Shown here one piece after another: positions 1-64,000 of a stretch of DNA of 64,000 nucleotides. This DNA comes from Tetradesmus obliquus. Its lineage: Eukaryota > Chlorophyta > Chlorophyceae > Sphaeropleales > Scenedesmaceae. The notes beneath the pieces were generated by a model. It saw nothing but the letters and a program-made list of their open reading frames with translations, was not told where the DNA came from and searched no databases. The position numbers were made by a program, and so were the translations under genes. Location of the stretch: positions 4,385,001 to 4,449,000 of the forward strand of contig CP126195.1 of NCBI GenBank assembly GCA_030272155.1. The letters are read 5' to 3'. The stretch's first letter is position 1. Each line of letters opens with the position of its first letter.

Positions 1-3000
1 CCTGAAGAAGAGGTCTGCAGCAACACAGAGATGGGTTGTGAACAAGTGTAGCTGCGGCCAGTCATAGAATGATGCAATGACATTGTCTGCATACAAACTT
101 TCCCAACCAAGGACCGAAATACAATCTACTCGCAACAAGTACTGGCGCATTCAGTGGTCCAGCAATCAGTGAAGTGCTGCCACTCACCGGCGATTTTGGA
201 GTCACTGAAGGCTCCAGAAGGTGCTTCGGCATTAAATGTCACCGGTGCCTGGGCGGAGCCAAACTGTGTCAGCAGAAGCACTAGCACGTGCGCGGTGGTC
301 ATCCACAACCTTGCATTCATATCCAACAGCCTCGCCTGAACTGTCAACAGAGGCATGTGCTGGTGTCTCATATGCAATGCGCTGGGTGATCACAGCTGGC
401 AGCCCTCGCTAGCAGCACACATCAAACGCTACCAGGGCAGGTCAGGACACAGCCAGCCTGCAAGTACGCGCTTACTTCTGGGTTGAGCTGCATCTTGCCT
501 CCGTACATCAGAGTAGTGTACTCCCGTCGCATCAAATCCAGCTCGAACTGCAGCTGCCGCCTGTTCTCTCCGTTCTCAGCCTGCATGCCACAAATGGCAG
601 CAGCAAGTGGCGCCGTCTCCTGCCTGCTAAGCCTGCTAAACAAGCTGTTACATTATCATGCTTGCATGCAGGACGCTGTGTAGACAACAGCTGCTTGTGC
701 CTGACAGTGTATGACACTGCATGCAGCCACCCTGATGATGCTTTGCTGGCCAGAGATCATGTTCAATACTCACTTCACCCATGGAGTATGCCAGCTTAGC
801 TGCGTACAGCCGGCAGCGTGAGAAGCGGAACAGCACATGCGATGCTGTGTTCAGTGAGGCCAGTGGGCCCTGCAGGCCCTGAAGGTCCCCATAAGACACA
901 CCAAAGATGACCACCACAGCAGCCACCCATAGCAGCAGCGGCACCTGCAAGCAACCGCATGAGCAGCATGCAGCAGCACCATTGCACACCCTGTGACACA
1001 TGGTGACTTGGCACAGGTTGCAGATGATGCACTCTGCATGCTGCAGCGCGGAAATGCGCAGCAGCGTCCAGCACACACAGCCTCTGCAGATTACAGCAGC
1101 GGGCTTCTCAAATGCCAGCGTGCAGGACTCACCATGAACCTAAAAAGCGCCTTGTTGCTTGCCAGCAGCTTCTTGCCGTTGCGCTTGAACTTGGGGTCCA
1201 GCCAGCCCAACAGCGCCTTGTAGGTGGAGTGGCGCAGCGCGGCAAACTTGCTGATTGGGGGCTTCTTGGAAGATGCCAGTGCTGCCTTGGCGGATGCTGT
1301 CAGTGACTTGCCCTTTCCCTTGCCAGCTGCGTCTGATGTGCGGCGCTTGCCCTTCCCAGCCTTGCCTGGCGACTCCTCGTCATCATTGCCATCCTCTTCA
1401 TCTTCGTCATCGTCTGCAGGCATGTACAGGCATACCAAACGAGGGGTCATTGCAAGGCATAGTAACACTGCAAGGAGTTGAGACTGGGCGGGGCTGCCAT
1501 CACGGGCTGGCTGTGCATGATGATTAGCAGTGAAAAGCCCAACATGGGCGTCCAGCTGCACACACAGTGCACACCCACCTGCCAGCACCATCCGCACTGA
1601 CTTTTGCTTCTTGTCAGGCGCGTCGCCTGCAGCCACATCAGCTGCACCAGCTGCATCTCCAGCACCAGAAACAGCACCAGCGCCACCCGCTGCTGCCTCC
1701 GTCAGCTCCATCTCATCCTCGTCCACCTCCTCCCTGCTGTCGTCGTCAACCTGCAGCTGCCGCGCCGCCATGAGCCGTACCGTGGCACTGGGCAGCGCCA
1801 GGAACACGCTGAACAGGCGCATGTGGGACACGTTGCAGCGCTGCAGCAGGTAGAACTCGTACGCCATGCAGCCCATCTGCACGATGAGTGCCTGCAAGTG
1901 AACAAACACTGATGTAGGAATATGCTAAGATGACAGCTTCACTAATAGTATGCGGTTGGCAAATGCAGCTGTTGACAGCATTGAGAACATTATCTTAAGA
2001 CTGAAAGCGACAGTTTGTGCCAGGCTGCTGGTGCTGCTGGCAGGCAACCAGTGCATGCACTGAAGGTTTTTGCTGTTTGATCATGTGGAATGTATACCAC
2101 ACTACCCAATGCTCCTGCGACCGCCCTTTTGACCGCTGAACATACCTCGACCACAAGCAGCACCACCAGTAATACAGAAAGCTGGGTGAGGTCTTGCCAC
2201 GCGAAGTCTGTGAAGGTGTCCAGGCTCCAGAAGTATCTGTGAAGCATGAAGGACATACGTGTTGGACACGCATGTTAACGGAAGCATCCAGCGTATGGCT
2301 GTTTGCTATGGGTGTTGTGAACAGGAATGCTATTCACCATGATGCTTGTTGCCTGGTAAGTGGTGTTGCACATATGGCTTTCTCAGCTGCTGATTATTTT
2401 AGAAGGCACAGGTAAGTCTGCACAGCTTACCCCCAAAATATGGACTGAGGGCCGTTGAGTGCAATGTACTGGTATGCCCATTGGTTCTCCATGTCTGACT
2501 TCCACTTGGCTCCCCAGTAGACTAGGTCATCTGCTGCACTCAAAAGTACGTTGCCCATTGTCTGCACATCAGACACAAACAGACGTTTGCAGCAGCACCA
2601 ATGTGAGCCCTGAATCAATGGTGGCGCCAATCCCTTGAGTTTTCCATGGCACCGGCTGCAGCTATTAGCGCAAGCTGCAGCTACACCATGTGAATCAAGC
2701 ATGCTGCAGAATGCTCAACTCACCCAGAGGGGTCTGGTAACCGGAAGGACTTGGTCTTTCTGCAGGGAGCCATCTACCATGCTGATTGACTCGTCAAAGA
2801 ACTGATACTCTGGCTTTGCCTCATATGTCCAGTAATTCTGCAGCAAGCATCCCCAGTGGCATGTAGGTTACACGCAAGTAAGCAGAGCCCGGCTGCCGGC
2901 TGTGCATGCTGCTAGCCAAGAGCTGGGATGAGGAGCAGATGACGAAATCCTGTTGCGACTGGCAGCCTGAATGCACATGTACGTGCTGACGTTGGTCATG

Positions 3001-6000
3001 CTAGTGCCGGAAAGGAAGGCACGCAGAAGCAAAGCGGGGTTGCAAGAAGTATCAGGTGTATCATGTTTGCTTGGTCAGCGTCAGCATACAACTGACTCAG
3101 TCGCTTACCAGGAGGCGGCTGTCAGAAAAAGGATGCAGGCCACTGGCGCCCAGGTATAGCTCATGATGGTACTGTCTTGCCAAGTTGACGTTGCGACTCA
3201 GCTTGCTGTGGTGCATAGCCATCGCAGAGTCGTCACAGCCAGCGGTGCCAGCAAAGATTGGCAGGTAGCAGCGCTGCAGGAAGCTGGCGCGCAAGGTGAT
3301 AGCTTGGAAGCGGTCCAGTGCCCGTGCCATGGTGGCCATATCGTTTGCGTTCTGGTACCTGCAGCGGCAGCAAGCCAACAGGCGACAGAGAGCACTACAA
3401 ACCAGCATACTGAAAGCAAGAATGTGCCGAACTTCCTGCAAATATGATGCAAGGATCCACAGAGATGCATCGCTTGCTGCACAACAGGATCATCCTTCCT
3501 GGATACATCGCAGTGCCACGTCGGCAGCGGCTGCTGACCGCTGCATCTGTGACAGCTTACCTGCGCTCTACTTGAGTGACAAGCACCGAAAAGCAGGCAA
3601 CGTGTGCTGCAAGCACCACCAGCAGCAGGAACAGCGTGCGGCGCTTCCATGCGCCAGTCGGCTGCTGTGCGGCGCTGCTCTGCATCATGCGGTTCAGCTT
3701 CCTCAGCCGCTTGGCACGCCTGATGGGGTTCAAGTATGCGGCAGAGAACAAAGACAGGTGATTTCAGGCATTTCATCCCTTGTGCTGCTGACCGGGCAAC
3801 CATGACAGTTGACCTGCACGCTGCATATGTCTGGCCTATTGGGCTTCATACTCTGCAGAATGCAGTGGTGCAGATGACACTGCCTGCAGCATCAGCCCTT
3901 CATGCAATGGCTTGCACAAACAAAGATGCTGCCGCCCCTGCCTCACCTTGCGTCCACTGCCAGATCCTCATCATACCCTACTCCTTCTGAGGCGCTGGTC
4001 ACACTGCCAGCAGCTTCACTGGCACCATCAGTGACGCTGGCGCCGTCGCACACGCTGGCTGACTCTGCGACGCTGCCAGGGCCTACAATACCACGCCCAG
4101 CATCAGCATGCAGCCTGCCAGCTGGCCCGCCTGCCACCTCCTTGTCATCACTGTAGCTGCCTTGCGCGCCTTGTTGCACCCCATGCTGCCACCTGCCACC
4201 CTCTGGCTTGGCCCCTCCCTTGGCGTGCAGCTTTGCAGACACATACACAGCAGCCTCATCTTCACCCATATCATCCGCATCGTCTCCATCCGGCCAATGC
4301 TGCTGGCCTCTGCCAGGTGGGTGACTGCTGCTGCGTTGTTGCTGCTGGTGAGTCGGAGACTCGCGGCGAGAAGCAGGCAGCTGGCTAGTTTCACGCACCC
4401 ACTCAGATATACGGTCCCTGCAGCCACATCAACACAGGGAAAAGCCTTTCAGCACCATAAGCAGGCCGTAGCCATTACATAAGCGGGCTACTGTCTGCTA
4501 ACAAACAAGCTGCCACACATGCGTATATCCTCTCGTGCGATCACATTTGGTTTACAACACAGGCTGATGCGCACCGGTGGTGCAAGCACATGCAAAAGCT
4601 GAAACTCACAACGGTTTGTGCTCCTCTTTTTTCTCCCTCTCATCTGCCACACTCCCAGCCCCATCCTCCTTGCCCTCGCCAGACTCAACACTGCCGGCCT
4701 GACTGCTGCCAGCAGCTGCATGGCGCTCGTGCCCTGCGTGGTCAGGGGCGGCAGCTGCCAACGCTTTCCTGGCATCCATTGCTGCCGCTGCTGCCTTGCC
4801 TTCCTTGAGCTGCAGCAGGGCTGGCAGGCTGGAGCTGGCGGGCTCGTGCAGCTGCAGCCGCACCAGATAGCGCGTCTTGCTGCCCTGGCTATATGACAGC
4901 GCCTACGAAGAGCAGCGGCAGCACACCAATCAGTGTGAAAAGACTTCACCCGGTTCACAAACAGCATGCAGGCAGCAATGATGGCAGCCCCTCAAGGTAC
5001 GCCGATCAAGATGGGGAGCTGTGCGAACAGCAAGATGGCGCAACCAGCCCACCTGCATCTCCAGCTGCAGCTCCTGGCCGTCAGCTAGGTGGCCTGCTGT
5101 CACTTTCTTGACCTGCCCCATACGCGAGGCGCCAGCACTGGCACTTGCTCCTGCTGCTGTCTTCATGGCGCCCTTTTTGGCTGTTGCGGCTGCCGCCTTA
5201 CCCAGCAGGTCCTCAAAGCTGGTGGAGGCAGACAGGCCAACCAACCTGTGCAGCGAGCAACATATGGTTGAATGCACTGCACTTCAATGTGCTGCGCGGC
5301 AGTGCATTCAGTATCGTAACTGCAGTGTGCTTGCCTGCAGCAGGCACTTGCCACGCCCTGGACGTGCTGCAAGCAGTGCAGTGGTTCAAGCAATGTTTTG
5401 CACATCCAGACACCCCCAGTAGTGCTGTGCCATACCTGGCAAAGGCTTTTTTCAGCAGCTGCTTTGGGTTGACGCCAAACATCAGGCCAGCTGCTTCGTC
5501 CACGTGAGTGATGGCAAGATGCTTGTCCAGCTCCATCACAGATGACAGCGCGTCAGCGCGGAACAAGGAGACCTGGAGGGACAAAGGCGGCAATGTTTTA
5601 GCAGATGACCTGCTCATCTGCGGTCGGCTAAGCATAGCTACCCAGTCTGCTGCGCATTGGTGCCACCGGCACATGCAAAGCATTACCTGACATTGACACT
5701 GCTGACATTGCTGTTATAAAGGCACGCCATGTTACCCCTGCGCTGGCCAGCCTTACCGTAAGCACTGGTGTCATGTCAGCAGCTGCATCGTCCTCCAGCT
5801 CGACTGTCTCATCTCGCTCAGCAATTGCCAGGCGCATGCATGCAGCACGCAGCCTGTTCTGACGCTGCAGTGCTTGCAGCAGGCTGCCACCAGCCAGAGC
5901 AGTAGCTGCCTGCACCCAGGGCAGATTCATGATACACGTTAAGTTGTCATACCGCCAGCAGCACTATGATTTTGCTTCAACAGCAGGAGCAGTGTTGCTC

Positions 6001-9000
6001 AGTTATAAACATGCAGTTTACAGCCCTGACCCCTGCAGACCAATTCAGCATGCGCACCTGGCTATGGCCATGGCCATCAGCGATGGCTGCCGCATGTTCC
6101 ACAATAGCGTCGTCACTCTTCACTGGCAGGTGCACTCCAACACGCCATGCACAACCAGCAGCGGATGCCTTGCCTCCAGCACCCAAGGAATCTCCTTGCG
6201 CCTCTTCCAGTGCTTGCGCAGCCAGCACGCCCAACAGCGACTCATCACCCCCAAATTGGTGCCGCCAGCGGCCAAAGACGTCAATTGTAGCAGCCAAAGG
6301 GCGGCCTATCAGCTCACTGGGCTCAAAGCCGTACAGAGCTTTAGGCGCACCTGCAGCAACGACCAGCATTGGCAGCATTACAGTGGCGCTGAGCTATTCC
6401 TGCTCCTCAATGCAAAGCAGGGTGCCCCTTGACATCATGCCATGCTGTACGACAAGGTGGCAGCTGTGCGTCTTTTGCTGCGGCTACTGCTGCACGCTAG
6501 GCCGTACCTGTGTTGACGTGCAGGATGGTGCCCTTGTGGTTGATGCTAAGCAGCAGCCGGCGCTGGTCTTGCTCGTCAGAAGCACTAGCCTTGGTCACCT
6601 GGTGGCGAGACACGTGCAGCGCCAACCAGCAGCAGTCAAACCACGATCAAGGTTGATAGGCTTCTGCTCTGTCAGCCAGAAGCAGTGCTCCTCGCGCTGC
6701 TGATTAGCATTGGCAGTTCCTGTTCTGCATGGTGCCCTGAAACATTGCAGCATATGTGGGCTGTTTCTTCCTCACCTGCACGACATGCGCCACCTTGCCC
6801 GTCACAGCATCCTCCCTTGCTTCCATCTTTAGCGTGACTGGCAGCTTTGTACCATTGGCTGCCAGCATGTGCACCACAGCACCAGAGCGGCAGCTGTTGA
6901 AGCCAGGCTTGCGGGACAGGTCCTGGGCAATGATACCGCAGGCCAGCAGTTGCGTCAGCTTTGATAAGCTTTAATATTTCATGCTTGCATCACTATACAG
7001 TAGCTATACATGTTCTGCTGAGATTGACAGCGTTAACCAAGCATATGTCAAGCTATTTGCTTCAACAGCAGCAGCTACAGCCCTCTGACGCACGGCCACA
7101 CACAGTCGCGCAGTCGCCTCACCTTGAACCAGGTTCCATGCATCTGGCAGTATGGCTGCGGCAGCAGTGCGCCCAGCTCCATCTTGAGCAGTGACGCCAC
7201 GGGGTAGCCCAGCATGGCGGCCAGCTTGTCGGTGGCGTACACCACACGCGCCTTGTGGTCCAGGACGAGTGTGGCAGCAGACTCGGACAGCACAGCAGCC
7301 TGTGGCATCCAACAAACACAGATAGGGATATGTGTGGTTCAGTCTGCTGCAGGAAATTTTCTGCCTAGGCCTGGAACATCTGCTGCAAGTGGGTCCCAAC
7401 CCTCCTTCTGTACATGTCAAAGGATACGTGACATAGTTCAGCGGAAGAGCACGCTCATGTTGGCGTGACGGTCACCTGAATGCAGACGGTGCGACAGTCG
7501 CCTGCACCATCCACTGCCCCGCCAAACACCAGACTCAGCTCCACATCAACAGGCGGCATGTGGCCATGTATCAGCTGCGCCTGCAAGTTGGGCACGTCTG
7601 CAGTGGCACCGGCTGTTATTGCCTCATTCGATGCCTTGCAGGCCCCGCTGACGAACCTGAGGCAGGCAGGTGGCAGACAACCATCGAGCTTCAAACAAGG
7701 TTGGTGGGTTGCAGCTTGCACGGATATTTTCTGCGGTGCTCAAGTCTCACTGACAGAGCAGAAGAGGCTGGTGGTGCTCATCATACGCATGGAAGCATTG
7801 GAACATGAGGCACACAGAAGCAAGATGCTTGATAAAGCAGAAAAAGGATCCCACCTGCTGCAGCCTGGATCTGTGCACAGGTTGCCGAAGGGCTGCCCCA
7901 CCAGCTGTGACGCATCAAGGCCAAAACTATCAGCCGTGCTGCGGTCACAGCACAAGATTGTGCCAGCGCTGTTGGTCCAAAAGCGCACCACTTCCCTGCC
8001 CTCGCTGCTTGCAGGAGGCACATGCCTGATGAGGCCCATGAACAGCATATCAGCGCCAACGCCTGACAGCCGGGTGGCACACAGCATGATGGGGAAGAGG
8101 GACCGATCCTGCGGCACAACAAGAAGCGTGTTGGTGTGATGCTGAAGCACTACAGCAGATGCTGGGTTCTATGCTCAGCCACCTGGCTGCGGCGGGCAGG
8201 CATGCTGCCTGCTCTTGGCAGAAAGCACACATGACATTGAGGGCTACAAGTTCCAGTGCAAGCCCTTGCAAGGCCTGCAATTGCAGCTTGTTTGGTTGGG
8301 TTATTTTGCGTTGCACGAGACACTCACCTTGTGCAACGCCACCATATCTCTTGGCTTGTCTATGATGTGGGGCACACCAGTATCAACGTACCGCTGTAGG
8401 AAGGAGTTGTGGTGGGTGCTGAATGGCGCTGGCCTGCAAAAAGCAGAAGAGGCAGCAGCAGTACAGGCACAAGCCAATTAGCAGTCAAGGTTGGCACGAC
8501 AGGCAGCGGCTACTTGCACTGGCAGGCCACACTGCTGACAGCACTGCCTGAGGCAACCCCATCCTGCATGCTGGCGGTCAACTGCAACAGAGCTGCAGCC
8601 CCACTCACATGAGCACTGATACGCTTTTGCCTTCCAGCTCTCCCTTGGCATAACCAAACATGCCCAGACCTGCGCCATTGACCATCAGGATGATGCCCTG
8701 GGCATTGATGATCACCAGGCCATCACTCTTTTCATTGATGGCGCCAACAGCAGCTGTCAAGCCCTCGCTGCCGGCCTGGTCTGCTGTCATTGCCAGCATG
8801 CTTTCGCTGGTGCCCTGCTTCAGCGCCTCCTCGTAGTACCTAGCAGCAGTCCAGGGGTCATTGCGCACAAACTCCAGGAAGCGGCCATACACCTTGAGCA
8901 CCTTGCCGTTGCCGGGATAGCGCTCCAGCACGCTGCAGCATGAGGCAGACCAAAGAACAGTGTCTGTAGAACAAGCAATGTTGCGGCAAACCTCAACATG

Positions 9001-12000
9001 CATTGCAGCCTCCAGCCAGCCTGGAGACAACATGCTGTCACCATTATTTGATGATGGGCTACAAAGCATGCAGCCCTGTCAACTTACTGGCGGTACACTG
9101 CCGTGGCGCGCTGCTCAGTCTGCTCCATCATCTCCACCTTGGCCTGCAGAGCACGAAGAGGACGGCAGAGAAGAGGGGAGCTTTATGGTCTGCCACACTT
9201 TCTTCGTTCTGACTGTGATCCTCCGCGGCCATGTCGCGCGTATCCGTGGCGGTGGGCTGTTTACCACGAGGTGCGGCTCAAGGTGCAAAGCAGCGCAGCA
9301 CCCTGGCAACCCACCCCAGATGCACTCACCAGCAGGTCCACGAAAGCCACGGAGTCCCGCAGTAGGCTGCTCCAGAACTGGCGCTGAGCCATGAGTGCCA
9401 GCTTGTGCGCGCGTATGCACGATCTGCACATTAAGCAGCCATCAATTTGGTTACTGTCATGCTTGGCACCAAGCCAGTCAGAGCTGACATACTGCGAGTT
9501 CCTACCTGTAGCTGCGCTGAAACTCTACATAGCCCAGCAGGTCAAGGCCATCACCCTCTGCAGGCAACAAAGAAATAGTCACAGAACATGCAGCAGACGG
9601 TCAGCTGAGCATGGAGTTGCACCTGACATGCATTGCAGCAAGCGATATATTAAAGTCAGACTGTGAACTGTGTTGCAGGTGCAGCACTATACCTCTCTTC
9701 AATGTCTTGGCCAATTGCTGTGCCACGTAGATGTTGTAGTTGTCCAGCAAGCTGGGGTCTGTTTTCTGAGCAAGCTGCATCTGTGTCCGGGCCGCCTGGC
9801 CATCCTTGCGCACTTCAATCAGGAAACTTGCGTACATCACCAACAGGTATGGGTTGTTGCCCATGCGAGCTAACGCGCACTGCAGCAAAGCAGAGCAACA
9901 GAGAGACAGGCAGCACACAACAACTTTAAGCAACACAATAGCTATGCACACCCAGAGAAAGCAGGCAGGTCAATGGGACGTCAACAAACGTGCCATGAGA
10001 CCCCTGGTACACTGCAGGACTCCTAGGCAGCTTGCAGCAACAGTGCAAGGCAGCCTGCACCGACTCACCTTCAGCACAAACTCCCCAAACTCTGCTGCCC
10101 CTGGGTCTGGCACTCCATCTTCATCCCAGACACGCATGTCTCGCAGCAGGATAGACACCTGCTTCTCATCCTTGAACCTGTATACCGTCTTCAAGTCAAC
10201 CATCTGAGACACAACAGAGGCACCAGCAGCCCTGGCACTGGCGTCTGCGCTGCTGCTGGCGGCAAGCGCAGCATCCTTGCGCTGCTGAAAGGCTCCATGC
10301 AGGATGCCGGACACGTGCGACAGCAGGTGCAGGCGCAGCCAGCAGCAAGCTGCGCCAAGCAGCACAGCAGGTGCCATGCCGTACAGCACCACCTGCAGGA
10401 GATGAAGTGGGTCAGCATGATTTGGCCCCGGGGGATCGGCGGCAGTGCAGGGGCGTGCAGTTGTACACCACATAACTGGTAACAATTGATGTGAATGTAC
10501 AGTTTTTGTTATGGCTTGATTGTGTAGTGTTGATGATAAGTGTGTGCATGTGTGTGCCGTGTCTGCTTTCACACTCACCCACGTAAGATGCTCAGCATAT
10601 GCAGTGTCGCCTGGATGCTTGTCAACAGAATATTGGAGGTACACCAGCAGACCAGCAACAAACAGCAAACCGCCCCAAAGTCCGCTCCAGACCAGGTTAG
10701 CGGCCCGTGCATAGCAAGGCACCTGCAGGACAGTGGTCACTGACTGAATGATGTGGCTACAGCTGGTACTCAGCCTCTACGCAGGACACATCAGTGCACA
10801 CGCAGCTGTCTGGAGCGCCTGGTTGCTGAAACTTGCCATAGTGACAACATGCCAACTCCTAGCAACTTTCTAGATGAACAGCGAGGTGCTGTTGCAGGCT
10901 GTGCAAGCTGCAAGCAGCTTTCCTGCAAGCAGTTGCAACACTGTTAAGGCCACTGCCGCCACTTACGCACCTCTCGGATCAGCAAGGCTGTGGCTGCTCC
11001 AATGGCCAGAAGCATGATGACCTTTTGCACAATGAAGTAGGAGTCGAGGAAAGAGCCGACCATGACTACCACCAACTTCAGCGCCAGCAGCTGGAAGCTG
11101 AGCTCAGCATTTGAGCTTGCAAGGATATTGCGCGTGAGCGGGTTGAGGTCACACATGCCAGCAGTCTGCGCAGCAGTGGCAGAAGCAAGCTCAGCAGAGG
11201 CGTCAGCCGCAGATGCCACACTGCAGTACATCAGTGTTTCCTGCAAGCCATCAACAGTACTGGGAAGCCAAGAAAGCCCCTGTGCAACGCGATATGCCTG
11301 ACCAGCCGACTGTGCCAACTTCTGTTATATAAGAGCATGCAGACCATCACATCATGTGGCACCACAGCTTGTATTGATAGTGTGGTCGCTCACCATGAGC
11401 AATGTCATGCCACCGAATACAAGACACATCACGCCAGCAAACAGCATGTGGGCCAGGTGTGGCATGGCCAGGCAGCCTGCAGCAGTGATTGTTGCAGCGC
11501 ACGATGGTGGATTGCTGAGCGCTGAGCGCCCCTGTTGATCTGCTGCTGCAGTCACCATTGTTGCAGAAACCGTAACACCTGCATGCACATGATGCAGGCC
11601 ACGCAAACTGCGTTGCCACTGTCAATGAAGTGTTCCTGCAAGCATTTGCCACTTACTCTGCTCTGAAAAGTTGATGTGCGTAGGTGTGGCACCGGCTGCC
11701 ATGTCACTCCAGCGGCAGTCTGCCATGAAAGCAAAGTAGTCCAGGATGGCGGGCCAGAACATAGTGTAGATGACCATGGCGAACAGCTGCTGGGCCTTGA
11801 TTAGGCGATTCAGCCATACGCTGTTAGACTCGCTGCCTTTCGACACAATAGCCACCCATGCTGTCACCACCAAGCTGCCCAGCACAAGGCCAGCCAGCAC
11901 GTAGAACACTGTGACATAGGTGGCATAGCCCTTTGGCACAACCATTGTTCTGAACAGCAGCCACTGTACGGCCTTGAAGATCCACAGGTCCCGCTGTATC

Positions 12001-12748
12001 ACCCAGGGGAAGCTCATGTTAAACAGGACACGGAAGAACTGCATACAGCAGACACCAGCAACACCGCCCCGCACAGTAAGCAAGGGATCCAGCATCATAC
12101 ATTGTTAGTGCTGTTGGAAGAAGGGACGGCTACATCTGCTACAGCATGCTCTTTGCATGTCAGCTTGCTGCAAGCAATTTGTGACAGCATGCTGGGCTGA
12201 AGCAGACGCTGTGCTGAGTGCAGGCCATCAGCGCATGAAGCTGCAGACATGCAAACGAAAGCCACCAAAAATTTTGCGGCAATGCTGAGCAGCTAAGCAG
12301 CTGCGCACCTGCAGGAACTCAAGCACCACCTTCAGTGCTGCCACCCGCAGAGAGGCATCAAGCTGCCTGTTTTTGGTCAGCGTGTACAGCGTGGCAAACG
12401 CGCCTTCCTGGAAGGACTTGCTGTTGGTGTCAATTTCATCTCCTCCCTCACCATCTTGCCTGCGGGCAGGGCATGATGCGTACAGCAGTGGCTGTACTCA
12501 GTGCTGCTGTAAGGCTGAGGTGGACCAGCGCTGCCAGCCACGTGTGGGCACTACCAGTGCTATGTGTGGTGTGCCAGCATGCCCGAGATCTGTTGTTCTA
12601 ACCATAACGCTATTTTGACAGCGAGTGTGAGTGCTCACCCGGAGTTGAAGCTGTTGAGGGCCCGAGAGTCTGTGTTTTCACTGCCCACACTTGAAGCTTG
12701 GTCGCTAGACGCGAAGCTGCTCCCATCAGACGAACTATACGAACTCAT
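1..12748 (-). CDS. TmcB-like multi-pass membrane protein with PAS domains (3' part beyond window)
   Basis: This very large gene resembles the tiny macrocyst protein B (TmcB) family common in green algae and Dictyostelium; its biochemical role is unknown. The ATG is at 12748. Phase-consistent exons: 12639-12748, 12309-12459, 11657-12038, 11394-11476, 10971-11321, 10579-10722, 10069-10392, 9693-9879, 9506-9557, 9330-9423, 9088-9143, 8609-8932, 8328-8433, 7855-8108, 7476-7656, 7123-7299, 6776-6958, 6508-6598, 6058-6350, 5757-5909, 5436-5572, 5053-5245, 4610-4902, 3947-4417, 3561-3719, 3109-3358, 2724-2837, 2431-2561, 2146-2236, 1579-1891, 1133-1413, 774-944, 476-580, 188-335 (about 2184 residues so far). 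Order of parts: Ser-rich N-terminus; hydrophobic segments (12038-10579); TPR/HAT-like helices with LERYPGNGKVLKVYGRFLEF (9879-8770); three or four PAS-like domains (8780-6058); an acidic/low-complexity linker (4900-3947); then a second membrane part (3719-188). A sensory membrane protein is an inference. Confidence 0.85.
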
Positions 12749-13448
12749 GGCTATAAAATTTGTTGATTGAGTTCGACGCTAGGCTGCTTTAGATGGCAGT
12801 TGACAGTTGCGACTGTGCTGCGTGCCCTGAAGGGCGTCGAAGAATTGCCACCATGACCCTAGGCAAAGTGATTTAATTAATAACGTGACACGAGCGAATT
12901 TGCGTGCCCAGTGCAACCATCAGACAGACAACAGCTCGAGGCATTCAAAATCGACAGATGACAGATGACAATCCTGCTGACAAGGACATTTGCATGCCTG
13001 CTTTACAAGCCACATTCTGAACTGACGATAGGCAAAGTCTCTTTCAGAAACAGCATCTTCCATCTTGCAGGAAGGATCACTGGCAGCTGGTAGCAGTGTT
13101 ATGGTGCATGTGCATATGCAAGGATGCTCAGCACCTTCAAAATACCATGCAACACAAATACACTGCCGTGCCCAGCAACACAGGCTGCAGCAATGAATTG
13201 CGTCTATGCCAGGAAGCGGGGCTGACGGGCTGCACACTAGCTATACTGCTTCAAATACATGCATCCGACGCCCAGCATGCGCCAGTGCAGCAGTGCAGCA
13301 TTATCATCAGTTGCATCCTTGCCTAGTACACCATCCTTTGCACACATAGCCATGTCGCAGCACGCATATGTGCACCACACAGCACATCCCTGTGTTTCAG
13401 CAGACAGCAGTCAATCTAGCCACTAGTGCTCGCTTTGCACAGGTTATC
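12749..13448. other. Intergenic: upstream region of the TmcB-like gene and 3' flank of the oxidoreductase gene
   Basis: The 700 bp between the start of the TmcB-like gene and the stop of the next gene should hold the TmcB promoter and the oxidoreductase 3' UTR. It is locally AT-richer near 12,860-12,900 (TTTAATTAATAA). Short open frames exist but none has a recognisable match, and I see no clear TGTAA signal close to the stop at 13449. Confidence 0.5.
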
Positions 13449-16400
13449 TCAAATAGCCAGCTCATCTAGCAGCTGCCAGTGCTGCCAAACTGGCACCAGC
13501 GTGTTGGCACAGATTGCCCCACTGGCTGCCACTGCAGGTAGGCCGATGCCAGGGAAGCGGCTGTCCCCGCAGCAGTAGAGACCAGCAATGGGTGTAGATG
13601 GCCCTGCAGGCACACAGCAGCAGATGCAGCAGCAGATAGGTCATAAGCACTGCATCTGTGTGGTCAAGGAGGCATGCAACACATTGAATGTGCACCACTA
13701 GCGCTCCAATGGCAGGTGTACATCAATTTCAGAGGCAAAGCCCATTTTGTGTGGGCCCCAGTCCTGAGGGGTCCTCAAAGTGCAGCACTTTGCTGCAACA
13801 CCTCAGGTACGGCTGCTGCTGCTGCTACAGATAGCAGTTGTTGACTGTGCGGTAACTGCCACAGCAAACTGGCAAAACGCAGCAGCCATCCTCCACATGG
13901 ACGGCCAGGGTACACGTGAATGCTGTCGCTGCCCGGGTTTGATCCGGGGTCTCCACGGCCACAACGTGGAATACTATTCACTAAACTACAGCGACCTGCA
14001 CTGCGGATCTACTCAGGGACATAGCAGGGCAGCAGTGCAGCAGCTTCAACAACGGTTGGGAGCAAACTTGCTGCTGCTCCTGCGATCATGGGTTCGTTCC
14101 AGCAGCTGGCTTGCTCTCTGCTCTCTCTTCCCAGTTTGTCGCCTCAGGCCACCGCCTGTCAGGCTGTGTTTCTGCTGGTGGGTGTTGTTCTGTGGATTCA
14201 GCCCGCCCGCTGCACTGCATAAAGTGCAGCTTGCTGTCACTGACACTGTTTACACTAGTCCTACCGTTGTTAGCATCAACACTGCGTGTGCTGTGACTGA
14301 CGGCTTGCCTGCAAGGCCATATGTCAAGTTACACACACAGAGAATTTCTGGGGTGAGTCTCCTTGAGTGACAGCCTGTTTTGCTGAGTCATCTGCGACGT
14401 TCCAGATTTTCGGGTGTTTGTTGCAACGTAATTGCCTGTGCACACCGTGTAACCCCTCTTCTTCGATCATGGGTTCTCACAATACGTGAACTGAAAGAGC
14501 GGCAAGTGACTCACTCTAGGGTGATAGCTTGCCTTCTCCTGTAACAAGCCTCTCTCACTCTAGGGTGATAGCTTGCCCACCCCTGTAACAGACCTCTCTC
14601 GCGATCAAGATTGCAGGAGCAGTACCACCTTAGTTTGCATGCCACATGCAGTGTCTCCTGTCGGTCCCGCGTGCTCCTGCTTGCTGCAGTCTGGTGTGTA
14701 CGGCAGTGCCTTGGTGCAATCATGCCGAACCCCGATGGTAAGCAGCACCATTGTGCATCCCGCTTGCTGCTTGGACCATGCTTGTATTCCCCTGTGCCTT
14801 TTCTGCCCTGCACTTAGAGCACCCTGCTGCTTTCCGTGCTGTACTTCGCACATGCTGCACTGCATGTACTTGTTGGTTTATGGGGAGGTAGGGGCTGCAA
14901 GATGCCTCTTGAGTGTTGGGGTTGGGGCGGTGGGGTTGTGGCTCAGGGTGTGACTCACAAACTGTGTGCAGCGTTGTTGCACAAGCATGTTGCTTGGCCA
15001 TTGTGTATCTGCATGTAACAGTGTATGGGGTGAGCATCATCAGGCCCTGATGAAGCGGCTTCATTCTCATGCTACTGCTGCCCCTTTTCCCGGATGCAAC
15101 GTGTTGGCCAACGTCGATTGAGAGGGCTACATATGGCACAAAGGCTGTACGTGTTTAGGTACACAGGAAGTGGTTGGTCTGATGGCATATTGAAACACAG
15201 AATGCTCTGCTGTGTTGCCAGTTCACTTGGCACGTGTAAAACAAAATAGTTTCCTTGTCAGCAGCGCTGCTAGCACTGCGTGTAAGGTCAATTGCAACTG
15301 TGTTGCCCAGCCAGACAAAATGCCACGTGTCGGAAGTATCAAGGCGCGCGGCAGGCCGAAGTTTGGCGAGTGAGGCTGTTGGTGGTTGCCGCGCCAGCAC
15401 CCACATCGCCAAAACCTCCGCGAACTGTGCTACGTCGAGTTCGTGAGCAGCTGCAGCACAAAAACCGCCAGCAAAACCCGCATGTTATCGAGCCATGCTA
15501 ATCGTATGTCGCTGCCCGGGTTTGATCCGGGGTCTCCACGGCCACAACGTGGAATTCTAACCACTAAACTACAGCGACCTGCGCTGCGGATCTTTTCAGG
15601 CGGATAGCAGCACTGCAGTGCAGCGCCATGAGGTAGGTGTGAGTGCAAATTTGCTGCCTTTTCCCGATTTTGCAACAAGCCTCTCTCCGATTTTGCTGCA
15701 TTTTCTGGGGGCGAACTGTGTGGAGTAAGGAAGGCGGCTGTGCTAGCATGGCCATATGCCGAAACTTACACACGGGGGCCATTTCTCTGGGGTTGGGCCT
15801 CACATGAGTGACGGCCTGTGCTGAGCTTCCTGCAGTTTTCCTGTGTTTTCGGGTGTTCGTTGCAACGTAGTTGCCTGTGCACACCGTGTAACCCCTCTTC
15901 TTGTTCTTGTGATTTTGCTGCCGTGCCGAGCTGCCGTGCCGAGCTATATGGTTGGCGTGCCCCCCTCATAACGCTGTACATCGGTTGGTGTGGGACATGG
16001 TCTGTCTTGCAGCAGTGCATGCTTTTGAGAAAGGCCGCAGGGCAGCGTGGGCTGTGTCAAGTGACCTTGGGGTACCCCAGCTGGTGGAGCAAGTGGCTGT
16101 GAGAGCAGCAGTAGGTGCTTTTTGGGATGCACTTGCGGACTTTGCTGCTACGGCTAGGGTGCCGTCACGGTATAGAAATCGGCTGCTCACACAACAGCCT
16201 TTTATTGCCTGGCATACTGTGTTGCGTGGCAATGGTTTGTGTGTGGTGCGGCGGTGATGGCCTTCTTCTCACTGTGTGTACGTGCTTTCTCTGTGAGCTT
16301 CTGACATGCCAGAGCTAGCCGTCTTGCTTTGCAGGAGCTGTGCGTTGCCGTATCGCTGCTGCAACATGTAGTTGTGCGGCCGTTGCAGCAGCTGGCTTGT

Positions 16401-19400
16401 TCTCTGCTCTCTCTCCCCAGTTTGTCGCCTCAGACCACCGCCTGCCAGGCTGTGTTGCTGCTGGTGGGTGTTGTTTCTGTGGGTTCAGCCCGCCCGCTGC
16501 ACTGCATAAAGTGCAGCTTGCTGTCACTGACACTGTTTACACTAGTCCTGCCTTTGTTTGGCATCAACACTGCGTGTGCTGTGACTGACGGCTTTGCCTG
16601 CAAGGCCATATGTCAAGTTACACACACAGAGAGACTTTCTGGGGTGAGTCTCCTTGAGTGACAGCCTGTTTTGCTGAGTCATCTGCGACGTTCCAGATTT
16701 TCGGGTGTTCGTTGCAACGTAGTTGCCTGTGCACACCGTGTAACCCCTCTTCTTCTTTTGATTTTGACGCAGGATTGGGCACAACATCATCATCGTGCAG
16801 CTGCTGCTGCACGCGCTGCCAGCAGACAGCACCGTGGTGGCGGCGCTGCTGGATTTTGCGAAGGCCTACGACACCTTGGACAGGCCTTTCCTGCTGTCTG
16901 TCATGAGTGCTATGGGTGTGGGGCCAGAGTTTTGCAAATGGGTGGAACTGCTGCTTACTAACACGCATGCGTGTGCTTGCATGAATGGCTTTGTTTCCGG
17001 CATGCGCAGGTTTGATGCTGGTGTGCGGCAGGGTTGCCCCTTGTCTCCACTGCTCTACCTGTTTGTTGGTGAAGCCCTGCTGAGGTTTTTGCAATCCAAA
17101 GGCGTTGACATCAGCGTGCAAGGCATCAAACTGTCAGCGACACAGTTTGCAGATGACACGCAGGTCTACCTGCAGTCACCTGCACAGGTTCCACAGTTCT
17201 TGCTACATATGCAGGTCATGGCAGCCGCGTCTGGGCAGCAGCTCAATCTGCATAAATCAAAGTTACTGTTGCTGGGTGCTGCTGCACGGCAGCAGCACGC
17301 AGCTCTCTCGCAGCAGCATGCAGCTGGTGTGCTGCCCTTCTGTCCTGTGTTGCAGGCCAATGTGCTTGGTGTGTGTGTGGGCTCTGACTCTCCTGTGGAC
17401 TGGAGTCAGAAGCTGGATGCAGTGGATGCCGCGCTCGCGCGGCTGTCGCACATTCCACAGCTGTCTGTGTTTGGCAGAGGCATGGGTAGCGCAGCGTACG
17501 GTGTCAGCACCCTGTTGTATGCAGCTGAATTCTCTGATATACCGGCAGATGTTGACAGGCAGCACCTTGTTGCGTCAGTTGGGAAGTTAGTGGATAGAGG
17601 GTTGGCGCCTGCGTCAACCGAACGGCGTTTTACTGGTGTAGCTGCTCGCCTGCTGGCGGGCAGGCCAGCTGAAGGAGGTTTTGGTGCTTTGCCATGGCTT
17701 GAACACATGCGTGCACGGCATGCTTGGTGGGGCGCGCAGTTTGCTACTGCACCGCCTGACACTGAGCTGCCCTGGATCCGCATTGGTCGGGCGCTGTTGC
17801 GCTCCAAGCATAAGTGGTGGGGCCCCTTGTCCCTGTTTGACAGCAGCTCAGACACGCAGACGCCTATGGACCTGCCACAGGCGTTTCCCCAGCAGTCCCT
17901 CCCTCCCCCACCGCTGCGCCGCATGATTGCTGGTCTTCAAGCGCTGGGCCAAGTTTGTGATGTGAAGGCGCTGGCACCAGCCGCGCCCTCCCCTGTGCTG
18001 CCCCTGCCGCATCCGCAGCAGCTGTCAGACATGCAGCAGCTGCGACAGCAGTTGCAGGCTGTGCAGGACGCGCCAGTGCTGGCACCTGGGGCTTGGTGCA
18101 GCTTGGCGCCAGTGTTTGCCAACCCCTTCCTGCAAGCTGGGCTTGGGTTTGTGCCGGGCGGGCTGCAGTGCCTGCCGGTGCCCGCTAGGCGCAGGGAGCA
18201 TGAGTGTCGTGGCGGCAAATGCAGGCCGCGTCTTTGCACTGTGGCTGATCTAATTCGGGCGTGGTATCTCATTCAGCGTGTTGTTCAGCAGCAGTTGCCG
18301 CACCCGTTGCTGCCTTACGGCTCCAACTACAGCAATGCTGACAACGAGGCTGAGGATTTGCAAGGCCTGGTTGATAAACTGCCCGTTGCATGGACTATGG
18401 CTGTTTTGCCTGTTGTGCAGCATCCTGCCGCAGACCGGCCTTGGCCGCCTGCGGCTGTGCCGGACCCACCATGTATACCTTCTGCAGCAGAACAGCAAGT
18501 TGAGGCCATGTTGGTGGCTCGGCTGGGTTGGCAAAATGTCCGAGGCAAGGCTGTTCCTGTTGCAAAATTGTCTGTTAGTGAAGCCACCTCACTGCAGCTT
18601 GGTCCGCTGCGTGCTGAGCGCCGTGCGAAGCGCACTGGGTTTGTCCAGGCTGCGCTGGGCTCAGGTGCTGCACCAGCAGCAGTGATTGATGGCTTGAAGT
18701 GGGTGGCAGCTAACCAGAGCATGCTTTGGAAGATGCGCTGGGATAATAAATTCAAAGAGTTGTACTGGCGGCTTATTATGGATGGCCTGCCGACATCGCA
18801 GCATATGCACAAGTCGGGTGACACTTGCATGTGTGGCGCTGCCTGTCCTGGTTGGGTTCATCATTTTTGGGAGTGCCCTGTTGCGGTAGCAGTGATTGAC
18901 AGTGTGCTGTCTGAGTTGCCTGCTGCTTGGTGTACGCGGGCTGCAGGCCGCCCGCCGCTTGCTATGCGGCATGTTTGGTTGATGCAGCCGCCAGCTGGCC
19001 CTACCAAGCTCCACAGGGGCGTTTGGAAGGTTGTATGTCTAGCTGCTCTGAATGCCATGGATGTTGGCAGACGACATGCTAATAAGCTGAGCATCCCGCC
19101 GCCCGCCCTGGCCGTGCAGCAGCCACCGCCGCTGCCGACGGGCCAGGCGCTTATTACTGATACACTACAGCTTGCAGCTCTCACTGCTGCGCAGCAACAG
19201 CATAATCAGCTGGTAGAGCAGCGCCGGCAGCAGCAGCAGCTGCATCAACAACAACAGCGACAACAGCTAGTAGCGCAGATGTTACAGGAGGCTAAGCAGC
19301 AAGCGGTGCTCAGGTTTTGGGAGTTGCTTGCTGATTTTGTGGCAACAGAGGCAGCGCCCGCTACTTGGCGGGTTGCGGTGCCTGGCAATCACCCGTTTCT

Positions 19401-22400
19401 GTGCTCTGATCCAGCGCAGCTGCGCATTGTACTGGCGCCCCGCTCTGGTTGACCTTCCTGCCTCTGCATGTTGTGCTGTCAGCAGTTGTCGATTTTCCAG
19501 TTTCTGTCAAGGGCATGTTGCATGTGGTGGGTGTCGCAGCGCTGGTTTCTCAGCTCTTTCCTCCGTGCTGCATGTTTCTGTCCTTGTCAGCAGTGAGGAT
19601 TGCAGAAGCAGCAGAGCCCTAGTTTGCCTTAGTTTGCCTTAGTTTGCTTTGATTTGCCTGTCGGTCGTACACCGCGTCAGTTATGCATGCTCCTGCTTGC
19701 TGCAGTCTGGTGAGTACAGCAGTGCCTTGATGCAATCATGCCAGACATTTATGGTGAGCAGCACCTTTGTGCACCCCGCTTGCTGTTTGGACCATGCTTG
19801 TCCTTCCCTGTGCGCTTTCTGCCTGGTGCGTGGAGCACATGCTGCTTTTCGTGCTGCATTTCGCACTTGCTGCCCTGCATGTACATGTTCGTTTATGGGG
19901 AGATAGGGGCTGCGAGACGCCTCTGGAGTTTTCTTTGGTGGCGTCTTGTGGCTTGCTATCGAGTTCATACGATATGTGAGCTGAAAGTAGGGCAAGTGAC
20001 TCACTCTCGGGTGATAGCTTGCCTTCTCCTGTAACAAGCCTCTCCCGATTTTCTCACTCTCGGGTGATAGCTTGCCTTCTCCTGTAACAAGCCTCTCTCC
20101 CGATTTCGGGTGTTCGTTGCAACGTAGTTGCCTGTGCACACCGTGTAACCCCCTCTTCTTCTTCATTTGCTGCCGCGGCGCCACACTGCGGCGTTTTACT
20201 GGTGTAGCTGCTCGCCTGCTGGCGGGCAGGCCAGCTGAAGGGGGTTTTGGTGCTTTGCCATGGCTTGAACACATACGTGCACGGCATGCTTGGTGGGGCG
20301 CGCAGTTTGCTACTGCACCGCCTGACACTGAGCTGCCCTGGATCCGCATTGGGCGGGCGCTGTTGCGCTCCAAGCATAAGTGGTGGGGCCCCTTGTCCCT
20401 GTTTGACAGCAGCTCAGACACGCAGACGCCTATGGACCTGCCACAGGCGTTTCCCCAGCAGTCCCTCCCTCCCCCACCGCTGCGCCGCATGATTGCTGGT
20501 CTTCAAGCGCTGGGCCAAGTTTGTGATGTGAAGGCGCTGGCACCAGCCGCGCCCTCCCCTGTGCTGCCCCTGCCGCATCCGCAGCAGCTGTCAGACATGC
20601 AGCAGCTGCGACAGCAGTTGCAGGCTGTGCAGGACGCGCCAGTGCTGGCACCTGGGGCTTGGTGCAGCTTGGCGCCAGTGTTTGCCAACCCCTTCCTGCA
20701 AGCTGGGCTTGGGTTTGTGCCGGGCGGGCTGCAGTGCCTGCCGGTGCCCGCTAGGCGCAGGGAGCATGAGTGTCGTGGCGGCAAATGCAGGCCGCGTCTT
20801 TGCACTGTGGCTGATCTAATTCGGGCGTGGTATCTCATTCAGCGTGTTGTTCAGCAGCAGTTGCCGCACCCGTTGCTGCCTTACGGCTCCAACTACAGCA
20901 ATGCTGACAACGAGGCTGAGGATTTGCAAGGCCTGGTTGATAAACTGCCCGTTGCATGGACTATGGCTGTTTTGCCTGTTGTGCAGCATCCTGCCGCAGA
21001 CCGGCCTTGGCCGCCTGCGGCTGTGCCGGACCCACCATGTATACCTTCTGCAGCAGAACAGCAAGTTGAGGCCATGTTGGTGGCTCGGCTGGGTTGGCAA
21101 AATGTCCGAGGCAAGGCTGTTCCTGTTGCAAAATTGTCTGTTAGTGAAGCCACCTCACTGCAGCTTGGTCCGCTGCGTGCTGAGCGCCGTGCGAAGCGCA
21201 CTGGGTTTGTCCAGGCTGCGCTGGGCTCAGGTGCTGCACCAGCAGCAGTGATTGATGGCTTGAAGTGGGTGGCAGCTAACCAGAGCATGCTTTGGAAGAT
21301 GCGCTGGGATAATAAATTCAAAGAGTTGTACTGGCGGCTTATTATGGATGGCCTGCCGACATCGCAGCATATGCACAAGTCGGGTGACACTTGCATGTGT
21401 GGCGCTGCCTGTCCTGGTTGGGTTCATCATTTTTGGGAGTGCCCTGTTGCGGTAGCAGTGATTGACAGTGTGCTGTCTGAGTTGCCTGCTGCTTGGTGTA
21501 CGCGGGCTGCAGGCCGCCCGCCGCTTGCTATGCGGCATGTTTGGTTGATGCAGCCGCCAGCTGGCCCTACCAAGCTCCACAGGGGCGTTTGGAAGGTTGT
21601 ATGTCTAGCTGCTCTGAATGCCATGGATGTTGGCAGACGACATGCTAATAAGCTGAGCATCCCGCCGCCCGCCCTGGCCGTGCAGCAGCCACCGCCGCTG
21701 CCGACGGGCCAGGCGCTTATTACTGATACACTACAGCTTGCAGCTCTCACTGCTGCGCAGCAACAGCATAATCAGCTGGTAGAGCAGCGCCGGCAGCAGC
21801 AGCAGCTGCATCAACAACAACAGCGACAACAGCTAGTAGCGCAGATGTTACAGGAGGCTAAGCAGCAAGCGGTGCTCAGGTTTTGGGAGTTGCTTGCTGA
21901 TTTTGTGGCAACAGAGGCAGCGCCCGCTACTTGGCGGGTTGCGGTGCCTGGCAATCACCCGTTTCTGTGCTCTGATCCAGCGCAGCTGCGCATTGTACTG
22001 GCGCCCCGCTCTGGTTGACCTTCCTGCCTCTGCATGTTGTGCTGTCAGCAGTTGTCGATTTTCCAGTTTCTGTCAAGGGCATGTTGCATGTGGTGGGTGT
22101 CGCAGCGCTGGTTTCTCAGCTCTTTCCTCCGTGCTGCATGTTTCTGTCCTTGTCAGCAGTGAGGATTGCAGAAGCAGCAGAGCCCTAGTTTGCCTTAGTT
22201 TGCCTTAGTTTGCTTTGATTTGCCTGTCGGTCGTACACCGCGTCAGTTATGCATGCTCCTGCTTGCTGCAGTCTGGTGAGTACAGCAGTGCCTTGATGCA
22301 ATCATGCCAGACATTTATGGTGAGCAGCACCTTTGTGCACCCCGCTTGCTGTTTGGACCATGCTTGTCCTTCCCTGTGCGCTTTCTGCCTGGTGCGTGGA

Positions 22401-25400
22401 GCACATGCTGCTTTTCGTGCTGCATTTCGCACTTGCTGCCCTGCATGTACATGTTCGTTTATGGGGAGATAGGGGCTGCGAGACGCCTCTGGAGTTTTCT
22501 TTGGTGGCGTCTTGTGGCTTGCTATCGAGTTCATACGATATGTGAGCTGAAAGTAGGGCAAGTGACTCACTCTCGGGTGATAGCTTGCCTTCTCCTGTAA
22601 CAAGCCTCTCCCGATTTTCTCACTCTCGGGTGATAGCTTGCCTTCTCCTGTAACAAGCCTCTCTCCCGATTTCGGGTGTTCGTTGCAACGTAGTTGCCTG
22701 TGCACACCGTGTAACCCCCTCTTCTTCTTCATTTGCTGCCGCGGCGCCACACTGCGGCGTTTTACTGGTGTAGCTGCTCGCCTGCTGGCGGGCAGGCCAG
22801 CTGAAGGGGGTTTTGGTGCTTTGCCATGGCTTGAACACATACGTGCACGGCATGCTTGGTGGGGCGCGCAGTTTGCTACTGCACCGCCTGACACTGAGCT
22901 GCCCTGGATCCGCATTGGGCGGGCGCTGTTGCGCTCCAAGCATAAGTGGTGGGGCCCCTTGTCCCTGTTTGACAGCAGCTCAGACACGCAAACGCCTATG
23001 GACCTGCCACAGGCGTTTCCCCAGCAGTCCCTCCCTCCCCCACCGCTGCGCCGCATGATTGCTGGTCTTCAAGCACTGGGCCCAGTCCGTGATGTGAAGG
23101 CGCTGGCACCAGCCGCGCCCTCCCCTGTGCTGCCCCTGCCGCATCCGCAGCAGCTGTCAGACATGCAGCAGCTGCGACAGCAGTTGCAGGCTGTGCAGGA
23201 CGCGCCAGTGCTGGAGCCTGGGGCTTGGTGCAGCTTGGCGCCAGTGTTTGCCAACCCCTTCCTGCAAGCTGGGCTTGGGTTTGTGCCGGGCGGGCTGCAG
23301 TGCCTGCCGGTGCCCGCTAAGCGCAGGGAGCATGAGTGTCGTGGCGGCAAATGCAGGCCGCGTCTTTGCACTGTGGCTGATCTTATTCGGGCGTGGTATC
23401 TCATTCAGCGTGTTGTTCAGCAGCAGTTGCCGCACCCGTTGCTGCCTTACGGCTCCAACTACAGCAATGCTGACAACGAGGCTGAGGATTTGCAAGGCCT
23501 GGTTGATAAACTGCCCGTTGCATGGACTATGGCTGTTTTGCCTGTTGTGCAGCATCCTGCCGCAGACCGGCCTTGGCCGCCTGCGGCTGTGCCGGACCCA
23601 CCATGTGTACCTTCCGCAGCAGAACAGCAAGTTGAGGCCATGTTGGTGGCTCGGCTGGGTTGGCAAAATGTCCGAGGCAAGGCTGTTCCTGTTGCAAAAT
23701 TGTCTGTTAGTGAAGCCACCTCACTGCAGCTTGGTCCGCTGCGTGCTGAGCGCCGTGAGAAGCGCACTGGGTTTGTCCAGGCTGCGCTGGGCTCAGGTGC
23801 TGCACCAGCAGCAGTGATTGATGGCTTGAAGTGGGTGGCAGCTAACCAGAGCATGCTTTGGAAGATGCGCTGGGATAATAATTTCAAAGAGTTGTACTGG
23901 CGGCTTATTATGGATGGCCTGCCGACATCGCAGCGTATGCACAAGTCGGGTGACACTTGCATGTGTGGCGCTGCCTGTCCTGGTTGGGTTCATCATTTTT
24001 GGGAGTGCCCTGTTGCGGTAGCAGTGATTGACAGTGTGCTGTCTGAGTTGCCTGCTGCTTGGTGCACGCGGGCTGCAGGCCGCCCGCCGCTTGCTATGCG
24101 GCATGTTTGGTTGATGCAGCCGCCAGCTGGCCCTACCAAGCTCCGCAGAGGCGTTTGGAAGGTTGTATGTCTAGCTGCTCTGAATGCCATGGATGTTGGC
24201 AGACGACATGCTAATAAGCTGAGCATCCCGCCGCCCGCCCTGGCCGTGCAGCAGCCACCGCCGCTGCCGGCGGGCCAGGCGCTTATTACTGATACACTAC
24301 AGCATGCAGCTCTCACTGCTGCGCAGCAACAGCATAATCAGCTGGTAGAGCAGCGCCGGCAGCAGCAGCAGCTGCATCAACAACAACAGCGACAACAGCT
24401 AGTAGCGCAGATGTTGCAGGAGGCTAAGCAGCAAGCGGTGCTCAGGTTTTGGGAGTTGCTTGCTGATTTTGTGGCAACAGAGGCAGCGCCCGCTACTTGG
24501 CGGGTTGCGGTGCCTGGCAATCACCCGTTTCTGTGCTCTGATCCAGCGCAGCTGCGCATTGTACTGGCGCCCCGCTCTGGTTGACCTTCCTGCCTCTGCA
24601 TGTTGTGCTGTCAGCAGTTGTCGATTTTCCAGTTTCTGTCAAGGGCATGTTGCATGTGGTGGGTGTCGCAGCGCTGGTTTCTCAGCTCTTTCCTCCGTGC
24701 TGCATGTTTCTGTCCTTGTCAGCAGTGAGGATTGCAGAAGCAGCAGAGCCCTAGTTTGCCTTAGTTTGCCTTAGTTTGCTTTGATTTGCCTTTCAGGCGT
24801 GCACCGCGTCAGTTATGCATGCTCCTGCTTGCTGCAGTCTGCAGACCAGCTGGTGAGTACAGCAGTGCCTTGATGCAATCATGCTAGACATTTATGGTGA
24901 GCTGCACCTTTATGCACCCCGCTTACTGTTTGGACCATGCTTGTCCTTCCCTGTGCGCTTTTTGCCTGGTGCGTGGAGCACATGCTGCTTTTCGTGCTGC
25001 ATTTCGCACTTGCTGCCCTGCATGTACATGTTCGTTTATGGGGAGGTAGGGGCTGCGAGACGCCTCTGGAGTTTTCTTTGGTGGCGTCTTGTGGCTTGCT
25101 ATCGAGTTCATACGATATGTGAGCTGAAAGTAGGGCGAGTGACTCACTCTCGGGTGATAGCTTGCCTTCTCCTGTAACAAGCCTCTCTCACACTACGTGG
25201 GGTGCGTCAGGGCTGCCCCCTCGCACCTCTGCTGTATTTGTTCGTTGGACAGGCGTTGTTGTGCTTCCTGAAGCAGCGCGGCATTGGTATTGTTGCAGCT
25301 AGTCAGCAGCGTGTAGCAGCACAGTATGCGGATGATGCCGAGGTGTTTCTGCTATCGCTTGCGACTGTCCCCACTTTCCTTAGCTGAATGGAGGATTTTG

Positions 25401-28400
25401 CAGAAGCGTCAGGGCAGCGGTTGAACCCATCCAAGTCGCGCTTGCTGCATGTTGGGCGACAGCCAGCAGCGGCAGCTGCGCCGGGTGGGGCAGCGCAGAA
25501 TGTGGGCGGCATGCAGGTTGTGCAGCGCGCCAAATCTATAGGAGTGTTTTTTGGTGAGCGTGGCAATAGCAGCGTGGATTGGGAGGGCAGGCTGGAGACA
25601 GTGCGTCACCGCATGCAAAATATCAGTCGCATCTCCAAGCTGTCTGCGTTTGGCAGGGCCTTCGCTGCTAATGCATATGCTCTGTCCACCATCCTGTATG
25701 CAGCGCAGTTTGCCGCGCAGTTGCCAGCTATTGTGTCAGAACAGCTCAGCAGGTGGACGGCAGCGCTTGTTGATGCTGGCTTGGGGCCTGAGGATGATCT
25801 TAGGCGTGCCCCTGGCATCCCTGGGGACTGCATGGCTGCACATCCTAGGTGTGGTGGGTTTGGCCTTCTGCCCGTTCACCATCACTTGTTGTCTCGCTGG
25901 GCTTGTGAAGCAATCCCCCTCCTGCAGGGCGGTGCTGCACCGTGGGTGACAGTGGGACGGGAGTTGTGGGCACAGTGGGCTAGCGCTGTGGATTGTTTCA
26001 CGCGCGCTGCTGCTAGTAGCCCTTGGGGCCTTGCGTTGTGTGCCCGTCATCATATCTTCCCTGCAGCTCCTGCGGATGCCTGCTTGCCATCGCCTTTGCG
26101 TGTTTTGGCGATGGGTTTGCGTGCCCTGCCACCGTTGCGTCATGTGGGAAACCAGCCTTTGGACGTGGATGGTTTGTGTTGGGAGGCTCCGTTGTGGGCC
26201 AATCCTCTGTTTACAGTGGTACAGTCATGGCAATGGTTTGATCAGCAGCGTCAGGTGGAGGTGGGCTTGGAACAGGTGGCGCCGTGTGGCCTGCTGGAGC
26301 TCCCCAAGCTGCAGTGTTTGGGTCAGGCAGTGTTGCTGTTGTCAGAACTTGAACGTGTCTGTGCCTTGCCAGGGTTTTCTGCTCAGCGCTCCGCTTATGA
26401 GCGCGAGATATGGGGCCCGTGGCTGCGCAGTAGACCGCAGTATGGTGATCGGCAGCAGGCTCGGCAGCATGTGCAGCATCTGCTGTCGTTTGTGCCGTCT
26501 GTGTGGCATACTGCAGCACGCGCGCACCTGGCGGCTGCCCAAGCTGCCGGTACGAGCGTTGCACAATTATCCTCTGTTTCTCCTGTAGACATTTTGATTG
26601 CGCGCGAACCGTTGTGTGCTGATTTGGGTTGGCAGCGGCAAGGGGCAGACGGTTTTATACGTTTGGCTGATCTGCAGGTTGCTGATGCCACGAAGCTACA
26701 ACGTCTTGCTGCGCTTGATGCCATTGCGTCCCGCCATGCTGCCTTTGTTACTCGGGTTAGAGCCCTGGATGCCCTGCCGATGGCAGTCAGCCTGCCTGCA
26801 GTGCAGTCGGTGTTGTCTCGTTGGTGGCAGGTGCGGGTGGCTAACATGTACAAGGAAGCGGCGTGGCGCTTGGCTTTGGATGCATTCCCTACTGCTCAAT
26901 GTATGCAGACTACTGCTGCGTGTGCAGCATGTTCTGCTGCAGGGCCTGGGGTGGCATCATTTTTGGACATGTCCTGTTGCTGTGGCGGTGCGGCGTGAGG
27001 TGGAAAGTCAACTAAGGGCGTTCAACTTGTTGCCGGCAGGTGCTGTACTGCCGTGCCGAGCTATATGGTTGGCGTGCCCCCCTCATAACGCTGTACATCG
27101 GTTGGTGTGGGACATGGTCTGTCTTGCAGCAGTGCATGCTTTTGAAAAAGGCCGCAGGGCAGCGTGGGCTGTGTCAAGTGACCTTGGGGTACCCCAGCTG
27201 GTGGAGCAAGTGGCTGTGAGAGCAGCAGTAGGTGCTTTCTGGGATGCACTGGCGGACTTTGCTGCTGCGGCTAGGGTGCCGTCACGGTATAGAAATCGGC
27301 TGCTCACACAACAGCCTTTTATTGCCTGGCATACTGTGTTGCGTGGCAATGGTTTGTGTGTGGTGCGGCGGTGATGCCCTTCTTCTCACTGTGTGTACAT
27401 GCTTTCTCTGTGAGCTTCTGACACGCCAGAGCTAGCCGTCTTGCTTTGCAGGAGCTGTGAGTTGCCGTATCGCTGCTGCAAAATGTAGTTGTGCGGCCCT
27501 TGCAGCAGCTGGCTTGTTCTCTGCTCTCTCTCCCCAGTTTGTCGCCTCAGGCCACCGCCTGCCAGGCTGTGTTTCTGCTGGTGGGTGTTGTTCTGTGGGT
27601 TCAGCCCGCCCGCTGCACTGCATAAAGTGCAGCTTGCTGTCACTGACACTGTTTACACTAGTCCTGCCTTTGTTTAGCATCGACACTGCCTGAGCTGTGA
27701 CTGACGGCTTTGCCTGCAAGGCCATATGTCAAGTTACACACACACAGAGAGACTTTCTGGGGTGAGTCTCCTTGAGTGACAGCCTGTTTTGCTGAGTCAT
27801 CTGCGACGTTCCAGATTTTCGGGTGTTCGTTGCAACGTAGTTGCCTGTGCACACCGTGTAACCCCTCTTCTTCACACTACGTGAGCCCTGGCAGCCACGC
27901 TGTTTTGTACATTGTATGATGCTGTGTGTTTGCAGCACAGATGTTGGCGAGGACTACCTTTAGGCTGGTGGTGCTGGTTAGCTGCACGTCTGTGTGTTGA
28001 CCGCTGCACACCTTTATATTCCTCTGATTGCCATGCAGTCTCCGTGTTGGGGCGGGCCGCCTGTACATCTGTGCCAGCATGTTTGGGGCGTTTGGTATGC
28101 CTGGGCAGCATGCCTGTTACTGCCTCTGCATCTCTTGTGAGCTTGGCTCCCACGTGGTGTTTGCTGGGCCGCCTTTTGCGTGGTTTTTCTTGTTCTCATT
28201 AAAGGCTCTGCATGTTTTGGCCGAGTCTGTCTGTGCCTGTGCTGCATGCCTTGCCGCTGCTTTTGGGGCCATGCCGTGTTTACACTGGCAGCCGAAGGTA
28301 GTGCATCATGTTTTGGCGCTGGCGCTGGCGTTCTGCACAAGAGTGCCTTGCCTTTGCTGTTTGACCTGCCTGTTGGGTGGAAACTTGTTTGGTCTGCTAA

Positions 28401-30136
28401 ATGGCTGCTGACAGGCCGCTGTGACATGCGGTTGTGTTTGTGTGCCTTTGGGCAGCTCTGCATTTTTCCAGCCATCTTTTCACTGCCCAAGCTGCGCTCC
28501 GCCCCAGGCTGAGCTGCGGCTTGGTGAGCTCAGCCCGCCCGCAATGCAGTTAGTGCATGGCGGCCCTGTGTTCTCTCTGCGTTGCTTGCCGTCACTGACA
28601 CTGCTGGCAGCACTTGATTTTCCACTTCTCGTATGACGATACATTTTCTGGGGGCGAACTGTGTGGAGTAAGGAAGGCGGCTGTGCTAGCATGGCCATAT
28701 GCCGATACTTACACACGGGGGCCATTTCTCTGGGGTTGGGCCTCACATGAGTGACGGTCTGTGCTGAGCTTCCTGCAGTTTTCCTGTGTTTTCGGGTATT
28801 CGTTGCAACGTAGTTGCCTGTGCACGCCGTGTAACCCCTCTTCTTCTGCGGCGCCACAGACCTCTCTCCGGCGCCTCATCCCCTGTAACAGACCTCTCTC
28901 TCGGCCCCTCAGCACATCTGCCCCCCACAGGTCTGGCTGGCACCCCGCACCCATACAGGTGTTATCCACGTATATGGTAAGCCCCTGCACTTGCTCAGCA
29001 CCCCGTCACGCACTAGCACAGTGCCTGCCGCCATCCCCAGCCCACAGCGGCTGGCAGCAGTGGAGGCATAATGCGCGCGTACGATTATGCACCCAGAAAG
29101 TGCGCCTTGCCAGGCTGAGAGCAGGGCGTAATTCACCCGCACCATTACTCACCTGGGAACAGCGCCTCGCCAGCCTTGAAGGCGGGGCCGTAGCTGCCCC
29201 TGGCGCGCCGCAGGTAGCGCTCATGCGTCAGCGGCGTGCCCACAAAGCTCACCTGCACGCGTGGCAGAGCATGTGATCAGTTGGTTTTACAAAGTACTGC
29301 CAGGCTGCGCACCTCCAAGCAAAACTGTACGAGGAGAACACCGCCCAAGGTCTCCTGATGCTCCATTTGGGCTGTAATGCAGGCGCAGTGGTCCGGCAGC
29401 AGGTCATGTGATCTGGTTCAGAGCTCAGGCATCACATGCCGTGCAGAGCGCGGCGCAGCTGCAACTGCTGCTAGCAACAGAGGTCCTCAACTCTGTGAAG
29501 CAGCTTGTACATGTTTGGCAGCAAGTGCGGATGGAGGTGTTTTGAAACAGTCGCGGCATATGTGCAGCAGCAATATCTGGCTCACCTCTGCCCTGCTGCG
29601 TATGTCTGGGATGATCTTCTCCACACCTTTCCACAGCACCTGGGAGCGCTCCTCCTTGAGCCTGGCATACTCAGGGCTGCAGGTGAAGGGTGAGCACACG
29701 CACCAGAAGGGCACACAGACGGCGCGGGGCGAGCACAGCACCAAGGGTGTATCAGTCACTGCGCAGCATCAGTGTGGCATTCCTAGGCGCATTCCGTGTC
29801 GCTAAACAGATAGCTGTGCCCTGCTGCCTCTGCTACAGCACCAAAAAGCCTACACATCAGCACTAGCTGCACTACCTCTGCACACAGCTGTGCATGATTA
29901 TCCACTGCGCAGCTGTTTGCTTGCAGCCCACCTCTTCCTGTCCAGGCCCTTCCACAGGTGGTAGGGCTCCGTGGCTGGCAGGTAGGCATGCAGGCAGTGC
30001 TTGCCTGCTGGGGCCATGCTTGGGTCCTTCACTGAGGGGATGGAGATGAGCACCACATTCTGCTCCGCATCCACGCCCCTTGACCAGTCGTTGACAATGA
30101 TGTGGTGCAGCTCCAGGTCGTCAGGCAGGCCTGAGC

Positions 30137-30222
<86 letters not shown>

Positions 30223-32309
30223 CAATGGACACGACAGCAGCCATAACATTGGACTGAGCAAGGAGGCTGTGCAAGCAGCGCTGAAGGGTTTGACGGCCGC
30301 AGCTTGTCCAAAGCAAGGCGAGCAGCGCAGTGAGTGCTGTTGAGGAAACCGCGGAGGATCCGTCTGGCAGTGCTGCTGCTGGCGTGCAGCACAGGTGCCT
30401 GCAAGATGTGCCAGCGCACTGCCATCTGGCAAGCACCGGCACCCTGTGCACGACTTAAGCAGTGTGCTGGCGCCACGACCAATGCACAGCTAGTATGCCC
30501 CTCTATTCCGTGTACGTGCAAATATGTGGTTATATATCGGCATGTAGCGCCCACCTGTCTTGTCGAAGCCGATGTGCAGGTGCATGAAGCTGGGGCAATT
30601 GGGCGTCTGCTCCGCCTCCCTGCAGCAGTCGCAAAACAGGCAGCCACATGCATTGTTCAGCACAGTTAGTACTACCCAACATCCTTCTTGCACGACATGA
30701 CGGCTTGCACAGCTGCTAGCACCACTAATGCAAACATACAAACATACCCACCACTGCACAACACAATTAGTCGTGATACACTTCCATCACATACTGGCCG
30801 CCCTGCTGCCCATCAACAACGCACTCTACAGCTGCGTTGCACACACCTATTGAAGTTGCTGACTGCAGCCTGCGCCGCGGGCGCGTCTGGCGGCAGCAGG
30901 CGCACTGTATCCCACACGCTGGCGTTGCTGACCACTGCCTTGCGCGCTTTGATGCTGCCGTTGCCGCGCAGCGCCACGCCCGTGGCCCTGCCGCTACTGT
31001 CCAGCTGTATGCGCTCCACGTGGCTGTTGAGCAGCAGCCTGCCTCCACGCTTCTCCAGGCCCCTGCGGTGAACGCAGCAAGCAAGCAATAACATAACATA
31101 ACATGAACGTTGACAAATGTGCAGTACACCTGTATATGCCAGGTGTGTTGCGCACTTGCACCTGCAGGATGTATGAAAAGGCGCATGCGTGCTTGACTGC
31201 ATGGTGTTGCAGCACATCAAAGCAGCGGAGCATTTCCTGCAGCCGCACCTGATGAGCGCCTGAACCATGGCCTGGCTGCCACCAACAGGGAAGTCCAGCA
31301 TGCAGTCCGGCCGGTACCACTCGTTAAACTGCACCAGCAGACAGCAGGCAGCGCACAGCACAGCGGCAGCAGCAGGTGTTGGTCAGCATGCCTCTTAAGG
31401 TCATGCATACGTAATTATTGGGGGGTATGGTTTGAGCACACCTGCCACCCACTTTGGGTGGACAGGGGCTGGGGTGGAAACACCACGTCAAAAGACGCCC
31501 GTACAGCGGGCCCTAGGGTTTAGGGCAGCTGGTGTGTTAAACCCTGGGGTTGGCTAGTTGGACCTATGGGGTGCTAGGATGTCAGGATCCCCATTTTATG
31601 ATTCTGGATGAAATTGACAGCATGTGTAATGCCCCAGTCTGACCTGGCCTGGCTGGTCAAAACGTGAGTGCAGGGCCACATACGTCGGTGCTAGTACGAT
31701 TGCTTGGCTTAAACAAGTTTTAAAGAGGGCCTGGACTGTGTAACTCGTTGCAGCGTAGGGCAACAACGCATGTCTGGCAAGGTCACATCACCGCCTCATG
31801 ACGTTCAAAACGACCCCTTGTGCACTGTCAACACACCGCACGGGGCTCCTTGCTCGATGGGAAGTGGTCATAGTGTTTGTATATAGTACCCTAAAACCCG
31901 CTAAAGTGATAAATGCCCTCGTAAACCCCCCTGCAAATACGTATGCATGACCTTAAGGTGCCTGAGCAGGCAAAACACTAGCAGGGCATAGCCTACCGTG
32001 CATGCGCCTGCACCATGTTGCTTGCTGAGCTGCAGCGTGTGTGTAGAATTATGGCAGCAGCCGCACCAGCAGCCCAGTCGTACTACAACTTGCGCTCTAG
32101 TAGAGCTGCTACCATACTATCCGCTGGCGCAGCATGCAGCTGGGAGACACAGTGCACCACTCATGCCTTTTTGCTGCCCGCACCATGAAGGCGACTTCAG
32201 CTGCAATGGTGCCGTTGGCTGGCAGCCCCGACAGCAGGAAGGAGAGCAGGTCCAGCCAGTTGCGGATGAAGGGGTCAGCCACCACGCCATCCAGCACCTG
32301 ATTAGCACC

Positions 32310-32348
<39 letters not shown>

Positions 32349-35019
32349 GCGGCAACGGCAGCGGCAGGACACCAACAAAGTGTGTGTGTCGGCTTCAGGT
32401 GGAGGTGTAGACATACATGAGTAAAGCAGTGACACCAATTGGTGCACTGTTCATAATCATTTGCCGCCCCACCCGCTCACATCCAATCAACACCACACAC
32501 CTCCACACACCCATCCAATGCACTGCATCAGCCCACTCCGAGAGCCAGGAGCCTTTGGACAAGGAGGCTTCTAGTCCAGCATTGCTTGCAGGTGCGCATT
32601 TGTGCATGTACCATGCTTTAAATCTGCCTTTTCACTGCATCACCTTTGAGAAGGGTCCAGTGAGCTTCATGGCGTCAGTGCCGCCAGTGGCCAGGGCAGG
32701 CAGGTAGCGCCCAATGGCCGACAGCAGCACCCCAGGGTCGTACCTGTGGGGCAGTGCAGAATTGAGGCGGTGTAACAACCTTATTCACAAGAAGGCCAGA
32801 ACCCAATCCCAATCACTTCAATTTGCAGGCATTTAGACGTCGGATGAGGGGCTCTGTTTCCTGCTGCTGCTGCTGGTGTTGCTGCTCTGCGCGCCGCACC
32901 CACCTGAAGGCCACTGGTGGCAGCAGCACCGCCGCCTTGGCCAGGGGCCGCATTACCTCCTGCAGCCGCCGCCACTCCGCAATGGCTGGCGAGCCAGGCC
33001 CGCGGATCTGGCTCAGCACGTCCAGGAAGTTGTCATTGCCGATCTGCGAGTAGTGGCAGCGAACAGGCAGCTGTCAGAGGTAGTTGCGCTGCGCACAATC
33101 TGAAATCAAAGGTTGACGCAAACCTGGCTCAGCACGTCCAGGAAGTTGTCATTGTCGATCTGCGAGTGGTGGAAGATGGCACACATCTGAGGTGACTAGG
33201 AGCGTGGCCGCGCTGATGAAGAATAAAATGCGTGTTGTCATGGTGTGATGCCGTAACATCCGGCAGCTGCAAGCCAGGGAGATGCGAATAACCTGCAGAT
33301 TGCAGCTGAAATGGCTAGCAGTGCAGCACAGCCACCAGATAGACGCTGGTAGCCAGTCCGTGTCAATGCTCAGCGACAAGCGACAAGCGGCCTAAAATTG
33401 TACTCCAGTGTACATACATCAATGTAGTGCAACGTAGTGCAGCAGGTTTACAGCAGTGCTGGCGCTGCCAGCGCGCTTGCGCACCCTTGTCAGGAACTGC
33501 CCCTCAGGCACCAGCACGTTCCAGGTGTTGTACTGCACACACTCCAGCGGCTCTTCAATGGCCTGCAGCACGTGCGCCAGCGGGTTGGCATCCTTTCCCC
33601 GCGCTGCAGCAGCGGCGGCAGCAGCAGTGGCGGCAGCAGCGACAGTAGCAGTGGTTGGGGCGGGTGTACGGCATGGGGCGCAACAGGCACACATGGAAGC
33701 CAACAAGCAAGGCAGCCGGAAGTAGCAACCTCAGTCTCAACAACATGGCCAGCCGGCCTTCAGCCCAGGACACAGCAGAGCCTGCAGGCAGGCTGACGAA
33801 CAGGCACAGCCTTCCTGACCATGCATGTGCCATAGCATTGCTGGTGGCAGATGTTCTGGTCCTTGCAGATTCACATTCTTTTCTGCTGCTGTTGATTCAA
33901 GCTGTAGTTGCGCTGACTCGCTCCCTTATAGCTGCCCTGCTGCTGTTATTTACTGCTGCTGCTGCTGCTGCAATGGCCGCAAGCATACTGCCAGCTACCC
34001 AGAAAGCAGCACCACCAGCACCAGGAGGCACTGCAAGGGTAGCTGCTGGCATAGCCTGAGGACAGCTGTACTGTGTGCTGCAGCTGCTGCAGCTGCTGCT
34101 GCTGCTGCTGGTGGTGGTGAGCCGCACCGTTCATGCCGCTGTAGAGGCTGGGCCCTGATTCAAAGTGGTAGCCGCCGCGCTGCCAGGTGTGTGCTGCGCC
34201 CCCTGGCTCGCTGTGGCTCTCCACCACAGTGACCTGCAGCAGCGGTGGCAGACATCTGAGCTGTGGGTGAAAGCTTTATTTGATGTACATAAGCTGTAAT
34301 AATCAAGGCATGTTGTGCCAAGTGATAATTGCAGGACTGCAGTGCTGCAGTTTGCAATATTGTTCGCACGCTAACATGCTGCAAGGCATGTCAGTTACTG
34401 CCACACATGTGCTTGCTGTGTGCGCAGTGTGGGTAGGTATAGAGCCACTTGTCAGTGTGAAGGAAGGGGCTTTATGCTGCTTGACCATGAGTGCCATGGG
34501 ATCCAAATGGAACACCTGTCAGAGCTAGTGGCCAGCAGTGACATCACACCACTGCTGCAGCAGCAGCGTGCCCCTGAACATGCCCACCTTGACTCCATAC
34601 TTGGCCAGCAGTGCTCCACAGCACAGGCCGCCTATGCCAGACCCTGATACAGTAGAATTGGGCTTCAAATGTCAATTTGGCTCTGAATGGCTCAGTTACT
34701 GACTGCATGTCTGGCCTGCTGCTGCCTCTGTTGCCTGGCTGTCCTTACCAATGATCACAACATCCGTTTCGTGCGACCGCGCCTCGCCAGTAAGCTTTGT
34801 AGGCACTCCTACATCAGTATCTATGGTGCTGGCTGCTTGGCAAAGCGTGAAGTCCCTTCGGGCGCCACTAGGGCTCGGAGCTCGTGGAGTGAGTGAGTTG
34901 CTGGCACTCGGCGTATTTGCGTGGTGCCTTGCAGTGACAGCAGGGCTTGCAGAAAACGGGCGTATGCCACTGCATTTGTTGGCACTCAGCTGAGGCCTGA
35001 GCTGCCGCGTCTGCAGCAT
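13449..35019 (-). CDS. FAD/NAD(P)-binding oxidoreductase, CRTISO-like (At1g57770 family), probably plastid
   Basis: Family of carotenoid isomerase/phytoene desaturase-like flavoproteins; substrate unknown. Fourteen phase-consistent exons: 34749-35019, 34588-34643, 34128-34233, 33485-33603, 32904-33043, 32644-32743, 32184-32297, 31249-31328, 30847-31062, 30555-30619, 29932-30130, 29586-29676, 29153-29252, 13449-13603; 1812 nt, about 603 residues. The ATG at 35019 opens an Arg/Ser-rich leader of chloroplast type. Exons 1-2 form the dinucleotide-binding fold (DVVIIGSGIGGLCCGALLAK), followed by ESHSEPGGAAHTW and ESGPSLYSG. The middle matches the plant family (DPFIRNWLDLLSFLLSGLP, HHIIVNDWSRGVDAEQNVVL). 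The last exon has AGLYCCGDSRFPGIGLPAVA and ends LLDELAI. The final intron (13604-29152) holds the retroelement cluster, yet its splice sites join in frame: GCG CTG TTC CCA G/GG CCA TCT reads ALFPGPS as in the family. The gene is therefore probably intact. The exact start and a 5' UTR intron are not proven. Confidence 0.9.
13924..13995 (-). pseudogene. tRNA-His (GTG)-like copy, probably degenerate
   Basis: The minus strand reads a 72-nt tRNA-His shape: 7-bp acceptor stem GTCGCTG/CAGCGAC, anticodon stem CCACG/CGTGG around loop TTGTGGC (anticodon GTG), T-stem CCCGG/CCGGG. The D-loop reads GTGAATAG where the sister copy at 15507 reads GTGGTTAG, so the conserved GG pair is broken. It lies inside the giant last intron, on the same strand as the host gene. 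Confidence 0.6.
14083..14476 (+). mobile_element. 5'-truncated retroelement 3' end (subfamily 2) with target-site duplication
   Basis: A 368-bp insert (14096-14463) is flanked by a perfect 13-bp direct repeat CGATCATGGGTTC at 14083-14095 and 14464-14476. The insert is the 3' UTR also found at about 16390-16756 and 27500-27872. It ends in the shared terminal block at 14411-14463 (CCTGTGCACACCGTGTAACC then CTTCTTC). This is the structure expected of target-primed reverse transcription with 5' truncation. It has no coding potential. Confidence 0.85.
14477..15506 (+). mobile_element. Diverged 3' UTR remnant of the subfamily 1 retroelement, plus unassigned intron sequence
   Basis: From about 14590 to 14950 the sequence matches, with many changes, the 3' UTR that follows the reverse-transcriptase frames at 19650-19930, including the stretches around GCTCCTGCTTGCTGCAGTCT and TTTATGGGGAGGTAGGGGC. 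Two copies of a short unit, CACTCTAGGGTGATAGCTTG followed by CCTGTAACA, lie at about 14512 and 14557. The stretch 14,960-15,500 shows nothing I recognise. Confidence 0.55.
15507..15578 (-). tRNA. tRNA-His (GTG)
   Basis: The minus strand gives a full cloverleaf: acceptor stem GTCGCTG/CAGCGAC with discriminator A; D-arm with the conserved GG (AGTGGTTAG); anticodon stem CCACG/CGTGG around TTGTGGC (anticodon GTG, His); T-stem CCCGG/CCGGG with loop ATCAAAC. The T-loop departs from the usual TTCRA start, so the internal B box is not perfect. The gene has no intron and no encoded CCA. It sits within the last intron of the oxidoreductase gene. About 25 bp of 5' flank is shared with the copy at 13924, so a tRNA-derived repeat is an alternative. 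Confidence 0.7.
15689..15921 (+). mobile_element. Retroelement 3' end fragment (subfamily 3) with target-site duplication
   Basis: An insert of about 211 bp (15700-15910) carries a 3' UTR unlike subfamilies 1 and 2, with a near copy at 28640-28846 (GGGGGCGAACTGTGTGGAGT). It ends in the shared terminal block from 15850. An 11-bp repeat GATTTTGCTGC occurs at 15689-15699 and 15911-15921 and fits a target-site duplication. Confidence 0.7.
15922..16766 (+). mobile_element. 5'-truncated retroelement (subfamily 2), coding tail plus 3' UTR
   Basis: The fragment starts around a doubled CTGCCGTGCCGAG and encodes the last 100 or so residues of the subfamily 2 polyprotein (frame open to the stop at 16255-16257; ...AIWHTVLRG-type end with GNGLCVVRR). 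This is nearly identical to 27057-27374. A 3' UTR follows, ending in the shared terminal block (16702-16756). An 8-bp TGATTTTG occurs at 15910-15917 and 16759-16766 and may be its target duplication. It cannot move by itself. Confidence 0.7.
16767..20106 (+). mobile_element. Non-LTR retrotransposon (subfamily 1), 5'-truncated, copy A
   Basis: This is a LINE-type element truncated at its 5' end inside the reverse transcriptase. It comprises the coding tail (16768-19452), then a 3' UTR of about 650 bp with two copies of a unit of about 51 bp (ACTCTCGGGTGATAGCTTGC ... CCTGTAACAAGCC) at 19999-20096. There is no promoter, no first open reading frame and no endonuclease, so it is non-autonomous. 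The orientation is opposite to the host gene. The TGTAA in the 3' end resembles the green-algal polyadenylation signal. Confidence 0.85.
16768..19452 (+). pseudogene. Reverse transcriptase with C-terminal zinc-binding region (LINE, copy A, N-terminus missing)
   Basis: An open frame of about 894 codons starts within RT motifs (RRIGHNIIIVQLL). It contains DFAKAYDTLD (metal-binding motif A), GVRQGCPLSPLLYLFVGEAL (motif B) and QFADDTQVYL (catalytic FADD motif C). The C-terminal part has the Cys/His cluster CMCGAACPGWVHHFWECP, typical of zf-RVT domains at the end of plant and algal LINE ORF2. A Gln-rich stretch (19190-19300) precedes the end. The upstream in-frame TGA at 16765 marks the truncation junction. 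The protein lacks the endonuclease and fingers region, so I call it a fragment even though the frame is open. Confidence 0.85.
20107..20163 (+). mobile_element. Short terminal block of subfamily 2/3 type at the end of unit A
   Basis: Only the last 55 bp or so of a retroelement (GGGTGTTCGTTGCAACGTAG ... GTGTAACCCCCTCTTCTTC) is present between the subfamily 1 3' UTR and the next unit. It is repeated exactly 2566 bp later at 22673-22729, so it was inserted before the tandem duplication arose. Confidence 0.65.
20187..22018 (+). pseudogene. LINE C-terminal coding tail, copy B
   Basis: The frame is identical in nearly every codon to the last 610 residues of copy A, starting at RRFTGVAARLLAGRPAEGGF. 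It includes the zinc-binding CMCGAACPGWVHHFWECP and the Gln-rich end. It lacks all reverse-transcriptase catalytic motifs. By chance the frame stays open upstream through the linker and terminal block, giving a chimeric frame from 20072. No promoter is evident. Confidence 0.85.
22753..24584 (+). pseudogene. LINE C-terminal coding tail, copy C
   Basis: This is the third copy of the same tail. It differs from copies A and B at scattered positions; in protein terms GPVRDVK replaces GQVCDVK, and DNNFKELYW replaces DNKFKELYW. The frame is still open, so divergence is recent. It is followed by the subfamily 1 3' UTR, which ends at 25188 just before the insertion point of the next element. Confidence 0.85.
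25189..27883 (+). mobile_element. Non-LTR retrotransposon (subfamily 2), 5'-truncated, with 11-bp target-site duplication
   Basis: The element spans 25200-27872 and is flanked by a perfect direct repeat CACACTACGTG at 25189-25199 and 27873-27883. Removing it restores continuity between the 3' end of unit C and the sequence after 27884. It begins within the reverse transcriptase and ends with the subfamily 2 3' UTR and terminal block (27820-27872). It is younger than the array it sits in. Confidence 0.88.
25200..27374 (+). pseudogene. Reverse transcriptase fragment of subfamily 2 LINE, interrupted
   Basis: The frame starts at GVRQGCPLAPLLYLFVGQAL (RT motif B) and continues to AAQYADDAEVFLL (catalytic YADD, motif C). 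An in-frame TGA at 25385-25387 interrupts it. It then continues as EDFAEASGQRLNPSKSRLL to about 26950, where a frameshift moves the zinc-binding region (WHHFWTCPVAVAV) into another frame that runs to the stop at 27372-27374. It is related to subfamily 1 along its whole length but clearly diverged, and it is inactive as it stands. Confidence 0.85.
27884..28846 (+). mobile_element. Retroelement 3' region (subfamily 3), left end unresolved
   Basis: The last 200 bp or so (28640-28846) are nearly identical to the subfamily 3 fragment at 15700-15910 and end in the shared terminal block from 28793. The preceding 750 bp has no recognisable coding frame and may be more of its 3' UTR. I cannot place the left boundary or a target duplication. 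Confidence 0.5.
28847..29152. other. Host intron sequence beyond the retroelement cluster
   Basis: Two small CCTGTAACAGACCTCTCTC-like scraps (about 28858-28900) resemble retroelement 3' tips. The rest is unassigned intron leading to the donor site of the exon ending at 29153. Confidence 0.4.
30138..30221. repeat. (CAG)28 trinucleotide run
   Basis: There are twenty-eight perfect CAG units. On the coding (minus) strand it reads (CTG)28 and ends 8 bp before the 3' splice site of the exon starting at 30130, in the place of the usual pyrimidine tract. Confidence 0.95.
31393..31958. mobile_element. MITE-like element with 20-bp terminal inverted repeats
   Basis: CTTAAGGTCATGCATACGTA at 31394-31413 is repeated in perfect inversion at 31938-31957. 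The inner flanks also match loosely (GGGGGGTATGG against GGGGGGTTTAC inverted). TGCC stands just outside both ends and may be the target duplication. The 525-bp interior has no coding frame and differs in composition from the neighbouring introns. It lies in the intron between exons 31249-31328 and 32184-32297 of the oxidoreductase gene. Confidence 0.75.
33126..33176 (-). repeat. Duplicated exon edge inside the oxidoreductase gene
   Basis: This 50-bp stretch repeats the 5' edge of the exon starting at 33043 together with its acceptor AG (reads IDNDNFLDVLSQ against IGNDNFLDVLSQ). It lies about 120 bp upstream on the coding strand. It could act as a small extra exon of different length, but the family alignment needs only one copy. 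Confidence 0.75.
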
Positions 35020-35705
35020 CTGACCCACCACTTCCCAGCAAGGTTCACAGCCAGGCAAACTTCAAGCAACCGGGCCCGTTACCCCTGGCAACCCACAGCT
35101 GACGAACACCGTAGCGCTGCACATTCTTTGTACATCACACCATTTTGACAGCAGGTACTGCCTGAGACCTGTGCCTTGCTGATAAACCACAGCGGTTCAA
35201 CTGCCAAGCTCCTTGCCCAAAGGACAAAGCAACGCAACCCAGCAGCCTGTCACTGCATTGAGAAGATGATTACGGTACGCCATGCAGGCTCAGCTTGCCC
35301 TGCCACCGCCAGCAGCTGCAGCGCCAGCGCCAGCACCAGCAGCAGGCCCCAGCAGGCAGCGCACAGAAAAGGCAGAGCGCTCCAGCACGTCTTTCAGTGC
35401 CTTCCTGCAAGTCACCTGCAGCCTGTTGCACAACATGCAGTGTGCGCAGTAAGCAAACAGTTGCGGGTTGCAGCAGCAGTGGCAGCAGCGGCGCGGCACA
35501 CTCTTTCAAAACCTGGCAATTGTCGGCGAAGGCGGATGAACAGCTGTGCGCAGCTGAGCTCTTACAGTAATGCTGGTAGCAGCAGCAACAGCAGCAACAT
35601 GTATGGTGACCTCCCACACGCCATGGCACAGGCTCCATGCTCAAGCTTACGCGCACGTATGTCTGTCGGCACCTAAGCAGCCTACAAACTTTTATTCTAC
35701 CCCGC
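35020..35705. other. Intergenic: upstream of the oxidoreductase gene, 3' flank of SEC5
   Basis: This 686-bp gap lies between two genes transcribed in the same direction. It should hold the promoter and 5' UTR of the oxidoreductase gene. Many CAG/CTG runs make several open frames, none with a recognisable product. Confidence 0.5.
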
Positions 35706-38700
35706 TCACTTCTTGTTAAGCTCCTGTGGATCCTTTATGGTCAGCAGGCTGCGCGCAAGCGGTGTCTCAGCAGCAGCGGCAGCAGCGCGCGACCCAGCAG
35801 CAGCACTGCCGCCAGCGCCAGCGCACATGCGTGCCGACAGCAGCTGGTAGGCAGCTGCCATGTCAACAGACAAGCTCTGCGGGCCTGCAGCAACACACAA
35901 AGATGTGGTGCGTTGGAGCAGCAGCAAGTGCACTGCGGCAAAGTCCAGGTCACAAAAAACGACTTTCTGTGGATGCTGCTGTAGGAGTGAACACTACCTG
36001 CACACTGTAATCGCCCAGGACGAAAGCAGATTCTCGTGCTTCACATTTCACAAACATGCCATGGCAAGTACCTGGGGCAACATGTCCAGTTTGAACCTGG
36101 TCCTAACAGCAGCGACATACCGCAGAAGTTGAACGCGTACTCCTTGGTGCAGCACTGCAAACATCTGTTGCGCCACGCGTGCATTCACACAGTTTGTGCG
36201 CGCTGCACAGCCCACCTGCTTTGCTGAGCACTGCATCCGAATACACCAACCATGAAGCACTTCAAACAATGAATGCCCACCTGCTTTGCTGAGAACTGCA
36301 TCCAGATACGCAGCAGCTGAACAGTACTGCAGACACCCAACACTCACCTGCTTTGCTGAGCACTGCATCCAGGTACACTAGGTCCATGAAGTATTGGCCC
36401 AAGGCTTCTAAAGGGCAGCCAGCAGCAGCAGCACTAGCACCACCAGCACCACCAGCAGCAGCAGCTCCAGCATTCGGCAGGCTTGCGAACGCTGATGACA
36501 GTGCACTGCCCAAGTGCTCCAGAGCAGCATGCAGCAGCTGCTGCATGAACAGCCTGCAGGGGTGCAGCGCAAGGATGCAGCGCACACACGGAAGCAGCAA
36601 CACAATGAGCATCCATTGCACTGAAAATCAACATTCACATCAGGGTAAGAACGCTGCAAAATCAGGTCACAACTGGCAGCAAAGCAGGTCTGGCAGCACA
36701 AGATACATTCAAGCAGCAACAGCTCAGGCAACGCACAACTGCATGCGCTACAGCACATGCGTGTGTGCAGATTTGGGTCCTCACGCACGGACAGCACATG
36801 CACACTTCAACACGCCCTCCCCATAACCCATAGCAGCCCTGCATTGCAACCCTGCAACACACTGTCCGTTCCACTGTCCGACCCACTGTTCAACACACTG
36901 TTCAATACACTGTTCGATACACTCAACACACTGCACTACCCAGCACCGCCCCCACCTGGCATATGTGAACGTCTCCGACTGAATGCCAGCCACCAGCTGC
37001 ACCAGCTGCTGCGCATGCGGCGACACCTCCCGCAGGTCAGGCGGCACGCCCACAGGCTGGCCGTCTGGCTTTATGTAGCTGCCCAGCAGCCGGTCAATGC
37101 TGCGCCGCTTGCGCTCCAAGTACACGCCATGCACAGCCTGCGGTTGATGGAGAAAGCACATACGGTGCAGCTTGTTTGAAATGGCTAAAACACGGCAAAC
37201 ACTCAAGCAGGTGAGGGCGGCCATGCATGTGGTGCACTGGCTCTGAGCTGTGCCAGCCAACTGCTGCTGAAGGTTGCGGCGATGCGCCGGATGGTGCGCC
37301 CGCCAAGCAGTGTACAGCCGGAGGCATGCGCGTCAGCGCCCAGACCAACAGTGCGCAGTTCTTGAACTTTAGCTGCAGCCGCCAGACAGCAAAGCAGGGC
37401 GTACTAACATACATGCACACAGCAAATCCCAAGACGACTGTATTTGCTGCCATACGTGCGCCGCCGCCGGCGCTGCCGCAGCGGCAGCAGGTCTGAGAAC
37501 ATCTCTGGAACACGCATCCCAGGCCGCACCTGTATGGTTGAGTCCAGGCGCCCTGCCAGCTTCACCACGTAGCGTGAGCAGCGCTCCACCTCAGCAGCCA
37601 CCTCGCCTGGCGGCAGCAGCAGCAACAGCAGCAAGTGATGCAGCTGTGACAAACACACAATGGTGCCATGCTGCACACTGATTATGGTGCCATGCTGCAC
37701 ACTGATTATGGTGCCATGCTGCACACTGATTATGGTGCCATGCTGCACACTGATTATGGTGCCATGCTGCACACTGATTATGGTGCCATGCTGCACACTG
37801 ATTATGGTGCCATGCTGCACACTGATTATGGTGCCATGCTGCACACTGATTATGGTGCCATGCTGCACACTGATTATGGTGCCATGCTGCACACTGATTA
37901 TGGTGCCATGCTGCACACTGATTATGGTGCCATGCTGCACACTGATTATGCGCACGTGGCAGCAGAACTGCTTCAAACTCCGGGCAATCCTGTGCAAAAG
38001 CACCTGCAGCAGCAGCTGATATCAAACAGCCTGCGCAACGCTCGCTGTAGCGCAGCTGCGCGCGTTGATAGGTGCTGCTCGCTGTAGCGCAGCTGCGCGC
38101 TTTGATAGGACTCTTGCATCCCTTCCCTCGCAACTTGACCCACACAGCTGCAGCTGCTGCACTGCTATATGCGCGCAAGGCCCTTGCAACCAGCAGCACT
38201 TGTTCATCATGTGCCGCAGCTGTCCAGCTACAATTTTACAACTGTCCTCCCAACTGCTTCTATGAAAACAATGACTATATGATGCACGGTGTCCTGCAGA
38301 ACCGCCCACCTGTCAGCACCAGCAGGAAGCGCTGCGTGAGGCTGCCCACAAGCCGCTCCCGCATGAAGCTCAGGTTGCTGCTCATCAGCAGCAGCCGCAC
38401 ATCGTCAGACAGCACAGCACCCAGCACACTGCCTGGCAGGCCCAGCGCAAAGCTCAGCCCGCCAGCAGCAGCAGCAGCAGCAGCATCCCCGGCAGCAGCA
38501 CCTGCAGCGGCTGCTGCAGTATCACCTTCGCTGCCATCGAACAGTATGTCCTGGCCGAGGACTGCTGCTGCAGCTGCCGCTGAGAGCCCAGGCCGCCGCA
38601 CTGGACTCGACTCCCTGCCGCTGTCTTTGGTGGGAGACGAGCCAGTTGCTCTGCTGCTGCTAGCCTCCTTTGCTGCTGCTGCTGCTGCTGCGCCTGTTGC

Positions 38701-39638
38701 TGCTGGTCGCAGCTCCTCTGCTGCTGCCTTACACGTTTTGATGGTGTCTTCCAAGCACGTGAAGTAGGCATCACGGATAGGCTTGGTGGTCACATCTGCT
38801 GTGATGCCGCGGGCTGCTGAGGTGCTGCTGCTGAGGCTGCCGGTGCTGCTGCCGGTGCTGCAGCCCAGCAGCTGCTGGTAGTACTGCATCGCCACAGTCA
38901 CCTCCTCCTGCAAACAGACAGACAAAAGACAGGCACTACTTGGTCGTCAGCAGCATGCGGAGGCAGGCGCATGCATGCAGCGCAGGTGTGGTGAAGTTGC
39001 GGCAGCGCTCGAGCAACTGCTAGTCAACGCCAGTCTGAAAGGCAGTGTGGATAACTGCAGCCTATGCCTGCGCACCTGCAGCTACTGCGGCATTATAGTG
39101 ATGGAACGCCACGAAGCAGCACAGCAACACAGCAGCACAGCACCACATCAGAACAGCACCACATCAACAAAGCAGCAGACATGCCGCAAAACCTTGCCCA
39201 GCCGTCCACCTGCAGCTGCTTAGGCATCTTGGTGATGGGCTGCCGACCAGCAACACAGCAACACAGCAGCTTGCAAGCACAACATCAACCATCCCAACCA
39301 CCATTGACAAATCACTGCGCCCACCTGCAGCTGCTCAGGCATCATGGTGATGGGCTGGCTGCCGCTGTGTGTCACGCTGAGCTGCCAGCCCTCCCTTGCA
39401 ATGAGCCAGGCAGGCACGCCATGCAGGTGGCCAGCCAGCTGCTGCACGCCAGACGCCACCAGCTGGCCTAGCAGGCCCTGCACTGATTCGAGGGCAGGGC
39501 CGGGTGCTTCCTGTGCCTCTAGCTGCTGGATGGTGTACGCCAGCTCCTGCAGGCACAACGCAGGGTGATATACGCAGCAGGCTGCTGGTTGTTAGCAGGC
39601 GATGTGTTGCGCACAAGCAACAGCTGGCAGCGCGCAGT

Positions 39639-39686
<48 letters not shown>

Positions 39687-42600
39687 TATAGTGCTGGCGC
39701 AGTAGCAGCCACCAGCTTGGCCCGCCATGCCCTGCCCTTGGCCTGATCATCCGCCGCCGCCTGACACAAGCACAGTCATACATCACAGCACACAATGCTC
39801 AAACATCGCAACACAAAACATCAGCCAAGCGCAGCTGTGCCGCACCTCGGCAGCAGCCAGCAGCGCCCCCCTTAGCGGTCCCACACCAGCCAGTGCAGCC
39901 GCCAGCGCCCCAACCTCCTTGCAGTAGCTGCTGACCAGGCGCTGCAGGATGCCTGCTGCACCTCCGCAGCAGCCAGCCAGCGCCCCAGCCAGCACCACCC
40001 CACCTCAAACCAGCACTTGAGCACAGCTGAACACCCCAGCACAACGCCGCAAACACAAAACCGCAGCGGAGCCATCAGACGCAGCTGGTGCACACTAACA
40101 ACCACCCGCCATGCACAAACGTGCTTGCGCACAGCCATGTACCACAGCGCACAACGCAGCAACACCGCAATGGCAGGAGTATAGCACAGCGCACCTCAGC
40201 AGCAGCCAGCAGCGCCTCCCTCAGTGGCCCCACCCCAGCCAGCGCAGCTGCCAGCGCGTCAACCTCCTTGCAGTAGCTGCTGACCAAGCGCTGCAGGATG
40301 CCTGCTGCCCCTGCCAGCGTCTGCTGCAGCTTGGCTGCTGCTGATGCGGGCAGGTTGAGGGGCAGCTGCAGCTTGCTGGTGCCAGCAGCCTGCCACAGGC
40401 CCGGCAGGCACTCCAGCAACACCTCTGAGTGGCGCTGCAGGTTCCTGAAGCAGCGACGCAGCACATGACTTGACAGATAAGCTTGTGGTGTTGGTGATGG
40501 GCAGCTACGCATGTAACACGACATGTCCCAAGTGGATGCCGACAGCAAGGGCATGCTGGCAGCTGCAAGCTGCATGAGCAGTACAAGCGGTACAAAATGT
40601 CTGGCACCACTGGCAGTACATCATGTGTGAGCAGTACAGGCAGCACAGAAAGCTACTGGGCAATCCTAATCACACGCTCACTTGAGGTACAGCAGCTCCC
40701 CAGCAGTACAGCGGGTGTCCTGCACTAGCCGGGACCTGGGGGCCGGCGGCTGCAGCCCAGACAGCGGCGCGACCTCGGACAAGTGCTTGCTGCCCGGTAA
40801 ACCGCCACCCAAAACCCCACCCGCAAAGCTCCTGAGCCCTGAACCCAGATCGCTGATGCCAGCAGCACCAATGATCGACCCCAGCAGATCTGGCCCTGCA
40901 GCGCCAGCTGCTGCTGCTGCTGCTGCGCTGCTGCCGCGGTAGCCTGCAATGCTGCGCGCGAAGACAGCGCTGCTGCCGCCCACAGCTGCTGCTGCTGGCA
41001 GGCCTGGTTGCATCGTGCTGCTGCTGCTGCTGCCGTCCCAGCTGCCTCGCCACTTGAGCAGCTGGGCCTCTGATATAGCTGCTGGGTCCTGCACAGCCAA
41101 AGACAAGCAGATGTTAGAACAGTATACGACACGTGTTTCAATGCGAACTAACGCGGCTGGTGCGCGCCACAGCTGCACCACCCACCTGAAGCTTCTCATC
41201 CACTGCTGCTGCAGCCATGGCGCTCCGCAGCCTCCCCACAGCCCGCTCATGGTCAGCCGCCACTGCTTGCATGGCTGCTGCAAACCTGGCCTCCCTTGCA
41301 GCCAGCAGCAGCGCCAGGGGGTCCTGACCCTGTGCTGCTGGCAGGCCTATCTGCAGCATGTGCTGCACTAGCTCGGAAGCTAAACCTACGCTACCAGGCA
41401 CGCGTTACAGCTGCACCACCCACCTGCATCTTCTCATCTGCTGCTGCTGCAGCCATGGCAGCCCGCAGCCTCCCCACAGCCCGCTCATGGTCAGCCGCCA
41501 CTGCCTGCATCGCTGCTGCAAACCTTGCCTCACGGGCAGCCAGCAGCAGCGCCAGAGGATCCTGACCCTGTGCTGCTGGCAGGCCTTCTGCTTGCAGCGC
41601 CAGCATGTGCTGTACCAGCTCACTGGCTGATGCTGCTGGCAGGCGGGGGTCCTGGATCTCACCCTGCAGCTGCTGGTACACCTCTGACACGCGCTGCACG
41701 TGTGGAAAAAGTAAAATGGGGTGAATGGGGTGCAGACGTAAGCGCAGCGGCAGGACTTGTTGGTGGCTGCAGCGCGCTTTCGTAATGTAGGTGGAGTATG
41801 TGGTGCAATGCGCAGGGAACACGGTGAGAAGCAAGCAGATGGTGTGACATGTAGTGATGCTTGGATGTATGTGTGTGCGTATTGCGCTGCAACACACAGG
41901 TAGTGCTGCAGGCCCAGCTCATAACCTGCGGGCATGCTCCTCCATCTGCGAGCCCGCCTGCTGCACGCCTACTTTCAATTCACTGATGCCGCGCACCTTT
42001 TCTATCTCAGCGTAGAGCGCCGCCCAGACCTTGATAGTCTTGGGCCCTGGCTTAATGAGCCCGTTGGCGCGCTTGAACTCGGCAGTCACCTGCAGCAGCA
42101 GCAACAGCAGGGTGTCAGGTGCTGCCAGCAGCGAGGCACAGGGGTGCAGCAGCAGCAGCAGCCACAAGAGCAGCTCATAAGTTACAACAGGCTGCACGTC
42201 GCCCGCATGGAAATCTCAGCCCATATTTTGCTTGCTGCAGCAACACAACCAGCTTCAATTGCCTGCTGCCCAGCTGCAATGCCCTCGCAAACCACACCAC
42301 GCCTCCAAAAAAAACACACACGCACCTGCTCAAAGTCGCGTGCTGCCGCGTGTGCGCTGATGCGCTGCGGCGCGCTGAACAGGCCCTGGAAGCGCCTCAG
42401 CAGCAGCTGCACGCTGCGGATGCGCTCCGCCTTGGCGCTGCGCTCCAGGATGGGCCCAAACACCTCGCTCGCGCCATCCTGCACCTGCGCTCATGCACGA
42501 TTTGCAGAAAACACAGGGATTGCCATTGTTGTCAGCTGGGGGTGCAGCAGACAGTAAAGAACGCAAGCGCGCTGCGCTCCAGGATGGGCCCAAACACCTC

Positions 42601-43116
42601 GCTCGCGCCATCCTGCACCTGCACATGCACGCGCACACAAGTTTGCAGGAACAACACAGCATACCGTTGTTGGGAGCTGGGCGTGCTGCAGAAAGTCCAT
42701 GCGTGTGCGCACGCAATCTGCAAAGCTTGTGGTCCTTATGCAGGCAACACGCAGTGTGTGATATGCATGGGCTGCACTTGCTGTGCAGCATTGCCTGCAG
42801 CACCATTCTCACACCCGCGCACCTGCTGTATGGCGCTGTACAGCACCTCCGTGCTGACCCCTGTGGAGGTGGACTCGATGCGGCGCAGCTTCACGTAGAT
42901 GTCATCAATTGTGGTCTTGCAGCTGATGAAGCGCTCAAAGTTCTGCTTGACCAGCTGCTTGAGCTGCCCGGTGCGCTCCCCAAGCTCGTGCTCCAGCACG
43001 CGCAGCCCTTGAGCCAGCTGTGGGGCGCTGCTGGCCTCGTGGAAGATGGCCAGGTAGGCCTCGGGGTCAAAGCCTTCCTCGCTCGGCAGCAGCTTCACCT
43101 GAACAGAAGCAGGCGC

Positions 43117-43152
<36 letters not shown>

Positions 43153-43240
43153 GCAGCAGCAAAACATGAGATGGCCAGGTAGGCCTTGGGGTCAAAGCCC
43201 TCCTCACTTGGCAGCAGCTTCACCTGACGAAAGCAGGCGC

Positions 43241-43278
<38 letters not shown>

Positions 43279-45246
43279 CGAGGCTGAAGCCCTCTTCAAC
43301 AAGCAGCTGCTTCACCTACAGCATACATGTCTGTGTGCTGTTGAACGGATACGGTTGGATGGATGTAATGTCACATACACCAGGCACTGCCCTGTCTGTA
43401 CGGGGCCAGGTGTAAGTACAACGCACTACCCTGTCTACACTACGCCATGTGCTGCCACCTGATGCAGTCGAGCTGCTGCAATACCCACCCCGCCACATAC
43501 ACACCTGCTTCAGCCCTCCAGCAAAGCCTGCAGCCGACTGCGCCTCCCTGCCTGCGCCAGCTCCACTGCTGCTAGCCTTGCCCCTGCTGCTGCGGCCCTG
43601 CCCTGCGCCCGCCATGCCTGCTGCTGCCAGCGCTGCGCTGATGCTGGGCTGCCTCGCCAGCTCAGCTCGGCGGCTGAACTCAGAGGCAGAGCCCTGGCGA
43701 GTGAGCTCGGAGAAGAAGCGACCCACAGCACCCTTGCTCTGCGCAGACAGAATCAAGCAAAGGTAGGGAGTTCATGGGTGTGCTGTGTGTGCGCGCACTG
43801 AGTTGCATGCGTGCTGGCTGCACAGTGTACAGCCACCAGTCGACTCTTACTAACAGCAACAAACACCGCTAGCTGCAAGATTGTCCTGCTCCAGTACAGA
43901 AGGTTGCATCCTGCAGCAGCTGCGGATGCTCAGCAGCAGCGCTACACAGCCAAGCCTGCCCAGCCCGCTGGAAGCTGCTGCTGCTGCTGCCGCACCTGCC
44001 CACCGCGCTTGCCGCGCTTGCCCGACACTGCTGCTGCCATGGCCTGGCCCGAGGGCGTCATGTGCGGCTGCTGCTGCTCCTCCTGAGGCTCCTCACCACC
44101 AGGCCGCTCCTGCAGGCAGGCAGGCAGGCAGCAGCAGCAGCAGCAGCAGCAGTGGGATGAGAACTGAGTGAACAAAAGCACCACGGGCAACACAGCGAAC
44201 AGCGGAGCACTATACATACAGGAGAAGCAAGTGGTGAGCCCAATGCATGATGCTGCACAAGCTGGTGTGTGCACATGCAGTGCTGTACACAACCTGCTTG
44301 GAGAGGTGGGACTCCTGTGCGTGCGGCAATCAGCGCAGCACTGAGCAGCACAGCACAGCCCGCAGCGTGCAAAAAGGCAGCAGCTGCATCCACATTCAAA
44401 CCCGAGCTCACCAGCTTCATGTTTAGCAGATCAATTGTGCCAAAGCCCAGGGGGTCCTGGTACTGATCCTGGCTGATCGTGAAAGTGACGGTCGGATGCC
44501 ACACTGCATCCCTGCTCTTGTCATCCGTGGGCGCTGTTGACGCGACGCTGCTGATCAGTTTCAAAACGGTTGACGACAGCTGCGCGCGGTCAACATCCTG
44601 CAAGCAAAGGCAGATGCAGAGGAATGGTAGCAGTTTGTTTGGGCGGGTAATAGCTGACTGCCTGTAGCGTAGCCAGCAACATCTGCTGGCGGTCACTGCT
44701 TCTGCAGCAGCGGCAGCACCAGCACCAGCACCAGCACCCGCACCACAGCATCACTACAGTGGAGCACAAGTGAAGTTGATGCTGCAATCAAGCTGCTTGC
44801 ACATTATGAACTGAGCTGTGCTGCGGCCTTGGCAATGTTATTGCTGCTGCAACAACAGCAGCTGCAACTGCTGCTACCTGATGGAGTACTCGAGGGGAGT
44901 ACGAGGCAGCGGCAATACACATATGCAGCAGCAGTACCACCTGGCCTGCACCGGCTGGCTGCCTGGACCACCTTACAAGCGAGCATGTTGTTGACTTTAT
45001 GGATTTGCGTTGCGGTATGCTTTGGATCAGGCAATCCTTGCCGGACCCAGCGTTGTCTGCTTCTGCTGCAGCAGTTACCTGCCAGGAGTTGGCCCCTGAG
45101 ATGTTGATGCCGCTGAGCAGCGGATCAGCGCCCTCGGCACTGGCATCTGTGTTGTCAGAAGGGCGTGATGTCCTCCGCAGCTGCGAGACTACGTCCTCCT
45201 CCTCCTCTTCCTCCACGAAAGAAATGTCATCGCTGTCTTCGTTCAT
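35706..45246 (-). CDS. SEC5: Exocyst complex component Sec5 (EXOC2)
   Basis: Sec5 is a subunit of the octameric exocyst that tethers secretory vesicles to the plasma membrane. Phase-consistent exons: 45079-45246, 44412-44597, 43996-44109, 43505-43738, 42823-43098, 42326-42484, 41997-42089, 41424-41693, 40682-41088, 40195-40444, 39713-39760, 39325-39546, 38310-38907, 37413-37606, 36956-37137, 36348-36553, 35706-35884; 3786 nt, about 1261 residues. N-terminus: an acidic stretch, then DPLGFGTIDL. The family hallmark is in exon 5: LKQLVKQNFERFISCKTTID, then DIYVKLRRIE. Exon 6 (GPILERSAKAERIRSVQLLL) and the exon 7-8 junction (EIEK/RVSEVYQQL) match the family too. The C-terminal two thirds is helical with Ala/Gln-rich inserts from CAG runs. 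It is longer than land-plant Sec5 because of these inserts. Many introns hold partial copies of neighbouring exon edges, so exon choice near 36,000-36,350, 39,000-40,000 and 41,000-41,700 needs transcript data. Confidence 0.88.
37661..37948. repeat. Minisatellite, 12 x 24 bp
   Basis: Twelve perfect head-to-tail copies of a 24-bp unit starting TGGTGCCATGCTGCACACTG then ATTA lie in the SEC5 intron between exons 38310-38907 and 37413-37606. Because 24 is a multiple of 3, both strands stay open through it and give repetitive phantom proteins. Confidence 0.95.
41170..41380 (-). repeat. Near-complete duplicate of a SEC5 exon
   Basis: This stretch repeats most of the exon at 41424-41693 (GLPAAQGQDPLALLLAAREA in both), including the donor side after DEKLQ (DEKMQ in the main copy). 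The left part of the exon (RVSEVYQQL...) is missing and no strong acceptor is seen. The family needs one copy, so I leave it out of the coding model. It may be an alternative or extra exon. Confidence 0.7.
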
Positions 45247-45989
45247 CCCGTTGCCCCAAGATCGTTTTGCTGCGGGCTACATAGTGTAGATGGAGGTTAC
45301 AGCGTTCATTGGCAGGCACGCTGCCTGCCCCGTTCACAAAGAGCGGGGTTGGCAATCAGGAAGTTCCGCACTCAGCTCTGGACTTTGTGTGTAGAGGAAC
45401 TGGTGGTGCAACCAACGTGGGGCTCTTGCTACGTATCCACTCACTTCCAAAGCATCGCCTGATCATTGAGGCATGCTGCCTGCTGCTGGTTGTTTCATGT
45501 CACTTAGGGATTGGCCGCTAGGGTTTTTCCTGGGGTTGGACACGACACGCAGCAGTACACGTTACAACGCTGCAGAGTGTGCAGGACACGTAACTTAACT
45601 CATCAATAAGCAGTGCATCGTGCTGCAGCTTGACACCCAGAAGACAGCCCAAATTGGAACTGAATGCATGGGCAGGACAATGGTGTCCAATGCTTGGCTG
45701 AATCCCGCTGAGCTGGTCGCAGCTGTATAGTGTATGGGTAACAACAGGATAGAATCCCTGCACAATGCATCATCTTGCAGTGCTACCAAAAGTGCTTAGA
45801 CTCCGTGCTTGGCGCCAAGCTCGACACATGACGTACAGGCCCTCAGTAGGGCTCCACAGTACACCATACTAAGCAGTGCAGTGCACGCAACAATGCAGTG
45901 CGCACTGCACTGTTTTCAGTGAGAGCATGCTCTCACCGACGACACTCATATGCATGCATCCAGCACTGCAGCACAGCTGCTGCGTCCTC
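45247..45989. other. Intergenic: SEC5 upstream region and NTase1 3' flank
   Basis: This 743-bp stretch has no supported gene. It should contain the SEC5 promoter. An inverted-repeat-like GAGAGCATGCTCTC lies at about 45922-45935. Confidence 0.5.
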
Positions 45990-47293
45990 TCACACTTGCG
46001 GCCAGCCGCCGTGTGCTGCCTTGTGGTTGAGCACCCGCTGCGCCACAGACCTCCACTCCCCATTCACGCCAGCCATCTGCAAGCTGTCCTGCACCCCCTT
46101 CAGACCGCTACCACCTGCCACTGCCTGCAGTGATGCAGAGAGCAGCCTGTCGAAACCTGCTGCTCCCTGCATATCTGCGCTCTTCAGGCCGCACTGGCAG
46201 CGCATGTGGGTGTCCAGCTGCATCACTGCCCGCTCCAGCATGGAAGACTTGAGCTGTGGCGCATTGGTGTAGCGCCCTGGCAGCAGCTTCATGTACCTCA
46301 CCACCTGCAGTGCGCAATTGCAGGCAACAGCAGCAGCAGCAGCAGTAGCAGCAACATTGATAAGCCATAGCGTCGCTTGCTAGCTGCAGGCCCAGCCTAG
46401 GCCCTGGCAGGGCCGCCGGCGTGCGGCACAACCCATCACGTCACGCGCGAATATCGCGTGAGGAAGCTGCGTTCAAAACCACTTTTGATGCGCTTCGCGA
46501 TCCAAACATGGCAGAAACCAGCATGTAACGCATTCAACGCTCGTCCTGGACCTGCACTCGCCTGCTGCGCAGCGTGACTGCTTGCGAGGGCCTTGCTGTT
46601 GGGTGGCACCCGCACGTCACTCTTGAAGCGCTGAAACACGACATCGCAGTCAGGCAGCGGACCCTGCGCGTCCCTGCCTTCAAACAACCGGATGCGGTTC
46701 TCCCCAGCCTGCATGCGGTATGTGATGCCTGCACCAGACAACTGTGCCTGCAACTGGCTGTACACTGCCATGCGCTGTGCATGTGTGACTGTAGTGATGT
46801 TGTCATTCAGGCGTACAAAAAAGTCCCAGTCGCTGGTGTGCAGCAGGCTGGTGCCCTTGGCAGTGCTGCCCTGCAGCTGCACTGTCGCGTGGCCTTGGAA
46901 GATTTGCTGCACAACCTGAAGACAGTAGCAGACACAGGCACAGCCACTAGGTGCGGTTGCACTGCCAACTGGTGATGTGCATGCCTTCAGGAAAAAGCAT
47001 GCACCCGTGCATTGCCAAACAATAAGCAGCACGACACATGAAGTAGAACTATTTTGCAAGTTTCACAGTGAATGCAGCGCTGCAAAGCAGGCTGGCTGTG
47101 CTGTGACTTGCGGGGTGCCACCCTGCATCATCGGATGATCTGTGCTGCAGCGGTGTACCTCATCACAGCAGCGCTTTACAGGCCGCAACCTTGGGTCGTT
47201 CTTGCTCATTCCACGGCTGTTGAGAGCCAGCATAGCGGCGCCTGGGCTGGCAAAGGGGGCCCTGGCACTCTGTACTGCTGCCATGCCGAACAT
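45990..47293 (-). CDS. NTase1: small nucleotidyltransferase-fold protein, catalytic signature intact
   Basis: Three exons, 47159-47293, 46562-46915 and 45990-46304, give 804 nt and about 267 residues. Exon 2 carries the polymerase-beta superfamily signature: GSTAKGTSLLHTSDWDFFVR has the GS motif followed, 11 residues on, by D-x-D (residues about 74 and 76). A likely third acid follows in LPDCDVVFQRF. These residues bind metal and nucleotide in class I enzymes such as CCA-adding and OAS-type proteins. Exon 3 is an all-helical tail of about 104 residues with no PAP/OAS1 C-terminal domain that I recognise. The N-terminus before NDPRLRPVKRCC could be an organelle leader. The donor after exon 2 reads GCGAGT, so a GC-AG intron is inferred from the paralogues. 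The start is the first ATG of a closely spaced pair (47293, 47284). Substrate unknown. Confidence 0.7.
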
Positions 47294-47603
47294 TATACCT
47301 GCTGCTAAGTCGTGAGATCGTGGTTGTAAAGTCGCAGAACCGCTGCGTAGGTCGTCAGTATCGACCGGGGTGAGAACGATGAAGGCCAGCCCCGCAAGAA
47401 GCAGAAACAACTGCCATCGACGGTTCAACGGCTGGAACCTAAAGCGCAGCCCGGTGACATCCAGCGAGTTCAACCAAGGCTGTGCTCAATCAAGCTTATG
47501 TTGACTGTGATCATCAATTAAGATCATTTAAGATCAAGTTGTCGTCCTCCTGTCGCCATTCTCGGTTCCCGCCCTCTCGTTGTACTGCTGCCATGCCGAA
47601 CAT
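47271..47603. repeat. 23-bp direct repeat in the divergent promoter region
   Basis: TGTACTGCTGCCATGCCGAA followed by CAT occurs at 47271-47293, where it contains the NTase1 start codons on the minus strand, and again at 47581-47603. The second copy could offer an alternative start, but that frame soon stops. Confidence 0.8.
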
Positions 47604-48014
47604 CACATCTGCGGCAACGTGAGAGGGTGCGAGGCCTCCCAGCAAAAGTGCTGGATACTGTGATCATAATGAGTTAAAAGAGACCAAGTCAACCAGTAAA
47701 GGCAGTTCCTGACCAACGCTATCGAACTAAGAACTGCCACCGTACGCCCACTAGTGTACGCGTACGCGTGGCAGTGACCGCCGGGTGAAGGTGTCGTCGA
47801 CTTCCAAATCAGTAAGTCGATCATGTGGCTAGGCTCTATCAAGAAGTTGAAATGCAGCTGCCCAGTGGCATACGTTGAGATCCATCTTAGTTCTCGGCCC
47901 TTGTGCTGGATCAAGAACCACATCTCAGGCCTTGTGCCCCACCATCACCTGCTACCCCATATTCTCTGCTTGTGCCCGTACTCACCCTGTCTTCGTGCCT
48001 CAACCACATCTCAT
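47294..48014. promoter_or_regulatory. Divergent intergenic region between NTase1 and NTase2
   Basis: About 720 bp separates the two divergently read paralogues and must hold both promoters. It contains AT-rich GATCA-bearing stretches (47,500-47,540 and about 47,660) and a self-complementary GTACGCGTAC near 47757. No defined element such as a TATA box can be assigned with confidence. On the plus strand, frame 47823-48014 is open and could extend the NTase2 N-terminus. Confidence 0.45.
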
Positions 48015-49814
48015 ATGCATAGCCTGCATGTCCGCTCTTTTGCCACAGCAGCGCCCAGCCAGGGTCGACGCTTGCCAGTTGCATCAACTGCTGCCACCAG
48101 TCGCAGCAGCACCAGGACAGCAGCTCAATATGGCACAGCAGGGCAGGTCATGTGGCATTTGAACCAGACAAGCCTTGAGAGAAACGACCCAAGAAAGCAG
48201 CGTGTGAAAGACTGCATTCACCAGGTAAGGCACAGCTGCAAACTGCTTTTGACTATTCAGCTCACCACCTGCAGCCCCAAGAATACGGTATCCTTGCAGC
48301 GCCGGACAGTCGCCCGTGCGCAACCTGCAGTTTGCATGCGACGGCCTCTGTCCATGACAAAGTCATGCCGTTAAGCTGTGCCGGGGACCCACATGTCGCC
48401 ATCACCTCTATGTACACAGCCGGCCTGGTCCTCACTGGTGTCATCCTGGGCGCACACATATGTGTACTGTCAGTATGTGTTACTGGTGGGCTGTTGTCCT
48501 TGCTCAAGAGCAGGACAGGCGCCAGCTTGAAATGCTGCAGGCCTGCAACCTCACACCAACAGCCATGCTCCAAGTGCGTATATGCGCTGCGCGGCCCTGA
48601 TTGTGCTCTGCTGCATCCCTTGAACACCTCGGTGCACGTTGCTGCCGCCGCCGCTGCTGCTGCTGCTGCTGCTGCTGCCACCGCCGCTGCTGCCATTGCA
48701 CTCTGCCGCCGCAGGCTTTGAATGATGTAATCAGGACACAAACCACTGTGGAGGACCAGGGCAGCAGCCGCAAAGGCACTGGCCTGCAGGGCAGCAGCGA
48801 CTGGGACTTCTTTGTGCACCTGGGCGCTGCCACCAACACAGTGACTCAATTTCGGCGCATGGCTATCGCAAATCGGCTGGGTCAGTTGCTGTCAGCTGGC
48901 GGCATTTCCTCAACATACGCTGCGGCGAGCACAGAGTGCACATGTACGACGGCAGAGATAGCTGTGGCCCGCTGCCAAACGTCGACTTGGTGTTTCAGAG
49001 CTTCAAGGGCCGCGACCTCGTGCGACCAGACAGCAGGGCAATGGCAGGCAGCCCAGAGGCGCAGCAGGTGATGCAGCAAGCTGGCGGTGACATGTTCTGC
49101 ATCTACTGTATATGTGATGAAAGGCAAAGCTCCATCACAGCATGGCAACACCTGTGCCAGGGCAAGTGGCTCGCTCTTGCAGTCCACTTACTTGATTGTA
49201 TCTGTGATTCAGCAGGCTAGGAAGCAGCAGCATGAAACATTGCAAATCTCGCACATGCAGCAGGCCCGGCCGGGTGTGGCACCCCTGATCCAGTGCATCA
49301 TCTGCGGTGTCCTTTCTTGGCACTGAACCCTTGTTGCGCATGACAACTTTCCCTCAAAAAAGAGTGTAACTGTGGTTTCCTGCAGCTGCAACCCGGCAAC
49401 AACTGCTTCTTCACAAGTAGCAGCATGCAGTGAACTTGCAGCTGTGCAGTTGCTGTCATGCACTGACCCTAGGGGCTGCTGCCGCTGCCGCTGCCACTCT
49501 GCTGCTGTCAGGTGGTCAAGTACATCAAGCGCCTGCGAGTGCACTTCACAAACTTGTCTGAGCCCAACTCATTCATGGTGGAATTGCTGGCGCTGCAACT
49601 GCAGGAGCAGCGGCAGTTTGGGGACGGGCTTCCAGCAGGTGAAGATGGCTTTGAAATGCTTCTGATTGCAGCGCTGAAGGCAATTGCAGGCTTGGAAGGT
49701 GCAGCAGGACTTGCACAGGCTTTGGTGGACGCCAAGGTAGACAGCAAGGAGTGGAGGGATGCGGCAAAGTTTGTGCTGCGGCAAGGTGTCTTTAATCGCT
49801 GGCTGATTGTGTGA
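48015..49814 (+). pseudogene. NTase2: nucleotidyltransferase-fold paralogue with a frameshift
   Basis: Exons are 48015-48224, 48715-49067 and 49512-49814. The leader MHSLHVRSFATAAPSQGRRL looks mitochondrial; an upstream in-frame ATG at 47823 is possible. Exon 1 ends with NDPRKQRVKDCIHQ, matching the end of NTase1 exon 1. Exon 2 carries GSSRKGTGLQGSSDWDFFVH, with GS and D-x-D intact. At about 48922 the frame must shift by one base (a 1-nt loss) for the family sequence to continue as GEHRVHMYDGRDSCGPLP and VDLVFQSF, so the reading frame is broken in this sequence. Exon 3 is the helical tail (VVKYIKRL...), stop at 49812-49814. Intron positions and phases equal those of NTase1. This is either a recent pseudogene or a one-base sequence error. 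Confidence 0.7.
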
Positions 49815-51319
49815 AGCTGCCCCTGCTAAATGAGCTTGCACAGGCAATGCGTGTGTTTGATTAGCCTGCCGGCTGTTGTAACATCATGTGGTAACATAGT
49901 GCAGAGTGCCACATGGTAATGGTTTCACAAGTCCTGGATAAGCACATCGTCGGCGTGTCCAGTGCTGCATATCTTTGGGCAACGGGTCAGGCAGACCATC
50001 AGCCCTGGCTTTCCACCGCAGTCTATCCACAGCTGGCTGATGAAATGCCGTAGCTAGGTCAGCAATGTTACTGTGTTACTTTGCTACTCCTCGCACAGCG
50101 TCAAACCATGAACTGCAGCCATCACAGGTTGACAAACGCACACTACGAGTCAGGGCCATGTGTGCAAATGCATCTGACGGCATGGCAGCTGTTTGCGCTC
50201 ACGCGATGGTCGGGCACAACCACTGCTGTAGTACGACACCTGCCTTGACAGATGCACCAAGTCAGAGACCGTCTCTGGTGTGCCAGCCTCAGCATTGGCA
50301 TGCAACAGCATCGAACACAATGGATGCAGTTAAACGTCGTTCAGCATGATACATGGTGTGCAGTACCACCGTCGTGAAGTGCAGCAGGCCTTAAACAGCT
50401 GTCACGGCACGGCTTGCCAGCCGTGGCTGCGCCCGTCTCACATGCTGCACAGCCTGCAGGCAGACCAGCCCAGCCGTGCACTGCCGCAGCCTTGCCTGGC
50501 ATTGCATCCTTTCAGCAGCATGGATGAATTTGGCGGAGCAGCAGCACCACCATCACCAGCTGGTGTTATGGTGCTGTGACGGTTTGTTGAAAAGCGCCAG
50601 GCCAATGTGTTGTGTCCTCATCCAAGCTCAACAAGTGCAGTCTACTGACAACATTGCAGTTCATTCGATTGCAGTCTGCTGATAACTGTGCAAAACATGA
50701 AGTGCAGTACAAGTGTGCAGTGCAGTGAGTGCAGTCCGCTGACAACAAGGGCACATCGATTGATATCAATGGGAGCGACAATAACATGAGGAGGCATGCT
50801 CAACCAGCTTTTTGTGCCAGGGACAGCCAGGTCGATTGTGACAACACGTTTCTGCAGAAATAGGGAAGCATTTGAGGCTGAAGTAACAACACTGTCAGAG
50901 GATGCGTCACTATAAGCTACGAGCTGCCAGCAGCAGCGTTTGCGACAGTATGCAGGGCAGAACTGTGGAAGATACCAATGCCACACACATACCCACGGCA
51001 GATTCAGCACTAAACACAACAAACCCCCTGTCCCGAGACGTGCGTCTCAAGTAAGGCAGACCCCTGTGACGAAAAACCAAATCATAAGCTCAAACGCCCA
51101 CTTCAAAAGCAGTGCAATGCCACCAAAGCACATGATGATCATAACATCAACCGCAAGAGCATGCAGCTGCATTCAAAGCTGCACATTGTATACATATTCT
51201 GAAACCCCCAAGCAGCATACTTGTGTACTTCAGCGCTACTTGATCCTCAGTCGTCATGCAAGCTCCCATTTCAACAGATTTTACGAATCAAAGTGCTCGA
51301 CTGAGCTGCCTGTAGCGCC
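49815..51319. other. Intergenic between NTase2 and NTase3 (convergent 3' ends)
   Basis: This 1.5-kb stretch has no gene I can support. At 50630-50750 the motif TGCAGTCTACTGACAAC and two variants (TGCAGTCTGCTGATAAC, TGCAGTCCGCTGACAAC) recur on the plus strand. Open frames here show no family resemblance. Confidence 0.5.
49877..49881 (+). terminator. Putative polyadenylation signal TGTAA of NTase2
   Basis: TGTAA, the usual green-algal poly(A) signal, lies 63 bp after the NTase2 stop codon, at the expected distance. Confidence 0.5.
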
Positions 51320-51766
51320 TCAGGCTGCCACCACGCATTCCACAATCTGCCACCAGCCCCAGCCCAGCTCCCTCATGCTTAACACAGCACGCGCAGCACG
51401 TTGCCACTCATGCCCACCCACCCCAGCTTGCTGCAGCAGCACCTGTAACGCCACACCTTCCGCTTGCTGCTGCTGCTGCTGTCCTGGCAGAGAGCTCTTT
51501 CTGCAGCTGGGTGTGTCGCCCTGCGGGCAGCCATCTACACCTTGTTGGATGCTTCCAGTGTGAAAGCCAGCTGCAGACTCTGCTATTGCCTGCAGCGTAG
51601 CTGTCAGCAGCTTGTCAAAAGCAGCAGCCCCCAGCAGCTGCCCTGCAGAGTTGCTGCACAGCTGGCTGTTGACCGCTGAGATGAGGCGGGGCAGCGCTGA
51701 TGGCCTGGGGAGGTCACCCAGGCAGCAGGGCAGCGCTTCAAGGTATAGCAGCACCTGGTGAACACA

Positions 51767-51824
<58 letters not shown>

Positions 51825-52844
51825 CGGGCAGGCAGGCAGGCAAAGGAGTCAGCCTGAGTTATTGCGGCAATGGTAATGCTATGGAATACGAGAATTGCTC
51901 CCTTGACCATTCGCCATCTTGACACACCTGGTGAAACAGGTACTCAGTACAAGTAGACTTTAAAATGCTGGCAGCATGCAATAGAACACAGCAGCAAGCC
52001 TGCTTGTGGCACAGCTGCTCAAAAACTTCATCGTCACAGCCCTGCCTGCACAGCAGACCACAGTCAGCATGCTCACCTGCTGTGCAGTGTAGCTCAGTGG
52101 CGCCTCCACAGCAGCAGGGTACCCGCCGCCTCCTGCTGGCCCAATTGCTACCTCCTGTGCATGATGGCAGTGCTGTGACCCATCATTTGCTGCCTGCTGA
52201 GCATGCCGCCAGAGCTGTGTGCTGTCATACCCTGCGGGCACAGCAGTGTCACAGCCCCCCAGCAGCAGTTTGACTGCAGGCAGCACCCCACATGCATCAC
52301 TGCCATCAACCAGCCTGATCATGCAGCTTGCAGCACCATCAAGGCTGCGCCTGCTGCAGTTACTGCTGCTGCTGCCAATGCTGTTGGTACCGCTGATGCT
52401 GCTGGTACTGCCGAGGCTGTCCGTGCTGTCTGCCCTGCTGAAACTGGCTGTACCGCTCGAGCTGCTGTCCAGCTTGTACGCATCACAGCCATCGCTGACG
52501 CACCCGTCACATGCCGGGCTTGATTCAGCGCAGCGAGGTGAGGTGGGTGCTGCTACAGCCGTGTAGGTAATGCCTGCTGTTGCTAGCTCATGGTGCAGCT
52601 GCTCCAGCAGGGCTGCCGTGTGGCTGGAATCCATTAAATATGTTGAATCTGTTGGTGTCTCAACAACACCGCATGGAACGGCCTCCACAGCAGGGCGGGC
52701 GTGGCTGCTGGTTGTGGTGGTGCTTGCAGGGTCCTTGCAGCTGCTGCAGCAGTCGATCACCATGGCTCCTGCAATGCTGGGTACCGTGCTGCTGCAGCTG
52801 TTGTGCAGCAAGACATGGCTGTCTCCAAATACAGTTTTGACAGC
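51320..52844 (-). pseudogene. NTase3: degenerate nucleotidyltransferase-fold paralogue (5' exon unresolved)
   Basis: Two exons are clear: 52077-52844 (256 codons) and 51320-51754 (144 codons plus stop), joined in the same phase as in NTase1 and NTase2. The tail GAAAFDKLLTATLQAIAES matches NTase1 GAAGFDRLLSASLQAVAGG. In the nucleotidyltransferase exon, HVLLHNSCSSTVPSIAGAMV replaces the GS...D-x-D stretch, and LPAVKLLLG replaces LPDCDVVFQ. All expected metal ligands are therefore lost. The exon is swollen by Ser/Thr/Gly-rich low-complexity sequence. A first exon near 53100-53280 (FANDSWSREM...) is suggested, but no donor fits the phase. It is either a decaying gene or a catalytically dead regulatory paralogue. 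Confidence 0.6.
51768..51842. repeat. (GGCA)n tetranucleotide run
   Basis: About 18 GGCA units with one interruption lie next to the acceptor of the last NTase3 exon. On the coding strand it is a TGCC-rich tract. Confidence 0.95.
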
Positions 52845-54364
52845 CTGCAATAATCAAAAGGCAAAGTGCATGCTAATGAGCTGGTAGGCTGCTTGTCTGG
52901 AGCCCAATGCAGCAAACGATGATGGCTGCAGGCGGTACCACAAGGCCCTTAGCATCATTAGAGAGTGCGAGCACACTGTGCTTGCTATACGATACAAGAT
53001 GTGACAAAAAAAACTCTGTTACGGACTTAAAGCAGGTTGTTTACGGAAGGGAGCAATCAAGCAAGTAGTTGTACACATGTGCAGATGCCTTCTCACCAAG
53101 TCAAGGCAACGCAGCACTGGCTGCAGCCTTGGGCTGCATACATCTCCCTGCTCCATGAATCGTTGGCAAAAGGCACCAGTGTGGGTTTCCTGCCCTTGTT
53201 GTTAATGCTGCACTCAGAATTCGGTGCGGCTGAGGGTTTGTCGTGGCCAAGCTGTCGCAATCGAAAACACCTGTTCACAACGGTATGACACCACGGTGAT
53301 GGAACGCATGGTATACAATGATGATGCTTGCGCGAATAGGGATTATACTGCAGAGTTCTGTGAAATTATAGGCAGGTCATGCCGGGTTACGCGATATCGC
53401 TATCGCTGCGGCCTTGTCACGCCACGTGTGATCACGTGGCACCCCATGGAAAAGGCAGCATGGAGCAGCTCACAGCCAATGATTGAACCAGTTACAGGAC
53501 AGTACCAACATGAACAATATGTAGGGAAATTCACGTCCGGACGATCAAGCAGTACCATTGCAGACGGTGGTGTTGCTGGTGCAATAGCACCTCGCACACA
53601 CCAGAAGCACAGCTGACACACCCTTGTATGAGACCTTCACGACATTAAAATGACAGTCTATGACTCTGGGAGGGCTGAACAGCAGGTGCTCAAGTCCCAA
53701 CACCGCAAGATCATATGTGCCGGAGGGATGCATGTGTGCAGACCGAAGTTCAAATAGGAGAATATGCTGAAGACGCGGCACTCAACTCTGGCTCAGCCTG
53801 TACGCTCTCAGCTACATTACTGCCAGCACTACCAGCAATGACCATACAATACACCATGCAATGACCATACATCCGCAGCACTGTGCCAGACCACACGCCC
53901 ACCACGGTGTAGCCTGCACGTGCAGTGCAAGCGCCATTTCTCCTCTCTCTCAGACCTTCGCACATGCTGACTTGTCCAGCGTACATGATGCTGCAGCTAA
54001 ATGGCTGACACACCGGCTGACCTCACACGAACACCCAAGCAAGCAAACCCTGTCGAAGGCTGTACATGAACATCGTGATGAATCTGGCAAGGCCTGCACC
54101 AAGGCGTACTGGCTGTTCATGGTGCATGCGCTTGCTGCAAAGCACTCAAGGTCAGTGTGAAAATCCAGCCCTCATCCAGACTCAACTCAACACAACCACA
54201 ACAACACGTCCATGTCTTGGCGCCCACGTGTGATTACCTCGAGAGGGAGCTCTCTCTATGCATTGTAAACACGGCATGCACACAACAGCATACAAACACA
54301 CTGGGATCCTGCAACCGTATAGATTCGTCCTTGTACAAACAGCATCTCGCATCCAGCAGCCCTC
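52845..54364. other. Intergenic: NTase3 upstream region and LPA3 3' flank
   Basis: This region may include an unresolved first exon of NTase3 (53100-53280). The rest has short open frames on both strands without family resemblance. A plus-strand frame ending at 54160 is helix-like but unsupported. Confidence 0.45.
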
Positions 54365-57300
54365 TCACGCATTGGGCAGGATCTCAAGTGACACCTCCTT
54401 GAGTGAGGGCCGCGTGTCGCTGCTCCACACGCACTGCGTGGCGTCAGGGTCGATGGGGCTGCGCCGCAGCACCTGCCAGGGACCAGGGTACGCCCTGAAC
54501 AACACACCTGGTGTAGCAGCAGCAACGGAAAGCCACACCAACATACAGCAGCAGCAGCAGCAGCAGTAGCTCAAGATGATGAGTACGGCATTGTCGCGCA
54601 TATGCATGAGGTGCCACACACCTGACAGCGTGCTCATGTGGGTGTGGATGCAGCAGGCTGCAACATACGCAGCAGGAACATGTTCTTGGCTGCACAAAGT
54701 ACGTTGCTTGTTGTACGCACCTGGGCGCGTGCCCTTGAAGTTGTGAATGTAGTAGGCCGCCTCCACCTTGGGCAGGAACTCAGCAGTGAGCTTGGCCAGC
54801 TCGGGGAAGAACAGCCCTGGACGCAGCGGCAGCAGCAGCAGCAGCAGGGATGGCGTGATGCGTGAACTAGGACGCTTTCAACAGTAGCAGCTGTCTCACA
54901 CACATGTGCACCTTACGAGCGCGCACAAGCTGCCTACACGCTAGCTGCTGCAGGGTAGGGATTCCTCACCGCACCACGGATTGCACGGCACCACCGCGCC
55001 TGTTGGCTGCCAGCAGGAATTGGCATTGTCATTGTTACTGTGGCTGGTCTGACAACTGTAACATGTTTACGTCGAGGAGGTTGTAGTGCGTGCCGGTGTG
55101 TCTCCCCCACCTGGGTAGTAGCCACCACGCAGCCTGTCCAGCTCCCCATTGAAGATGATGAGCGGGCGGTCTGCTGGTGCTGCTGCTGCATCCCACAGCT
55201 GCCGCGTGGCCGACAGCTCCTCTGCAGCAGCAGCAGGAGCAGCGGCAAAATTTTTGCTTATTAGCTGCACCAGCTTGCTCAAATGAGAGTGTGCACAGAG
55301 AGCATAGCTGCAGCAGGGCAACATACATGGGTGTGTCACCAAGCCCTTCCCAGGTCTCACAAGGTCATCAAATGCCGCCAACCTTGGCTCCGATATACAC
55401 ACTATGATGTGAGTTTACATACAACAGCTCGCCACGCAGCAGCACTGCGCACCTCGTGGGTTGAAGCTGGGGTAGGCCACCACGAACATGGCGTCATCCG
55501 GCTTCACCAGGTCGCTCGGCTGGAAGGTGTTGCCAAAGTTCATGCCCTGCGCACAACAGAAGTTGCAGCAGCAGCCAAAGCTGATTGCGGTGTTGAGGGC
55601 TGCAAAGCGGCAAGGTGGATGCCTCCACACAAACAAAGCTGCAGCAGCGCACACAGATGGCTGCAATGGCAAAGTGTTGTGAGGGGGCAAAGCAGCAGGA
55701 AGAGTGAAGCTGGCTGAACAAGCTAGACCAACAACAAACACGAAGAAAATGAACAAACCCACTGCTCACCAGCACAGCCCAGGCGGCGCTCTGCTTGGTG
55801 AGGTAGCCCATGCGGAAGTCGCAGTCGCTGCCAAAGGTGGCGTCCATGGCGCGCCTGCCCGCTGACGGGTCGCTGGTCTGCCCGGAGCGCGCAATGGCCA
55901 GCTCCTGCAGGCGGCGGCGCAAAATGCCACGAGGAGGCCATTGCAAGGGGACCCAGCAGTGCAACATGACGCAAAGGTGCATGAGCATGACGGCAGCAGT
56001 GGCAGGTGTGAGGTGGTGTGGCGTGGTGCATGCTGTTCGTTTGACTGTGGCAGCATGCGGTGGTAAGCTACTGGCAGCGCTGCTGCTGCAGCCTGCTGCT
56101 GCTGGCACGCCTGCTGCGGTCGAAACACTATTGTATCAGCCCGCCGATGCATTATAGCATGCGCCTGGCCTTTGCCAGCTCAAACACACACCTTGTGCTG
56201 ATAATGCTGTCGTCTGCTGGTGTTTCTGTTGCTGCGGCGGCGGCAGCAAAAATGCCACGGAGCGTATCCAAAATGCGATGCTGCTGCTGCAGCCACAGCG
56301 CACCACGTCGGCGTGACATAACATGCGCGTGGCTGTGCCGTCTACTGGGGCTGCTGGTGTGCTGCTGCTGCTGCTGCTGTTCAGACTGCTGCTGCTGCTG
56401 CTGCTGCTGCCTGCCTGAGCTGCTGAGCTGTCGCAAGCACTAGCAGCGCACCACATTGTCGGGGAAGAACACACGTGTGGCCTGCGCCTGGTCTGCAAAG
56501 CCGTTCATGAACTTGCGCAGGTAGGCCATGCACTCGTTCATCTCTGTCTGGCCGTCACCATCGCCTGCAGCAGCATGGCAGTGCATGCGGTGTAGGGCAG
56601 GGAGCTGGTGTGGTGAGTTGGGCTGAGGCCGCCTTGGCCTGTGTCGCTGCACATGCCGCACACAGCACCGCATTGATACACTATACACAATGCTGTGCTG
56701 TCAATTTGGAATACTGCGATACAGCTTAAGGCATGCCAGCTGCTGCATTGCGCACAACTGCAACACTGAAAACATCCGCTGCACCTCCTGACTGAGGCCA
56801 GCAGTGACACTTGCTGGCTGAACTTCCTGAAACATAGTTAGTTCAGTGCTTACCACTGCCCGTGCTTACACCTGCTCCCTGTGCTGCGCCTCACCCTGTG
56901 ATGCTGCCAGCCCTGAGACAGGGAACTCCACCTCCAGCAGCTTGAGGCCATCTGCCAGCGCAGCCTTGGTGGCCAGCTGCGCCTGCCGAATGGCTGTGTC
57001 ATACTCGGAGGGAAACTCCTGCAAGGCAAGGCGCAGTGATTACACATACTGATACGTCATTTGATGGTGCAGGGGCGTGGCATGCGAAGGGAGGAGGGGG
57101 CGCGTGTGTGAGTGCTGTGTGGGTGCCCATGCTGTGCAGTGGCTGTGCTGGTTTAGCCTGATGGAAAAGAAATGCGCATGTGCATCAGCTGCTTGTTGCT
57201 AGGATCTGCTGGGAGTGCTGGGATACAAGGTGTCAGTTTCAGAAAGCAAATGTTGCTTGACTGCTTCACAAACCAACACCATTGCATACATTCAGCTGGT

Positions 57301-57513
57301 GCATGCTGGCAACACTGCCGCAGATGACACACTGCTGGCTTGCACGTGGGAAGCAGCACCAAGCATTATGCAACTGCAGCTGAAACCCACCAGTAGTGTT
57401 GCAGATCCGGCTTGGCGTTTGGTTGCTGCCACTGCGAAACGGTTGCCTGCTTTGCTATGCACTCTCACTGCTGCTGTAGGGCAGTGACACCGCTGCAGCT
57501 GCATGGTGTTCAT
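54365..57513 (-). CDS. LPA3: LPA3-like DUF1995 protein, chloroplast
   Basis: It is related to Arabidopsis LOW PSII ACCUMULATION 3, a stromal factor in CP43/photosystem II assembly. Exons: 57391-57513 (tentative), 56895-57018, 56452-56564, 55770-55904, 55453-55546, 55111-55221, 54721-54816 and 54365-54507; about 312 residues, all junctions in phase. Family landmarks in order: EFPSEYDTAIRQAQLATKAA, LKLLEVEFPVSGL, ATRVFFPDNV, DAMFVVAYPSFNPR, RPLIIFNGELDRLRGGYYPG, FLPKVEAAYYIHNFKGTRPG, VLFRAYPGPWQVLRR and SLKEVSLEILPNA at the C-terminus. The first exon, from ATG 57513, gives a Gln/Arg/Ala leader of plastid type. Its donor could be at 57391 (GTGGGT) or earlier, so the N-terminus is uncertain. Family membership is clear; the role is inferred from homology. 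Confidence 0.88.
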
Positions 57514-58958
57514 GCTGCTTGGTAGTTGGTTATTTGACTTGTAGAAAAACGATTGTATGCTTTACGAGCTAAACAAGCAAGCATACACGAACGAGTGCCA
57601 CGCACTGCTACTACAGAGGTGATGCACGTGAGATGCAGCTCTTTTACAAGTTGAATACAACCAGCTTAGTGTTTGCGCGACTAACCAGGCAGAGTCATGC
57701 TGAGCGCACAACGCTTACCAACGAAAGTTTGAACGGCGGACTAGAGATCCCGCACTGGCGCTTTGAGTGACAAAGAACAGATGTGCAGGAGTTGTTACTT
57801 CAACCTTGATTTAGGCTCTGGATGGCTCTGGATGGCCTCCTGGCCTGTCTTGACGCTGGGCACGACCGTGTGTTGCCAACTCAGTCGTACTAGCATGTGG
57901 CACGCACAGGACGGGCCGCGCAGGCCAGCTCTGTAAAGAGTTGCAGGAAGCACACTTTGTAACAACAAAATCCAGCATATTGTTCACTAACATGTCTGGC
58001 ACTGGAGATAGCCCATTGAAGACACACTGACAGCGCAAAGGTTACCACCGCCCTGCACCATGCTGAGAAAGCATGATAAAGAGTTGCAGGTCACAAAGCA
58101 CACTAGACATGCTGACAAGCAGTCAAATCCAGCTAGCCCGGGGTTAGAACACATTCCAATGATGCTGCACAAAAGCCACCGCACCAGCGGTGAGTGAACC
58201 CTGCGCCTGTGCCCCCACAAAAGTGCAGCCGCCACTGTCGTGACACATCACCATGAGCTGTCACCAAGGGCACCTCACGCGCGAGGTCTTGGCAGCCTGC
58301 AGTTTTGCAAAATCATGACAGCCAGCTGCAGTTCATGACCAGCAATCAGCTGGCTGGAACGAGCGACGCCAGCCCAACAAAACATAGAACCGGGAGCATT
58401 CCAGCTCACCCTACACGCTTAGCAACGAGGCCACACATCGGCTGACTTCCCAAACAAAGGTAAAGCAGCTGCCACTTGTTGTGATCTGTAGTGTTTGTCG
58501 CGCACGGCATGTACAATGTGTATCGTGTCACGTCTGCTAAATATTGTACACACCAGCAGCCCGCTGGACGTTCGCTTGACACATGGACAAGTTGAACCGG
58601 AGAAACAGAGGACCAAATTCTGCACATAAATCAACCAGATTACGCATGTGAACAGCAAAACCACAAGCGCTGCTGCCAGCGGCAGCCAGCTGCAGCAACA
58701 CCCCAAGCCTGCCCGCTCATGCGTGCGCGCATACGAAACATGCACATGCAGTCCACAACACTCCCCACCCGCCAGACCCGCCTATCTACCCACCCTCCCC
58801 AAACCCCGTGCCTGAAAATGCCACAATCAGCACCTCACAAGCGCCAGCGGGCTCTGCATTGCACAACAAGCAGCCCTGCAGTCACACCAGCTTCTCCCAG
58901 CAGCAGCAACGCTTCCAGCTGCTGGTCAAACCCTGGTCAAACCGCCTGCTGCCGCTGC
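57514..58958. other. Intergenic: LPA3 upstream region and PUR4 3' flank
   Basis: This 1.4-kb stretch has no supported gene. A short repeated phrase AAAGAGTTGCAGG near 57935 and AAAGAGTTGCAGG near 58078 is the only structure noted. It should contain the LPA3 promoter. Confidence 0.5.
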
Positions 58959-61900
58959 TCAGAACTCCTCCTGCGAGTCGGCAGCCGCGTGGCTCTCCGC
59001 CCACTCCCGTGCATTCTGGAACAGCTTGAGCCAAGGCGCAGGGCCCTTTGGCTCCAGGCCAATGTCCTGAGGGTAGTATGGCAGCTGCCATGTGAGGAAG
59101 CAGCGCTCAGGGTGGGGCATCATTGCCAGGTGGCGGCCGTCTGCACTGCACAGCGCTGCAATGCCCAGAGGGGAGCCGTTGGGGTTGAAGGGGTAGGCCT
59201 CTGTGGGTGTGCCCTGCGCGTCAACATACCTGCAGCAGCAGAAAAGGACAGGGAAGGAGAGCACAGACGGGGACATGCACAGGGCAGGGATAGTGAGCAA
59301 GCATGGTGCGATTGATAGGGTGGGCAGCGGTGTTGCTGCTATCATTGTGTATGGAAGATGGTGCCACGCCGCTGCTGCCGTGCCTCAGTCGAGCGAACCA
59401 GTTGTGTCTGTCAGCAGCAGGCGGCACTCCCATGCCGCCAGCCGGCTCAGCTCTCAACAACGATTGGGTTGTTCCTCACAGGCAGGCAGCAGCCAGGCGA
59501 GGTGGCTCAGATGCACTAGCACATGCTAAAACCTCTGCAAACTGCATGTTCACATGCAGCAGCTGCACTTTCCTGATGGGCAGCACAGCTCAACCCACAC
59601 AACACACATGCACAAATGTCAGCTGGTGAACCGGACACCAGGCATGCACAACTCACAATGAACCACACGGCCAGGCCGTTTCACGCAGCAGATCCTACCC
59701 AGCCAAAAAAAGCATGCATTGCATCAGCTTGCAGGCAGAGGGTTGGGCTGCTGCAGGTGAAGTCCCCAGGCAGGGTTCTCGCCAGAGCAGCAACCCTCTG
59801 CATTCAAGCTGCTGAACGCCCAGCAGGGTGCTCTACACAGTATGCGGCCTAGGTAACGAACAACATAGCAAACACAGTTGATGCGAAGCAAACAGCACGG
59901 CAAGCGCTGTGACTTTCGCCAGGCTCCTCTGCTCAAAGAGTTTCAGCAACCAGCATGGCAACAAGGTAAACATGGCGACGGGCAAGCAACGCCAAGTGCT
60001 CCAGGACAAGGGCCTCTTGCTGGGCTGGCTGGTGTAGCACTGGTTGATCTTTGCTGCAGCACACTCTTAAGCGCCATTGCAGGCGACAAGATCACTTCAG
60101 GATGTGCTGCAGCAAAACTAAAACAGTGTTACACAAGCCAGCCCAGCAACAAGCCGTCCACTGCCGATCAGCTGGCTCTGCTGGGGTGCCTGGGCTACAC
60201 CAGGCCTGCAACCACATCCCTCATCAGGGGTTGCGCTGTTGCACGTGGACCCTTCCCCCTACATCCCAACCCTCTGCAGGCAAGCTGCTGCATGCCCAGT
60301 CACTGCGCAAAACAAAGCATGCGACCTAGGTAACATCCAAAACAGTCACCACCACTGATGCGAAGCAAGCAGCATCGATATACAATGAGAGAACAGTAGG
60401 CTGCGCCCCACCAGCTTACAAGCAGGAGGTCAGGCTAGCACAGGTCATCGCTGACTATGCTGCGCATGACCTCCTGCATGCAAGCTGCTGGACCTGCTGC
60501 AAGAGCAGCACACAGCTTCCAGGTCAATCAACCGCGCCACAAGGGTAACCACACCATGCCCCCCCCCCACAAGACCACTCGACACTCCAAGCTCTTCCTG
60601 CAACATGTCAACACCACACGACATTTCACACACCAAACCCAGGGGTAACAGCAGCAAGTACACCAAAGTCGCATACATAAACACACAGAAACAACCACTG
60701 GCGACTGTCCCTCACCTGATAGGAGCCAGCTTCTTGTCCAGCACTGCTGCCTGCACTGCAGGCTCAGGGAACAGCACCTGGCCCTCCCCGTGTGCAGCCC
60801 ACACGCCAATGGTGGAGCCACCCATGCCAGCCAGCCACAGGCTGGGAGAGTCGTCAGCGATCTGAACGTTGATCCAGCGGCTCTCAAACCTGCGGCGCAC
60901 CACACCAGGATACATGTAAGGTTTAGCGCACGCGCATGAAACAACAAACAGGTGCGAGAGATCAGGGCAAGAGTGCAAGCTAGCTAGTTTGTGCAAGCTA
61001 GCTAATTTGTGCTGCTGCAGCCCTACATATGCACCAACCTCACCTGCCCAGATCACACGTGAGCGGAAGGCAGGATGCAAGGAGGCTGAAGCTACATGGC
61101 AACTGGCTAACTACTTGCGGCCGCTGCAGCGTTGTGTGCCGCCTCACCTGCCGGACTTGTTGTGCACGAAGCGCGGCTGCTGCAGGTCCTGCAGCTGTGC
61201 CGCCACGCCTCCCTCCTTGGCTGCTGTGGCGGGCACCCAGCCCAGCAGCGCCATCAGCTGGCAGCCGTTGCAGATGCCCAGGCTGAAGGTGTCAGGCCTG
61301 CGATGTGGTGACATTCAAATATAGCACAGCGGGCAGCATACATGTCAGCAGCTGTTTGCAGCATGCACAGGCTCAAGGCTGTGCATTTGTCGAGGCTGGT
61401 GAAGCATGCAGCAGCACAGGACGTGCCTGACGTATCATGTGCCTCACTCGCCAACCCAGCAACACGCCGCAGATCCACACCATCAACAGAGCACACCTAG
61501 AGCATGCAGCGCAGCACCCGCAGCAGCGCACCCACCTGTTGTAGAAGTCCTGGAACTGCTGCAGCACCTTGTCGTTGAAGCGGATGGTGCCCGCCCAGCC
61601 CTTGGCGCTGTCCAGCACGTCAGCGTAGGAGAAGCCGCCCACAAAGATGATGCCACGGAAGCTGTCCAGCTGTGCGCGGCCTGCAGGAGACAGCAAAAGG
61701 TCAACAGATGTTGAGTGACATGTTATTTGCGTTTGTATGGAGAAGCTTGAAAGCGACACGGCACTCATAGCAGGATTTATGGTTGCAGCCGTTGATGGCC
61801 GAGTCGTGTACAAGGCTGCGGTCAGCACCAGAAGACACCTGTCACCTATCCACTTCTGATTGAAGACAATCCTTCACCGCCAACCACCAACCCGATGTCG

Positions 61901-64000
61901 GCTGAGCTCTGCTCACCTGCAATGAGGTCACTCATGGTGATGTCCCACGGCTCCATGCCAGCTGCATACACGGCAGCAGCCATCTCACGGTCGCCGTTGC
62001 TGCCCTCCTCACGGATGACCGCCACGCGCACCTGCGCGGCAGCATAAGCAGCAGTAAAAGTCAGAAACTGCAACAATATTTAACAGCCGCTGCACGTGGA
62101 ACTGATTGCAAGCACCGAGGCTGCCTCCAGTGGCAACCAGGATGCTGCAGACCGGCTGCTGCTTGCTACACAACAGGACCAGCACCAGCAGCAGTGGCAG
62201 AGCCCCAGCTGCATGACAGCACAGCGCTGCAGGCCCACCTTGTCTGCGCTGCTCATCTTGTCAGCGGGGGTGAAGCTGGGAGTAAAGGGCAGCGTCCACT
62301 TGGGCGCGGTCCTGCCCTTGAGTCCAGACTGCTCCTCGTCAACGCACTCCTCAGCAGCCTGCAGCAGCAGCAATGACAGATTGTCAACGCACATCTCTGG
62401 CTCAAAACCATGGTGCAGCGATTGAACCGAATATAGATGCTGCAGGAGCTGCTGTGTCCATGATACCAGACAACGCTGCGTAGGACAGGCAGCAGCTACT
62501 GACTGACCCACAACTCATCACAGCAAACACTTTTACAGACTCAAACAAACACAAGAGCCGCACCTGCAGCCGCTCCAGTGCGAAGCTGGTCTCCTCCCAC
62601 ACGTCGCGCAGCGCAGTTGTGTTGCCGCCCAGCACCGCCTCGCCGCCCACATGCAGCTCCACAGTCTGCTCTGGCAGCACCTTTCCGATGATGCTGCAGG
62701 GCACGCCTGCCTGGTTGAACAGGCTGCTGGCCAGTGCTGCATTGTCTGGTGACACCTCAAGGACAAGGCCCAGCTCCTCGGCAAAGAGAGCAGCAAAGGG
62801 AGCCAGCTCCGGGGATGCTGCTGCTGCTGGGGTTGGCAGGTCCACGCTGATGCCGCAGTTGCCTGATGTGAAGCAGCAGCAGCAGCAGCAGCAAAGCGGG
62901 GAAGAATAGGGGAGTCAGCAGAGTCGAGGGATGCTGCTGGGGTAGGCGAGTCCACGCTGATGCTGCAGTTGCCTGATGTATTGTGACATGATGATGCAGC
63001 AGCAGCAGCCAAGTAGGCAAGGCAAGTGAGGGTGGCAAGGCATGGTGACAGTGTAGTGATCAGCAGAGGCAGCAGCAACAGCATGTGTACAGCCAACAAG
63101 GCATGGTGACAGTGGAGTGATCAGCAGAGGCAGCAGCAACAGCATGTGTACAGCCAACAAGGCATGGTGACAGTGGAGTGATCAGCAGAGGCAGCAGCAA
63201 CAGCATGTGTACAGCCAACAGGCGAAGGGACGCTTCCATGCCGGCCAGCTGTAGTTGCGGCTGGCAGCCATGCACAGACCAGCCACGAAGTAACCGGGGC
63301 CACATTGCAACAGGGCAACTGCGCGAGGACCAAAACAAGGTATGGCAGCGCTGGGGGCAGCGGCTGCAGGCGTGTGTGCTGCAGCCGACTGCTGCCCCCA
63401 AACGCGACAGCTGTGCTCTAGGCGGGAGTAAGCGCTGCGTCATGCCACGGGTATTGACATGCGAGTGACTCTAGGTGTCCGCCAGACCAGACCATCAACA
63501 GGCTGCACCTGGTGGGTGCAACACACAAACATACAAAACACAGCACACAGTACCAGTTGGCTCTTCCTGCTGCCCTGCGCGAGTGTTGAGTACGCTGCAG
63601 CGCCTGATTGCCACACAGTGACATGGCTGCTATCAACTTGCACAGAACAAGCCACAAATACATCCACAACACCATCCTACCTGCAAAGGCCATCTCCAGC
63701 AGCGTTGTGGCAATGCCGCCGTCACTGATGTCATGCCCTGCCGACACCAGCCCCTGGTCGATCAGCGACTGCACAGCACCCCACGCAGCCTTCAGCTGCC
63801 CTGGCTGCACATCCGGGCAATCGTCACCGATCTGATTGTACGCCTGCGCAAGCGCGCTGCCGCCCAGCCGCCGGGCCCCTGGCACTGATGCCAGGTCAAC
63901 ATGCAGCAGCACGCCGCCAGCCGCCGCCAGCTTCAGATCAGGTGTGACGACCTTGGTGATGTCTGGGCAGCCCACGTAGGCTGAGACGACCAGGTTGCCT
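58959..64000 (-). CDS. PUR4: Phosphoribosylformylglycinamidine synthase (5' part beyond window)
   Basis: It catalyses the fourth step of de novo purine synthesis (FGAR + Gln + ATP to FGAM); in plants it is in plastids and mitochondria. C-terminal exons, all in phase: 63681-64000 and beyond, 62564-62862, 62239-62358, 61917-62031, 61536-61680, 61148-61297, 60716-60889, 58959-59229. Synthetase-domain landmarks: VVSAYVGCPDITKVVTPDLK, QGLVSAGHDISDGGIATTLL. The C-terminal glutaminase domain (class I amidotransferase, PurQ-like) starts near 62031 with VRVAVIREEGSNGDREMAAA. It has the catalytic Cys in LGICNGCQLM (codon 61261-61263) and the His/Glu of MMPHPERCF (His codon 59112-59114). The protein ends WAESHAAADSQEEF. 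All visible catalytic residues are present. The N-terminal half and the start lie beyond the right edge. Confidence 0.95.
59842..60374. repeat. Duplicated segment within a PUR4 intron
   Basis: A stretch of about 55 bp containing GCGGCCTAGGTAAC ... TTGATGCGAAGCAAACAGCA at 59842-59898 recurs with changes at 60320-60374 (GCGACCTAGGTAAC ... CTGATGCGAAGCAAGCAGCA). The flanks are also loosely similar. The copies lie in the last intron (59230-60715). Confidence 0.6.
62928..62985 (-). repeat. Duplicated exon edge inside PUR4
   Basis: This stretch repeats the 5' edge of the exon starting at 62862 and its acceptor (TCCACGCTGATGC, GCAGTTGCCTGATGT in both), about 110 bp upstream on the coding strand. 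It has the same arrangement as the duplications seen in SEC5 and the oxidoreductase gene. Confidence 0.75.
63038..63220. repeat. Tandem repeat, 3 x 61 bp
   Basis: Three head-to-tail copies of a 61-bp unit (AAGGCATGGTGACAGTGGAG ... CATGTGTACAGCCAAC) lie in a PUR4 intron; only the first differs, at one base. Confidence 0.9.

Follow-up and report, generated by a model that had tools for sequence, protein, structure and literature searches.

What do three neighbouring nucleotidyltransferase-like genes of the green alga Tetradesmus obliquus encode: a set of signalling or defence enzymes, RNA-tailing enzymes, or the products of a family that is losing its chemistry? The genes, here called NTase1, NTase2 and NTase3, lie within a stretch of 64,000 nucleotides (the window; C5:4385001-4449000 of a genome of 104.7 Mb in 17 contigs), whose GC content is 53-62% per 2 kb.

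Three paralogous genes with matching introns

The three genes are adjacent and alternate in orientation, with two introns modelled in each (Table 1). All six introns are in phase 0 and occupy two equivalent positions, one before the V/A-x-x-x that opens exon 2 and the other after ...AQQ. Splice sites were placed by homology among the copies; all six acceptors are AG, and the donors comprise five GT and one GC. When aligned end to end, NTase2 and NTase3 are 41% and 36% identical to NTase1, and all three share the segments PR...V..C, G.D..G.LP, AQQ|V, F..LL.A.L.A.A and EW...A..VL. A codon score trained on 1444 codons from five other ORFs put the modelled frame ahead of the other five in every one of the seven exon stretches scored (0.28-0.54); three introns scored between -0.22 and 0.17. 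Given this combination of paralogy, matching introns and coding-type frames, the gene family is real. NTase1, NTase2 and NTase3 are true paralogues, as the original prediction of three neighbouring genes with the same intron positions and phases had it, and the family is best explained as local and old.

Table 1. Exons and one intron of the three genes, in window positions
Feature	Position	Strand	Description
NTase1 exon 1	47159..47293	-	45 aa, starting at the first ATG in frame; PR...V..C segment common to NTase2 and NTase3
NTase1 exon 2	46562..46915	-	118 aa; GS 61-62, D74, D76, D136
NTase1 intron 2	46305..46561	-	GC-AG, 257 nt; position set by comparison with the homologous NTase2 and NTase3
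NTase1 exon 3	45990..46304	-	104 aa tail with K169, then stop
NTase2 exon 1	48015..48224	+	70 aa; NDPR...VK.C segment common to NTase1
NTase2 exon 2	48715..49067	+	353 nt; GS, DWD, third Asp; frame break near 48918-48930
NTase2 exon 3	49512..49814	+	100 aa tail, five predicted helices, then stop
NTase3 exon 1	53097..53156	-	20 aa; beyond the interval originally predicted
NTase3 exon 2	52077..52844	-	256 aa; has lost GS and the first and third Asp; contains low-complexity inserts
NTase3 exon 3	51320..51754	-	144 aa tail, Q-rich insert, Lys lost, then stop

The proposed helical tail of about 100 residues is likewise borne out, with lengths of 104, 100 and 144 residues and an all-helical model, at moderate confidence, for the one tail that was modelled (NTase2). 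The organelle leaders fared worse. Among ATGs in the window, 219 of 1162 open a run of 32 codons without D or E and with at least three R or K, like the first 32 residues of NTase1, and 108 of 705 open 53 codons without D or E, like the first 53 residues of NTase2. The composition of the supposed leaders is thus no better than chance, and with it goes the sole support for an organelle role.

One intact, one broken and one catalytically depleted copy

The description of three compact proteins of about 267 residues holds for NTase1 alone. Its frame is intact over 267 aa and carries the complete catalytic set G61-S62, D74, D76, D136 and K169 (residue numbers counted by hand); judged by its sequence, NTase1 is quite probably an active enzyme.

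NTase2 would encode a protein of about 288 residues and keeps the GS, the three Asp and the Lys of NTase1 when read across a frame break. Its exon 2 measures 353 nt against 354 nt in NTase1, and the two halves lie in different frames: in a six-frame search, residues 4-70 and 67-118 of NTase1 exon 2 were matched by two different NTase2 frames. Since both halves look coding by their codon scores, the best explanation for this gene is that its frame was broken recently, unless the assembly is at fault. A further candidate exon ahead of exon 2 was dropped because it showed no homology.

NTase3 is longer, at 420 aa, and all its exons are open, without a stop in 420 codons. Its inserts are rich in serine, glycine and glutamine. 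Where NTase1 has G-S it reads S-C; a V replaces the first Asp, a K the third and an E the Lys, so that the second Asp of the D-x-D is the only catalytic Asp retained in the alignment. The claim that GS...D-x-D runs through all three copies accordingly stands for NTase1 and, across the frame break, for NTase2, and fails for NTase3. How might an open frame have outlived the catalytic residues? We simulated decay by substitutions only, taking the 242 aligned codons of NTase1 to 36% identity, and obtained a mean of 6.0 stops, with at least one stop in 500 of 500 runs. NTase3 was thus kept as a protein while the catalytic set was lost, and from its sequence it is likely a pseudoenzyme. It would thereby resemble NF45/NF90 and OASL, which are pseudoenzyme partners, in being of nucleotidyltransferase type without a full catalytic set, although NTase3 still has one Asp. 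One of our alignments (A5) misplaced NTase3, and folding was done without it. Intron 2 of NTase3 also contains a four-base microsatellite of GGCA type (window 51770-51840).

Fold and active site

The hallmark of class-I nucleotidyltransferases, a GS followed by three carboxylates, is present in NTase1 and, across the frame break, in NTase2. The Pfam profile NTP_transf_2 matched whole NTase1 (E 0.0039), its exon 2 (E 0.0018) and NTase2 (E 0.031), with 18-19 bits for NTase1 and 15 for NTase2, below the cut-off of 21 bits. Among the CBASS cyclase profiles of PADLOC, PDLC00803 matched NTase1 with E 3e-5 and PDLC00776 the first half of NTase2 with E 1.3e-4; CBASS_cyclase_b followed with E 0.0035 (17 bits against a cut-off of 200), and the archaeal CCA profile cca_archaeal (TIGR03671) gave E 3e-4. 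These weak matches all centre on the active site, and none of the curated cut-offs was passed by the NTases of the window. No match in the PDB was significant: with a two-row profile, five of the seven distinct PDB sequences listed at E<=10 were OAS1 or OAS2 (E 0.12-0.94), the others being a CdnE relative and an unrelated protein. Profile-profile comparison with four OAS sequences aligned 48 active-site columns with E 6e-5, as a single comparison, at a probability of 64.5%; the global profile alignment to OAS was poor (probability 1.1%).

The structure predicted for exon 2 of NTase1 has a low mean pLDDT (54.8), with residues 1-30, GS included, under 50. It shows strands and helix in the order strand-helix-strands, with exon residues D31 and D91 placed on strands at low confidence. 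All 50 VIA matches listed for it have the nucleotidyltransferase fold, with Z under 8; TUT1 stands first, in a tie with the matches within 1 Z. Foldseek placed Cid1 first (E 5e-3) and OAS at best at 6e-2, none of its matches reaching 0.001. OAS3 ranks 48th by VIA and OAS1 29th by Foldseek. The proposal of a nucleotidyltransferase-type family outside the curated families is hence upheld, in that the profile searches pass no cut-off and the low-confidence structure agrees with the fold. We regard membership in the nucleotidyltransferase superfamily as very probable. Between a second-messenger or defence role and RNA tailing the evidence is divided: by sequence, the active site comes closest to those of OAS, CBASS cyclases and archaeal CCA enzymes, while the top-ranked folds are Cid1 and the TUTases, in a tie with the rest.

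Which chemistry?

Our preferred reading, to which we give roughly an even chance, is a compact nucleotidyltransferase of class I whose active site is OAS/CD-NTase-like; one copy is probably a live enzyme, and one or two have failed or been repurposed. For NTase1 itself we put OAS/CD-NTase-like chemistry at about the same level, and tailing clearly lower.

The foremost alternative, possible but doubtful, is that NTase1 is an RNA-tailing terminal nucleotidyltransferase, of the Cid1, TUTase or non-canonical poly(A) polymerase type or CCA-like, perhaps acting on small or organellar RNAs. Cid1, TUTases and non-canonical poly(A) polymerases supply the best Foldseek and VIA matches of the low-confidence exon 2 model, but they show no match at the level of sequence, and no Pfam model of a PAP-associated or central domain was listed for the NTases at E<=10. 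Likeness to the archaeal CCA-adding enzyme consists of a 45-residue match at the active site that remains far under its cut-off (19.6 against 281.3 bits). One account gives all plant RNA-tailing enzymes a PAP/OAS1-like domain (PMC13030794).

Might the family instead belong to the OAS superfamily proper, in shortened form? OAS1 and OAS2 share with it the active-site segment G-S-S/T-x-K-G-T-x-L...S-D-x-D and, read by eye, have their third Asp and the Lys of the first tail helix in similar positions; they also lead the PDB sequence matches, albeit not significantly. There are also weak co-linear motifs in the tail, such as the SFMVELLALQLQEQ that NTase2 has where OAS has its ELL helix. The most favourable of 12 pair tests was equalled by 2 of 500 shuffles, and a column-shuffle test by 5 of 100 (marginal); the remaining pair tests, however, reached up to 463 of 500 shuffles. 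The stretch that follows the GS is moreover some 80 residues shorter in the window family (hand count against a 349-residue chain), and the five-helix model of the NTase2 tail found no significant structural match and no OAS among the 50 VIA and 50 Foldseek matches listed. OAS1_C (PF10421) was not listed at E<=10 for whole NTase1, exons 2-3 of NTase2, the isolated tails of these two or NTase3, yet the domain is present at other loci of the genome. We therefore consider OAS membership unlikely.

Those other loci form a dispersed OAS-like family: three neighbouring copies with OAS1_C-type exons on C3 (L016 and L017, C3:5709500-5731900), one on C1 (L028) and one on C16 (L029). The OAS1_C profile matched at C3:5726848, where the ORF scored 25.6 bits against a cut-off of 19.9 in hmmscan, and below the cut-off at C3:5713700 (17.4 bits). 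A C3-derived query recovered the three C3 copies, the C1 copy, a distant C16 match (E 0.0024) and a chance-level match on C6. The C16 gene is a long single ORF with GS...D-V-D, HPVDPT and an ELL helix; it matched a cyclase profile with E 9e-6, and its four PDB matches were all OAS1 (E 0.18-0.58). A profile of the window family (A4), run against 731 ORFs, did not lift the OAS-like genes of the genome above chance, and in the C3 genes, by our own reading, an intron separates GS from DxD, unlike in the window family. The window family is therefore no recent offshoot of these genes. One C3 copy has an in-frame TAA in its tail (L016, about 4573-4575, minus strand), so that the OAS-like family also includes a damaged copy. 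The genome contains a single match to Ribonuc_2-5A (KEN), at C3:5294702-5294956 (L151, E 3.6e-23), which may belong to an IRE1 or an RNase L-like protein.

A decaying family without an active product, with NTase2 broken, NTase3 catalytically dead and NTase1 on its way out, is improbable: two of the three copies encode no intact catalytic protein and NTase1 depends on a GC donor, but NTase1 is open with its catalytic residues and coding-type codon use, and NTase3 has kept all exons open at a divergence where every simulated run acquired stops.

How might a compact enzyme of OAS/CD-NTase-like chemistry work? In the class-I mechanism (DNA polymerase beta superfamily), D74, D76 and D136 of NTase1 would hold two metal ions, as is established chemistry for the class. 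The triphosphate of the NTP would be held by the GS and contacted by K169 on the first tail helix, and the enzyme would transfer NMP onto a hydroxyl group, carried by either a nucleotide or a short RNA. We envision untemplated synthesis of short nucleotide oligomers, or addition to the end of a small RNA, as the likeliest reaction, given an active site akin to those of OAS, CBASS cyclases and archaeal CCA enzymes. NTase3, having long been kept, may serve as a binding partner. Resemblance to the CBASS CD-NTases (CdnD, CdnE, CdnG) lies in the PADLOC cyclase profiles, which give both NTase1 and NTase2 their best profile scores, in alignments of 32 to 87 residues about the active site; the window genes differ in being spliced and eukaryotic, with no SMODS match and no effector among the ORFs scanned. 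SMODS (PF18144) was neither listed for the NTase proteins at E<=10 nor found in the genome. It is a long shot that the three genes make up a minimal signalling module of OAS/CD-NTase-like type, so far undescribed, in green algae, composed of a small catalytic oligonucleotide synthase without OAS1_C, Mab21 or SMODS and a long-conserved, catalytically dead regulatory partner.

The family is a small branch of a well-known superfamily, with likely one live member. Should short oligonucleotides prove to be its product, NTase1 would count as a eukaryotic CD-NTase/OAS-like enzyme that lacks the marker domains by which such enzymes are found. According to a 2023 eukaryotic survey, OAS-like proteins occur in 8 of 12 supergroups, and sequences without Mab21, OAS1-C or SMODS were put in an outgroup (PMC10732462), so that compact families like this one would be missed. 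If NTase1 instead tails RNA, it would be very small for an enzyme of that kind. In both cases the intact, broken and dead paralogues show in simple form how an enzyme family gives rise to pseudoenzymes. The notion of an undescribed system survives to the extent that a family of nucleotidyltransferase type falls below every curated cut-off; a coherent three-enzyme system it is not, with one copy intact, one frame-broken and one largely without catalytic residues. Our literature search found no paper title naming the family.

Relatives and surroundings

Six-frame genome searches returned the window locus at three of four places with NTase1 exon 2, three of five with NTase2 exon 2 and two of three with NTase2 exon 3, the places elsewhere having E 0.3 or worse. 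No fourth copy was found by these searches, which missed NTase3 itself and would let a copy of similar divergence escape. One candidate on C11 (L005, E 0.66) was rejected as low-complexity sequence; a single PHROGs match with E 0.13 was also rejected. Searches by tblastn of phages and plasmids found no relative of the window family, nor did plasmids yield one for the C16 OAS-like query. Run without a positive control, profile A4 gave 58 pattern matches in genome contigs and 24 in viral contigs, and the C16 ORF 14 in viral contigs, none of which was confirmed; likewise without a positive control, A4 matched 0 of 386 cyanobacterial genomes at E<=0.01, and none of four genomes reached via 16S loci (one of them Tatlockia, a non-cyanobacterium) at E 0.1. 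In the searches made, no bacterial relative was thus found. Two stretches of viral contigs were reported, without a locus, as encoding a relative of NTase1 exon 2, and may be records of the same or a very near genome.

A Pfam scan of 15 window ORFs named, in the vicinity of the genes, Sec5 (42739-43191), DUF1995 (54368-54877), glutamine amidotransferase (58962-59384) and AIRS_C (63421-63999), and revealed no defence-type or effector gene among them; the nameable neighbours are housekeeping genes. DUF1995 is a plant and cyanobacterial domain, and its presence, like the GC content and the spliced genes, agrees with a green algal source. Further away, the plus strand at 16768-26995 carries a reverse transcriptase ORF (RVT_1, E 1.6e-17; probably LINE) followed by two 666-codon ORFs, which begin alike 2566 bases apart and mark a tandemly repeated retroelement segment. 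A minisatellite at 37407-38084 repeats a 24-base unit that reads IISVQHGT in one frame.
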